A stretch of DNA of 64,000 nucleotides. Origin: Lathyrus oleraceus. Its lineage: Eukaryota; Streptophyta; Magnoliopsida; Fabales; Fabaceae. The notes under the pieces were generated by a model, which was not told the DNA's origin, did no database searches, and was given only the letters and a program-made list of their open reading frames with translations. The position numbers and the translations under genes are program-made. Numbering within the stretch: the stretch's first letter is position 1; each line of letters begins with the position of its first letter. Location of the stretch: contig NC_066582.1 of the NCBI RefSeq assembly GCF_024323335.1, forward strand, positions 184,730,973 to 184,794,972, in the 5' to 3' direction. Positions 1 through 64,000 of the stretch are shown here, piece after piece.

Positions 1-3000
1 GTTGAAAAGATGAGACCAAATGGGTAGCAATCCAATAGACAAATATGTTAATAGAAACCCAGAATTCCCTTGGACTTCTAAAATCAAGCAACACACAAAT
101 GCACAATTATAATCAATCTTGAAGAGCAAAGGCATCATATAAAGATGGCCTCATCCAAGCTTATCCACTTCATGATCTTCTTCAAAATAGCCCATGCAAT
201 AGATGAATTCCACAAGTCACTGGCTCAAAATAACAGCTTAACAAATGATCAATGTTGCAGATGAATCTTAGAGAGATCTTCAAAGATGTATTGGATGAAT
301 TTCAGATTGTAAGAACTTGGTTCTTCCACAAATTGGCATTGGCCAAGTCCATTAGCTTAGGGAGGTTTCCTAGATTCTAAGTCCATTGCTCAAAATCAAA
401 CCAACAGTCCACTCAAAAGTTTTTTTAGGGTTTTTGTTTTCATTATGTGCATTAAATGGTCAAATACCACACAAACAAACAAAGTATACACAAACAAAAT
501 ATTACCCAATATGGTCCAAATGAACAAAGTGAAAATTGCATTAACATAAACAATTAAAATGATATGTATAATGAGAAATAAAATAAAGTGCTAAAAGTAA
601 ATTGCATTAAAGTAAAAGCTTGAAATTAAGAGTTAAAAGTTAGTAAGTTAGAAGTTAGTTTCGTTTTTCTTTTAAAGACATTCTTTGGAGAACACTCAAC
701 CCACTTATCACAAGCATGGATCCTTGAACCAAAACATTTTCCAAAGGAAGGAAAGAATGCCAAGTTTCCACACAATACCATGAAAGAGGGGAGACTTACA
801 ATCTCACTAACTAGAATGCTTATGCCTTTTGTGTCACAAATTTAGCGTTATGTTAAGCAATCGTAATTGGACTTATGTAAAAGTAACAACTATTTGAGGC
901 CGGGCAATAGACTTTTGGTGTTAATGCATGTTGGAGACATAGTATTATGAACTATGCTCATGAAACATACCACACACAAAAAATATGCAAAAGGTGTGGC
1001 CTAATCTCATCCATACTCATGTCAATTTTTCAATCAACTAGCATTAGGACTTTGAGATGTCATATGCCAAATGGAAATGAATGAATGAAGAAGGGGAATT
1101 AGATGAAGGGGAAGGGGATGAATGAGATTACAAATTGGTCAAAGGATGACATTTACCAAATTAATATCATTCATTCATTTTGGGAGATGGAATGTACATT
1201 TCATCAATCCCCTAAATTCAATGATATTAACTTAACAAAGTCAAATCAACTTTGACCAATACCCAACAACAAACAATCAAACTCAAACAAGTCAATACAA
1301 ATGGTCAATACAATTTAAATGACATTTATTCAATTCAAAATAATAAAATAGTGCATTAAATTCAAATATGTTTTGTCTAATTCCTAAAATCACATCAAAA
1401 CACCAAAGAAATGGCCATGAGATTTATCATAGGTCAAACAAGGTCAAAGGATCTTGGAGAAAAAATTTCATAATTTTTGGACATTTAAAAATATTTTAAA
1501 CAATTAAAAACAAATGCAAAATAAATTAATTCATGAAAAATATTAATAATGATCTAAAATAATTTTAATTCAGAATATGGAAGAGAAAAATATTTGAAAT
1601 TTTTTGGTGAAAGTCCTATATTTTTTGGATTAATATTGAATTTAATATGAATTATTGAAGAAAATGCAATTAAAATAAAATATCATAAATTCAAAAATAC
1701 GTGGACCATCAGATCTCCCTCATTAATTGAGGTGGTAGATCTGATGATCCAAAACGCGCGTTCCACATGTTGTTTAGTCAACCGCGTGGCACAGATGGTA
1801 ATTACAAAGGATGGTCAAGATTAGAACGTGGAAGATGGATCCTATGGTTCAGATGCAAGACACCTCATCGCCGGAGCCAGAGCTCCAGTCATCTTCTCTG
1901 GTGGCACTCACCGGACTGGTCAAGATGAACCATCACCAAAAAAATGAAACAAGGACATGATCTTGAAGAAAAAATGGCACTGAGCACGAATCTGACCTCC
2001 AATTATTCCAATTCCAAATATATTGAGAGATATGTGGATTTCAAAATTGAGGTACATGATCTGAGTTGCTTCGATTTGACCTCAAAGCAACTCAATCTTC
2101 TTTCCTACATTGGTAGGACTTAAGACAACCAAAGAATCAATGGAATTGAGCAAGAATTTAAGAGAATCAAAGAGTTTAAAATTTCTGCAAAATTACCTTC
2201 AATGGAGGTCTGAACTTGATGGATCTTGAGCTTGCTTGCACTTGGACTCACTTCAATCACTAGCAGGAAGAGAATGGAAAGGTTTAGAAGCAATGGATTC
2301 CTGGAGAATTGAATTCTAAAACAGTGGAGATTCAAGCTCAAATTTAAATGAATTTATCAGGTTTATCCTATGAGAGTGAAGGGTTTGAAGAGGGGGATCA
2401 AAGATGGCGCAATGGTGTGTGTAATTCTGAGCATAAGGGCCTCAATTTATAGATGAATCCATGTGATATTTTCACACCCTCTCCACTTTTCAAAATTGGC
2501 AAATGATGATGGAATGGTGCATGAGCGCGCATAGGCCCATGAAATGATAGCTGAAGGTCCAAAATGAATGATCAGATGTATTGGAGTTAGCATAGATTGT
2601 AAGGCACATGTGCATTGATCCTTCAAGATTGATCCATGCATATGATATCAGCCTGTTTAAGCCATGCACACTCTATGTATTTCTCATCCATAATGAATGA
2701 ATTTAAGCTCTTTGGAAATGTGAGATCAAGAGTAACAAGTTTGATGTTGAACACTTTTTCATTTGGAACTTGGAACTTGGAGAAATTTGAGGTGGAAGTT
2801 TGGAACAATTTGACATATCAAAAAATTTCTAAGTGTCAAGCCATATGTCTCAATATTCCACCTTGCTTAACTTTTTATAGGAACTTCAAATTAGAAAAGT
2901 GTCTTCATAAAAGTTGTAGCTCTCTCAAAGACCTTCAAAATGGTCACAAATTTCATGTCATTTTGATTTGAAATGATAGAGTTATGCATTTTTGAAGTTT

Positions 3001-3968
3001 GGAAAAATCACTTGATCAATGGTATAGGTCAAAAGTGACCTATAATGTAGCCTCATATCACATGCTCAAAAAAGTTGAATTAGCTCCCACTCCAAACATC
3101 AAAGTTGAAGTATACAAATTTAATTTGATTGTGCAACTTGGAAATATTACATATCATAAAAAATGAGCAAGTTATGGCCTTGGGAAATTGACCTTCAAAT
3201 TAGGGTTTAAACAAAATGACCTATAATGTTTCAACATAGAAAATGATTTTCCAAGCAAAACTAGCTCTAGGTGTCAAAATGAAAGCTGTTTGGAATGTCA
3301 TTTAGAGTAGGTTTTCTCTTGGAAGAATTTTAATATGGTGAAAATTGTAGGAAATAGAGTCTAGGGAGACCCAGTTTTGATCAAATAAATTCATCTGGGC
3401 AACCACCATCAACCAACTTGCTAATTTCCAATTCGCTTGACTTTCTTGGCTCATGGTAGATAATATATGCATAATATGATGAAATTTGAAGTGTCCCTTG
3501 AGGAATTTGATCAATTGGTAAGATAGCTTGTTGGAGAAGTTACTCAAGATACCCAATTAAACTAGGGTTTCCAAGGCAAATCACCCTCAAACTCTTGAAG
3601 CAAACTTGATCAATATAACATGTAGAGATCATTGGGACTCATATATGATGTCTATAAACATTCTTGAACTAATTATTGGTTGTGCTTTTTGTTCATGAGG
3701 GTCTCAAACCCTAGGTGTGATCAATGAATCAATGAGATCATGCCCTATCTACAAAAAGAGTTAGATAGATGCAAAGACATATTTTTGATATTTTAGTTAG
3801 TAAAATGATAATATACAAGTATGATATAATCACTAAATGCTTGGATGATCTCTCCCAAAACAAACCCAATGAAGGAAGGGGTAAGGAGGATGCCAAGGCA
3901 TGATCCCAATGTTAATGCTTATGATGAAATTGCGTGAGGGATCTTAGGGTCAAAATTAGGGTCTTACA
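1..3968 (-). repeat. Family-B Ogre-like 3' LTR, minus strand, cut by window edge
   Basis: Read on the minus strand, the LTR begins at 3968 with TGTAAGACCC and runs to lower coordinates. The same sequence recurs in plus orientation at 44097-61848 and 45626-48064, and in minus orientation at 34135-39779. Position 1 matches a point about 0.75 kb before the LTR end at 53565, so the full LTR should be about 4.7 kb. It abuts a polypurine tract at 3969, which makes it the 3' LTR of a minus-strand element. Short ORFs here have no recognisable domain. Ogre LTRs of 4-5 kb are known from legumes. Confidence 0.85.
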
Positions 3969-3983
3969 GCTGCCCCTATTTAA
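3969..3983 (-). other. Polypurine tract of the minus-strand family-B element
   Basis: On the minus strand the LTR start is directly preceded by AAATAGGGGCAGC. The family-A Ogre has almost the same tract (GAATAGGGGCAGC) just before its 3' LTR at 32134. This is the expected plus-strand DNA primer of an LTR retrotransposon. Confidence 0.8.
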
Positions 3984-5464
3984 GGACATTCTAACTGAGG
4001 AGGTGAAGGTTAAAATCTTCGACTCGACTTAGTAGAATGGGCTTAAATAATAACACATAGAAACAAGTTTTGGTCCCTAAGAGACCTCATGATGCATATG
4101 ATATGATTGGAAAAGTCAATGCTCTGTGAGGAAATATCGCCACAGAGGAAAAGTAATCAGAGAAATCGATTACTCAAATTACTGGGGGACTAGAGGGATT
4201 CCACAAAATGGAAAGACTCAGCCGGGAAAACAAAAATATCTGCAGGGGATACGAATAAGTCAGGATAAAACGGATGTACTCGACTCGTGCAGGGGAGAGC
4301 GATTTCACTAGGGAAATACGCACTTAACTCAACTGGGGAGAAATAAAATTCAACACAAGAGGAGCAGAAATCTACTATCTACTACCTGTTACTGGGTAAG
4401 GAGATAATAAAGATCTGACAAAGAGAACATTCGTCATCAGTTAAGATGAACATATCAAGGATAACTCGCTGAGGGAAAATCCAGGAAGGAGTATTCATTA
4501 CCGGTTACTGGGTAAGAATAACCTTGCTGGGGAAAACTGCAAAAAGAATAGGATTTATAACTACCAGTTACTAGGCAGAAGACCAAGGGTGAGAGTATCC
4601 GTCATCGGTTAGGATGAACATATCAAGGATAAAATCTATAGGGAAGAAAATTTGTCATCGGTTAGGATGAACATGTCAAGGATATACCAACTGAACAAAA
4701 AGGGGAATTACATCTAGCGAAAACTGGATAGAAAATCGTCGAAGAGAGAATCTGTCACCGGTTAAGATGAACATATCAAGGATCAACTCTGCGAGGGAAC
4801 AAAAATAGGATTTATAACTACCGGTTACAGGGTAGAAGACCAAATCAAAGAGAAAATTCGTCACCGGTTAAGATGAACATATCAAGGATAGACTCTAAAA
4901 AGGGAAACACAAGTAGGAATTACGTCTATCAGTTACTGTATAGAATATCAATCAAAGAGAAAATCCGTCACCAGTTAAGATGAACATATCAAGGATTGAC
5001 TCTTCTCAGGGGAAAAAGTAGGATTTCAACTACCGGTTACTGGGTAGAAGACCATAAGGAGAAGAAAACTCGTTATCGATTAAGATGAACATATCAAGGT
5101 TTGACTCTCTGAGGAAAAAAATAGGGATTACAACTACCTTTTACTGGGTAGAATACCAAAGGATGAGAATATCCGTCACTAGTCAAAGTGAACATATCAA
5201 GGATAGGCTCCTGCGGGGAAAAAGAAAGATATCCGTCACCGGTTAGGATGAACATATCAAGGATATACTTTCGGGGGACTCTACTAGAGAGAAAAAAGGG
5301 TATTATTGTCGGATATTGGGCAAGAAGTAACAACTGCAAACTAAGAAGAATATTACCAGTTACTGGGTAATAGACTCTTAGAGGACCAAAACATCTATCT
5401 AGGTAAGAGCTAGAAAGAAAACGGTCAATCAAGACTCCACCCAATGAGGACATAACTCAAGGGG
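3984..5464 (-). repeat. 3' UTR of the minus-strand family-B element, first part
   Basis: This is non-coding sequence between the polypurine tract and the Tekay-like insertion. It continues at 13956 after the 5-bp target duplication AGTAA. Related sequence with the same AAAACGGTCAAxCAAGACTC stretch occurs at 39930-40000. Most of it is the composite tandem repeat annotated separately. No gene is seen. Confidence 0.75.
4425..5375 (-). repeat. Composite tandem repeat, about 106-bp period
   Basis: Two motifs alternate. One is close to GTTAAGATGAACATATCAAG, found near 4441, 4609, 4663, 4761, 4867, 4974, 5080, 5184 and 5241. The other is close to CTACCGGTTACTGGGTAGAA, found near 4381, 4500, 4563, 4819, 4926, 5032, 5134 and 5354. 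Spacing is about 104-107 bp where regular, with half-steps near 54-57 bp. The array lies in the 3' UTR of a minus-strand Ogre-like element, a place known in pea Ogre elements to be hypervariable and to seed satellites. Minus-strand reading frames across it give only a periodic peptide. Confidence 0.85.
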
Positions 5465-5469
5465 AGTAA
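5465..5469. repeat. Target site duplication AGTAA, left copy
   Basis: AGTAA directly precedes the 5' LTR and is repeated at 13951-13955 directly after the 3' LTR. A 5-bp duplication is normal for Ty3/gypsy integration and shows that the element is complete at both ends. Confidence 0.95.
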
Positions 5470-7441
5470 TGTAACACCCCGATAAAATATGATAATTATT
5501 TAATTTAAGTTTAATAGTATATTATGATGATAATATGAATGAAAGGGTATTATTTTTCAAAATAAAAGATAAACCATTCATATATATTATTATTAGTATA
5601 TTTATTAATTTAATTAAATAATTGGAATATTATTGGATTATTATTATTGGAATAATAAAGTTGGAATTAGAACGATTTTTGGAATCAGTGAAGAGTCCCA
5701 TTTAGTAAAAAGGTTTTTCCACGTGAAAAGAGAGAAGCGACTAAAAAGTGGAAAAAGGGCAAAAAGGAAGAGCAAGAGAAAAAGGGTTGAAGAAGGGAAA
5801 AGCTTGAAGTTAAAGGATTTGCCGGATTAACTCAGGTAAGGGGGGTTTATCGTCGTTTAATGGGTATTATGGGTTAACATGTAATGGGTAGTAATAAGCC
5901 ATTGATTGACTCTAATTAGGTTTTGAGAAATACCCTTGAATTGTGATGAATAAATTACGTTAAAACTGTGAACGAACCTATATTTGGATGAGTCGTAATT
6001 TCCTGGAAGTGTAGCTTTTTACGGAATCGAAATCGGAGGTCCGGAAATCCTCCAACGGCGAAAAATGCGGGTAATTCTGCATTCTGTTCGTTGTTAGCGC
6101 AGGAACAACTTTCTGTCTTGCGTTAACCGGTTAACCCAGGGCGTTAACCGGTTAACACTGTTATGATAATTAAAATAATTAAATTCTGTCTTGCGTTAAC
6201 CGGTTAACCCAGGGTGTTAACCGGTTAACACTGTTAAAAATTGCCAAGAAGTGCATTCTGTTTTGCGTTAACCGATTAACCCAGGGCGTTAACCGGTTAA
6301 CACTGTTTGAAAGTGAAAAATTGATATTTAAATATTGTGTACGTTTTGGAATGGAATTATGTATACATATTGTATGGGCAGAAGTTTGATTTTTCTGAGC
6401 TGTTGTGGTGCAGTTTTGGTCGTTTCAGCTGAGTGATGTAATTTAGCTGATGTATGATATAGTAGGGATCATTTCCCGTTGTTTTGAGCAGTATAGGTAT
6501 TAGTAGAGTGTGCTAATATTGTGATTTATTATTTGGCATGACATGATATGATTATGTGATAAATATGCTGATGATGTATGATGGTATGCATAATGCGGTG
6601 AATATATCTATTATGTATGCAATTGTGGATGGACTGTTTATGGCTTAGAGTGTGAGCATATGTCCATTGTGGATTGTTGTTGATGTTTGCATGCTAGGTG
6701 ATTTAGCGTGCATAGCATAGCCTTTATGGTGGTAGCTAATTCCCATGGTGAGGAATTAGTGAGTGAGTCACTAGGTCTCAAATGAGTGGGACTAGTGAGC
6801 TTGGTAGCCGTATCTGGGTTTGATCGGTGAGGTTGAACTATGTGTTCACGAATAGTCGGTACCGCATGCATGGAGTCTCATTTCATAATGTATGTATGGC
6901 GTATAATATGAATGGATGTATTCCAATATTATACGTGTGTTTTGTGTTTGTGTTGAGTATGATTATGAGTTGGTGTTGCCGTTGCTGAATGTGTGATATG
7001 ATTAGGGTGATGAATGTGTTAATTTACTTAACATTACATGATATTTTATAATGCTTATTATATCGATTGAGGAACTCACCCTTACAACTATGTTTTAGGT
7101 AACGAGCAGTGATTGAGTAGAAGCTAGTGCTTGGAGTCTAGTGTAGTTCCTTAGTGGGTCATGCTCTGGTATATGTAACATCGGGACGGGATGTTTTACC
7201 TTGTTTTCATTTTGGGTTGTTGAACAATATTACATGTAATGTGTTACATGGTTTGCATGTTGTTAGATTTCTATCCGCTGCGAATTGTGCAATGTTTTAT
7301 TTTGATTAATATATGAGCATGACAAGTTATTTTGGTGAATGGTGTGAAGTGTCAAGTGTGACACCCTGAAATTGCATATCTACTCTGATTTATATTTTGT
7401 TGTTTTAATTAATTATTGGGGTATTTTAGAAGGGTGTTACA
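5470..7441 (+). repeat. 5' LTR of the Tekay-like element
   Basis: It starts TGTAACACCCCGATAAAAT and ends GGGTGTTACA. It matches 11979-13950 at a constant offset of 6509 bp without length change. It contains six copies of a 14-bp palindrome. Short ORFs such as 5633-5830 recur in both LTRs but have no domain and are not called. I could not place the promoter with confidence. Confidence 0.95.
6122..6301. promoter_or_regulatory. Six-copy palindrome cluster GTTAACCGGTTAAC in 5' LTR
   Basis: Perfect 14-bp palindromes lie at 6122-6135, 6143-6156, 6195-6208, 6216-6229 and 6288-6301. A one-base variant (GTTAACCGATTAAC) lies at 6267-6280. They form three pairs with 7-bp spacers close to CCAGGGC or CCAGGGT, and each pair ends in ACTGTT. 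The same cluster sits at 12631-12810 in the 3' LTR. A dimeric transcription-factor site or an RNA structure is possible, but function is not shown. Confidence 0.7.
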
Positions 7442-7445
7442 TTAG

Positions 7446-7457
7446 TGGTATCAGAGC
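7446..7457 (+). other. Primer binding site, initiator-Met tRNA type
   Basis: TGGTATCAGAGC lies four bases after the 5' LTR. This is the standard plant Ty3/gypsy and copia primer site complementary to the 3' end of initiator methionine tRNA. Confidence 0.95.
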
Positions 7458-7565
7458 ATAGTCGGTCGAGTCGAGTCGTAATTATTCTGTTTCCCTGTAT
7501 GTGATAGGTGTTGTGTAACCCTATCAGTACTTATTGTTTTAGCTTGTTGGGTTCTCAGAATAGAG

Positions 7566-8246
7566 ATGGCTGGAAGAGGTAGAGACGATGCTGCGATTGC
7601 TGAGGCTCTGGGTATGCTAGCTGGAGTACTTGGAGGGAATCCGAATGTTGTGGGATTGGGAGCTGCTCGTCAATTGAGTGAGTTCCAGAAGAACAATCCT
7701 CCAATGTTCAAGGGAGCATACAATCCAGATGGTGCTCAGAAGTGGTTGAAGGAGATCGAGAGGATCTTCCGAGTGACTGAGTGTGCCGATAACCAGAAGG
7801 TCAGGTTCGGTACGCATATGCTGTCAGAGGAAGCAGATGATTGGTGGGTTGCTGCCCGCACTGAGTTGGAAGCTGCTGGGAGTGCTGAGATCACTTGGGC
7901 GGTGTTCAGAGAGAGATTCCTGAGGAAGTACTTTCCAGAGGATGTCAGAGGAAAGAAAGAGATAGAGTTCTTAGAATTGAAGCAGGGCAACCGGTATGTT
8001 ACTGAGTATGCTGCTAAGTTCACAGAGCTGTCGAAGTATTACACTCCCTATGATGAGGCTACTGGGGAATTTTCAAAATGTGTGAAGTTTGAGAACGGGT
8101 TACGTCCCGAGATCAAGCAGGCTATTGGGTATCAGCGGATTAGAGTGTTTTCTGACTTGGTTGACTGTTGCAGGATTTTTGAACAGGATACCAAGGCCAG
8201 AGCGGAGAGCTATCAGCAGAGGGTTGATAGGAAAGGCAAGAATTAG
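7566..8246 (+). CDS. gag: Gag of the Tekay-like element
   Basis: This 226-residue ORF starts MAGRGRDDAA about 110 bp after the primer site. It carries the plant retrotransposon gag (capsid-like) domain at about residues 40-190, with the typical W..F...F...YFP pattern (FRERFLRKYFP). Gag forms the cytoplasmic particle that packages element RNA. The ORF ends at TAG 8244-8246, but the same frame stays open into the zinc knuckles and pol from 8247. The stop therefore separates capsid from nucleocapsid. It may be a point mutation or a site of regulated readthrough. In related elements gag and pol are normally one ORF. Confidence 0.9.
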   Translation: MAGRGRDDAAIAEALGMLAGVLGGNPNVVGLGAARQLSEFQKNNPPMFKGAYNPDGAQKWLKEIERIFRVTECADNQKVRFGTHMLSEEADDWWVAARTELEAAGSAEITWAVFRERFLRKYFPEDVRGKKEIEFLELKQGNRYVTEYAAKFTELSKYYTPYDEATGEFSKCVKFENGLRPEIKQAIGYQRIRVFSDLVDCCRIFEQDTKARAESYQQRVDRKGKN

Positions 8247-8300
8247 AATGATCGTGGGAAGCCGTATGCAGCTGGCAAAGGTTTCCAGAGACAGAGTGGG

Positions 8301-11300
8301 ATGAAGAGACCTAGTGGGGGAGACTCCAGTGCCCCTGCTAAGTGTTACAGATGTGGTCAGGCTGGACATCGTATCCATGAGTGTACCAGTACAGAGAAGA
8401 AGTGTTTCAAGTGTGGCAAAGGTGGTCACTTGGCTGCAGAGTGCCGGTTGAAGACTATGACTTGTTTCAACTGTGGAGAGGTGGGTCATATCAGTCCACA
8501 GTGTCCTAAGCCGAAGAAAGAGAACCAGTCGGGAGGCAAGGTCTTTGCTTTATCGGGTTCTGAGACTTCTGCAGATGATCATTTGATCCGAGGTACGTGT
8601 TATATTAATGGCTTTCCTCTTGTAGCTATTATTGACACAGGTGCGACTCATTCCTTTGTATCTTTGGATTGTGCTGTGAAACTTAAATTAGAGATATCTG
8701 AGATGCATGGGAGTATGGTAATTGATACTCCTGCGAAGGGTTCAGTGACTACTACTTCAGTTTGTTTAAATTGCCCTTTGAGTATTTTTGGTAGAGACTT
8801 TGGGATGGACCTCGTGTGTCTTCCACTAGTGCATATTGATGTTATCCTGGGTATGAACTGGTTGGTGTTTAACCGAGTTTATATCAACTGTTTTGATAAG
8901 ACTGTGATCTTTCCTGAGATTGAGGAAGGAAAGAGTTTGTTTCTATCAGCAAGGCAGGTGAATGAGGCAGTAGCAGATGGGGCAGAGTTGTTTATGCTGT
9001 TAGCGACTTTGGAGGCTAAAGATAAACTGGTGATTTGCGATCTAGCCGTGGTGTGTGATTTTCCTGATGTGTTTCTTGAAGAAGTGAATGAATTACCGCC
9101 AGAGCGTGAAGTTGAGTTCTCGATTGATTTGGTACCTGGTACTAGGCCGATATCGATGGCTCCGTACCGTATGTCTGCTGTTGAGTTAACTGAATTGAAG
9201 AGTCAGCTGGAAGATCTGTTGGATAAGAAATTTATTCGTCCGAGTGTGTCACCGTGGGGCGCACCAGTGTTATTGGTTAAGAAGAAAGAAGGTACTATGA
9301 GGTTGTGTGTGGACTACAGGCAACTGAATAAAGTGACGATCAAGAATCGGTATCATTTGCCGAGGATTGATGATTTGATGGATCAGTTGGTTGGTGCGAG
9401 TGCGTTCAGCAAAATAGATTTGAGATCGGGGTATCATCAGATACGTGTGAAAACTGAGGATATTCAGAAGACTGCTTTCAGAACAAGGTATGGACATTAT
9501 GAGTATTCTGTAATGCCTTTTGGTGTGACTAATGCGCCTGGGGTATTTATGGAGTATATGAATAGGATTTTCCATCCGTACCTAGACAAGTTTGTTGTGG
9601 TGTTTATTGACGATATTTTGGTGTATTCGAAATCTGAAGAAGAGCATGCTGAACATTTGAGAGTGGTTTTAGGAGTTCTACGAGAAAAGAAGTTATTTGC
9701 TAAACTGTCCAAGTGTGAATTTTGGTTAGAAGAGGTTAGTTTTCTTGGTCATGTGGTTTCAAGAGGTGGTGTTGCTGTTGATCCTTCTAAGATAGAAGCG
9801 GTATCTAAGTGGGAAGCTCCGAAGTCAGTTTCTGAGATAAGGAGTTTTCTTGGACTTGCAGGTTATTATAGGAAATTCATTGAGGGATTTTCTAAGTTGG
9901 CGTTACCGTTGACGATGTGGACTAGAAAGGGGCAAGCGTTTGTTTGGGACTCAAAATGTGAAGAAGGTTTCCAAGAGTTAAAGAGAAGGTTAACTATATC
10001 TCCTATTCTGATATTACCAAGTCCGTCGGAACCATTTGAGGTTTACTGTGATGCTTCATTGTTGGGTTTAGGTGGTGTTTTGATGCAGAATAAGCAGGTT
10101 GTAGCTTATGCTTCGAGACAACTGAAGGTTCATGAGAGGAACTATCCGACACACGATTTAGAGTTGGCAGCTGTGGTATTTGTTCTGAAGTTATGGAGGC
10201 ATTACTTGTACGGGTCAAGATTTGAGGTTTTCAGTGACCATAAAAGTTTAAAGTATTTGTTTGATCAGAAAGAGCTGAATATGAGACAGAGGAGATGGTT
10301 AGAGTTTCTGAAGGATTACGACTTTGGTTTGAATTACCATCCGGGTAAAGCAAACGTAGTGGCCGATGCATTGAGTCGGAAATCATTGCATGTGTCCATG
10401 TTAATGGTTAAGGAATTGGATTTAATTGAGCAGTTTAGAGACTTGAGTTTGGTGTGTGAGAGTACTCACAATAGTGTTAAATTGGGAATGTTGAAGTTAA
10501 CGAGTGGTATTCTGGATGAGATTAGAGAGGGTCAGAAATCCGATGTGCTTTTGGTTGATAAGTTGACTCTAGCGAATCAAGGTCAAGGTGGTGAATTCAG
10601 AGTCGATGAGAATGGTGTTTTGAAATTTGGTAATCGGGTGTGTATTCCGGATGTTACCGAACTTAAGAAGAGTATTCTTGAGGAAGGACATCGTAGTGGC
10701 ATGAGTATTCATCCTGGGGCTACGAAGATGTATCATGATTTGAAAAAGTTATTTTGGTGGCCGGGAATGAAAAGAGAAATTGTGAGTTTTGTTTATTCTT
10801 GTTTGACTTGTCAGAAGTCAAAGATTGAGCATCAGAAGCCGTCTGGGCTAATGCAACCGTTGGATATTCCAGAGTGGAAGTGGGATAGTATCAGTATGGA
10901 TTTTGTTTCTGGTTTACTGAGGACAATTAAGAATTTTGAAGCTATTTGGGTGATTGTTGACAGATTGACAAAATCGGCTCATTTCATTCCGATCAAAATG
11001 GATTATCCGTTAGAGAGATTAGTTGAGTTGTATATTGAGAAAATTGTAAGTTTGCATGGTATTCCGTCGAGTATTGTTTCGGACAGAGATCCTAGATTTA
11101 CATCGAAGTTCTGGGAAGGTTTGCAGAGAGCTTCGGGAACTAAGCTGAGATTGAGTTCTGCATATCATCCACAGACTGATGGGCAGACTGAGAGGACGAT
11201 TCAGTCACTGGAGGATCTTTTGAGGGCTTGTGTTTTGGAAAAGGGAGGTGCTTGGGATTGTTATTTACCTTTGATTGAGTTTACCTACAACAATAGTTTT

Positions 11301-11936
11301 CATTCGAGCATTGGTATGGCACCGTTTGAAGCTTTGTATGGTAGGAGATGTCGGACACCTTTATGTTGGTATGAGTCCGGTGAGAGTGCTGTGGTTGGAC
11401 CGGAGATTGTTCAACAAACTACGGAAAAGATTAAGATGATTCAGGAGAAGATGAGGATTGCTCAGAGTCGTCAGAAGAGTTATCACGACAAGAGGAGGAA
11501 GTCACTTGAGTTTCAAGAGGGAGATTATGTGTTTCTTCGTGTTACTCCGATGACTGGGGTTGGTCGAGCTTTGAAGTCGAAGAAGTTGACACCTCGATTT
11601 ATTGGTCCTTATCAGATTTTGGAGAGGATAGGGGAGGTAGCCTATCGTATCGCTTTACCGCCGTCACTTTCGAATTTGCATGAGGTTTTTCATGTGTCTC
11701 AGTTGAGGAGGTACATTCCTGATCCGTCGCATGTGGTCCAAGTAGATGATGTACAGGTGAGAGATAACCTGACTGTTGAAACATCACCTATGAGGATCGA
11801 GGATCGAGAGTTGAAGCAGTTGTGGGGTAAAGAGATTGCCTTGGTAAAGGTAGCTTGGGGAGGACCAGCAGGTGGCAATGTGACTTGGGAACTTGAGAGT
11901 CAGATGAAGGAGTCTTATCCAGAGTTATTCGCTTGA
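8301..11936 (+). CDS. pol: Pol polyprotein: NC-PR-RT-RH-IN-chromodomain
   Basis: This 1211-residue ORF is in the same frame as gag, open from 8247, with its first ATG at 8301. Rough residues: three CX2CX4HX4C zinc knuckles at 15-28, 35-48 and 55-68; protease motif DTGA at 112-115; reverse transcriptase with FIDDIL near 436-441; Ty3-type RNase H starting YCDAS near 580; integrase HHCC zinc finger around 796-840, followed by the catalytic core; a C-terminal chromodomain-like segment from about 1155 to the end. That chromodomain places it in the chromoviruses, closest to the Tekay/Del clade, and is thought to steer integration to heterochromatin. No internal stop or frameshift is seen, so it may encode active enzymes. 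Confidence 0.93.
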
Positions 11937-11965
11937 GGTATGTTTTCGAGGACGAAAACTCTTTT

Positions 11966-11978
11966 AGTGGGGGAGAGT
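11966..11978 (+). other. Polypurine tract of the Tekay-like element
   Basis: AGTGGGGGAGAGT lies immediately before the 3' LTR and is the expected primer for plus-strand DNA synthesis. Confidence 0.88.
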
Positions 11979-13950
11979 TGTAACACCCCGATAAAATATG
12001 ATAATTATTTAATTTAAGTTTAATAGTATATTATGATGATAATATGAATGAGAGGGTATTATTTTTCAAAATAAAAGATAAACCATTCATATATATTATT
12101 ATTAGTATATTTATTAATTTAATTAAATAATTGGAATATTATTGGATTATTATTATAGGAATAATAAAGTTGGAATTGGAACGATTTTTGGAATCAGTGA
12201 AGAGTCCCATTTAGTAAAAAGGTTTTTCCACGTGAAAAGAGAGAAGCGACTAAAAAGTGGAAAAAGGGCAAAAAGGAAGAGCAAGAGAAAAAGGGTTGAA
12301 GAAGGGAAAAGCTTGAAGTTAAAGGATTTGCCGGATTAACTCAGGTAAGGGGGGTTTATCGTCGTTTAATGGGTATTATGGGTTAACATGTAATGGGTAG
12401 TAATAAGCCATTGATTGACTCTAATTAGGTTTTGAGAAATACCCTTGAATTGTGATGAATAAATTACGTTAAAACTGTGAACGAACCTATATTTGGATGA
12501 GTCGTAATTTCCTGGAAGTGTAGCTTTTTACGGAATCGAAATCGGAGGTCCGGAAGTCCTCCAACGGCGAAAAATGCGGGTAATTCTGCATTCTGTTCGT
12601 TGTTAGCGCAGGAACAGCTTTCTGTCTTGCGTTAACCGGTTAACCCAGGGCGTTAACCGGTTAACACTGTTATGATAATTAAAATAATTAAATTTTGTCT
12701 TGCGTTAACCGGTTAACCCAGGGTGTTAACCGGTTAACACTGTTAAAAATTGCCAAGAAGCGCATTCTGTTTTGCGTTAACCGATTAACCCAGGGCGTTA
12801 ACCGGTTAACACTGTTTGAAAGTGAAAAATTGATATTTAAATATTGTGTACGTTTTGGAATGGAATTATGTATACATATTGTATGGGCAGAAGTTTGATT
12901 TTTCTGAGCTGTTGTGGTGCAGTTTTGGTCGTTTCAGCTGAGTGATGTAATTTAGCTGATGTATGATATAGTAGGGATCATTTCCCGTTGTTTTGAGCAG
13001 TATAGGTATTAGTAGAGTGTGCTAATACTGTGATTTATTATTTGGCATGACATGATATGATTATGTGATAAATATGCTGATGATGTATGATGGTATGCAT
13101 AATGCGGTGAATATATCTATTATGTATGCAATTGTGGATGGACTGTTTATGGCTTAGAGTGTGAGCATATGTCCATTGTGGATTGTTGTTGATGTTTGCA
13201 TGCTAGGTGATTTAGCGTGCATAGCATAGCCTTTATGGTGGTAGCTAATTCCCATGGTGAGGAATTAGTGAGTGAGTCACTAGGTCTCAAATGAGTGGGA
13301 CTAGTGAGCTTGGTAGCCGTATCTGGGTTTGATCGGTGAGGTTGAACTATGTGTTCACGAATAGTCGGTACCGCATCCATGGAGTCTCATTTCATAATGT
13401 ATGTATGGCGTATAATATGAATGGATGTATTCCAATATTATACGTGTGTTTTGTGTTTGTGTTGAGTATGATTATGAGTTGGTGTTGCCGTTGCTGAATG
13501 TGTGATATGATTAGGGTGATGAATGTGTTAATTTACTTAACATTACATGATATTTTATAATGCTTATTATATCGATTGAGGAACTCACCCTTACAACTAT
13601 GTTTCAGGTAACGAGCAGTGATTGAGTAGAAGCTAGTGCTTGGAGTCTAGTGTAGTTCCTTAGTGGGTCATGCTCTGGTATATGTAACATCGGGACGGGA
13701 TGTTTTACCTTGTTTTCATTTTTGGTTGTTGAACAATATTACCTGTAATGTGTTACATGGTTTGCATGTTGTTAGATTTCTATCCGCTGCGAATTGTGCA
13801 ATGTTTTATTTTGATTAATAAATGAGCATGACAAGTTATTTTGGTGAATGGTGTGAAGTGTCAAGTGTGACACCCTGAAATTGCATATCTACTCTGATTT
13901 ATATTTTGTTGTTTTAATTAATTATTGGGGTATTTTAGAAGGGTGTTACA
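11979..13950 (+). repeat. 3' LTR of the Tekay-like element
   Basis: It matches the 5' LTR over its full 1972 bp with about 13 substitutions by eye and no indel noticed. Palindrome copies lie at 12631-12810. It ends GGGTGTTACA. Confidence 0.95.
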
Positions 13951-13955
13951 AGTAA
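13951..13955. repeat. Target site duplication AGTAA, right copy
   Basis: It matches 5465-5469. Confidence 0.95.
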
Positions 13956-15416
13956 TTCCATCCAGAATATTCTACTTGAGAGGAAACTGAAATAACAACC
14001 ATCCACGAGGAAATAAACTCAATGGGGAAACGGAAAAAAGTTTAAAGTTTTTCTGCTTAAGGGGCTGACACTCTACAATTGAAGGAGGACAGACACCATA
14101 TTTGGTATGGGGATAAAGTACCACCATAACAGAGAATGAGAATCTCAAACAAATCAAATATGAAGATGCGAGATATGCGAAAATCATGAAAGTATATGAA
14201 TCTATGTATATGTATATGTATATTTGGTGATTATGCTGACAAAATGAACATAGAGGATACAAAGGTGTCGCAAAGAAATTGAACCATCAGTACAATCCCT
14301 GGTCAATCCACAAAATATGGGGACACGCTGTGTGAGAACAGAGAAATCAACATCCCAAAGGCTCAACCCTAGCTGGGGAAAGACGGAGGAGATCTGCTGA
14401 GGACAAAACCTCCAATCTGTGGGGAATTTTAGGTCAACACCATAAAAATGGGAGACAACCCTACAGAGAAACAATCAACAAAATGTTGCTCAGAAACCAA
14501 GAGGAAACTCTGACTGAGAGCAAAGATACGACGATTGGTGGGGTAACCAAAGCGATCTACTAGGGAAGATCAAACATCTTCTGATGACGATCCACTGGCT
14601 GGGGAAATACAAACTCCACTTGAGAAGGCTGAAACTCTGTCAGGGACAAGGACACGCCGCAGGGTATCTGAATCAACCAACTCATCTAGGGATAAGGAAA
14701 TAAACTCTGTCGAGGATCAAACACTCCGCCGAGGAACCGAATCAACACAAACGTCTAGGGATATCCGAAGGGTTAACTGCTTCGGAAACCTCAGGTGCTT
14801 CGCACTTAAGGACTTGCTTTTTACTGAAATACTGTTGATATTCTTTTTACTTGCATTGGAGACAAAATTATTGCTTTTATATATTAAAGAAAACTTGATT
14901 TTGATTTTTAAAAATTAATTTTAAGACGATCATAATAAAATTTTAAACTATTGGCTGAAGTAAATAAGAGTAGAAACAATTGGATAAAAACTCAACTTTA
15001 TTCATTCGAATGGTAGTCTGTAAATGACAAGACTCCATAGATTTTACAGAGTTGAAAAATGGTAATTTACATGGAAAAGGGTTACATTGAATCCAAATGA
15101 TCCTTAATACTTCTACCAAATCTTGATATCCACTATGCTCTTGGCCGCTGCTGGAGATGAACTAATGTCAATCCTCGTGCTAAAACAAGTCTTTAGAACC
15201 ACTGAAGATCAGCAGAATGCAGTTACTTGCCATAATCCCTAATTTTTGCATAAGTTGCCCCAAGGTGGGGTACTCAACTTATTGGGAAGTTTTTCTTTTT
15301 TTAATGTCTCTAGTTTTTGCCCGGATCGCCCTTTCGGGTTTTCAATACACCGAGACACTCATTTTTGCCTAAGCCGCCCTTTCGGGTTTTCAACTTAGCG
15401 AGTTGTTCTTTTATTT
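13956..15416 (-). repeat. 3' UTR of the minus-strand family-B element, second part
   Basis: This continues the 3' UTR interrupted by the Tekay-like insertion. Similar sequence flanks the family-C solo LTR (39780-40151 and 43520-44096), including the TTTCTGCTTAAGG and ATGCTGACAAAA stretches. On the minus strand, two GNRA-type hairpin repeats lie next to the integrase stop. No gene is seen. Confidence 0.7.
15329..15386 (-). repeat. Two CCCGAAAGGG hairpins 48 nt apart
   Basis: On the minus strand CCCGAAAGGG (a CCC/GGG stem with a GAAA tetraloop) occurs at 15386-15377 and 15338-15329, each within the context GAAAACCCGAAAGGGCG. The family-A Ogre has matching hairpins at 30013 and 30061, also 48 nt apart, downstream of its pol. 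Conserved spacing and GNRA loops suggest RNA structure in the 3' UTR. Confidence 0.65.
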
Positions 15417-15561
15417 TTAGGCGAAGTATTTCTTGACTGCATCTGCGTTCAGAGGACACATGAACTCTTCATCATCCATAGTTGTAATAATCAATGCACC
15501 ACCTGAAAAGGATCTCTTGACAACGTATAGGCCTTCATAATTGGGAGTCCATTTTCCTCTG
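15417..15561 (-). pseudogene. pol: C-terminal fragment of Ogre-type integrase, minus strand
   Basis: The minus strand encodes the last 47 or so residues of an Ogre-type polyprotein. It runs from RGKWTPNYEG, through SGGAL, to DAVKKYFA and stop TAA (15419-15417). The end of the family-A pol at 29720-29867 is very similar (GKWTPNYEGPYVVKK ... VVKKYFA). The upstream part is lost because the family-A Ogre inserted at 15562 and the far side is not found in this window. This confirms that the 1-15561 material belongs to a minus-strand Ogre-like element. Confidence 0.85.
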
Positions 15562-15923
15562 TGTAGCACCTCAAAATTTGCCCTCCTCATTCATGCATTC
15601 ATTTTAGGTCATTTAACACTTCATATTGCATCTCATCATGTCAATCAAAATTAGCTCCCAGAGGATATCATCCAAGTCAATTGGTTTCATTTTCAGAGGT
15701 TTTCTTCAAAAGATCAAGCTTAACAGACTCAGTACAATTCAAAATTCACCTGTGAAATCGAAAGTCAACTGTTGGTCAACTGAAGGTCAAATGGCTAGGG
15801 AATAACTTGAGTTACTTCCAACATGTTCAAATGAGGCATATTCATCATTTTACATATTACTCTTGAAGGAACAAAGGTCCAGCGCACAGGTTACAAATTT
15901 GGAAAGATGACTTGAACTGTCAT

Positions 15924-16015
15924 GCTCGCTAGGCGAGCAGAATGGTTCGCCTAGCGAGCCACCAAAGTCTGAACTGTCATGCTCGCTGGGCGAGCAGATC
16001 CTTCGCTAGGCGAAG
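15924..16015. promoter_or_regulatory. Palindrome cluster GCTCGCTAGGCGAGC in LTR A
   Basis: Near-perfect palindromes lie at 15924-15938 (GCTCGCTAGGCGAGC), around 15945-15959 (reverse version), 15981-15995 (GCTCGCTGGGCGAGC) and 16001-16015 (CTTCGCTAGGCGAAG). Stem bases change together between copies: GCTCGC/GCGAGC becomes CTTCGC/GCGAAG. A second cluster at 16522-16584 includes GCGAAGCTTCGC. Equivalent clusters occur at 32496-32590 and in both solo LTRs of the family. Confidence 0.65.
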
Positions 16016-18024
16016 CCCACGCGTTTTGAAAATAAAAAATATAACAGAAAAATTTTGGGCTTGAGTTGCCTTCATTCTGAGCCCACCAAGCCACCAAAAT
16101 CAGAGTATAAATTCTAAAATTTCATTGAAACAAAACCCTAGAGAGACTCTAACTAATTCAGAACAGCCTCCAGAGACTGAAGGGATCACCTCTACCAATT
16201 CCATCTCATATAAACCCTAAGATTATTCTGCAAACCCAACGGTGCAATTCAATTTCACTCGATCTCTCCAATCAGGTTTGCCTTATTCCCATTACTTTAC
16301 ACTTTTAATTTGAAATTCCTAAAGCATGAGGTATTATGGTTGAATCCGGGAGAGTGGGTATAGTTAGGTTTCACATGTGGGTTTAGATATGCATGAATGT
16401 GTAAAACAATGCCTTTAATGTTTGACCACTTAATTTATGAAATGGGTACCACGGGGTTTGGGGTTTCTGAAATCGTACTGTTATCAGAGAAGAACCCAGA
16501 ACCCGTAGGCATTCACTAGCCCATCGCTAGGCGAGCCTGCAGCGAAGCTTCGCTAAGCCTTCGCTAGGCGAAGGAGTAGCGATCGCGACAGTAGCTGCTT
16601 TTTTTGTTTGCTCTCCAATCTGTTTTGTGTTCGCTATGACATGCTTTCTATTACGTCCGGGCACATGTTTTGGTATGTATGTCATGTATTGATGTGTGGA
16701 TCCTTGCCCCCTGATTTTGAGTTTTGATACCCTTTTGATGCATTTGTTTGACAAGAGGTTTAGGCCTCTCACCCTTCGTTGCTTTTTGTGTGTTTTTTTA
16801 TGAACTTTAATGGCATGATTCATGCGGTTACATTCTTATTTGGTGCAACCTTTGATTGCACTCCATCTTGTTTTTTCTAACCTGTTTGTTGAGTTTTTGT
16901 GAGGGCTCACATGACTCTTGAAGAGATAGCTTGCTTGGTATTCCACTTTATTTGTGGGATACCATTTGGAGATTTATTCTGATTGCTTTGCTGACTTGCT
17001 TTCTTTGATGGTGTTAGCTTGAGAGATCTCTGGGTTTCTTATTTATTTAGTTGCTGTTACTTCGGATCTTTATCCGTGTGGTAGATCTCTTGACCCCTTT
17101 TACATCTTTTCAGCATTTTACTGCTTTCTTAGCCGGAAGACCTCGATAGGAGGCAATGTTTTTATGTGTTTACTTTTGTGCCCAAAGACCTCCAAGAAGA
17201 CGCACCAGTGCTAAAGCCCTCCATGAAGAGGCAATTGACGGATAAAAGGGATTAGTAGTCAATCCCCCGTTATTCAGTGTGTCGTTCTTTATGCTCACAC
17301 TACATGTCGATGCTTCAGAACAAAAGCCCAAGATCTTTTGTCCGGTCAGTCAGTGGAGAGAGTTCCATCTTCCTGAATCCCCACTTTTTGTCATGAGCTC
17401 ACCCTGTCCAGGGTTAAGAGCTATGAGGTCTTATCCTCATTAACCTTTTGATCTGCTCACCCTGACGTTCAGTCTCAGCGGTTAAGAGCCCGTTTAGTTA
17501 CCCTTCCATGGCTTGTTTGTCGAGGTTGATATGACCCCTCTTGACTAAAGCCCTACCCAGGTATGTTGAGCCCCCTTGTTGGCGTGTTTACTTTATGCAT
17601 GTTCGTTTTGTATGGTGAGCTCGTCTCCCCATAGGATTGCTAGGCTTCGTATAGTCTCTCGTGTGCATGTCAATTAAGGTAGCACGGTTCCTTCGTCAAG
17701 GACTTCCTTTTTGCATGAGCATTCCTAAAACACAAACAAATTCATTGATTTTTCTTTTCCTAAGAACACGTTAACTCCTTCTACCACAGGCGAGTAAGTC
17801 TCCAAAGGTCGAGCATCCGGTAGATTGCATAGTAATGTCGTTCATCTAAAAAACACAAACAAATAGGTCAGCCGAGCTACGAAGACTCTGATTCTCATAT
17901 TCATATGAGATACGTATGCAATGGATGCGACATCCGTACGAGTCATTTTCTTTTGACCCATCTTTTAGTAAATAGTACATTAGATAAACCCACACCCTTT
18001 AGATAAGAACAACAAGAGTGGATC

Positions 18025-18040
18025 CCGTAGAGTACTACGG
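18025..18040 (+). promoter_or_regulatory. Conserved U5-region hairpin CCGTAG-AGTA-CTACGG
   Basis: A 6-bp stem with an AGTA loop is followed by GTGCTAATACCTTCCCTT. The same hairpin and downstream core occur in family A (19910-19925 reversed) and family D (59652-59667). Family B keeps the loop and the core but has stem CCTAGG/CCTAGG (53338-53353 and 61620-61635). A compensated stem points to a conserved RNA element near the R/U5 part of these LTRs. Confidence 0.7.
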
Positions 18041-18183
18041 ATACGTAGGGGTGCTAATACCTTCCCTTTGCATAATTGACTCCCGAACCCAAGATTTGGT
18101 TGCGAGACCTTGTCTTTTCCTTTCCTTTTTCCAGGTTTACTTAGAGCGTTTCCTTTCCCTCCTTTGGGATAAATAACGCACGG

Positions 18184-18193
18184 TGGCGACTCT
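18184..18193 (+). other. Primer-site-like 10-mer TGGCGACTCT inside U5
   Basis: It is identical to the first ten bases of the primer site at 18255 and lies 71 bp upstream inside the LTR. Copies occur at the same relative place at 42972, 48593, 53501 and 61784, with a one-base variant at 59801. Confidence 0.75.
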
Positions 18194-18254
18194 TCTGTCA
18201 TTTCTTTCTCGTCGGTTGTTTTTTCGCATACTATATTTTTTAGGCTGCGACAAC

Positions 18255-18274
18255 TGGCGACTCTGCTGGGGACC
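18255..18274 (+). other. Ogre primer binding site
   Basis: TGGCGACTCTGCTGGGGACC starts two bases after the LTR end. Ogre elements are known to use an arginine tRNA primer, and this sequence has the expected position and a form complementary to a CCA-ended tRNA. Confidence 0.85.
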
Positions 18275-19152
18275 TGGTTTCCCTAAGCGAGTCCCTCCTA
18301 GATTTTGTAGGTTTCTCGTTTGTTGGGTGTTTATTTCTGTTGTACAGTTATTTATTTACCTGCTTTATCTTATTCCATTCATGTACATATGTCTGCTGTA
18401 TCGGTGGGTTCTGTCGGGTTGTTTGTTTGTTGGGGCGGGATGTTCTATGAGATAAGCCCACTACCCAGGCTTGAGTGTACACACAGGTTTTAGAATGGAT
18501 AGTCATGAGGCTTGCGTATTATGTTGCTACGTTAAGTTGTTCATGAAGACCCACACCCAGATGAGGTTTCTTTTGGATATATTTTGTCCTATGGGTGTTC
18601 CATAACGACATGTGTTCCTTTAGAAATCGTCGACTCTGGTGACCATTTCCCGAGAACTCAGTCGAGGCCTCTCCTCCGAGATGCGTTTATGTTAGCTCTG
18701 GTGGGCGCATTCTCGTTGTTCAATTCGAGGACCCCGAGGTTGGGAACTTGCTATTAGGATGTCCTGTTGAGGGGAGTCAGTGGAGGTCTTTTGTTTTGTA
18801 ATAATGCCAAACCTTCAGTGGTAAACGTATTATTCGACTGAAGGGAAAGAAACTAACAAACTTCTGTTCTTAGAACCTACCAGTGAGGGGCGGGCTAAAT
18901 TCAGGAAACCTTAACCTTCAACCAACCCGGTTTTATGGAGCAGAGCTTTGATCTCGTATTATATTACTCAGTGGGTTTCTCTTCAGACAATGCAACCCAA
19001 CAGTTGTTCAAGTAGATACAGCAATCTTGATTTCCATGTCACTGCATTGCATCACATCATGTTGCATTCATATCATTTAACACATGTTTATCTATTTCTA
19101 GGGGTTTACATCTTCCTCTTGATTCCGGCCGGGATTCTCTAGTTCTCTTAAG
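18275..19152 (+). other. 5' untranslated leader of the family-A Ogre
   Basis: This stretch of about 0.9 kb lies between the primer site and ORF1. Its last part (from about 18980) is similar to 49480-49600 in the chimeric element, showing a conserved leader. Small ORFs here match nothing recognisable. Confidence 0.75.
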
Positions 19153-19697
19153 ATGGATATTGGCAGAAAGAGACATGTCGCCTACAAGTTTCCTGTGGTC
19201 TGTTTGGAGCATATTCAACAGCTGGTGAAGTTAATGAATCAGGATTATCTAGAAAGATTCCGGAAAGACTATGGTTTGATTTTAAGCTTCGTTACGGTTC
19301 TCTCTGAGGATCAACATGATGCTCTCTTTACATTGTTGCAGTTCTATGACCCTCCATTGAGGTGTTTCACGTTCCCAGATTATATTTTAGTCCCTACTTT
19401 GGAGGAGGTTGCTAGTTTTTTCAGAGTTCCTATCAAGCCGCAGTTGCTATTCTGCAGTTCCGAGTTTCTGCCCGATCTCAACAGGGTTGCTTCAGCCACA
19501 TATTTGGGGAAATCAGTCTTGAAAGCTAATATGTGTCAAAAGGGAGGAGTTAATGGTTTTCATTTGAGTTTCTTTGTGGGAGAAGCCAAGAAGAAGCTTG
19601 AAGATGGTGATCAGAAGGGTTTCAATGCTGTGTTGGCTCTTTGCGTATACGGGATTGTCCTGTTCCCGAACGTTGCCAAATTTGTGGACGTAGACGC
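19153..19697 (+). pseudogene. ORF1: Ogre ORF1, 5' piece, interrupted by solo LTR
   Basis: Starting MDIGRKRHVAYKF, about 181 residues are intact up to the insertion after VDVDA. The stretch around LLQFYDPPLRCFTFPDY..VPTLEE is the hallmark of the Ogre ORF1 family and is also present in the second ORF1 at 62695. The role of ORF1 is unknown; it is found upstream of gag in Ogre and other Tat elements. The reading frame resumes exactly at 22040 once the solo LTR and one TSD copy are discounted, so the insertion itself caused this break. Confidence 0.88.
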
Positions 19698-22039
19698 TGT
19701 CGCAACCTGAAAAAAGGAGATGTGAAAAAACAACCGGCGAGAAAAGAAATGACAGAAGAGTCGCCACCGTACGTTATTTATCCCAAAGGGGGGAAAGGAA
19801 ACGCTCGAAGTAAACCTGGAAAAAGGAAAGGAAAAGACAAGGTCTCGCAACCAAATCTCGGGTTCGGGAGCCGATTATGCAAAGGGAAGGTATTAGCACC
19901 CCTACGCATCCGTAGTACTCTACGGGATCCACGTTTGTTGTTCTTGTCTAAAGGGTGCGTGTATATCTAATGTACTACTTACTAAAAGGGGGGTCAAAAG
20001 AAAATGACTCGCACGGATGTCGCATCCACTGCATACGTATCTCATCTGAATATGAGAATCAGAGTCTTCGTAGCTCGGCTACCTAGGGGTTAAAGAGGAG
20101 TGTGCTCGCTAAGACATCGCGTCTTATGCCTACATATCTCATCTGGAATGAGAATCAGAGCAAGCTGTAATTCGGCTAACTACGGGTTAAGGGTTGTGTT
20201 TTTGGGTGAACGACGTTACTATGCAATCTACCGGATGCTCGACCTTTGGAGACTTACTCGCCTGTAGTAGAAGGAGTTAACGTGTTCTTAGGGGAAGAAA
20301 AATCAATGAGTTTGTTTGTGTTTTAGGAATGCTCATGCAAAAAAGGAAGTCCTAGACGAAGGAACAGTGCTACCTTAATTGACATGCAAACGAGAGACTA
20401 TACGAAGCCTAGCAATCCTACAGGGAGATGATCAGACCATACAAAACAAACATGCATAAAGTAAACACGCCAGCAATGGGGCTTAAACATACATGGGTAG
20501 GGCTTCAGTCAAGAGGGGTCATATCAACCTCGACAAACAAGCCATGGAATAGGTAATCAAACGGGCTCTTAACCACTGACATTGAACGTCAGGGTGAGCA
20601 GATCAAAAGGGTAATGAGGATAAGACCTCATAGCTCTTAACCCTGGCCAGGGTGAGCTTAAGACAAAAAGTGGGGATTCAGAATGATGGAACCCTCTCCA
20701 CTGATTGACCGGACAAAAGATCTTGGCCTTTTGTTCTGAAGCATCGACATGTAGTGTGAGCATAAAGAACGACACACTGAATAACGGGGGATTGACTACT
20801 AATCCCTTTTATTCGTCAATTGCCACTTTACGGAGGTCTTTGGGCACAAAAGTAAACAAACAAAAGAAAACATTGCCTCCTATTGAGGTCTTCCAGCTAA
20901 GAAAGCGGTAAAATGCAGGAAAAATAAAGGGATCAAGAGATCTACCACACGGATAAAGATCCGAAGCAACAGCAGTTAAAGAAATAAGAAACCCAGAGAT
21001 CTCTCAAGCTGGCACTATCAAAGAAAGCAAGTCAATACAGGTAATCGGAATAAACCTCCAAAGGGAATCCCATAAATAAAGTGGAATGCCAAGCAAGCTA
21101 CCTCTGCAAGAGTCATGTGAGCCCTCACAAAAACTCAACAAATAGGTTAGAGAAACACGATAGGGTAATCCAGAGTTGCCCCAAATCAAAATGTAAGCAC
21201 ATGAATCATGCCCTTAAATTTCACAAAAACAACTCACAAAAAGCAACCAAGTGTAGGAGGCATAAACCTCTTGTCAAACACATTCATCAAAAGGGTATCA
21301 AAAATTTCAGGTTGAAAGTATATAGTAGTGGAAATAGGGCAAACCTGATTGGAGAGATCGAATGAAATTGAATTGCCCGGGTGGGTTTTGCAGAACAATC
21401 TTAGGGTTTATATGAGAGGGAATTGGTTCTTTGCAGATGAGTTCCCTTCAGTCTCTGGAGGCTGCTCTGAACTCTGTTAGCTCTTCTCTCACTATCTTTT
21501 TCCCAGGGTTTTTTGGGAGATGGAAGTCTAGAATTTATAACCTGATTTTTGTGACTTTGTGGGCTCAAAAGAGAGAGGTCCAAGTCCAAGATTTTTCTGT
21601 TATATTTTATTTATTTATTTATTTATTTATTTTCGTTTTTCGTTTTTTCGTTTTTTTTTTTCAAAACGCGTGGGCTTCGCCTAGCGAGCATGACAGTTCA
21701 AGAAATTCCTCTAAGCGTAGGTGATTCTGGTGGCTTTTCTTGGGACTCGATAGGCGATCCCTTCTGCTCGCCTAGCGAGCATGACAGCTCATGAACAAAC
21801 TTTTGCTCCTTCAAGATTAACGTTTTGACTGATGAATAGACCCCATTTGAACATGTTGGAAGTATCTCAAGGCATTCCCTTGTGTTGACTGATCACCCAG
21901 ATAGGACCCACAAAGTGTCTTGGATGATATTCAAGCTTCTTGGATCTAATTCTGATTGACATGATGAAATGCAATATGAAATGGTAAATGACCTAAAACT
22001 GAACGCATGAATGAGGGGGGCAAATTTTGAGGTATTACA
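19698..22039 (-). mobile_element. Solo LTR, family A, minus strand, inside ORF1
   Basis: This 2342-bp sequence has TG...CA ends and a perfect TSD GACGC (19693-19697 and 22040-22044). Reversed, it begins TGTAATACCTCAAAATTTG and ends CAGGTTGCGACA like the other family-A LTRs. It keeps the U5 hairpin (19910-19925) and the palindromes (around 21676-21785). No internal region remains, so it formed by LTR-LTR recombination after insertion. A TTTA microsatellite lies at about 21605-21640. Confidence 0.93.
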
Positions 22040-22406
22040 GACGCCATACGCCTCTTCGTCTTGGGAAATCCGGTGCCGACCTTGTTGGGAGATTTCTTTC
22101 ATTCAGTGCATCACATGAGTGAGAATAGAAGGGAAGGATTGGTGAATTGTTGTGCGCCTTTGTTCTATAAGTGGTTCAGTTCTCACCTGCCCAAATCAGG
22201 AGCGTTCATTGATGTCAAGGACTCGTTGAGTTGGTCGAAGAGATGATGGGAATTACTACAGAGAGCACATCAACGAGTTGGATGGAATAATTCACAAGAG
22301 GAATCTGCTTATCCGGCGTTTGACAGAATCTCCAGATCATCCTGACACAGTGGTACTACTGGCTGAAGTGAGGAGCAGTCCTTATGGGTTGTATACAGGA
22401 GGCTGA
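22040..22406 (+). pseudogene. ORF1: Ogre ORF1, 3' pieces, with internal deletion
   Basis: After the solo LTR the frame continues IRLFVLGNPVPTLLGDFFHS to about 22243 (LSWSKR), then hits a stop. A different frame from 22254 encodes REHINELDGII..RLTESPDHP and ends at TGA 22404-22406; this resembles an ORF1 C-terminus. Compared with the second ORF1 (62695 on), the middle part with the WYDPSLR and HNVHRKGRSE stretches is missing here. An internal deletion near 22245-22253 therefore removed several hundred base pairs and shifted the frame. Confidence 0.75.
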
Positions 22407-22791
22407 TTCCCGATTTTTGTTCCTCTCTTTACTTATTGTATTGTAGTGATGATCCACAGGCTTGTTGTGGAGATCCTTTATTTGATGTATGGTTGGCTAA
22501 GGCCTTTCCCTTCTTAAACCCATTTATATGATGGTTTCCTTTATTGCATCTTGATCTCAGAAGTTTATCCACAACTCGGTCTTCTTGCGCTTTTTATCTG
22601 ATGTGAGACTGGAATCAAGGGGGTAGAATATCCGTTGGAATTGATAAACATGTCAGTGCATTTACATATTCATTTACATATCTTGCATAACAGGTACCGC
22701 TGCAGTGTTCTTATATTATTTGGTGTTCACTAGCAGGATAGCTGACTCAGGCATTCATCGGTACGATACCCGCAGAAACCAGCAGAGAGTA
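22407..22791 (+). other. Spacer between ORF1 and gag
   Basis: No clear ORF is seen. From about 22680 it resembles 49670-49700 of the chimeric element: both have an AACAGGT or GCAGGT step followed by ACCGCAG or CACCGCAG, then an open frame encoding HRYxTxxN upstream of the gag ATG. A splice acceptor here is possible. Confidence 0.5.
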
Positions 22792-23998
22792 ATGGAAAGC
22801 TTTCAAGCAGATCTAGCAGAAATGAGGACCAAACATGACCCAGTTCATGAGTATGATGCAAGGGGTAGTGCAAGGGCAAGAGGAACTCCGAGCCTTGGTT
22901 CAGAGACAAGAAATTGTGATTCCCCCTGTCGGTCAGAACCCGCCAGAAGGGACCCCTGTCGATGACGTTGCTGTTACCAACCCTGTCAACAACCATGCTA
23001 CTGGTGACGAAATGCGTGGTATTAGAATCAATGGACAACCCATCATTACAGAGGCTGCTAATGCTCGAGCGGCACGTGCTCGAGTTCACCATCCTTCTCA
23101 TTTGGTTGATAAGCAAGAAGATATGTTCACCATTCCCAGTGATGATGGTGAATTTGGAAAGGCGGAAGAGAGAGATAGAAAGGTCGACGCCCTTACTGAA
23201 AAGATTCGCGCCATGGAGTGCCAGAATTCTTTGGGCTTTGATGTTACTAATATGAGTTTAGTTGATGGGTTGAGGATCCCGTACAAGTTCAAAGCGCCAT
23301 CTCTCGACAAGTACAATGACACTTCTTGTCCCCGAACTCATGTGCAAGCTTACTACCAGAAGATATCCGCTTATACTGATGATGAAAAAATGTGGATGTA
23401 CTTTTTCCAAGACAGCTTGTCTGGAGCCTCTTTGGATTGGTACATGGACTTGAGAAAAGAATCTGCCAGAAGCTGGAGAGAGTTAGGTGAAGATTTTCTG
23501 AAGCAGTACAAGCATAACATGGACATGGCTCCGAGCAGAACCCAGTTGCAGAGTTTGTTTCAAAATACTGGTGAGAGCTTCAAGGAATATGCCCAAAGGT
23601 GGCGTGAACTAGCTGCGAGAGTACAACCTCCGATGTTGGAGAGAGAATTGACAGATATGTTCATTGGAACCCTGCAAGGTGTATTCATGGATCGTATGGG
23701 ATGTTTCCCGTTTGGTAGTTTTTCGGATGTTGTGATTTGTGGAGAAAGAACTGAAAGTCTTATCAAAGTGGGAAAAATCCAAGACCCTGGATCTTCAAGT
23801 TCTTCAAGTGCTAAGAAACCATTTTCAGGGGCACCCAGAAGGAGAGAAGGTGAGACAAATGATATACATAATCAGAGAAATGGAAACAGAGGACAACAAT
23901 ACCGTCAAGTTGCTGCTGTGACTATTCTAGCAACCCCAACTCAACAACAACAAAGAGGACAACCACAACAACAACAACAACAACAACGCCAATTCTAA
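22792..23998 (+). pseudogene. gag: Ogre gag, frameshifted near the N-terminus
   Basis: The likely start is ATG 22792 (MESFQADLAEM). The frame shifts by one base near 22834, and the rest continues in another frame from MTQFMSMMQG at 22835. The capsid-like gag domain covers roughly 23270-23740, with the SCPRTH, LWMY-like WMYFFQDSLSGAS and EYAQRWRE motifs, followed by a glutamine-rich tail (23935-23993). It ends at TAA 23996, where the frame otherwise continues into the protease part; a CAA-to-TAA change would explain it. The product would form the Ogre particle. It aligns well with the gag at 49780. Confidence 0.88.
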
Positions 23999-26145
23999 CC
24001 AAGACAAAGAATGCCAGATCGTCATTTTGATCCGTTGCCAATGACTTATGCTGAATTACTCCCTGAACTGCTCCGGTTAAAGTTTGTTGAACTTTGCACT
24101 ATGGCTCCATTAACAAGGATTCCCGTTGGTTATGATGCTAATGTCCGTTGTCATTTTCATTCTGGTGCGCCAGGGCACCACATCGAGAATTGTCGGGCTT
24201 TTCACCATAAAGTTCAAGATTTGATTGATGCCAAGATGATTAACTTCGCTCCTACTCCAAATGTGATGAATAATCATATGCCTCAGCATGGAGGGCCCAG
24301 ACTAAATAGTGTGGAAGATGGGGAAAATTTGAACTTGGTAGTCGATATTAATGATGTTCAGACTTCGTTGTTTGTGGTGAAGGAACGTCTGCTTAGAGGG
24401 GGAGTATTCCCGGGATGTGACAGGAATTGTTCAGATTGTGGTAATCATGAAAACGGCTGTGTGAAGTTGAAAGAAGGTATCCAGGAATTGATGAATGAAG
24501 GTTATTTACAGTTTGACCGAGTAGTGAAAGACCGTGGAGAGGTATCAACTGTTACCATTTACTTTACACCGTCAGAAGGTCCTGTGCGTGCTCCAAGAAC
24601 TATTAGTGCGCTCGTGACTGTTGGTACTCCTGTGACCGTAGTTGCGCCCGTGACTATTGGTACTCCGGTGACTGTTGGTGTTCCCGCAATTATTAATGCT
24701 CTAGTAACTATTAGTACCCCTACCACCATTGCTGCTTCTAGTGGAAGACTTTATGAGAATAGTAGAGCAATTCCGTGGCAATATGACAATGCCTCTTGCA
24801 GAAATAGAAGACTTGAGAATCAGGCCAGATCAGCAAATAACACTCCAGTAACAGTTGGTTAGGCTATGGGTAATGTGGGAGGACCCGGAGGATTTACGAG
24901 AAGTGGTCGTTTGTTTGCACCACATGTTCCGAAGGATAACAATGCTAAGGCTCTTGCTAGAACAAAAGGAAAACAAGTTGTTGTTGAAGAAGAACCAGTG
25001 CGAAAGGAAGTGCCCGAGGGTTCTTTTGAGAAGGACGTGGAGGAATTTATAAGAATTATCAAGAAAAGTGATTACAAGATCGTGGATCAGTTGAACCAGA
25101 CACCGTCAAAAATCTCTATTCTCTCTCTGTTAATGTGTTCCGAGGCACATCGTAACGCCCTGTTGAAAATGTTGAATATGGCTTATATGCCCCAAGAGAT
25201 TTCTGCTAACCAGCTTGAAGGTGTTATTGCAAATGTTAACACGAGAAATGGTTTGGAATTCACGAATCTAGACTTGACACCTGAGGGTCGCAATCACAAT
25301 AGAGCTCTGCATATCACGATGGAATGCAAAGGCGCGGTTTTGTCGCATGTTTTGGTTGATACCGTTTCTTCTTTGAATGTGCTACCCAAAAAGGCTCTGA
25401 GTAAGCTTGATGTCGAAGGGGTTGTTCTCACACCAAGTGATCTTGTTGTTCATGCTTTTGATGGATCCAAATGATCAGTTTGTGGTGAAGTCATGTTGCC
25501 TGTGAAGATCGGCCCGGAAGTGCTTAACATTGTCTTCTATGTGATGGATATCCAACCAGCATATAGTTGTCTGTTGGGGCGTCCCTGGATACATGGAGCC
25601 GGAGAAGTTTCTTCGACTCTCCACCAAAAGCTAAAATATGTGTGGGATGGTCAAGTTGTGACCGTGTGTGGCGAAGAGGACATCTTTGTGAGCCATTTAT
25701 CCTCCTTCAATTATGTGGAGATGGATGGAGAAATTCATGAAACTCTATGTCAAGGTTTTGAAACTGTCAGTATTGAGAAAGTGGCTTTTGTTGAACAAAA
25801 GAAACCAGGTACCTCGATTGCGTCCTATAAACAAGCTCTGGAGGTCATTCATTCAGGTAACGCGGAAGGCTGGGGCAAGATGATTGATGTGCCCGTAAAA
25901 GAAGACATGTTTGGCGTTGGTTATCAGCCTTTTCAATCATTTGAGCAGGGTGTCCAGAAATAGAAAGGGCCGTGTACTTTCACTAGTGCTGGATTGATGA
26001 ATCACGGGGATGTCTTTGCAACAGACAATGAAGATGGTGACAGTGATTGTGATATGGATAGTTGGGTGCGCCCGTGTGCTCCAGGGGAGAAGATCAACAA
26101 CTGGACTGTTGAAGAAATAGTCCAAGTTACTCTTCAGACAAAGTA
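23999..26145 (+). pseudogene. pro: Ogre nucleocapsid and protease region with in-frame stops
   Basis: It is in the same frame as gag. A zinc-knuckle-like CX2HX5HX4C (CHFHSGAPGHHIENC) is near 24150-24195. The protease motif near 25360 reads VDTVSSLNVLP, so the catalytic DTG has become DTV. In-frame stops lie at 24860 (TAG), 25472 (TGA) and 25961 (TAG), in addition to the one that ends gag. The frame ends at TAA 26144-26146, which overlaps a candidate splice donor. The region would have processed the polyprotein; it is now inactive as read. Confidence 0.87.
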
Positions 26146-26371
26146 ATTTTCTTTTGTTTTGCATTTTGCATGAAAACCCTACGCTCTGCCCAAGGCGTAG
26201 TGGTTCATTGTAGGGCCACATCATGTTTTAAATTTTCAATGATTATCATCAATAAAGGACGTTTTGCAATCAAATTTGTGCTCACTGTCTTTCTGTTTTT
26301 ACTTTCATTTTCAAAACAATAAAAATGGCAATGTTTTTTGTGACTTCCTTGAACTCTTTTCTAAAATAAAG
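26143..26371 (+). other. Predicted Ogre intron between protease and RT
   Basis: It has GT at 26143-26144 and AG at 26370-26371, giving 229 nt of T-rich sequence. Removing it puts the protease frame exactly in register with the RT ORF starting at 26373. Splicing of an intron between the gag-pro and RT-RH-IN parts is a documented hallmark of Ogre elements. The exact ends here are predicted from the sequence only. Confidence 0.65.
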
Positions 26372-26372
26372 C

Positions 26373-29300
26373 ATGAAACACCGTTCGTGTAGAATTGATC
26401 TTGCGGAATCCATTAAAAATAGTTATGTTATGGCTCAGTATGACTTCGATAATCCCATTTACCAAGCCGAAGAGGAGAGTGAAGAAGATTGTGAACTCCC
26501 CAAAGAATTGGCCAGACTATTGAAACCGAAGGAAAGGGTCATTCAACCTCATCAGGAAGAGTTGGAAGTCATTAACCTTGGTACTGAGGACGCAAAGAAA
26601 GAGATCAAGATAGGGGCTGCTTTAGAGGACAAGGTCAAGAGAGGGCTGATTGAAATGCTGCAACAATATGTGGATGTATTCGCATGGTCGTATCAAGATA
26701 TGCCTGGTTTGGATATAGATATTATGGTGCACAGGCTACCTCTCAGAGAAGATTGTCCTTCGGTAAAGCAGAAGCGTCGCAGAACTAGTCCTGATATGGC
26801 TGTCAAGATCAAAGAGGAGGTTCAGAAACAGTTGGATGCAGGTTTTCTAGCAGTTACCAATTATCCCCCTTGGGTGGCCAACATCGTACCCGTGCCGAAG
26901 AAGGATGGTAAAGTCAGGATGTGTGTCGATTACCGAGATTTAAACAGAGCCAGTCCAAAAGATGACTTCCCATTACCTCACATTGATGTATTGGTCGGTA
27001 ACACTGCTCAGTCCTCGGTTTTCCCTTTCATGGATGGATTTTCTGGCTATACCAGATCATGATGGCGCCAGAAGACATGGAGAAGACAACCTTCATAACC
27101 CCATGGGGCACCTTTTGCTACAAGGTGATGTTGTTTGGGTTGAAGAACGCCGGTGCTACCTACCAAAGAGCTATGACGACTCTTTTTCATGACATGATGC
27201 ACAAAGAAATTGAAGTATACGTGGATGATATGATTGCGAAGTCTCAGACAGAAGAGGAACACTTGGTAAACTTGCAAAAGTTGTTTGAAAGATTGAGAAA
27301 GTTTAAACTGAGGCTGAATCCAAACAAGTGTACGTTTGGAGTGAGATCTGGAAAGCTGTTAGGTTTCATTGTCAGTAGCGAAAGGGATTGAGGTTGATCC
27401 AGCGAAAGTAAAAGCTATCCAAGAAATGCCTGAACCAAGAACGGAAAAGCAGGTTCGTGGGTTTTTAGGGAGGCTGAACTACATTGCACGTTTCATATCT
27501 CACCTAACAGCTACGTGCGAATCGATATTTAAATTGCTAAGAAAAGATCAAGCAATCAGGTGGAACAATGATTGTCAAAAAGCTTTTGATAAGATAAAAG
27601 AATATTTGCAGAAACCTCCAATTCTTGTACCTCCAGTTCCTGGGAGGCCTCTGATAATGTACCTTTCAGTAACAGAGAATTCGATGGGGTGTGTATTGGG
27701 ACAGCATGACGAGTCTGGTCGAAAAGAGCATGCAATATACTACCTTAGCAAAAAGTTTACCGACTGTGAAACAAGATATTCGCTGCTTGAGAAAACTTGC
27801 TGTTATTTGGCATGGGCTGCTCGCCGACTAAGACAGTATATGTTGAACCATACTACTTTGTTGATTTCTAAGATGGACCTAGTAAAGTATATCTTTGAAA
27901 AGCCGGCTCTTACCGGACGAGTGGCTCGTTGGCAGATGATTTTGACAGAGTATGATATCTAGTACACGTTGCAAAAGGCCATCAAGGGTAGTATTCTGTC
28001 TGATTACCTTGCCGAGCAACCAATTGATGACTATCAGCCGATGATGTTTGAATTCCCCGATGAAGATATCATGTACTTAAAGATGAAAAATTGTGAAGAG
28101 CCTCTTGTCGAGGAAGGACCAGATCCCGATGACAAGTGGACACTGATGTTTGATGGGGCGGTAAATGTGAATGGAAATGGTGTTGGGGAAGTACTCATTA
28201 ATCCTAAAGGTGCACACATACCTTTTTCCGCCAGATTGACTTTTGAAGTAACCAATAACAAAGTTGAGTACAAGGCTTGTATCATGGGGATTGAGGAAGC
28301 CATCGATCTAAGGATCAAAACTATGGACATTTATGGGGATTCTGCTCTAGTGATTAACCAAGTCAATGAAGACTGGAATACTCATCAGCACCATTTGATT
28401 CCTTATAGAGATTACACCAGAAGGATCCTGACTTTCTTCAAGACAGTAAAGTTGTATCATGTATCCCGAGATGAAAATCAAATGGCTGATGCCTTAGCCA
28501 CATTGTCTTCCATGATTAAAGTTCATTGGCAGAATCATGTGTCACACGTTGCTGTGAATCGACTCGAGAGGCCTGCGTATGTGTTTGCAGCCGAGTCTGT
28601 TGTTGATGAGAAGCCGTGGTTTTATGATATTAAGAATTTCCTCAAAAGCCAAGAGTATCCTGAAGGAGCATTGAAGAATGACAAGAAGAAACTGAGAAGG
28701 CTAGCTCGAAGCTTTTACTTGAATAAGGATGATGTGTTGTACAAGAGGAACTTTGACATGGTTCTGCTCAGATGCGTGGTTAGACACGAAGCAGACATGT
28801 TAATGCAGGAAGTACACGAGGCATCTTGCGGTACCCATGTTGGTGGTCATGCAATGGCCAAGAAGTTGTTAAGAGCCGGTTATTACTGGATAACCATGGA
28901 ATATAATTGTTTCAAATACGCTCGGAAGTGCCACAAATGTCAGATCTATGCAGATAAAATGCATGTACCACCAAACCCTCGGAATGTTATGAATTCTCCT
29001 TGGCCATTCGCAATGTGGGGCATCGATATGATTGGAAAGATTGAACCTACTGCTTCTAATGGACATCGCTTCATCCTAGTCGCGATTGATTACTTTACCA
29101 AATGGGTGGAAGCAGCGTCCTATGCCAATGTTACCAGACAAGTGGTTGCTCGATTCATTAAGAAAGAAATTATCTGTCGTTATGGGGTCCCTGAGAGAAT
29201 CATCACTGAAAATGGTTCGAATCTCAATAACAAGATGATGAAAGAGCTTTGCAAAGACTTTAAGATCGAACACCACAATTCTTCTCCTTACAAACCAAAG

Positions 29301-29867
29301 ATGAATGGTGTTGTAGAGGCGGCGAACAAGAACATTAAGAAGATTGTGCAAAAGATGGTTGTGACGTACAAGGATTGGCATGAGATGTTGCCTTTCGCTT
29401 TGCATGGGTATCGCACCTCAGTGCGTACGTCAACCGGGGCAACTCCGTTTTCACTTGTGTATGGCATGGAGGCAGTCTTGCCAGTAGAAGTTGAAATCCC
29501 TTCTTTGAGGGTGATGATGGATGTAAAACTTGACGAGGCTGAGTGGGTTCAAGCCAGGTTTGATGAGTTAAATTTAATTGAGGAAAAGCGATTAGCAGCT
29601 GTGTGCCATGGACAACTATATCAAAGAAGGATGAAGAAGGCCTTTGATCAGAAAGTGCATCCTCGAAGCTATCAGATAGGTGACTTAGTTTTGAAGAGGA
29701 TCCTTCCTCCCACTACAGATAACAGGGGCAAGTGGACTCCGAATTATGAAGGTCCATATGTTGTTAAAAAGGTCTTTTCTGGTGGAGCCTTGATGCTTAC
29801 ATCTATGGATGGTGAAGATTTTCCGTCTCCTGTGAACTCAGATGTAGTAAAAAAATACTTCGCATAA
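26373..29867 (+). pseudogene. pol: Ogre pol: RT, RNase H, second RNase H, integrase
   Basis: The domains are in order but broken. RT runs from about 26780 (PPWVANIVPVPKKDGK) with the VYVDDM box near 27215. A one-base deletion near 27050 and a second shift near 27370 break the frame, and TAG 27960-27962 interrupts the end of the first RNase H. That RNase H is degenerate: its first catalytic Asp position reads YLSVTENS. A second, archaeal-type RNase H follows (DKWTLMFDGA near 28130, later YGDSALV and MADALA). Integrase has its HHCC finger near 28815-28940 and core near 29010-29330. The second core Asp reads TENG instead of the usual TDNG. Translation ends at 29867 (KKYFA). There is no chromodomain, as expected for the Tat lineage. 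Confidence 0.9.
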
Positions 29868-30012
29868 ACTGACCCGCTGGACAAAGAAAGAAAGTCCAGG
29901 CAAAAAAGGGCATCCCGGCGAACCAAAAAAAAAAAAAAGAAGGAAAAAAAGGGTTCGGGCAAAAGTTAGGGATAAGAATAAAAATAATATGTACACCCGA
30001 AAAGTCGAAAAC

Positions 30013-30070
30013 CTGCAAAGGCGGCTTAGGAAAAAATGGGTATCCCGATGGATTGAAAACCTGAAAAGGC
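30013..30070 (+). repeat. Two GNRA hairpins, 48 nt apart
   Basis: CCTGCAAAGG (30013-30022) and CCTGAAAAGG (30061-30070) each form a CCT/AGG stem with a GCAA or GAAA loop, preceded by GAAAA and followed by CGG. The minus-strand family-B element has CCCGAAAGGG twice with the same 48-nt spacing, so one stem pair differs in a compensated way. Confidence 0.6.
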
Positions 30071-31204
30071 GGTCCCGGCAAAAGAGGGATTAAAGCGAAG
30101 ACTACAGTCTGAGTTATCTGTACTTCATCGCGTTTCAGTGTCTACCATCTTGAAGGATATGATCGGTCCAATCACTCTTCTCAGAAAGCAAAGAATTTGG
30201 GGGAAAGTGAAGATCTATGAGTCATAACAAAATTGGAAAATAGTGGAATGTCGTGTTCACATTGCCAATAGGATAGTTTATTTTCTCTTTTGGCGCAATT
30301 ACCTCTTCCTAAGAATTGCTTCCTGATGTATTTGCCTTTATAGGCCATTTTCAATCAATAAAAGTCGTTATTCAGTCAAATTGCTCTCTTGTTTTTTTAA
30401 TTCTACTGTTTTGTTTGCAAAAAACGTCTGAATTTTTGATAAACATTGCATCTAAAAACATGAAGGCTAGACAATGGCGTGCGGAAAGATAAAACATCTG
30501 AAAATCATTTTGAATGTTGAGTACACTTGAGTATATTTTGTCCATACGATCCCCTGGGGCATGTATGTCTTGTCATTTTGCAGGTTACTATCTTTGATTG
30601 ATGGCTAAAGCAGATGAGCCAAAGTTTGTTCAAAGGAAGACCCTGTGGTTTCAACATTGTCTCGTCGTGTAAGAAGTTGGGTCGTCTAAGTCGAGTTCAG
30701 AATTTGTTCCCCCAGCATGGTCGAGAGGTTGGTGTTTTCCCAACAAGTGACTCCCCAGTTGAGTTGGTTTCTCTACCGTTCCGAGAATGTCAGACCAGTA
30801 AGTATCCTCATCAATGTCCCCACAAAGTTGGAAGATCGAATCAGAAATTGTATGCTCAGTAAAGTGATCATTTTGCTTTCCCAGCAGGAGTTTTCCTCCC
30901 TTTGCATCTTGCATGTAGTAACCATCATTTGCATTCGCATTCTCAAATCGCGTAGCATTTCCATTCAATATGGAGCATTACGCCATGAAAAAACTCAAAC
31001 ATATGCATACATACATGTATTAAACCAAATTGGAGCATATCCCCAGAAGAGACGAATCATTTTTCAACATCAGTGTAGCACATTTGCAGCAGTTGCACTT
31101 AGCAACATTTAGAATCGATAATCCTAGTGAGATTTATTTTCTCACCAGTCCGTGAAAGGAAAGCTTGATTCCCTTCCAATTTAGTCCCCGACAAGTGTCT
31201 GCCT

Positions 31205-32010
31205 TATTTTGACATATGTAAATATCATCCTTGTGATACCGGTAGGTGTCGTGTTGATCCTCACAAATGTCTGTGCTTTTCTTTGATGTCGACGAACATC
31301 ATCTTTCGATGTCGGTAAACGTCGAATTCCAATCGTTGACCATCAGTAAATGGCATGTCTCGCATGGTGTCTACAAAAATCGTTATGTCAACACCCATAA
31401 GTGTATTTCTTTCTTTGGTGTCGGTAAACATCATTGTTCGATGTCGGTAAACATCAGCCGCTTGTTAACCATCGGTAAATGGTTTTGTCGTTTAAGATTC
31501 CCTAGCAGATTCGCTATCCGTAAATATCGAGTATTTCATTGTCGCCATCAGTAAATGGTTTCGTTTCATAAATATATTCTTTTCTAGGTGTCTGTAAACA
31601 TCATTGTTCGATGTCGGTACACATCAAGTTCCTTCCCAGTCATTGGTAAATGTCTGGTCTTGTTTCACTTATAAACATCTTTCTTCGATGTCGGTAAACA
31701 TCGAGTTCCTTCCCAGTCATCGGTAAAGGTTAGGTCTCGTTTCACTTATAAAAATCTTTGTTCGATGTCGGTAAACATCGAGTTCCTCCCCAGTGAAGCC
31801 GCCATCGATAAATGGCCTCGCTTTCTTTGATATCGGTAAATATCAAAAATTGTTTTGAAGTCGCCATCGGTAAATGGCCTCGCTTTCTTTGATATCGGTA
31901 AATATCAATTTGTTTTGAAGCCGCCATCGGTAAATGGCCTCGCTTTCTTTGATATCGGTAAATATCAATTTATTTTGAAGCCACCATCGGTAAATGGCCT
32001 CGCTTTCTTT
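31205..32010 (+). repeat. Array of about twenty CGGTAA-loop hairpins
   Basis: The constant loop CGGTAA (sometimes CAGTAA, CCGTAA or TGGTAA) is flanked by complementary arms that differ from unit to unit. Examples are GATGT/ACATC (31440-31455), AACCAT/ATGGTT (31467-31484), GCCAT/ATGGC (31863-31878) and TTGATAT/ATATCAA (31889-31908). Units are spaced irregularly in the first half. From 31799 to about 32013 they are locked into a 60-bp tandem repeat holding one GCCAT and one GATAT hairpin. The pattern is seen directly; any RNA role is inferred. Confidence 0.85.
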
Positions 32011-32013
32011 GAT
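31799..32013 (+). repeat. 60-bp tandem repeat, about 3.6 copies
   Basis: Units start near 31799, 31861, 31921 and 31981 and share ATGGCCTCGCTTTCTTTGAT. Each full unit includes the GCCAT and GATAT hairpins. It looks like a recent local amplification inside the older hairpin array. Confidence 0.88.
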
Positions 32014-32120
32014 TCATTCCCTGTAGAGTGCAAATTCTCCGGTTATTTTGGTATTCAATCCCTATTTACCTTGAAAGTCTGATAGCCGCTGCTTTCATCC
32101 GTTCAGGTTCACAGTTGATT

Positions 32121-32133
32121 GAATAGGGGCAGC
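32121..32133 (+). other. Polypurine tract of the family-A Ogre
   Basis: GAATAGGGGCAGC lies directly before the 3' LTR. It is nearly identical to the tract of the minus-strand element at 3969. Confidence 0.9.
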
Positions 32134-34134
32134 TGTAGCACCTCAAAATTTGCCCTCCTCATTCATGCATTCATTTTAGGTCATTTAACACTTCATATTG
32201 CATCTCATCATGTCAATCAGAATTAGCTCCCAGAGGATATCATCCAAGTCAATTGGTTTCACTTTCAGAGGTTTTCTTCAAAAGATCAAGCTTAACAGGC
32301 TCAGTACAGTTCAAAATTCAACTGTGAAATCGAAAGTCAACTGTTGGTCAACTGAAGGTCAAATGGCTAGGGAATAACTTGAGTTACTTCCAACATGTTC
32401 AAATGAGGCCTATTCATCATTTTACATATTACTCTTGAAGGAACAAAGGTCCAGCGCACAGGTTACAAATTTGGAAAGATGACTTGAACTGTCATGCTCG
32501 CTAGGCGAGCAGAATGGTTCGCCTAGCGAGCCACCAAAGTCTGAACTGTCATGCTCGCTGGGCGAGCAGATCCTTCGCTAGGCAAAGCCCACGCGTTTTG
32601 AAAATGAAAAATATAACAGAAAAATTTTGGGCTTGAGTTGCCTTCATTCTAAGCCCACCAAGCCACGAAAATCAGAGTATAAATTCTAAAATTTCATTGA
32701 AACAAAACCCTAGAGAGATTCTAACTAATTCAGAGCAGCCTCCAGAGACTGAAGGGATCACCTCTACCAATTCCATCTCATATAAACCCTAAGATTGTTC
32801 TGCAAACCCAACGGTGCAATTCAATTTCACTCGATCTCTCCAATCAGGTTTGCCTTATTCCCATTACTTTACGCTTTTAATTTAAATTTCCTAAAGCATG
32901 AGGTATTATGGTTGAATCCGGGAGAGTGGGTATAGTTAGGTTTCACATGTGGGTTTAGATATGCATGAATGTGTAAAACAATGCCTTTAATGTTTGACCA
33001 CTTAATTTCTGAAATGGGTACGACGGGGTTTGGGGTTTCTGAAATCATACTGTTATCAGAGAAGAACCCAGAACCCACAGGCATTTGCTAGCCCATCGCT
33101 AGGCGAGCCTGCAGCGAAGCTTCGCTAAGCCTTCGTTAGGCGAAGCAGTAGCGATCGCGACAGTAGCTGCTTTTTTTCTTTGCTCTCCAATCTATTTTGT
33201 GTTTGCTATGGCATGCTTTCTATTACGTCCGGGCACATGTTTTGGTATGTATGTCATGTATTGATGTGTGGATCCTTGCCCCCTGATTTTGAGTTTTGAT
33301 ACCCTTTTCATGCAGTTGTTTGACAAGAGGTTTAGGCCTCTCACCCTTCGTTGCTTTTTGTGAGCTTTTTTATGAACTTTAATGGCATGATTCATGTGGT
33401 TACATTCTTATTTGGTGCAACTCTTGATGGCACCCCATCTTGTTTTTTCTAACCTATTTGTTGAGTTTTTGTGAGGGCTCACATGACTCTTGAAGAGATA
33501 GCTTGCTTGGTATTCCACTTTATTTGTGGGATACCATTTGGAGATTTATTCTGATTGCTTTGCTGACTTGCTTTCTTTGATGGTGCTAGCTTGAGAGATC
33601 TCTGGGTTTCTTATTTCTTTAGTTGCTATTACTTCGGATCTTTATCCGTGTGGTAGATCTCTTGACCCCTTTTACATCTTTTCAGCATTTTACTGCTTTC
33701 TTAGCTGGAAGACCTCGATAGGAGGCAATGTTTTTGTGTGTTTACTTTTGTGCCCAAAGACCTCCAAGAAGAGGCACCAGTGCTAAAGACCTCCATGAAG
33801 AGGCAATTGACGGATAAAAGGGATTACTAGTCAATCCCCCGTTATTCAGTGTGTCGTTCTTTATGCTTACACTACGTGTCGATGCTTCAGAACAAAAGCC
33901 CAAGATCTTTTGTCCGGTCAGTCAGTGGAGAGGGTTCCATCTTCCTGAATCCCCACTTTTTGTCATGAGCTCACCCTGTCTAAGGTTAAGAGCTATGAGG
34001 TCTTATCCTCATTAGCCTTTTGATCTGCTCACCCTGACGTTTAGTGTCAGCGGTTAAGAGCCTGTTTGGTTACCCTTCCATGGCTTGTTTGTCGAGGTTG
34101 ATATGACCCCTCTTGACTAAAGCCCTACCCAGGT
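32134..34134 (+). repeat. 3' LTR of the family-A Ogre, truncated
   Basis: It matches the first 2.0 kb of the 5' LTR (15562 on) with roughly 2% difference in the first kilobase. It stops after CCCTACCCAGGT, where the 5' LTR continues ATGTTGAGCC. The missing end includes the U5 hairpin and LTR terminus. The next base starts a minus-strand family-B LTR piece, so this is a rearrangement breakpoint. Confidence 0.9.
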
Positions 34135-36242
34135 GGTAGATTAGATGGATGAAAGTGCGGGTTCCATGGTGCACTACAGTCAATGCGGCATAGGTTTGGT
34201 ATTCAAAAGCAACACATGAGATTAAATCATTTTAAAAGGATCTTGTGGTTGAGATGCTCAGGACTTCGAATCTGGCCTCCATTTTATCCAATTCCAAGTA
34301 TATGAAAAGATACAGGGATTTGAATTTTGAGGATCATGAACTGAGTTGTTTCGATTTGACCTCAGTGCAACTCAACCTTGTTGCCTACATTGGTAGGACT
34401 TCGAAAAACCAACAATCAGTCAAAATGGGTGAGAAATGAGGGAGAATCGAAGAAGAAAAGTTTCTGAAATCTCACTTTCGAGGAGCTTTAGATTAGCTTG
34501 ATCTTGCTTCCAATTTTGCTTGGCTTTAGTCTAGAAGCTTGTAGAAGATGATTTGGATGGTTAAAAAGCTTGGACTCTTGGAGTTTCAATCCTAAAACAG
34601 AAGGAAAATTGACACTCGGTTTCTCAAGAAACGTTCAAGATTATCCTTTTAATGGTGTTTGGGGAAGAAGGGGGTCGAAGCTTGGTCAAGAGGGATCCTA
34701 ATTCTGATCGAGAAGGGTCTTATTTATAGCCAATGTGAATGATATTTGCACACTTCCAAATTTGGCAAATTTTCAAATTCTCCCTTGCATGGATGCATGG
34801 GCGTGCATTAGGCCCATGAGATGATGTGTTCTGATCCAAAATCCAATGTACAATATGCTGAAATCATGTTAGAAGCTCATGCAAATGTGTGTGAAAATTT
34901 GAACTTGAAATTATCCAAATGGTGCTTTAACTTTGACCCATGCGCAAGTCCCTCTATTTTAATCCAAATGTGATGATCTTGGATGTTTTGGAAAGGTGAT
35001 ATCAAGCGGAACAACTTTTGTGTTGAACACTTTTTTATTTGAAGCTTGGATCATGATGCATTTTGAGGTGGAAGTTTGGGAAATCAAACAAATTTGAAAA
35101 TTTTCTAAGTCCCAAGTAAAATGTTCATATCTTCCACCTTGAATAACTTTTTCTATGGACTTCAAATGCGAAACGTTCCTTCATAAAAGTTGTAATTCTT
35201 TCAAACCTATTCAATTTTGTCACAAATTTGACCTCATTTTGATTTGGCAGGAAGGAGTTATGCATTTTATAAGTTGAGGAAAATCACTTGTTCAATGGTA
35301 TTGGTCCAAAATGATCTATAATGTTTCCTCTTGGCACATGCATTTTCAATTTGAATTTTCACTTCCTCAGAACATAAGAGTTGAATTATACATCTTGAAT
35401 TTTATCATGAAATTGGAATGGCTTTAATCTTATAAAAATTGAGCAATTTATGGTTTTGGGAAGTTGACCTCCAAACTAGGCTTTAGACAAAATGACCTAT
35501 AATCTTTCACCATAAAAAATGACTTTCCAAGAAAAACTAGCTCTTGACTTAAACATGAAAGTTGTTTGGAGTGTAATTTAGAGTAAAATGTATCTTGGAA
35601 TCATTTTCGTATCTCAAATATTATAGGAGATAGGGTCTAGAGAACCCCTGTTTTGACGAGTTTATTTTCTCTGGTCAACCACCATGAACCAACTTGCTAG
35701 CTTGACAATATCTTGAATTTTGGGACTCATGGAGGATCATATATGAATAATATGATGTGATGTGAATTATCGCTTGAGATATTTGATCAATTGTTGAGGT
35801 AACTTATTGAGGAAGTCACCCAAGATACCTAGATGAATTAGGGTTTCCATGGCAAACAAACTTCAAAATCTTGATGAATTCTTGATCAAAATAACATGTG
35901 AAGATGATGGGGATCTATATATGATACTTAGAGCCATAGTAAACCATTTCTTGATTGAGCTCCTTGCATTGTGGGTCTCAAACCCTAGATATGAGCTTGA
36001 TAGAGCATAGGTGAGCATGTACACTACCTAAAAAAGCAACAAACTATACATTGACATATTATTTGGTATTTTGGTTAGTAAATAAAGAAAAACAAAGTAT
36101 GATACAATCAAATGTGCTTGGTGATCTCTCCTAATGCACACCCAATGGATGGGGGGTAAGGAGGATGTCAAGGTGTGATCCCAATGCTAATGCAAATGAT
36201 GAGATAGCATGAGGGATCTTAGGATCAAAATTGGGTCTTACA
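34135..36242 (-). repeat. Family-B LTR fragment, minus strand
   Basis: On the minus strand it begins at 36242 (TGTAAGACCCAATTTTG) and runs to 34135, covering about the first 2.1 kb of the LTR before breaking against the family-A 3' LTR. Its start lies inside another family-B LTR that resumes at 36243, so it was inserted there. CTAAG at 36243-36247 may be one TSD copy; the other is lost. Confidence 0.8.
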
Positions 36243-39200
36243 CTAAGACCACAAGCAAAAAAATGAAAACACACAAACAAAATATATACAATCACAAGAT
36301 ATGGCTAAAATGAGCAAAGGGAGAATGACATAAACATAAACAAGTTTAAATGAAATGTCAATGGAAATGAATGATAAATGACTGAAATCTAAATTGCATA
36401 ATATAAATGACTTGAACATAAAGAAATATTAATAAGAGTTAGTCAAATGTTAGTCAAAAGTTAGTCAAGTGTTAGTGGTGATTTTAATTGATTAAGTCAT
36501 TCTTTGGAGAACACTTAACCATTCATTCACAAGTATGAATCCTTAGACCAAGACATCTTCCATGAGAAGACCTCTAACTTGGATAATTCAACAAGTATGC
36601 CACTAGCTCCCATGAAAGTAAAAAAGGTCAACTCTCCACACAATGTCATGAAAAATAGGAGACTTACAATCTCATTTACTAGAATGTTATGCCTTAAGGG
36701 TCAAATTTAGCTCTATATTAAGCAATCATAATTAGAATTATGTAGAAGTCACAACTATCTGAGGTCGGCCAATAAAAATTTAGGTGTTAATGCATGTTAG
36801 AGATTTGGTATGAAGAACCAAACTCCTAAAACATACCACACACTAAAAGAAAATATCAAGAGGGAGGGACATATGTCAGTCATACTAGTATTGGTTCATC
36901 TTACACAAGGTCATTGATGAACCATTAGCCTTTAGACATTAGAGATTTCATTGGTCCAATGAGGGAATGAGGAAGAATAGGGATGAAGAATAAGAGGGAG
37001 GGGAAGGTACAAACACAAATTGGTCATGAGAGGACTTTCATCAAATCAAAACCATTCATTCATTTTGGGAGATGAAATGTACATTTCATCAATCCCCTAA
37101 ATCCAATGGTTTTGATCCAACAAAAGTCAAATCAACCTTGACCAAGGCCCAAACAAAAAGTCAAACACCACAACACCCTAAGAAGGGCTCAACATAATTT
37201 TCAAGCATTTAATCAATTAAAAATCAATTTAAAATGAATTAAAATGCATTTTAATTTGGTCAAAACCTAAAATCCCTTCAAAACACTAAATAAACGGGCA
37301 AGCGATTTATCCTAGGTCAAAAAAGGTCAAAGGACCTTAGACAAAAAATTTCACTATTTTTGAAAAGTCAGAAGTATTTTTAAACAATTTAAAATATGCA
37401 CAAAAGCATTTAATTCATGAAAAATATCAAACTTAATCCAAAAAATAATTTTAATTCAGAATATGGAAGAGAAAAATATTTAAAGATTTTTGGTGAAAGT
37501 CCATATTTTTTGGATCAAAAATTAAATTTCTATGAATTAAACAAAATAAATGGATTAAATGAAAAATCAGAAATAAAAAAGAAAATAGAAAAAAACAAGG
37601 GTCATCAGATCTCCCTCATTAATTGAGGTGGCAGATCTGATGGCCAAGCATGCGCGTTCCACAAACACCTCAATCAACTGCGTCACACACTTGGTAATCA
37701 AAAGGAAAGGCTAAGATTATAACATGAGATGATGATCAAATGGTTCTAGACACGCCAACACACCACCGGAGCTAGGGCTCCAGTCACCTTCTCCGGTGGA
37801 CCTCACTGGACTGGTCCACCTTCAACTTAATGAAAAATGAAAAACAAGAACACCATTTCAAAGAGAAAATGCTTAGGAGCTCGAATGTGGCCTCAATTTT
37901 GAGGATCATGAACTGATTTGCTTTGATTTGACCTCAAAGCAACTCAATCTTGTTACCTACATCGGCAGCCAACCGAAAATTAAAGAGAATGGTGAAGAAT
38001 TGAGAGAGAATAGAAGAGATAAAGTTTCTAAAAAGTCACCTTTGAGAAGCTTCAATCGTGCTTGATCTTGCTTCCAATTGGCCTTGGCTTGACTTCAGAA
38101 GCTTATAGGAAGTGAATTGGATCAAAGAATGGCTTGGACTCTTGGAGTTTCAACTTGAAAATAGAAGTGAAATTGAAACTCGATTTTCAGTTAAAAACCT
38201 TCAAGTTTATCCTCTAATGGTGAAGGGTACGGTTGAAGGATCAAAGCTTGGGCAAGTTGTCCATAATTCTGAGCATGAGGTAATGTATTTATAGGCTAGG
38301 CAATTGATTTCCACACACTTGCATTCAAATGCCAAAACCAGCAATCCTCATTTGCATGGATGCATGGGCGTGTAATAGGCCCATGAAATGATGTCAACGG
38401 GTCCAAAATTGATCATGAGCAATGTTGAAAGTGTGTCATGAAGTCATGCAATTGGAATTGAAAAGTGATAATGAAATTCATCCAAATGGACCCTTGAAGA
38501 AAAGCCATGCGCAAGTCATTCAATCCTTGGATAAATGAAGTGATTTTGGAATTTTTAGAAAGGTGATATAAAGGGGAAAACCTTTCCATTGAATCTTGGA
38601 TCGTGATGAATTTTGAAGTGGAAGTTTGGAAAATCAAATATATTTGAAATTTTTCTAAGTACCAAATCAAATGTTCACTTCTTCCACCTTTAATAACTTT
38701 TTCTATGGGCTTCAAATGGAAATAGTTCCTTCATCAAAGTTGTAGATATTTCAAACCTATTAAATTTGTTCACAAATTTGACCTTATTAGGATTTGACAT
38801 GAAACTGTTATGCATTATAGAAGTTGAGGGAAATTGCTTGTTCAAAGGTAATGGCCCAAAATGACGTATAATGTTTCCTCTTGGAACATGCCCTTCCAAG
38901 TAGAAATTGAAGTTTCTCAAAGAATCAAAGTTTGGTAATACATCTTAAATTTGATAATGAAACTTGTATGGACTTCATCTCATAAAATTTGAAAAAGTTA
39001 TGGTCCTTGGAAGTTGACCTCCTAACTAGGGTTCAGACAAATTGACCTATAATCTTTCACCATAGAAAATGACTTTCCTAGAAAAACTAGAACTTGACCT
39101 CATTATAAAAGTTGTTTGTAATGTCATAAGGAGTAAGTTTTCTCTTGGAATCATTTTCATATGACAAAAATTGTAGGAGATAGGGTCTAGGGAACCCCAG

Positions 39201-39779
39201 TTTTGACTAGTTGACTCTCGAGTCAACCACCATGAACCAACTTGCAAACTTGAAGTTCTCTTGATATCTTGGACTCATGGAGGGTCATATATGTATAATA
39301 TGATGTATAATTAAGTATCCTTTGAAATGTTTTATCAAATGTCAAAGAAACTTGCTGAGGAAGTCACATAAGATACCCAAATGAATTAGGGCTTCCAAGG
39401 AAAACAAGTTTCAAATTATTGATGAAAATGATAAATGAAGAACATGGGGACCCATATATGATATCTATCATCAATCTGAACCATCTCTTGATTGATCTCA
39501 TTGAATTGAGGGTCTCAAACCCTAGATATGAGCTTGATGAGGCATTGGTGGATAGACACACTACCTATAAAAGAAATAAAGTTATACATATACATATTTT
39601 TCGTATTTTGGTTAGTAAATAATGAAAAACAAAGTATGATACAATCAAATGTTCTTGGTGATCTCTCCCAATGCAAACCCAATGAATGAGGGGTAAAGAG
39701 GATGCCAAGGTGTGATCCCAAAGCCAATGCATATGATGAGATAGCATGAGGGATCTTAGGGTCAAAATTGGGGTCTTAC
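36243..39779 (-). repeat. Family-B LTR, minus strand, U5 end missing
   Basis: On the minus strand it begins at 39779 (TGTAAGACCCCAATTTTGACC) and matches 1-3968 closely in layout, including the TGAGGTGGCAGATCTGATGG stretch near 37625. It stops at 36243 because the next copy inserted there. No polypurine tract is visible at 39780, unlike at 3969. Confidence 0.82.
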
Positions 39780-40151
39780 AATAAGCTCAAACAAACTGAT
39801 TACCAACTAACAGCTGAGTGATAGGTTAACAAAGGTAATCAACCAAAGGTAAGAGGAATTATTAATTATTATCAGCCAAGTGATAGCTTAACAAAGGTAA
39901 TAAGCTCAAAAGGGACCAAACTTCAACCCAAGAACAAACTGGAGAGAAAACGGTCAAACAAGACTCAATCTAATGAGGACATGAACTCAATTGATGATTA
40001 ATTACATAAAAGTAATGAAATGGAAAGGAAAACTAAAATAAAATTTTCCACGAGGATCAAGCTCTATGGGGAATTTAGAAAGGATAAGCGCTTTCTGCTT
40101 AAGGTCGACACTCTATTGGAGAGAGGACGCACACACTTTGGGGGGAGTGAA
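39780..40151 (-). repeat. 3' UTR remnant of a minus-strand family-B element, first part
   Basis: It resembles 5400-5464 and 13956-14110, including AAAACGGTCAA and TTTCTGCTTAAGG. It continues at 43520 across the family-C solo LTR. No gene is seen. Confidence 0.65.
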
Positions 40152-41268
40152 TGATGCTTGTCGTGGCTATATATAAAATATAGTCTGTCGGGTACTTGAC
40201 TGCAAGTGCACAATCTAGTCGCTTTAGTTTTAAAAGATATTGATCCCACAGGGACCTATGGTCAAACTAGTGCTACTAACGTCACTATGTTTAGCTAAGG
40301 GAATTGATTAGTAAAAGTTTGGGGGTAATATAGTAAATCTAAGGGAAATTTTCAGTTTTAAGAAGGAATTAATGGGAAGAATCAGTATGCAGTGCATTAA
40401 TCGTCAGGGATTCGATAAGTCACCGGTGAATAGTTTAAATGCCAAATATCTCTCAGTAGAAAATGTTTATTTAAAAGACTTTATCTCACACTCTCGTGGT
40501 TGTTGATTCGGCCTATAACTTTAAGTCAGAATGTACGCTCTCGCTGTCCCATTTGAAGTCAAAATTACTTTTTGAAAATAAATAAGTTCTAATTGTTTTT
40601 AAAGTGCTCTCGCTGTTTTTAAACTCAATGCCTAATTTTTACTATCCAGCTCGAGTCTCACGCTCTCGCGATTGTTGGTTCTTACCTTAGTTAATTTCCC
40701 ACTCTCGTGGCAAAATCGTATTAAATAGCTTTTCACGCTTTTGTGAAAAAGTTAATTAAATTTAGCTTAAAAGCTTCAACCTAAAAGGTTATTTGAGAAA
40801 AAGGGTTTTCACCGGTTATTATTAAATCCCATCAAATTAAGTTGCTACATACCGATACCGGTAGTTTAGCCGGACATATTAAATAAAGCAAACGCAAGGC
40901 ATAAACAGATCAACATTGCGACAAACATGCTTATAACAATAAATGGGCAATAAAAATAATAATTCAATAAAAACCTGGAGACCGAAGTACAGAGTATATC
41001 AATTCTTGGAGCACTTGAGCAGTCCTCCACAAGTCGGTAGGCTTTGCTTCTTCAATACAGATTACTACTAAAATTAAATAAAGTGTAGTAGTTCTCCAGT
41101 GTAGGAAACTACTACTATGGCTAATTGGAAAACTAACTGGAAAAAGGGAAACTATAAAAAGAATGGCGAATACAATAAGGCAACGGAAACAAGGTTGCTG
41201 GAAAGAAAAAAAAGTGCTGAAGGCTAGAAAGCTGAAAATTAATTTGCAGAGCGTAAATATCAAAGTAG

Positions 41269-43035
41269 TGTAACACCACAAAATTTTCCCTCCTTATTTA
41301 CGCATTCATTTTTAGGTCATTTAACATTAGATACATTGCATTTCATCATGTCAATCGGGATTAGCTCCAAGAAGCTTGAACATCATCCAGGACACTTTGT
41401 GGATTCTATTTAGATGATCAGTCAACAAAAGGGAAAGACTAGAGTTACTTCCAACAGGGGTCTATTCGTCAGTCAAAACGTTAATCTTGAAGGAGCAAAG
41501 GTTTGTTCAGGAGCTGTCATGCTCGCTAGGCAAGCAGAATGGGTCGCCTAGCGAGTCCCAAGAAAAGCCACCAGAATCACCTACGCTCAGAGGAATTTCT
41601 TGAACTGTCATGCTCGCTAGGCGAAGCCCACGTGTCTAAAAAAAAAGAAAAAAAAAGAAAGAAAAAAAAAAGAAAAAAGAAAAAGAAAAGAAAATAAAAT
41701 AATAATAATAATAAATAAATAAATAAATAAATAAAAGAACAATTTTGGACTTGGGCCTCTCTAATTTGAGCCCACAGGTCCACAAAAATCAGGTTATAAA
41801 TTCAGAGTTTCAATGAAACAAAATTTCATTCTATTCCTATTACCCTGGCTGGAGGAAAAAGATAGTGAGAGAAGAGCTAACAGAGTTCAGAGCAACCTCC
41901 AGAGACTGAAGGGAACTCATCTGCAAAGAACCAATTCCCTCTCATATAAACCCTAAGATTGTTCTGCAAACCCAACCGGGCAATTCAATTTCATTCGATC
42001 TCTCCAATCAGGTTTGCCCTATTTCCACTACTTTATACTTTCAACCTGAAATTTTTGATACCCTTTTAATGCATTTGTTTGACAAGAGGTTTAGGCCTCC
42101 TACCCTTGGTTGCTTTTTGTGAGCTCTTTGTGAATTTTAATGGCATGATTCATGTGGTTACATTTTGATTTGGGGGTAACCCTTGATTACCCTATCTTGT
42201 TACTCTAACCCTTTTGTTGAGTTTTTGTAAAGGCTCACATGACTTTTGCAGGGATAGCTCGCTGGATATTCCACTTTGCTCGTGGGATACCATTTGGAAG
42301 ATTTATTCTTATTGCCTTGTTGGCTCATTTACTTTATACATGTTTGTTTTGTATGTGTTCGTATCCCCACAGGTAGTGCGGTTCCTTCCTCGAGGACTGC
42401 CTTTTTGCATAAGCATCCCTAACCCTACAAACCCATTGATTTTTCTTCTCCTAACACGTTTACTCCTTCTACTACAGGTGAGTAAGTCTTCAAAGGTCGA
42501 GCATCCGGTAGATTGCATAGTGACGTCGTTCGTCCAAAGCCCAATCCATAACCCCGTAGTTAGCCGAACTACGTTTTGCTCTGATTCTCAGGCCAGATGA
42601 GATACATAAGCATAAGACGCGATGTCTTAGCCACCACACATCCCCCTAACCCCTAGGTCAGCCGAGTTACGAAGACTCTGATTCTCATATTCAGATGAGA
42701 TACGTATGCAGTGGATGCGACATCCGTGCGAGTCATTTTCTTTTGACCCTTCTTTCAGTAAACAGCACAAGATAAACCCACACCCTTTAGACAAGAACTA
42801 CAAAAGTGGATCCAGTAGAGTACTACGGATGCGTAAGGGTGCTAATACCTTCCCTTCACATAATCGACTCCCGAACCCAAGATTTGGTTGCAATACCCTG
42901 TCTTGTCCTTTCCTTTTTCCAGGTTTACTTCGAGCGTTTCCTTTCCCTCCTTTGGGATAAATAACGCACGGTGGCGACTCTCCTGTCTTTCTTCGCCGAT
43001 TGTTTTTTTCGCATTCCATTTTTCAGGTTGCGACA
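41269..43035 (+). mobile_element. Family-A solo LTR, internally deleted
   Basis: This 1767-bp sequence starts TGTAACACCACAAAATTTTC and ends CAGGTTGCGACA, with a perfect TSD AGTAG at 41264-41268 and 43036-43040. It is shorter than the 2342-bp relative at 19698: sequence is missing around 42300-42340, between related short motifs. A purine-rich low-complexity tract lies at 41636-41740. It sits inside the family-C solo LTR. Confidence 0.92.
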
Positions 43036-43215
43036 AGTAGGCCTTCCCAATTTTTCCCAAATGAGTCCTTTATATAATGTCCATTAGGTCTTGGTAGTTG
43101 AGAAAATCAAGGAAGATTTGGTCTTGAAAGAGGAATCTGTGGGAAAAGTTTGTTGGAGGAGATTTAGGCACGTTTGGGTGCCTGTTGCTGACTGTTTCAA
43201 AGCGCACTTTGTGGC

Positions 43216-43297
43216 CGCGTGACGCTCGTCATGGGCCTGTGACGATCGTCACAGTCTAGGTCGTGACGAGCATCATGAATGTGTGGCGATCGTCACA
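43216..43297. promoter_or_regulatory. Palindrome cluster GTGACGATCGTCAC in LTR C
   Basis: CTGTGACGATCGTCACAG at 43237-43254 is a perfect 18-bp palindrome. TGTGGCGATCGTCACA (43282-43297) and imperfect CGTGACGCTCGTCAT and CGTGACGAGCATCATG copies flank it. All lie within about 80 bp in the LTR. Confidence 0.7.
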
Positions 43298-43519
43298 TCA
43301 GCAAAATCTGCATAATCTGTTCTTCTGGTTTTTTCTGTGCTTTTTCACTTGTTTCTTCTTCTTTTTCTTCCTTTTCTTCATTTTTCTCTTTATTGCATGG
43401 AGATTCAAATACTTGCAAAAACAACACGAATACTTGCGTAATAATCGGGATATTAATCGAAATGGTGTGATCTTTGGGTGTAAATTAAGGCGATTATCTG
43501 ATGTGTTTTCGTGTTATCA

Positions 43520-44096
43520 GTGAAAACACTAGAAAGTGGGGAGGCACCAAGAGAATGAAAAATGCACAAACAAACATCATGATGTTATGCATATGCGTAT
43601 GAATATGCTGACAAAACAGGTGTAAAAGGAGATAGATTGATAACACAGTACAATCGGATACTTGGCTAATCTCAAGGAGGAGATGGTGGTGGAGATCTCG
43701 CTAAGGATTCTACCAATATTGCAATCTTATGTTGGGGAAACCGTTGTTCTTGAATACATGTGACAAAGGGAAATCTTGTCTTGGGAAGTCACTGAATTCC
43801 ATTCTTTAGGATCATACCATCCTTGAGATTACTATTAACATTCCTCTTTCATATTCAAAAATCGAGGAAGGATATATATTTTTTATAAATTTTCAAAACA
43901 TGATTGTTTAGATATCTTCTTTTTCAAAAGTTATCATCAAAAATAAATGAAATTTCATAAACTGAAGAAAAAGAAGAATAGAAAACAAATGGGCAAAAGG
44001 CTCAAAGTTTATTGAGAATGGTAGTCTATAAATGGAGTGACTCCATGGATCATTACAAAGTTAAAAAATGGTAAATATATGGAAAGGGATACATTA
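43520..44096 (-). repeat. 3' UTR remnant of a minus-strand family-B element, second part
   Basis: It continues 39780-40151 after the family-C solo LTR and resembles 14220-15060, including ATGCTGACAAAA and the GGTAGTCT.TAAATG stretch. It ends where a plus-strand family-B LTR begins at 44097. No gene is seen. Confidence 0.7.
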
Positions 44097-45625
44097 TGTA
44101 AGACCCAAATTTTTATCCTAAGATCCCTCATGCAATTTCATCATATGCATAAGCATTGGGGTCATCCCTTGGCATCCTCCTTACCCCTATTTCATTGGGT
44201 TTGTTTTGGGAGATATCACCATACACCATGAGATTATATTATACTTGTATATTATCATTTTTACTAGCCAAAATACCAAAAATATGTCTTTGCATTTGCC
44301 TAACTCCTTTGTAGGTAGAGCATGATCCCCATTGATCTATCAAGTTCTTATCTAGGGTTTAAGACCCTCATGGTTAAGAGCACAACCAAGGAATGATCTA
44401 CAATGTTTCAAATAAACATATATGAGTCCCAATGATCTTTACATGTTATTTTGGTCAAGATTTCTTAAAGAGTTTGGTGTTGGTTTGCCTTGGAAACCCT
44501 AGTTTGTCTGGGTATCTTGTGTAACTTCCTTAACAAGCTTCCTCACCAATTGATCAAATACTTCAAGGAACATTCCAAATTTCATCATTTTATGAATATA
44601 TGATCTACCATGATCCTAAAAAGTCAAGAGACTTGCAAGTCAGCAAGTTGGTTGATGGTGGTTGGCCAGATGAACTCATCTAATCAAAACTGGGTCTCCC
44701 TAGACTCTATCTCATACAATTTGCATCATATGAAAATGATTCCAAGAGAAAAGTTACTCTAAATGACATTCCAAACAACTTTCATGTTGAGTTCTAGAGC
44801 TAATTTTGCTTGGAAAGTCATTTTCTATGTTGAAACATTATAGGTCATTTTGTCTAAACCCTAATTTGAAAGTCAACATCCCAAAGTCATAACTTGCTCA
44901 ATTTTTATGAGATGAAAGATTTCCAAGTTACACAATCAAATTCAAGATGTCTACTTCAACTTTGATGTTTAAAGTGAGATCTAAATCAACTTTTATGAGC
45001 ATGTGATATGAGGATATATATATAGGTCATTTTGGACCAATACCATTGAACAAGTGATTTTCCTTAACTTCAAAAATGCATAACTCTCTCATTCTAAATC
45101 CAAATTATGTCCAATTGGTGACCATTTTGAAGGTATTTTAAAGAGCTATAACTTTGATGAAGACACTGAAGTATATGACTTGACACTTAGAAAAAATTTC
45201 AACATATTGAAATTTCCAAACCTCCACTTCAAATTTAAACTTGATCCAAGTTCCAAATGGAAAAGCTTTCAACATAACTATTGTTCCTATTGATCTAATA
45301 TTTCCAACTAGTCCTATTTCATTCATTTTGGACAAAGATTGTTAGGGTTGCGCATGGTGTTAACAGGCCTGCATCATTGGTAAGAATCAAACTTCAAATG
45401 ACCATTTCACATTGCCTTGCCATTCAAGCTTCATTCCAACTTCAGAACAGATGCATTTGGACTTTAGTGAGTTGCTTCATGGGCATGTACACGCCCATGT
45501 AAGCTTGTGCATGACATTGCCAATTTTGGAAGAAAATTCAAGTGTGCAAATAACACTTCCAATTGCTATAAATAGAGACCCTTTGAGCTCATTTCAAAGG
45601 ATCCCTACGCGCCAACTTTGCTCCT

Positions 45626-48064
45626 TGTAAGACCCCAATTTTGGCCGTAAGATCCCTCATGCAATTTCATCATCAGCATTAACCTTGGGATCATACCTTG
45701 GCATCCTCCTTACCCCTCCTTCATTGGGTTTGTTTTAGGAGAGATCACCAAGCACTTTGTGATTGTATCATACTTGTATTTTATCATTTTACTAACCAAA
45801 ATACCAAAAATATGCCTTTGCATTTGCCTAACTCTTTTGTAGGTAGGGCATGATCTCCATTGATCTATCAAGTTAATATCTAGGGTTTGAGATCCTCATA
45901 ACAAAGAACACAAGCATGAATTGTTACAAGAATGGTTATGGGCATCATATATGAGTTCCATTGATTTGTACATGTTATATTGATCAAGTTTTCTTCAAGA
46001 GTTTGAGGGTGATTTGCCTTGCAAACCCTAGTTTGACTGGGTATCTTGAGTAACTTCTCCAACAAGCTATCTCACCAATTGATCAAATTTCTCAAGGGAC
46101 ACTTCAAAATTCACCATCTTATGCATATATGGTTTACCATAAGCCTAGAAAGTCAAGATAATTGAAGGTTAGAAGGTTGGTTGATGGTGGTTGGTCAGAT
46201 GAATTCATCTGATCAAAACTGGTTCTCCCTAGACCTTATCTCCTACACTTTTCACCATATGAAAATGATTCCAAGAGAAAACTTACTCTAAATGACATTC
46301 CAAACAACTTTCATGTTGAGACCTAGAGCTAGGTTTGCTTGGAAAATCATATTCTATGTTGAAACATTATAGGTCATTTTGTCTAAACCCTAATTTGAAA
46401 GTCAACTTCCCAAGGCCATAACTTCCTCCATTTTTATGAGATGAAAGATTTCCAAGTTGCAAAATTAAATTCAATATGTATAATTCAACTTTGATGTTTG
46501 GAGTGAGAGCTAATTCAACTTTTTTGAGCATGTGATATGAGGCTACATTATAGGTCTTTGAAAGAGCTACAACCTTGATGAAGACATTTTTCTCATTTGA
46601 AGCTCACATAAAAAATTAAGCAAGGTGGAATATTGAGATATATGACTTGACACTTAGAAAAAATTTCAACATATTGAAATTTCCAAACTTCCACCTCAAA
46701 TTTCATCATGATACAAGCTTCAATTGGAAAAGTGTTGAAGATGAAAGTTGTTCCTCTTGATCTAACCTTTCCAAGAAGTCCTAGTTCATCCATTTTGGAC
46801 AAGAATTGCTAGGGCTGCGCATGGCATGAACATGGTATCATCATTTGGCAAAGATCAAACTTCAAATCTTCACACACACTTGCCTTGTAATCCAAGTTGA
46901 TTTCAGACTCTCTTACACTCATTTGTGGAGCTAGAGCAATGATCTCAAGGGCGTGTACGCCCATGCACCCATGCATCATCAATTGTCAATTTTGGAAAGT
47001 GATTTGGTAGGTGCAAATATCATGATCTACAACTATAAATAGATACCTCTAGCATCAGAATTGAAGAGACATTCGCGCCAGCTTTGATCCTAAACCCCTA
47101 ACCCTTTCATTTGAGAGGATAATCCTGAGAATTTCATCTTGAAATTGATTTTGAATCTCACTGTTTTGAGATTCAAAACTCCAGAGATCCAAGGCCTTTT
47201 GTGCATTTCATTCTACTTCTGCAAGCATTATGAGTGAGATCAAGCACGAGCCAAGGCAAGAGAAGTTGAATCAAGACCTACATTGAAGGTATTTTCCAGA
47301 AAATTTCATCTCTTTGATTCCCTCTCAATCTTGCTCAATTCTCTTGATTTTTTTGTTGTCTGAAGTCCTACCAATATAGGCAAGAAGATTGAGTTTCTTA
47401 GAGGTTAAATCGAAGCAACTCAGTTGACATACCTCAAAATTCAACTCCTCATATCTTTCTATATGTGAGGAGTTAGTTAAAATTGAGGTGATATTCGTGA
47501 TCTACACCATTTTTCCTTTCAGATCATGTCCTCCTTTTTCATTTATGATGTGGTGATGAATGGACCAGTCCGGCCAAGGTCGCCTGAGAAGACAGCCGGC
47601 GCTTTGCTCCGGCAGTGATGTGGCACGGTCCTGAGCCATCAGATTAGTTCAAATTGTTTTAATCAGGAACGTTGCTTGTGATGACAAAGTGTGTGGCGCA
47701 CTGACTAGCGTCTACCATGGAACACGCGTTTCTCACCACTTGATCTGCCACCTCAATTAATGAGGCAGATCAAGTGGTCCACGTTTTTTTGATTTTTTTA
47801 TTTTAATTTTTATTCCTTTGATTTTCATTAATTCATATTAATTTTAATATTGATCCAAAAAATATGAGAGTTTCATCAAAGAATTTCAAATATTTTCCTC
47901 TTTCATATTCTGAATTAAAATTATTTTTTGGATCATTATTAATATTTTTTATGATTTAATTGATTTTTCATTTGTTTTTAATTATTTAAAAATACTTTTA
48001 AGTCCTTAAAAACTCTGGAAATTTTTCTCCAAGGTCATTTGACCTTGTTTGACCTATGATAAAT
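45626..48064 (+). repeat. Family-B LTR, 5' part, of the chimeric element
   Basis: It starts TGTAAGACCCC and follows family B up to GACCTATGATAAA, then switches to family-A sequence. It includes the AGGCAGATCAAGTGGTCCAC stretch near 47764, matching the inverted copies at 1-3968 and 36243-39779 only loosely. No gene is seen. Confidence 0.85.
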
Positions 48065-48655
48065 TCTTCTCCTAACACGTTTACTCCTTCTACTACAGGC
48101 GAGTAAGTTTCCAAAGGTCGAGCATCCGGTAGATTGCGCAGTGACGTCGTTCGTCCAAAACCCAATCCATAACCCCGTAGTTAGCCGAACTACGTTTTGC
48201 TCTGATTATAAGGCCAGATGAGATACGTAGGCATAAGATGCGATGTCTTAGCGAGCACACATCCCCCTAACCCCTAGGTCATCCGAGCTACGAAGACTCT
48301 GATTCTCATATTCAGATGAGATACGTATGCAGTGGATGGGACATCTGTGCGAGTCATTTTCTTTTGACCCTTCTTTCAGTAAACAGCACAAGATAAACCC
48401 ACACCCTTTAGACAAGAACTACAAAAGTGGATCCCGTAGAGTACTACATATGCGTAGGGGTGCTAATACCTTCCCTTCGCATAATCGACTCCCAAACCCA
48501 AGATTTGGTTGCAAGACCCTGTCTTGTCCTTTCCTATTTCCAGGTTTACTTCGAGTGTTTCCTTTCCCTCCTTTGGGATAAATAACGCATGGTGGCGACT
48601 CTCCTGTCTTTCTTCGCCGGTTGTTTTTTCGCATTCCATTTTTCAGGTTGCGATA
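48065..48655 (+). repeat. Family-A LTR tail in the chimeric element
   Basis: It starts TTCTTCTCCTAACACG, as at 42443 of the family-A solo LTR, and runs to CAGGTTGCGATA. The U5 hairpin at 48434-48449 has lost two pairs (CTACAT in place of CTACGG). The primer-like 10-mer is at 48593. Confidence 0.88.
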
Positions 48656-48657
48656 GC

Positions 48658-48676
48658 TGGCGACTCTGCTGGGGAC
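48658..48676 (+). other. Primer binding site, family-A Ogre type
   Basis: TGGCGACTCTGCTGGGGAC starts two bases after the A-type LTR end, as at 18255. Confidence 0.85.
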
Positions 48677-49779
48677 CCGGTTTCCCTAAGCGAGTCCCTC
48701 CTAGCTTTTGTAGGTTGTTTGTTTATTGGGTGTTTATTCTTTTGTACAGTTATTTATCTTTCAGCATTTACCTGCTTTAATGCATTGTGTACATATGACA
48801 GCCGTATCTGCTGGTTCTGTTTGTGAGATGAGTTCTATACCTGGACTCGAGTGCAATTAAGATAGGAGAATGGCATAGTCTTGTTGACTTGTGTGAAGTT
48901 ATTCCTTAGCAAGTTGACTTGCAAGCCCATTCACTTGGTGGAGGTCATGTTGAGATCAATAATGTCACACAAGTAAATTGTGGTTAGACATTACTTTTTC
49001 CAATATAGACCTTAGAAGCCAAGGACCTTAGTTTACCAAACCCGTCTTGGCCTATTCGTAGGATGTAGTGCGAAAGTCGTTCAAGTGTAAGATTTGATAC
49101 GATTGTTACTCGATACTACACTCATAAGAGTCTCTCTTGAGAATATTTTTGGAATATGAGTAGTCGTTCCTCCGATAATATCTGAAAGATGGGATTATGA
49201 CTATGGGAACCTTTTTGTAGAACATGTTTGGCAGGTTTAAACCTTAGTACACTCCGTGTGGGTGGTTCTTAACCTAAACTCCATGCTCGTGACTTGCAAC
49301 AAACCCTTGATTCATGGTTGATCCGTTCAGGTATCCTTAATATCAATGAAACTTGGGTGTTGATAAGGTGTAAACCATAATCCACCAAAAATGGATGGTT
49401 GATATTAAGGATAACATGATCCATCCCATGACCTTTGTTTGGTGTGCTTTGCTTGATCCTCTTAATTTCTCTCCAGGCAGTGCAACCTGACAGATGTTCA
49501 AGCGGATCCAGCAATTCTGATTGACATGCCATTGCATTGCATAACATCATCTGCATATTTGCATCCAACATCTCATGCTTATTCATTTGCAGGGTATTCC
49601 CTTTTTTAAGGGGGGGCCTGAAAATCGAATAAGCAGTGCATCGCATACCATACATACTAACCCTCATTTGTTTTGCAGGTGTCACCGCAGTGTCTAATGT
49701 TTTTTCCCTGTTTCAGGCAGTTATTGGTCCCAAGCAAGTTCACAGGTACCCGACAAAGGAAAACCGTCCACGACTAGCA
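48677..49779 (+). other. Leader of the chimeric element, ORF1 absent
   Basis: 48817-49450 resembles the leader of the family-B Ogre at 61980-62590. 49480-49600 resembles the family-A leader just before ORF1. Then the sequence jumps to the region just before gag (GTTTTGCAGGTGTCACCGCAG). No ORF1 sequence is present. An open frame encoding HRYPTKENR precedes the gag ATG. Confidence 0.7.
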
Positions 49780-51027
49780 ATGGACCAGATACAGAAAGAA
49801 CTGGCTGATATGCGTGAAAGGATGGATCAGTTCATGACATTGATGACTGGTATGGCAGCAGGCCAAGAAAAGCTGAGGGAATTGGTTGAGCAACCGAGGC
49901 CCGATCCAGATTTGGAGATACCAAATTCTGAGGGAAACCCTGGGAACGCTGATAACCCTATGAACACTCGAAACGCGGGTAACGCAAATGTTGATGGAAA
50001 CCCGGGTAATGTTGTCAACACGGGAAATGTTGGGAATGGTATTGGCGGAAGGTACAATGTGAATCAAGGGATTCGGATTAACGGGCGCCCCGTTATTGAA
50101 GATTGTCAGTATGATCAATTTTCTTTGCACGACGAGGCCCTCGAGACCACTTGCCGTATGGATGAGCTTGCTGAGAAGCTCAAATCTTTGGAGTCTCAAA
50201 ATTCCTTAGGTTTTGATGTCACAAATCTTGGTCTGGTTCAGGGAGTAAGGATCCCTCACAAGTTCAAACCCCCTACTTTTGAGAAATACAACGGGGCTTC
50301 TTGCCCACGCACTCATCTCCAATCTTATTTGGGAAGGTTGGGAGCTCACACTGAAGATGAAAAGCTGTGGATGTACTATTTTGAAGATAGTCTAACTGGA
50401 GCTTCTCGTGAATGGTATTCTCATTTGTCTCGCACTACCATCAAGAGATGGAAAGACTTGGCAGAGGCTTTTATCAAGCAATATCAATACAACTTGGACA
50501 TGGCTCCAAATCGGACCTTGTTGCAAGGAATGTCTCAGACTGCCAAGGAAACCTTTGGAGAATATGCTCAGCGTTGGAGACAGATTGTTGCATCCGTCCA
50601 ACCCCCTATGTCTGAAAGGGAGATGGCAGACATGTTCATGAACACTCTTCAAGGCAATTATATCGAGAGATTGGCTGCTTGCCCGTCAATCAGCTTTGCA
50701 GAGATAGTGATTGCTGGAGAAAGGATCGAGAGTCTGTTGAAGATGGGCCGAATTCAAGACAACAGTGCTTCCAACTCATCAGTTCCCAAGAAACCGTTGG
50801 CTGGTAACGGTCAGCGAAGAAGGGAAGGTGAGACGAGCGTTGTATATGCCGGCAGAGGCAGGGGCAGAGGACGCCCTAATTATTATCAAGATCAAGTGGC
50901 TGCAGTCACTATTCCAACACCTGTTCCTCAACCACAGTCTCATCCGCAACAACAACCCAGGTACAACAATCAACAACAAGGAGGTAATCCGGGTCAACAG
51001 AGACACTATCAACAACGTCCAAGGTAG
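49780..51027 (+). pseudogene. gag: Ogre gag (chimeric element)
   Basis: The likely start is ATG 49780 (MDQIQKELADMRERM). The frame is open further upstream to 49636, but that part overlaps the leader. The N-terminus looks like a short coiled coil (about residues 1-40), followed by an Asn/Gly-rich stretch and then the gag domain near 50270-50730 (SCPRTHLQSY, WMYYFEDSLTGAS, EYAQRWRQ). Arg/Gly and Gln-rich tails follow. It ends at TAG 51025, after which the same frame stays open, so the stop is probably a mutation. It is closely related to the gag at 22792 and in better condition, with no frameshift seen. Confidence 0.87.
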
Positions 51028-52173
51028 GCGGACCGGGTCATTGAGCCAATCCCAATGCCGTATTCTGTATTACTTCCCAAGCTGATTGACATGAATCTGG
51101 TTACGTTGAGAACTCTGGCCCCACCAATCGATCCCAATAATCGGCCTAGAGGTTATGATGTCAACGCCAGATGTGCTTTTCACTCCAATGCACCTGGCCA
51201 TACTACAGATAATTGCAAAGCTCTCCAGCTAAAGGTACAAGATTTGAGAGATGCCCAAGCCATCAATTTTTCTCCAGTGCCTAATGTTATCCAAAACCCG
51301 ATGCCAGCCCACGGCGGGTAGAGGATTAATGTCGTTGATAGTGGGGAAACATTGAATTTGGTTTCTGATGTGACTAAAGTGAAGACTTCACTATCGGTAG
51401 TCAAAGACCGACTTTTGAAAGGACAAATTTTCCCAGGCTGTGGGGAAGAGTGCGGAAATTGTCAAGCTGCCGAGAATGGATGTGACAGTTTGAGAAGGGG
51501 TATTCAGCAACTGATAGATGAAGGTTGTCTTTAGTTCGATCAGACTCGTCCAGTGAAGAATGATGTGTCGACAGTAACGTTTTATTTCACTCCTGAAGAA
51601 ATATATGTTCCTGCGAGACCCGTTCCGACAATAATATATTTCCCAGAAAGTCCAGCACCAATTTACTCTGACAACCCTCAACCGACTTTGATTGGTCCGG
51701 TCACCATCACGGTACCAGGACCTGTTCCAATGAGAAAGACAGTGCTATCCCGTGGCACTATGGGATTAATATCTACTGCCAGGGGCAGAAAGTTAACGAA
51801 GAAGACATTGACATTGGTAGCTCCGCTGTAGACAATGTTGGAGGAATTGGTGGCTTCACTCGTAGTGGACGCCTATTTGTAACATCAACATTGTGCACGA
51901 ATGTTGAAGCTGAGGCAGCTGCCAAGGCTAAAGGAAAACAGGTATCCACCGAAGAGGTTACTATCGAGGAAGCTCCTCCTAAGACCGCATTTGAGAAGGA
52001 AGTGGATGAGTTTATGAGGATTATCAAGAAAAGTGACTACAAGGTAGTCGACCAGCTAAATCAGACACCCTCAAAGATCTCCATTCTCTCACTATTGATG
52101 TGCTCTGAGGCACACAGAGCAGCCTTGTTGAAAGTACTAAATATGGCCTATGTTCCACCAGAGATAACTGCAA
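51028..52173 (+). pseudogene. Ogre nucleocapsid/pre-protease part, truncated
   Basis: It is in frame with gag at first. A zinc-knuckle-like CAFHSNAPGHTTDNC lies near 51171. Stops lie at 51319 (TAG) and 51531 (TAG). A one-base frameshift near 51739 moves the frame before the GGIGGFTRSGRL stretch. The sequence matches 24866-25220 of the family-A Ogre up to LLKVLNMAY and then breaks near 52173 against family-B LTR, before the protease active site. Confidence 0.82.
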
Positions 52174-53565
52174 AACAATACTAACTTCTAACCTATTAAC
52201 TACTAACTTTTAGTTTCAAGCCCTTTACTTTAATGTCATTTAATTCTAGCTTTTATACATTTTCCATTGTTCGTGTCATTCTAATTGTTTATGTTAATGC
52301 AATTTTCACTTTGTCCACTTGGACCATATTGTGTGATATTTCTTGTTTGTATATACTTTGCTTGTTTGTATGGTCTTTGACCATTAATGTATATAATAAC
52401 AACAAAAACCCTAAAAAACTTTTGTGTGGACTGTTGGCTTGATTTTGGACAAATGGACTTAGAACTTAGGCAACATTCCTATGCTAAAGGACTTGGCCAA
52501 TGCCAACTTGTAGAGAAATCAAGTGCTTGCAATTTGAAACTCCATCTGATACATCATTCAAGATCTCTCTAAGTTCATCTGCAACATGATCATTTTGAAG
52601 CTATTATTTTGAACCTGTGACTTGTGGAATTCATCTACTACATGGGCTACTTTGAAGAAGATCAAGGAATGGATAAGCTTGGATGTGGCCATCTTTATTT
52701 GATGCCTCCCTCTTCAAGATAATATAATTGTGGATTTGTGTGTTGCTTGATTCTAAAAACCCAAGGGAATTCTGGGTTTCTATTGACATTCTTGTCTATT
52801 GGATTGCTACCCACTTGGTCAGATCCTTTTAACTCTAAACTTTTAATTTTGTACATAGGATTAGTCTCTTCATCTTCTTCCCTTTTCTTTAATTTTAAAA
52901 TATCTCTCTCCTTTTTCAAATCCTTCTTTGATTGAACTTATTTTGTTCCAAACTTTGACCACCTTTGCAAAAAGCTAGAAACTTTGGCCTTATGCCATTG
53001 CATTTTCAAACTTCTTTTCTAAATCAAACTTGTAAATATACTTAACTATACTTGACTTAAACTTGCAAAAAGCCAAAAAGAACTAACTCATTCAAGCCAT
53101 TTTTAGGCCTATGTGACTTTGAAACTTAATTTTTGTTAAAAACAATGCATCCACTTTGAAATTTATATCACGAACTACGAGATTTTGATCCCTCATTTTT
53201 ATGTTGGTACGTAGGCACAAGACCAAAGGTATTGCCAAACACAAAAATATAATTAATGAATTCTTTTCTCATCCCCCCGTTCTATTTGTTTGTAAACATC
53301 ACTTTGTACCAAATACATATGCACACAAAAAGGCCCCCCTAGGAGTACCTAGGACACTTTGGGTGCTAACACCTTCCCTCCATGTAACCAACCCCCTTAC
53401 CTGTAATCTCAGACATTTTATTAGTTTTGATTAGAAAACTTATTACTTTTGGGTTTTTTCGTACTTTTTCCCTTTTCCCTTGGAAACAATAAAAGCGCGG
53501 TGGCGACTCTCGCTATTTGATCTCTAGCTTATCCATAGCTTGATGATCATGAATTTACTGCTACA
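52174..53565 (+). repeat. Family-B LTR, 3' part, of the chimeric element
   Basis: It begins in CTAACTTCTAAC, as in the inverted copy near 610-655, and ends TACTGCTACA. It contains the hairpin CCTAGG-AGTA-CCTAGG (53338-53353) with GGGTGCTAACACCTTCCCT after it, and the primer-like 10-mer at 53501. Short ORFs have no domain. Confidence 0.85.
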
Positions 53566-56500
53566 CTCCCTCTCTTCAAACCCTCACAATCCAAAGGAAA
53601 ACCTTATAATTTTCATTTAAAAATTGAGTTTGAATCTCACTGTTTGGAGATTCAAAAACTCCAGGATCCAAAGCTTCTTACCATTTCCAATCCACTTCTG
53701 CAAGGAAGAGCAAGTTCTACAGAACATTGAAGGTATTTTCCATAATTTTTCTTTTCTTTGATTCTCACTCAATTCTCCATAATTCTCTTGGATCTTTGGT
53801 TGTTTGAAGTCCTACCAATGTAGGCAAGAAGATTGAGTTGCTTAAAGGTCAAATCGAAGCAACTCAGTTGAGATGCCTTAAAATTCAACTCCTCGTATCT
53901 TTCTATATATTTGGAGTTAGTTAAAATTGAGGTCAGATTCGTGCTCTACGCCATTTTCTCTTTCAGATCATGTCCTCTTTTTTATTTTAATCATGGCGAT
54001 GACTGAACCAATCCGGCGAGGTTCCCATGAAAAGGTGACTAGCAATTTGCTCCGGTAGCGAGGTGGCAAGGTTATGAGCCGTTGATCCAATTTAAATTAT
54101 TTCAATCTCACGCGTTGGTTTGGATGACCACATGTGCAGCGTGCTGACTAAGTTCCATCATGGAACGCGCGCTTGTGGCCACTTGATCTGCCAACTCAAT
54201 TAATGAGGGAAATCAAGTGGTCCACGTTTTTTTTAGTAATTTTTATTTTTATTTTATTCCTTTGATTTTCATTAATTCATATTAATTTTAATATTGATCC
54301 AAAAAATATGAGAGTTTCACCAAAAAAATTTAAATAAATTCCTCTTTCATATTCTGAATTAAAATTATTTTTTGGATCATTATTAATATTTTCCATGATT
54401 TAATTTGTTTTGTGTTTATTTTTAATTGTTTAAAAATACTTTTAAATTTCCAAAAATTCTGAAATTTTTTCTCCAAGGTCCTCTAACCTTGTTTGACCTA
54501 TGATAAATCTCATGGTCATTTCTTTGGTGTTTTGATGAGGTTTTAGGAAATTGACAAACCATATTTAATTTAATGCATTATTTTTAGTGTTTTTAAATTG
54601 AATAAATGTCAAATAATTGTGTTGAGCCATTTTGACTAATTTGTGTAAGTTTGACTTGTGTTGTTGGGCGTTGGTGTAGCACCTCAAATTTGCACCTATC
54701 ATTGTACATACATTCCCATATTAGGTCATAGCATAACATGGTCCACTGCATAGCATTGCATTGTCCCATTTGCCTCAAGTGCAAGCCAATCAAGAAATTA
54801 GGTCAAACTGGTCAGGAGATCAGTCAGTCAAGCAAGCAAGCACAATTTTCAAGGAGCCAAAGCCCTAGGGTTGATCCAACATGTTCACATGGCTTGGGGA
54901 CCCATTTGAAGTGATTAGGTCAAAGATTGGATGTTCAGAAGTCATCAGTCAATGCACAATCAGTCAGAAACCCTAAAAGTCAACTGTTGGTCAACTGTCC
55001 ATTTAATCAGTGATTTGATGATGGAAATTGGTTTGAGAGAGCTCATTCATGGCCAAATAGGCCTCATATATCATGTCAAACACCATCATGGAAGAATTTG
55101 AAGCCAGATCAGAAATTTCCAAAAATGGAAACTGGACCTGTAACTGAAACTTACCAAAAATGGAAAGTCTTGATCCTCAAAATTACATCATGATACAAGC
55201 TTCAAATGGATTTTTGCCCAACATGAAAGTTGAAGATCTTGTTCTCCCATTTCCAAAAAGTCCAAGAACTCTCAATTCCCATGTGTGGTTGGCAAGTTAT
55301 GATCGAATCGTTTTCAGAAATTCTTGAACTTCAAAAGGCCATATCTCTCAAACCATTTGGCCAATTTTGGTGGGGTTTTTTCCTACAAACCACATTTGAT
55401 CCCCTCTTTCCAAAAATGTAACTTTCATGTACCAAAACTTCACCAATCAAAATGGCATTTTTTGACTTGTCTCATTTAAATTCAAGTTTGACCAAGGGTT
55501 GACTTTTTGATATAATCATTTTTTTTCCATTTGGACAATCAAAATAGCTCAGAAATTTGGTTTTGGTCATGTTTGCAAGCCCATTCTATGTAGTACATAC
55601 AACCCATGCTAGCTTGCTTGAACATTGGAAGAAAAGTACACTTTCACCATATCTATCCATACTTTCATGAGCCATGCTTGGTACTAAAAAAAAAACAGCA
55701 GATTTTATGTTGATTTTCTGTCAAGTGAAATGAGTAATAGCAGCCACACAAGCCACATTTGACAGCAAGAAGGATTAGTTCACTCATCTTCTCAAAACCT
55801 CATCTTTGGCATTTTTCCAAAACTCTTCCAAAACCTTCAAAGGGCACGACCTGGCTAACATTGCTCCATTATAAAAGCAACCTTGTGACTTTGTTTTCAC
55901 CATGTTTTTCCAACTGGAGGCTCATTTTCCACAACTGTTTTCAGCAGCCACCCTTCCATGACAGTCGAGTTCTAGACCTTTTCCAACATTCCCGAGCCAA
56001 ACTCTTTCATTCATTCATCATTGGAAGGCTTATGGAGCATCTGTTTTAGGCCAACAACATCAAACAACAACTGTACCACAACTGTCCATCAAATTTGGTA
56101 AAAATTCGATCTCCCTATTTTGTGAAATAAATACATGCTTTAAAAAGGTCTCTTAATGCTGAGTTCAAAGAGCTTTAGATCACTAAAAATGGTTTGGTAT
56201 TTTGCAAGTTATGTTGAGTTGAAGTTTCACATCCAAACTTGTTTTTGATTATTTCTCTTTGTTTAACTTGATTTGATGAAAATGGATGATATAATGTTGA
56301 TGAGCAAGGCAAGAGGAACGCATTGATATGTTGTTTGTTGAATTTGGTTAACAAAAAATCTTGCTGGAAATTTTTGTTGAATGTATGAAACTGCATATTT
56401 CTTTCTGCAATATGAATGCTGAGCCTTTTCTTCTTTTACTGTACACGATGCTGGATTTTTTTTTCTTTTATTGTTGCCTGGCCGTTTGATCCATAAGGGT

Positions 56501-56666
56501 TTGTTGTTTGCTGCGCATGGTTTCATGAAGAAGCATAATGATTGGTTGCTGGAAATTTTTATGATGAACATGTTGTTACTGTTAATATTTTTCTGCAAAT
56601 GCTGGATTTTTGCTTTTTACTGTAGCCAAGCCATTAAACAATAAGCCAAATAAATGCCAAAAGGCC

Positions 56667-56742
56667 TGGGGCGAGGGGGATTCGAACCCCAGAACTTTGC
56701 CTCAAAGCTTCAAATACCAAGTGTTTTACCACTGGGGCGCAA
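56667..56742 (-). other. tRNA-like sequence with Pol III A/B-box motifs
   Basis: On the minus strand, CCCCAGTGGTAAAACACTTGG (A-box/D-arm-like) is followed about 40 nt later by GGGGTTCGAATCCCC (T-arm/B-box). The acceptor ends do not pair, so this is not an intact tRNA gene. It could be a tRNA-derived remnant or a Pol III promoter trapped in the LTR. Confidence 0.5.
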
Positions 56743-58792
56743 TGCCAATTCAATTATTTAAGCGCCTTCTATAAAATATATATTAAATTGGAGCGCTGAG
56801 TTTTATATTCAGCAAAGTGCCATTCCCATTTAACAAATATTCAATAATCTTTATTTCATTTGTTTCTTTTTTTATTTATTTCATTTTTTTACAATGTTCA
56901 AAAATTCATAAATAATTAAAGGTTGATCCAATTGAGATGGGATTTTTTACATTGGTCTCCACTCTTCATCTAGTTTTTTATGAGCATTTTTATTCAAATA
57001 GTGCACATGTGAATTTTAAATGGCATTAGGGTTTTGTTCATGTATGCATATTTTGTACACTTTGCCAAAACATTTGTGAAATGATGATACTTTATCCAAT
57101 GGCTCCCAAATTTTTTGTGCTTAAACTAGACACACTCATGGTGATTTTGGTGTAGAGTTTGTGAATTTATCATTGCTGGTTTGTGAGATATGATTTTTTG
57201 AATTAGGGTGTGACAATTTGTGTCACACCATTGATGTCCAACTTCATGATTTTCATTACCATGCTTCTTGACCTCCAATTGATCTGATTTTTTGCATGAA
57301 CCTACTCTTGTATGTCTAGTTTACATGTGAATTTTCTTGGAATTATTTGTGGCATTTCCTAATTGTTTGAGATTTTCTCCCCTGTTGACCAAAATGTTGA
57401 CCTTGTGTGACACATGTTCCCATTTCATTTGTGAAAGTCTCATACTTTATTAGATGGACATGAAATTTTACATGAGATAACTAGACATCCTCATCTTTGC
57501 CATGGTTTTAGTCCCATTCATTTATCATACACCATCTCTGATTTATGATTTTTCTAAGTTGATGCATGTTTGGTTGACTTCTTTGAGCATGTTCAAAATT
57601 GCTTTGACTTTATGATTTTCATTGACTGCCTTCCACTTGTCCAAATGAGATGAAATTTGACATGCTTACCATGCTATGGGTTGTGGTTGATCATGATTTA
57701 TTTGATGATTTTTGGAAATGTTTAAGATTGCTTTTGAGATAAGTCTTGCTGTTGACTCCTATGAGCTTCTGTTTGCTATACTTTGACCTAAATGGTTCAT
57801 GAAATGATGATGATGATTGATATGAATGTGAACCCAATTGGTTTTGTTTCTTAATTGTTTGAACATGATTTTGGATACTTGCCCTTTGCTGTTTTGACTT
57901 TTTCATTCCTTTTTGACCCTAGGCTTGCCCTAGTGGTCCTGTCACTCACCTTTGAGCTTGTGTTTTCAGGTTGACCATCAAATGGCCATTGAGACCAATT
58001 CTTTTTGATTTAGCTTGTTTAAATACCATGACTAACTTGTTTGTTTTGTAGGTGGCTTGGCTCACATGCCTTAAGCCTTGTGCCTTGCACATCCATGTGC
58101 CTCTAATTGACTGTTGGTGTCTGTTTCTGTTTGTTTTGTTTGAAGTTGCATACTAACATCTGCTTGACTGTTTCAGGTGCTTTAGTTGCTTAGTTCCTTG
58201 TGAACTTTTTGCTTTGCTTTGCTTGTATAAGCAATTTGCATTGAGGTATGTCTCTTTTACTTCATGTAGTCTGGAAGACCTGGCCTGTTACTTGGCCAGG
58301 CAACTGTCTGAAGTCCTCCTTAAGAGGCAATGTTTGTGGATGTTTAATTTTGTCCTTGCATAGAGTCAAAGACCTCCTAAGTGAAGAGGCAATTGGCAGA
58401 ACCCAAGGGATATGCAACCTATCCCCTGCTACTCAGTGTGTCATCTGTTTTGCTCACACCACTGTGTTGATGCATTGCAGATACAAACCCAAGATCTTGT
58501 ACAATTGTACAGTTGAGTCAGTTTCAAATGTGTAGAAGGGTTCCCAATTTCTGAACCCACACATTCTTGTCTTGAGCTCTCCCAGGCCAGGGATAAGAGT
58601 TGTGAAGTCTTACCTTCACTCACCTTTCATCTGCTTCACCTTAGCCCCTCAATGGCAAGGTTAAGAGCACATTCACCCAGTTCCAGAGGTTTGTTTGTCG
58701 AGGTTGATATGACCCCTTGACTAAAACCTAACCCTTGTTTGAGCCACTTGCTTGTGTATAGTGTGTGCTATCTATGCTTGTATGTTTGTTTG

Positions 58793-58941
58793 ACTTGCTT
58801 CCTGTGCAAGTTAGGGTTAGTTTAGACTTGCTTCCTGTGCAAGTTAGGTTTTGCTTGGCTTGCTCCCTGTGCAAGTTAAGTGTGTGTGTGGCTTGCTTCC
58901 TGTGCAAGTCATGGTTAGGATAGGCTGGCTCCCTGTGCCAG
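58793..58941 (+). repeat. Five hairpin repeats, about 33-bp period
   Basis: ACTTGC-TTCCTGT-GCAAGT at 58793-58811 and 58826-58844, then CTTGC-TCCCTGT-GCAAG near 58859 and a further copy near 58892. The last, CTGGC-TCCCTGT-GCCAG at 58925-58941, has two stem pairs changed together. The loop stays TTCCTGT or TCCCTGT. Confidence 0.75.
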
Positions 58942-59651
58942 TTAGCTAGAAACCTTAACTTAGGGATGAATTTGCATGATAACATCTAGGCTCGAGTCGT
59001 AGTCTCCCTAGTGTTGTGTCTCCCTCTGTTATCTGGTTAGGCTAGTCCTTTATCCCTCTGTAGGGGAACTACATCGCCCTGATCTTCACACCAGATGAAG
59101 TATGTAGGCAGGAGATTGAGCTGATCTCTCCGGGCGCCCTTTTTCTTTTTGTGTGTGTTGTTTGACAGTTGCTAGGCTCGAGTGCCTGACTCCTTAGCAA
59201 TTGGTTGTCTGTTTGTTTGAGTGTGTGCTTGACACTTATAGGCTGTGTGCTTGGAAGCCGATGTAAGTCCATCGAGTGGCATTTGGGTTCCAGTGTGGGT
59301 GTGTTTAGGTTCGGATGCTGATGTAAGTCCAGTGATTGGCATTCAGGCTCCACGTTTGCCTTTGCCAGTGTTTGTTTGTGTGCGTGTCAGCCGAGCTACG
59401 AATGCTCTGATTCTTCTCTCGTCCGAGAAGATACGTATGCATAGGATGCGATATCCTAGCGAGCATGTGTCGTTTCCCCAGTCCGAACTACTTCGACTCT
59501 GATGTCTATGCCTGATAGACTAAGTAGGCCCAGGATGCGACATCCTGCCGAGTCAGTCTTGTCTGTTTTCTTGTGTCTCTTTCAGCCAGTGTGTGTGTGT
59601 GTTTTGAGCAGTGTTTTAGCAACCAATTTTCCTTTCTATTATGCGTGGATC

Positions 59652-59667
59652 CCGTAGAGTACTACGG
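59652..59667 (+). promoter_or_regulatory. U5-region hairpin CCGTAG-AGTA-CTACGG in LTR D
   Basis: It is identical to the family-A hairpin and followed by GTGCTAATACCTTCCCTTCG. The primer-like 10-mer variant TGGCGGCTCT is at 59801. Confidence 0.75.
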
Positions 59668-61619
59668 ATGCGTAGGGGTGCTAATACCTTCCCTTCGCAT
59701 AACCGACTCCCGAACCCATTCTCTTTGGTCGCGAGACCACGTCTTTTCCAGGTTTACTCTGAGCGTTTCCTTTCCCTCTTTTGGGATAAATAACGCACGG
59801 TGGCGGCTCTGTTGTTCTTTCTTTCCCGCCGGTTTTTCGCGTGATGCGACAGTTGGTCAAGGTTGATTTGACTTTGTTAGATTAAGATCATTGGATTTAG
59901 GGGATTGATGGAATGTACATTCCATCTCCCAAAATGAATCCATGATCTTAATTTGGTAAAATTCATCCTTTTTCCAATTTGAGTTTGATCCACTTCCCTT
60001 CCCTCTCCATCTCATTCCCCTTCTTTATGCATTCATGTAATGGACCTAAGATATCTCTACATCCTAATGCTAGTTGATTGCAAAATCAACATAAGTATGA
60101 ATGAGATTAGGTCACCCCATTTGCATATTCTGTTTGTGTGTGGTATGTTTTATGAGCACATCCCATTATACTATGTCTCTAACATGCATTAACATCAAAA
60201 TTCTATTGCCTTACCTCAAATAATTATGACTTCTACATAAGTCCAATTACGATTGCTTAAATAACGCTAAATTTTGACACAAATGGCATAGCATTCTAGT
60301 TAATGAGATTGTAAGTCTCCCTTCTTTCATGGTATTGTGTGGAAACTTGACCTTTTTTCCTTTCTTTGGAAGATGTCCTGGTTCAAAGATCCATGCTTGT
60401 GAGAAGTGGGTTGAGTGTTCTCCAAAGAATGACTTAAACAAAAAAAAAGCAAAAGCAATGCTAACTTCTAACTCATTAACAACTAACATTTATTTTCAAG
60501 TACTTTATTTTATATGAACTTTATTCTTTAAGTTCTATTCATTTTCCATTATTCATACCATTCTAAGTGTTCATGTTAATGTCATTTTCACTTTGTCCAT
60601 TTGGACCATATTTTGTGATATATTTTTCTTGTGTATATTGTGTTTGTTTATGTGGTCTTTGACCATTAATGTACATATTAAGAACAAAAAACCATAAAAA
60701 AATATCTTGTGTAGACTGTTGGTTTGATCTGAGATAATTGGACTTAGAATTTAGGCAAACTCCCTATGCAAAGGACTTGGCCAATGCCAACTGTTATGAA
60801 ACCCAGTGCTTGCAAATTTGAAACTGCATCTGATACATCATTGGAGATCCATTTGAGTTCATCTGCAACATGATCATTGTGAAGCCGTTATTTTGAACCT
60901 GTGACTTATGGCATTAAGGAATTCATCTGCTACATGGGCAAATTTGAGGAAAGATCATGAAGTTGCTAAGCTTGGATGTGGCTATCTTCATTTGATGCCT
61001 TGCTCTTCAAGTTGATATTTTATGAATTGTTTGTTGCTTGATTCTAATGTCCAAGGGAATTTGGGTTTCTATATGACATTCTTGTCTATTGGATTGCAGC
61101 CCACTAGTCAGATCTTTTCAACTCTTAATTTTTAAATTTATGCTTAGGATTAATCTCTCCATCTCCTCCCCATTTATTTAGTTTCAAAATCTCTCCCTCC
61201 TTTTGAAAAAATTCTTTGCTTGTGCTTGTTTTCCTAAACTTAGACCTTTTAGCAAACTAGAAACTTTGGCCTTATGCCATTGCCTTATAAAACTTCTTTT
61301 TCTTAATCAACTTGTAAATAAAATTAACTATACTTGACTTAAAACTTTCAAAAGCCAAAATGAACTAACTCATTCAAACCATTTTTAGGCCTTTGTGCCT
61401 TTCAAACTTAAATCTTTGTTAAAATCAATGCATACACTTTGTAATTTATACCATGAATTACGAGTTTTGAACCCTCATTTTTATGTTGGTACGTAGGGAA
61501 AGTCTAAAGGTCTTGTCAAACACAAAAATATAATTAATGAATTCTTTTCTCATCCCAGGATTCTATTTGTTTGCAAACATCATTTGTACAAAAATACATA
61601 TGCACCCAAAAAAGGGCTC

Positions 61620-61635
61620 CCTAGGAGTACCTAGG
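61620..61635 (+). promoter_or_regulatory. U5-region hairpin CCTAGG-AGTA-CCTAGG in LTR B
   Basis: This is the family-B version of the shared hairpin, followed by GGGTGCTAACTCCTTCCCT. The primer-like 10-mer TGGCGACTCT is at 61784. Confidence 0.75.
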
Positions 61636-61857
61636 ACACTTTGGGTGCTAACTCCTTCCCTCTGTGTAACCAACCCTCTAACCTGTAATCTCTAGCATTT
61701 TATTAGTTTTGATTTGAAAACTTCTTATTTGTGGGTTTTATTCGTACTTTTTCCCTTTTCCCTTGGAAACAATAAAAGTGCGGTGGCGACTCTTGTTATT
61801 TGATGTCTTGCTTATCCATAGCTTGATGATCATGAATTTACCGCTATAGAAATTAAG

Positions 61858-61876
61858 TGGTGACTCTGCTGGGGAG
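61858..61876 (+). other. Primer binding site of the plus-strand family-B Ogre
   Basis: TGGTGACTCTGCTGGGGAG lies nine bases after the LTR end and differs by one base from the family-A site over its first 18. Confidence 0.82.
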
Positions 61877-62694
61877 TAGTCTCCAGTGGGTTTAGCCTAC
61901 TTTTTTGTGTGTATATAATAATATATTTGATGTATGTATATTTGTTTGTGTGATATAATCTGCTTATTATGCTTGGTGATCTCTGAGTGGTGAGATAAGT
62001 TCTAACCCGAACTTGAGTGCAATTAAGATAGGAGGATGGTATAGTCATGTTAGACTTGTGTGGAGTGGTCCTTAACAAGTTGGCTTGAGATCCATCTGCT
62101 CAGTGGAGACCCTTTTGGATTTTGAAATGTCATACAAGTATTTGTGGTTAGGCATTACTATCTCTAATTTTGGGTCCGAGAAGCTGAGGACCGTAGAACA
62201 TTTACCCATCTTGGCCTATTTAGGACGTAGTACGGAGACTGTTCAAGTGTAGACTTGATAACAGTTGTTACACGATATTACACTCAGATGAGTTTCTCCT
62301 GAGAATATTATGGGTCGATGAGTCAGTCATCTTAAGACTTTGAGAACCTTTTAGAACATGATCTACAAGTTTTCATCCTTAGTTCACTCCTTTGGGATGG
62401 TTCTTACCCAGACTCCATTCTCGTGACTTACAATAAACCCTTGATTCTTGGTTGTTCCAATCAAGTCTTGTCAATATCAATGGAACTTGGGTGTTGATGT
62501 GGTGAAAACCATAATCCACCAAAATAGATGATTGATCTTGACAATGACTTGATTCATCCCTTGACCTTTGTTTGTTTGCCTTGTGTGTGATCTTTTATTT
62601 GTGATTGTTGCATTCGTGCATTCATGCGCATCATAACATTCATCACACGAAAATTTCAAGGAATTGAGGTGTTATTTGCAAATATTTTTAGACC
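61877..62694 (+). other. Leader of the family-B Ogre
   Basis: This 0.8 kb leader resembles 48817-49450 of the chimeric element, including GAGTGCAATTAAGATAGGA. No coding region is seen until ORF1. Confidence 0.75.
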
Positions 62695-64000
62695 ATGGAT
62701 TGTGGACGAAGGAACACTAAGAAGTATAGTTTCAGATGTCCCTACTTGAAAGAGTTAAGGAAGCTAACATCTTTTGTAATAGATCCCTTGGACTTCAAAC
62801 AACGCCATGGGAAGCTTGTGTCTATCTTGTCTGCTGATGTGGTTGAAGGACGCTTGAATGTATTGGTGCAGTTCTATGATCCTCTCTACCATTGCTTCAC
62901 TTTTCCGGATTATCAGCTTGCGCCTACGTTGGAGGAGTATGCCCATCTCTTGGAAATACCTGTTTCTAGCAAGGTACCTTTTAGTGGATTAGAAGAGATT
63001 CCCATATCTCATCTTATTGCTGAAGCTCTTTGCTTGAAGAAGTCTGAGATAGAGGATCATTGGGTGAAGAAAGGAGGATTATTTGGGTTGCCATCTGATT
63101 TCCTCATCAAGGAAGCTACTGCTTTTGCTCAAATTGGTAGTGTGGACGCTTTTGAAGCTATCTTAGTGTTGCTCATTTATGGATTAGCTTTGTACCCTAA
63201 CATTGACGGTTATGTTGATGTGAATGCCATTAGAATCTTCTTGATTGGGAATCTTGTGCCTACATTGTTGGGTGATATGTATTTGTCTTTGCATCTAAGG
63301 AATTCTAAAGGTGGTGGAACTATTGTCTGCTGCATTCCTCTTTTGTACAAGTGGTTTATTTCGTACTTGCCTCAGACACCTGCTTTTATGGAGAACAAAC
63401 AATGTCTATGGTGGTCTTAGAGACTTATGTCTCTCACTAATGATGATATAGTTTGGTATGATCCTTCATTGCGTACTATGGAGATTATTGATTATTGTGG
63501 TGAATTCTCTAATGTGCCTCTCATTGGTAAACAAGAAGGAATTAACTGCAACCCTTCTTTGGCTCGTCCTTAACTTGGGTTTCCCTTGAGAGACAAACCT
63601 AATAACACTTTGTTAGAAGGTCTTTTCTATCAAGAGGGTAAAGATCCCCAACATTTGTAGCAGAAGATTGTGCATGCTTGGCATAATGTGCATAGGAAAG
63701 GAAGATCGGAGCTTGGACCGTGCAACTGTGTTGCTTTGGAAGCTTACACTCTTTGGGTGAAGAAGAGAGCTTTGGAATTGAAGATGCCTTATCCTTGTGA
63801 AAGACCTATGTCTATGGTTGTGGTTGAGCCATTAACTCTCCTTAACCAGGATGTAGAGGAGTTGGAAGACACACTCGCCAAGATGAAGCAAGAGAAGGAT
63901 ATGCGGGAATAGCGTTTCCATGCTTTGAGCAAAAAGCATGAGGAGTTGCAGCTTGAGTCTAAGGACAAAGATACACTTATTGAGCTACTTGAAGAACGGG
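62695..64000 (+). pseudogene. ORF1: Ogre ORF1 with four in-frame stops, runs off window
   Basis: It starts MDCGRRNTKKYSF. The ORF1 hallmark lies at about residues 58-80 (VQFYDPLYHCFTFPDYQLAP). The first 241 residues are open. In-frame stops then lie at 63418 (TAG), 63571 (TAA), 63658 (TAG) and 63910 (TAG), and the frame otherwise stays coding to the window end. The part after 63420 includes WYDPSLR, HNVHRKGRSE and a Lys/Glu-rich likely coiled coil (LEDTLAKMKQEKDMRE). It supplies the middle part missing from the ORF1 at 19153. The stops are compatible with C-to-T or G-to-A changes. The function of Ogre ORF1 is unknown. Confidence 0.88.

Follow-up and report, generated by a model that had tools for sequence, protein, structure and literature searches.

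Hairpin array with a near-constant loop in the 3′ UTR of an Ogre-type retrotransposon points to selection on sense-strand RNA

The 3′ untranslated region of an Ogre-type LTR retrotransposon in Lathyrus oleraceus carries an array of 21 short hairpins, in which one near-constant six-base loop sits on arms that differ from unit to unit. Comparison of this array with its relatives elsewhere in the genome points to selection on the sense-strand RNA, rather than to arm copying or a DNA cruciform, as the reason that the arms stay complementary. We consider it likely that the array serves the retrotransposon as a multivalent cis-acting RNA element, with hairpins that are probably bound by a protein reading the loop. 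Ogre elements make up much of large legume genomes, and the array offers a concrete motif for the study of binding, packaging and specificity in these elements.

Results

The array in the window

Coordinates refer to the window, the whole stretch of 64,000 nucleotides that was analysed. Between 31240 and 31993 its + strand holds 21 sites that are at most one base from CGGTAA, 13 of them exact, in line with the "about twenty units" of CGGTAA or one-base variants described in an initial sequence-only reading; exact CGGTAA is absent from the - strand of the array region. The features discussed below are as follows.

15562..17562, + strand: 5′ LTR, first 2 kb, pairs with 32134-34134
31232..32001, + strand: CGGTAA hairpin array, 3′ UTR, 21 units (range spanned by 20 covariance-model hits)
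31235..31250, + strand: hairpin 1, GATAC-CGGTAG-GTGTC, C-G closing pair, one T.G
31308..31323, + strand: hairpin 2, GATGT-CGGTAA-ACGTC, one T.G
31339..31354, + strand: hairpin 3, ACCAT-CAGTAA-ATGGC, 4 bp
31417..31432, + strand: hairpin 4, GGTGT-CGGTAA-ACATC, one G.T
31440..31455, + strand: hairpin 5, GATGT-CGGTAA-ACATC
31468..31483 (inner 5 pairs), + strand: hairpin 6, AACCAT-CGGTAA-ATGGTT, 6 bp
31513..31528, + strand: hairpin 7, GCTAT-CCGTAA-ATATC, one mismatch
31544..31559, + strand: hairpin 8, GCCAT-CAGTAA-ATGGT
31587..31602, + strand: hairpin 9, GGTGT-CTGTAA-ACATC, from the loop scan, missed by the covariance model at E 5
31610..31625, + strand: hairpin 10, GATGT-CGGTAC-ACATC
31639..31654, + strand: hairpin 11, GTCAT-TGGTAA-ATGTC, T.T mismatch at pair 4
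31687..31702 (inner 5 pairs), + strand: hairpin 12, TCGATGT-CGGTAA-ACATCGA, 7 bp
31716..31731, + strand: hairpin 13, GTCAT-CGGTAA-AGGTT, broken stem
31764..31779 (inner 5 pairs), + strand: hairpin 14, TCGATGT-CGGTAA-ACATCGA, 7 bp
31801..31816, + strand: hairpin 15, GCCAT-CGATAA-ATGGC
31829..31844 (inner 5 pairs), + strand: hairpin 16, TTTGATAT-CGGTAA-ATATCAAA, 8 bp
31863..31878, + strand: hairpin 17, GCCAT-CGGTAA-ATGGC
31891..31906 (inner 5 pairs), + strand: hairpin 18, TTGATAT-CGGTAA-ATATCAA, 7 bp
31923..31938, + strand: hairpin 19, GCCAT-CGGTAA-ATGGC
31951..31966 (inner 5 pairs), + strand: hairpin 20, TTGATAT-CGGTAA-ATATCAA, 7 bp
31983..31998, + strand: hairpin 21, ACCAT-CGGTAA-ATGGC, 4 bp
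31595..31794, + strand: 77-bp tandem array, 2.6 copies, hairpin-bearing
31794..32013, + strand: 60-bp tandem array, 3.6 copies, two hairpins per unit
32134..34134, + strand: 3′ LTR, first 2 kb, 97.15% identity to 15562-17562

All four arm pairs named in the sequence-only reading (GATGT/ACATC, GCCAT/ATGGC, GATAT/ATATC and AACCAT/ATGGTT) are present, and the 60-bp tandem amplification that it had placed at the end of the array is found there, together with the 77-bp array. Perfect arms of at least 4 bp flank 10 of the exact loops, against a mean of 0.002 and a maximum of 1 in 1000 dinucleotide shuffles of the array region, and 14 of the near-exact loops with the exact ones included (shuffle mean 0.021); the hairpins thus withstand the comparison with shuffled sequence that had been proposed as a check. 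Exact CGGTAA also occurs at 13 sites outside the array in the window, on both strands, with arms of only 0-3 bp. Within the array the perfect arm is as short as this at 7 of the 21 sites, measuring 1 bp at 31721 and 2-3 bp at 31240, 31313, 31422, 31518, 31592 and 31644, and four of the latter six reach 5-8 bp when G.T is counted. A covariance model built from other loci gave 22 hits in the window (E up to 5), of which 20 lie inside the array, each on the + strand; a search at E 1e-9 returned no hits, a cut-off too strict for a 22-base model. One weak hit at 4651-4680 (E 0.02), inside a 104-bp tandem array of 5.6 copies (4645-5223), is probably due to chance.

The host element

We read this part of the window as the pol-to-LTR section of an Ogre-type Ty3/gypsy element that is interrupted by nested insertions. 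The open reading frame at 27963..29867 (+) encodes an RVT_3 RNase H-like domain followed by an integrase (H2C2 zinc binding, rve core), and a domain scan placed a reverse transcriptase (RT, 27002-27388) and an RT_RNaseH domain (27363-27959) upstream of it. This is the Ty3/gypsy order of RT, RNase H and integrase with an additional RVT_3-type RNase H, and an extra RNase H is a mark of Tat elements. A gag frame lies further upstream, at 22835-23998. The polypurine tract occupies 32121-32129 (32121..32133, +, with its junction), and the 3′ LTR begins just after it with TGTAGCACCTC at 32134. Its match to the 5′ LTR gives the very long LTRs of Ogre/Tat elements (at least 2.0 kb at 97.15% identity), and tandem repeats between pol and the 3′ LTR, another Ogre/Tat character, run from 31595 to 32013. 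With the integrase frame ending at 29867 and the polypurine tract and LTR following the array, the placement in an Ogre 3′ UTR suggested from the sequence alone is confirmed. A zinc knuckle was sought in 3 + 8 scanned frames of the array-bearing element and none was found. The intron of Ogre/Tat elements lies between protease and RT. For GmOgre, passages of one report describe an ORF1 upstream of gag, and an intron (PMC3305785).

Loop and stems in related arrays

Counted as exact 16-mers in the 3.795-Gb genome, with the reversed sequence as control, GATGT-CGGTAA-ACATC has 22,466 copies (control 1) and GATAT-CGGTAA-ATATC has 15,600 (control 0). The two intermediates between them, altered on a single side of pair 2, are scarce by comparison, with 228 and 511 copies. 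Our sample of 61 loci comprised the window, 40 fetched regions covering 100 places among the matches listed for the first of these 16-mers (of 22,466), and 20 regions on a contig designated C2, drawn from 100 places among the matches listed for the form GATAT..ACATC (of 511). Every fetched locus was thereby ascertained by holding one unit, and the ascertaining form was removed from the C2 set in the stem census, the G.T/A.C site count, the C2 covariation test and the looser reading of private stems described below. Stems recur across these loci; GATAC/GTGTC of hairpin 1, for example, is present in 25 of the 61 sampled arrays.

In an unsupervised census of the first 41 loci the most frequent loop was CGGTAA (257 hairpins, 16 arms), and the next had 21 hairpins on 4 arms. 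The units have one orientation, with 659 sense and 1 antisense in the 41 loci and 0 antisense in the C2 set, and the 41 elements carry 9-44 of them each (median 24). Among 1272 hairpins from the 61 loci, chosen to have four or more of the five pairs Watson-Crick and no more than two loop changes from CGGTAA, the loop was CGGTAA in 939, CAGTAA in 100, CTGTAA in 56, CGATAA in 22, TGGTAA in 17 and CCGTAA in 10. Distinct contexts with a single loop change numbered 16, 68, 18, 3, 8 and 6 at positions 1-6. The loop is C-N-G-U-A-A, loosest at position 2 and almost invariant at positions 4-6. We set aside a reading of the loop as a splice donor or U1 decoy (GGUAA), because loop position 3, the invariant donor G, varies more than positions 4-6. 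Across 791 distinct unit contexts of the 41 loci, which were themselves chosen for three or more of the five pairs and a loop at most one change from CGGTAA, loop columns hold 1.20-1.94 bits and spacer columns 0.01-0.60 bits.

The stems follow the consensus G-N-Y-R-T / A-Y-R-N-C, with strong covariation that weakens at pair 5, and each of the four Watson-Crick pairs occurs at pair 4. For the first 41 loci, where 719 exact loops gave 197 distinct contexts, the Watson-Crick fractions observed and expected from the margins at pairs 1-6 were 0.95/0.85, 0.90/0.52, 0.80/0.47, 0.70/0.30, 0.76/0.64 and 0.57/0.25. A random draw of 148 of the 196 distinct 22-mers from the 40 fetched loci, chosen by loop only, had 78.2% paired cells against 60.5% when shuffled and a covariation score of 0.561 against 0.276, a value that none of 500 shuffles reached and that compares with 0.07-0.19 in slid registers; two of the five measures in this set (change on both sides, and further pair types) were not above shuffles. 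Kinship alone can exceed such shuffles, and the test was therefore repeated on the C2 set, with 284 sites in 73 distinct contexts from 20 loci on another contig. Here pairs 1-4 and 6 exceeded all 2000 shuffles, with Watson-Crick fractions of 0.904 against 0.475 at pair 2 and 0.671 against 0.355 at pair 4, and pair 5 was not above shuffles (0.712 against 0.661, maximum 0.767). Related copies thus keep complementarity rather than fixed arms, an outcome that leaves the sequence-only reading intact on this point.

A second loop word in sister copies

The exact junction of polypurine tract and LTR occurs 11,664 times in the genome. For 65 junctions below C1:22.35 Mb (among the matches listed), 31 have a GATGT..ACATC unit within 4 kb; against this, 34 have no such unit within that distance, and CGGTAA stems of other kinds lie near at least 7 of these. 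We fetched 1.25 kb at each of eight of the 34 (L228-L235). L228, L230, L232 and L235 each contain a tandem run of 6-11 units, in which the loop is CGATAA or TGGTAA and the stem is G.U-rich or mismatched and varies little. L228 also has, at 150-1000, tetraloop hairpins (CGTT, CGAT, CTAT) on CATC/GATG and CGTC/GACG stems, alternating with its CGATAA and TGGTAA units. The remaining four loci (L229, L231, L233 and L234) carry 11-42 hairpins with six-base loops ending in YCAG (NNYCAG) on several stems, with no CGGTAA hairpins in the 1.25 kb; YCAG hairpins also occur in L228 and L232.

Over the eight loci the YCAG stems comprise CGGT/ACCG, TGGC/GCCA, CGAC/GTCG, CGAT/ATCG, CAGT/ACTG, CGGC/GCCG and TGGT/ACCA, and a census found 100 hairpins with six-base loops ending in TCAG on 7 arms. 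Arms of at least 4 bp flank 119 of 203 YCAG sites on the sense strand and 1 of 55 on the antisense strand. Covariation over all 63 distinct YCAG contexts from the eight loci, background sites included, came close to the highest shuffle values at pairs 1-4 without reaching them and fell well short at pair 5, and for this second loop class the sense/antisense contrast and the census are stronger evidence than covariation. The pattern YGGYATTCAGRCCR has 107,238 genome matches, against 112 for its reversed control. Of 100 among the matches listed, 96 have a Watson-Crick pair and 4 a T.G at pair 1. At pair 4 the counts are 89 Watson-Crick, 8 C.A and 3 T.G, so that C.A is no rarer than T.G at this position.

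These loops bear on whether the RNA structure could be selected without any loop-binding protein, for instance by stabilising the 3′ end, pausing reverse transcriptase or spacing the polyadenylation signal. The structural tests above and the strand tests below would support any RNA role equally, and six single sense units fold into only modest hairpins (-4.2 to -9.6 kcal/mol). A purely structural role, however, needs no loop whose positions 4-6 hardly change (3, 8 and 6 contexts, against 68 at position 2) while the stems vary, and sister copies present a second, different constant loop. We therefore regard a role for structure alone as rather unlikely.

Wobble pairs and the selected strand

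Because G.T in the sense sequence corresponds to A.C on the opposite strand, a DNA cruciform or arm correction predicts equal numbers of the two. At pairs 3-5 we counted 673 G.T/T.G against 45 A.C/C.A, and at pairs 1-2, where both are rare, 26 against 30 (1396 sites, 61 loci); this tally counts sites rather than events, and related sites enter it many times. Genome-wide, the G.T form of pair 4 (GGTGT..ACATC) has 11,661 copies and its A.C form (GATGT..ACACC) has 160, each with a control of 0, and the Watson-Crick GGTGT..ACACC stem was found in 38 of the 61 sampled loci. In a 700-bp block flanking the array, compared over 31 loci and the window, 124 rare substitutions were of the kinds that would make G.T and 99 of the kinds that would make A.C. 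Three observations run against a sense-strand bias. Pair 2 departs from simple G.U tolerance genome-wide, with 228 copies of the G.T single change GATGT..ATATC (control 0), fewer than the 511 of the A.C single change GATAT..ACATC (control 3). In 128 distinct stems, private damage after insertion included, G.T numbers 44 and A.C 38. Folding in an energy model is more favourable for the antisense strand (z -8.33) than for the sense strand (z -2.27; 20 shuffles for each), because U.G can close the antisense loop, and folding energy by itself is no evidence of function.

Private stem changes

The 61 loci contain 145 distinct stems, of which 25 occur in at least five loci and 107 are private to one or two. 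The shared stems include 7 that are perfect, 9 that depart by G.T only, 2 with A.C and 7 with other mismatches. Each private stem was read from its nearest shared stem as parent, and 75 of the 107 lie one change away. These changes include 63 one-sided breaks of a Watson-Crick pair (20 to A.C, 15 to G.T and 28 to another mismatch), along with 7 from G.T to Watson-Crick, 4 from G.T to another mismatch and 1 that is still unpaired. Another 15 private stems are two changes away, none by a two-sided Watson-Crick replacement, so that none of the 90 stems within two changes of the nearest shared stem is compensated; 17 lie further off. Perfect private stems number 2, with 0 among the 17 far stems. 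On a looser reading, in which any shared stem may be the parent, 9 of the 107 are one two-sided Watson-Crick change away, and each of these 9 is also one single change from another shared stem. By the nearest-stem reading, private stem changes are best taken as uncompensated, and with 63 one-sided breaks and 0 of 90 compensated, dead copies therefore seem not to correct their arms.

Template-switch or quasi-palindrome correction is known to act on perfect arms that flank a short loop. In favour of such a DNA-level process, in which template switching or correction would keep the arms complementary or the DNA would extrude cruciforms, both pair 2 intermediates are rare, and the 9 stems of the looser reading could be taken as corrected. 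Correction is expected in dead copies too, however, where the nearest-stem reading finds breaks and no compensation, and a process that treats the strands alike does not predict ratios of 673:45 at pairs 3-5 and 11,661:160 at pair 4. We consider a DNA-level origin very improbable, and the copying process making inverted arms, one of two options in the sequence-only reading, fares poorly on both counts. The other option, selection on structure, gains support specifically for the sense-strand RNA, from the excess of G.T over A.C at the outer pairs, the 659:1 orientation and the private stems.

Units with alike spacers yield 11 unique stem pairs with a two-sided Watson-Crick change, out of 31 two-sided one-pair transitions, together with one-sided changes between Watson-Crick and G.T (82), A.C (59) or another mismatch (40). 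Neutral tandem duplication of one palindrome, with the different arms as separate ancient founders, would agree with the strong shared descent of the units, with stems that recur across loci and with the plain 60-bp tandem at the array tail. It does not account for the 11 two-sided transitions between units with alike spacers, nor for loop columns far above spacer columns in information (in units chosen by loop and pairing), and we give it scant credence. The equally faint prospect of hairpins in an antisense transcript or small-RNA precursor draws on the better antisense folding energy and is opposed by its tolerated wobble, which would appear in the sense sequence as A.C, and A.C is scarce at pairs 3-5. 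The simplest reading of the two kinds of change is compensation in spreading lineages and damage in copies sitting still, as expected if the RNA is the selected thing.

Discussion

A near-invariant loop, strict inner pairs with freer outer pairs, a single orientation, many copies and differing loop words in sister copies together fit multivalent sites for a loop-reading protein, and on these comparative grounds we favour such a role for the array. In the cell, most units of the sense transcript would fold into hairpins of 5-8 bp with a C-N-G-U-A-A loop, whose two inner pairs are strict and whose outer pairs may be any of several Watson-Crick pairs or G.U. A protein-binding hairpin would have just this layout, with a loop that the partner reads and a stem whose main requirement is to be double-stranded, and the 9-44 units of each element would give avidity. 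Selection would act on the genomic RNA in transposing lineages. The partner, less certainly, may be a loop-specific RNA-binding protein that most plausibly tags the genomic RNA for packaging into the particles of the element. Our first guess would be that the Gag of the element itself uses the hairpins for packaging or dimer selection, with a host protein acting in export or stability as the alternative, and sister copies with an NNYCAG loop at the same place would carry a different tag.

A broader and more tentative proposal, about which we are doubtful, is that each Ogre family labels its genomic RNA with hairpins by the dozen, all showing a family-specific loop word (CNGUAA, NNYCAG) that a cognate protein may read to select genomes. 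On this view the "hypervariable" minisatellites of the 3′ UTR, from which plant satellite DNA is seeded, would be a by-product of copying the loop code.

The array resembles the iron-responsive element (loop CAGUGN, Rfam family RF00037) in its six-base loop and variable stem, and CNGUAA has C1, G3 and U4 in common with it. It differs in the 3′ half of the loop and in belonging to a plant retrotransposon, in arrays of dozens. With a CNGTAA loop, and no such Rfam match at E up to 1 in 29860-32200, we rejected identity with that element; the same search gave one weak sub-threshold match, which lies outside the array. In viral contigs a 26-mer had 0 matches and no relative of the integrase was found, and 31 viral-contig stretches with one match each to the 16-mer were taken as chance. 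A nearer parallel in layout is STNV-1, where part of the published account describes stem-loops that share an AxxA loop as degenerate multi-copy candidates for packaging signals, and also in vivo data that weigh against their being true packaging signals (PMC6475782). Both cases have many short stem-loops with a common loop motif and variable stems in one RNA, as far as that portion of the account goes; the STNV-1 loops share only AxxA, whereas the Ogre loop is six bases long, its hairpins are clustered in an array and its stems covary.

Published passages on the 3′ UTRs of Ogre/Tat elements describe hypervariable tandem repeats (Macas 2009 as cited in PMC7004042), treated as minisatellites and satellite seeds (PMC7004042, PMC3305785), and the remark in the sequence-only reading that the array may be seeding a satellite fits the relevant passages of PMC7004042. 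Satellite DNA would form long arrays outside the element, and the 60-bp unit has 3.6 copies in the window. For the GmOgre minisatellites, the corresponding portion of PMC3305785 reports no similar sequences outside Glycine and calls possible functions "not known". Our array is alike in its place between coding region and 3′ LTR, its lineage, its interleaved short repeats and its variable copy number, and unlike in that those passages (PMC7004042, PMC3305785) present minisatellites and describe no hairpin, constant loop or covariation. The word "hairpin" is absent from the main text of PMC7004042, and in the open-access literature searched on Ogre 3′ UTR repeats we found no account of these hairpins. 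One such repeat region is thus a hairpin array with strong signs of selection on RNA structure, which offers a reason for the existence and expansion of Ogre 3′ UTR repeats.

Other elements in the window

A second gypsy element occupies 5461-13950, with an open frame of 1211 amino acids that encodes zinc knuckles, protease, RT, RNase H and integrase; the zinc knuckles lie in its ORF at 8301-11936. Its LTRs (5461-7441 and 11970-13950) are 99.19% identical. Each of them contains 72-bp tandem repeats that include the perfect palindrome GTTAACCGGTTAAC, with five in every LTR. A further gag frame at 49633-51027 comes from another element and matches the gag frame at 22835-23998 at 64.7% over 654 aligned bases.
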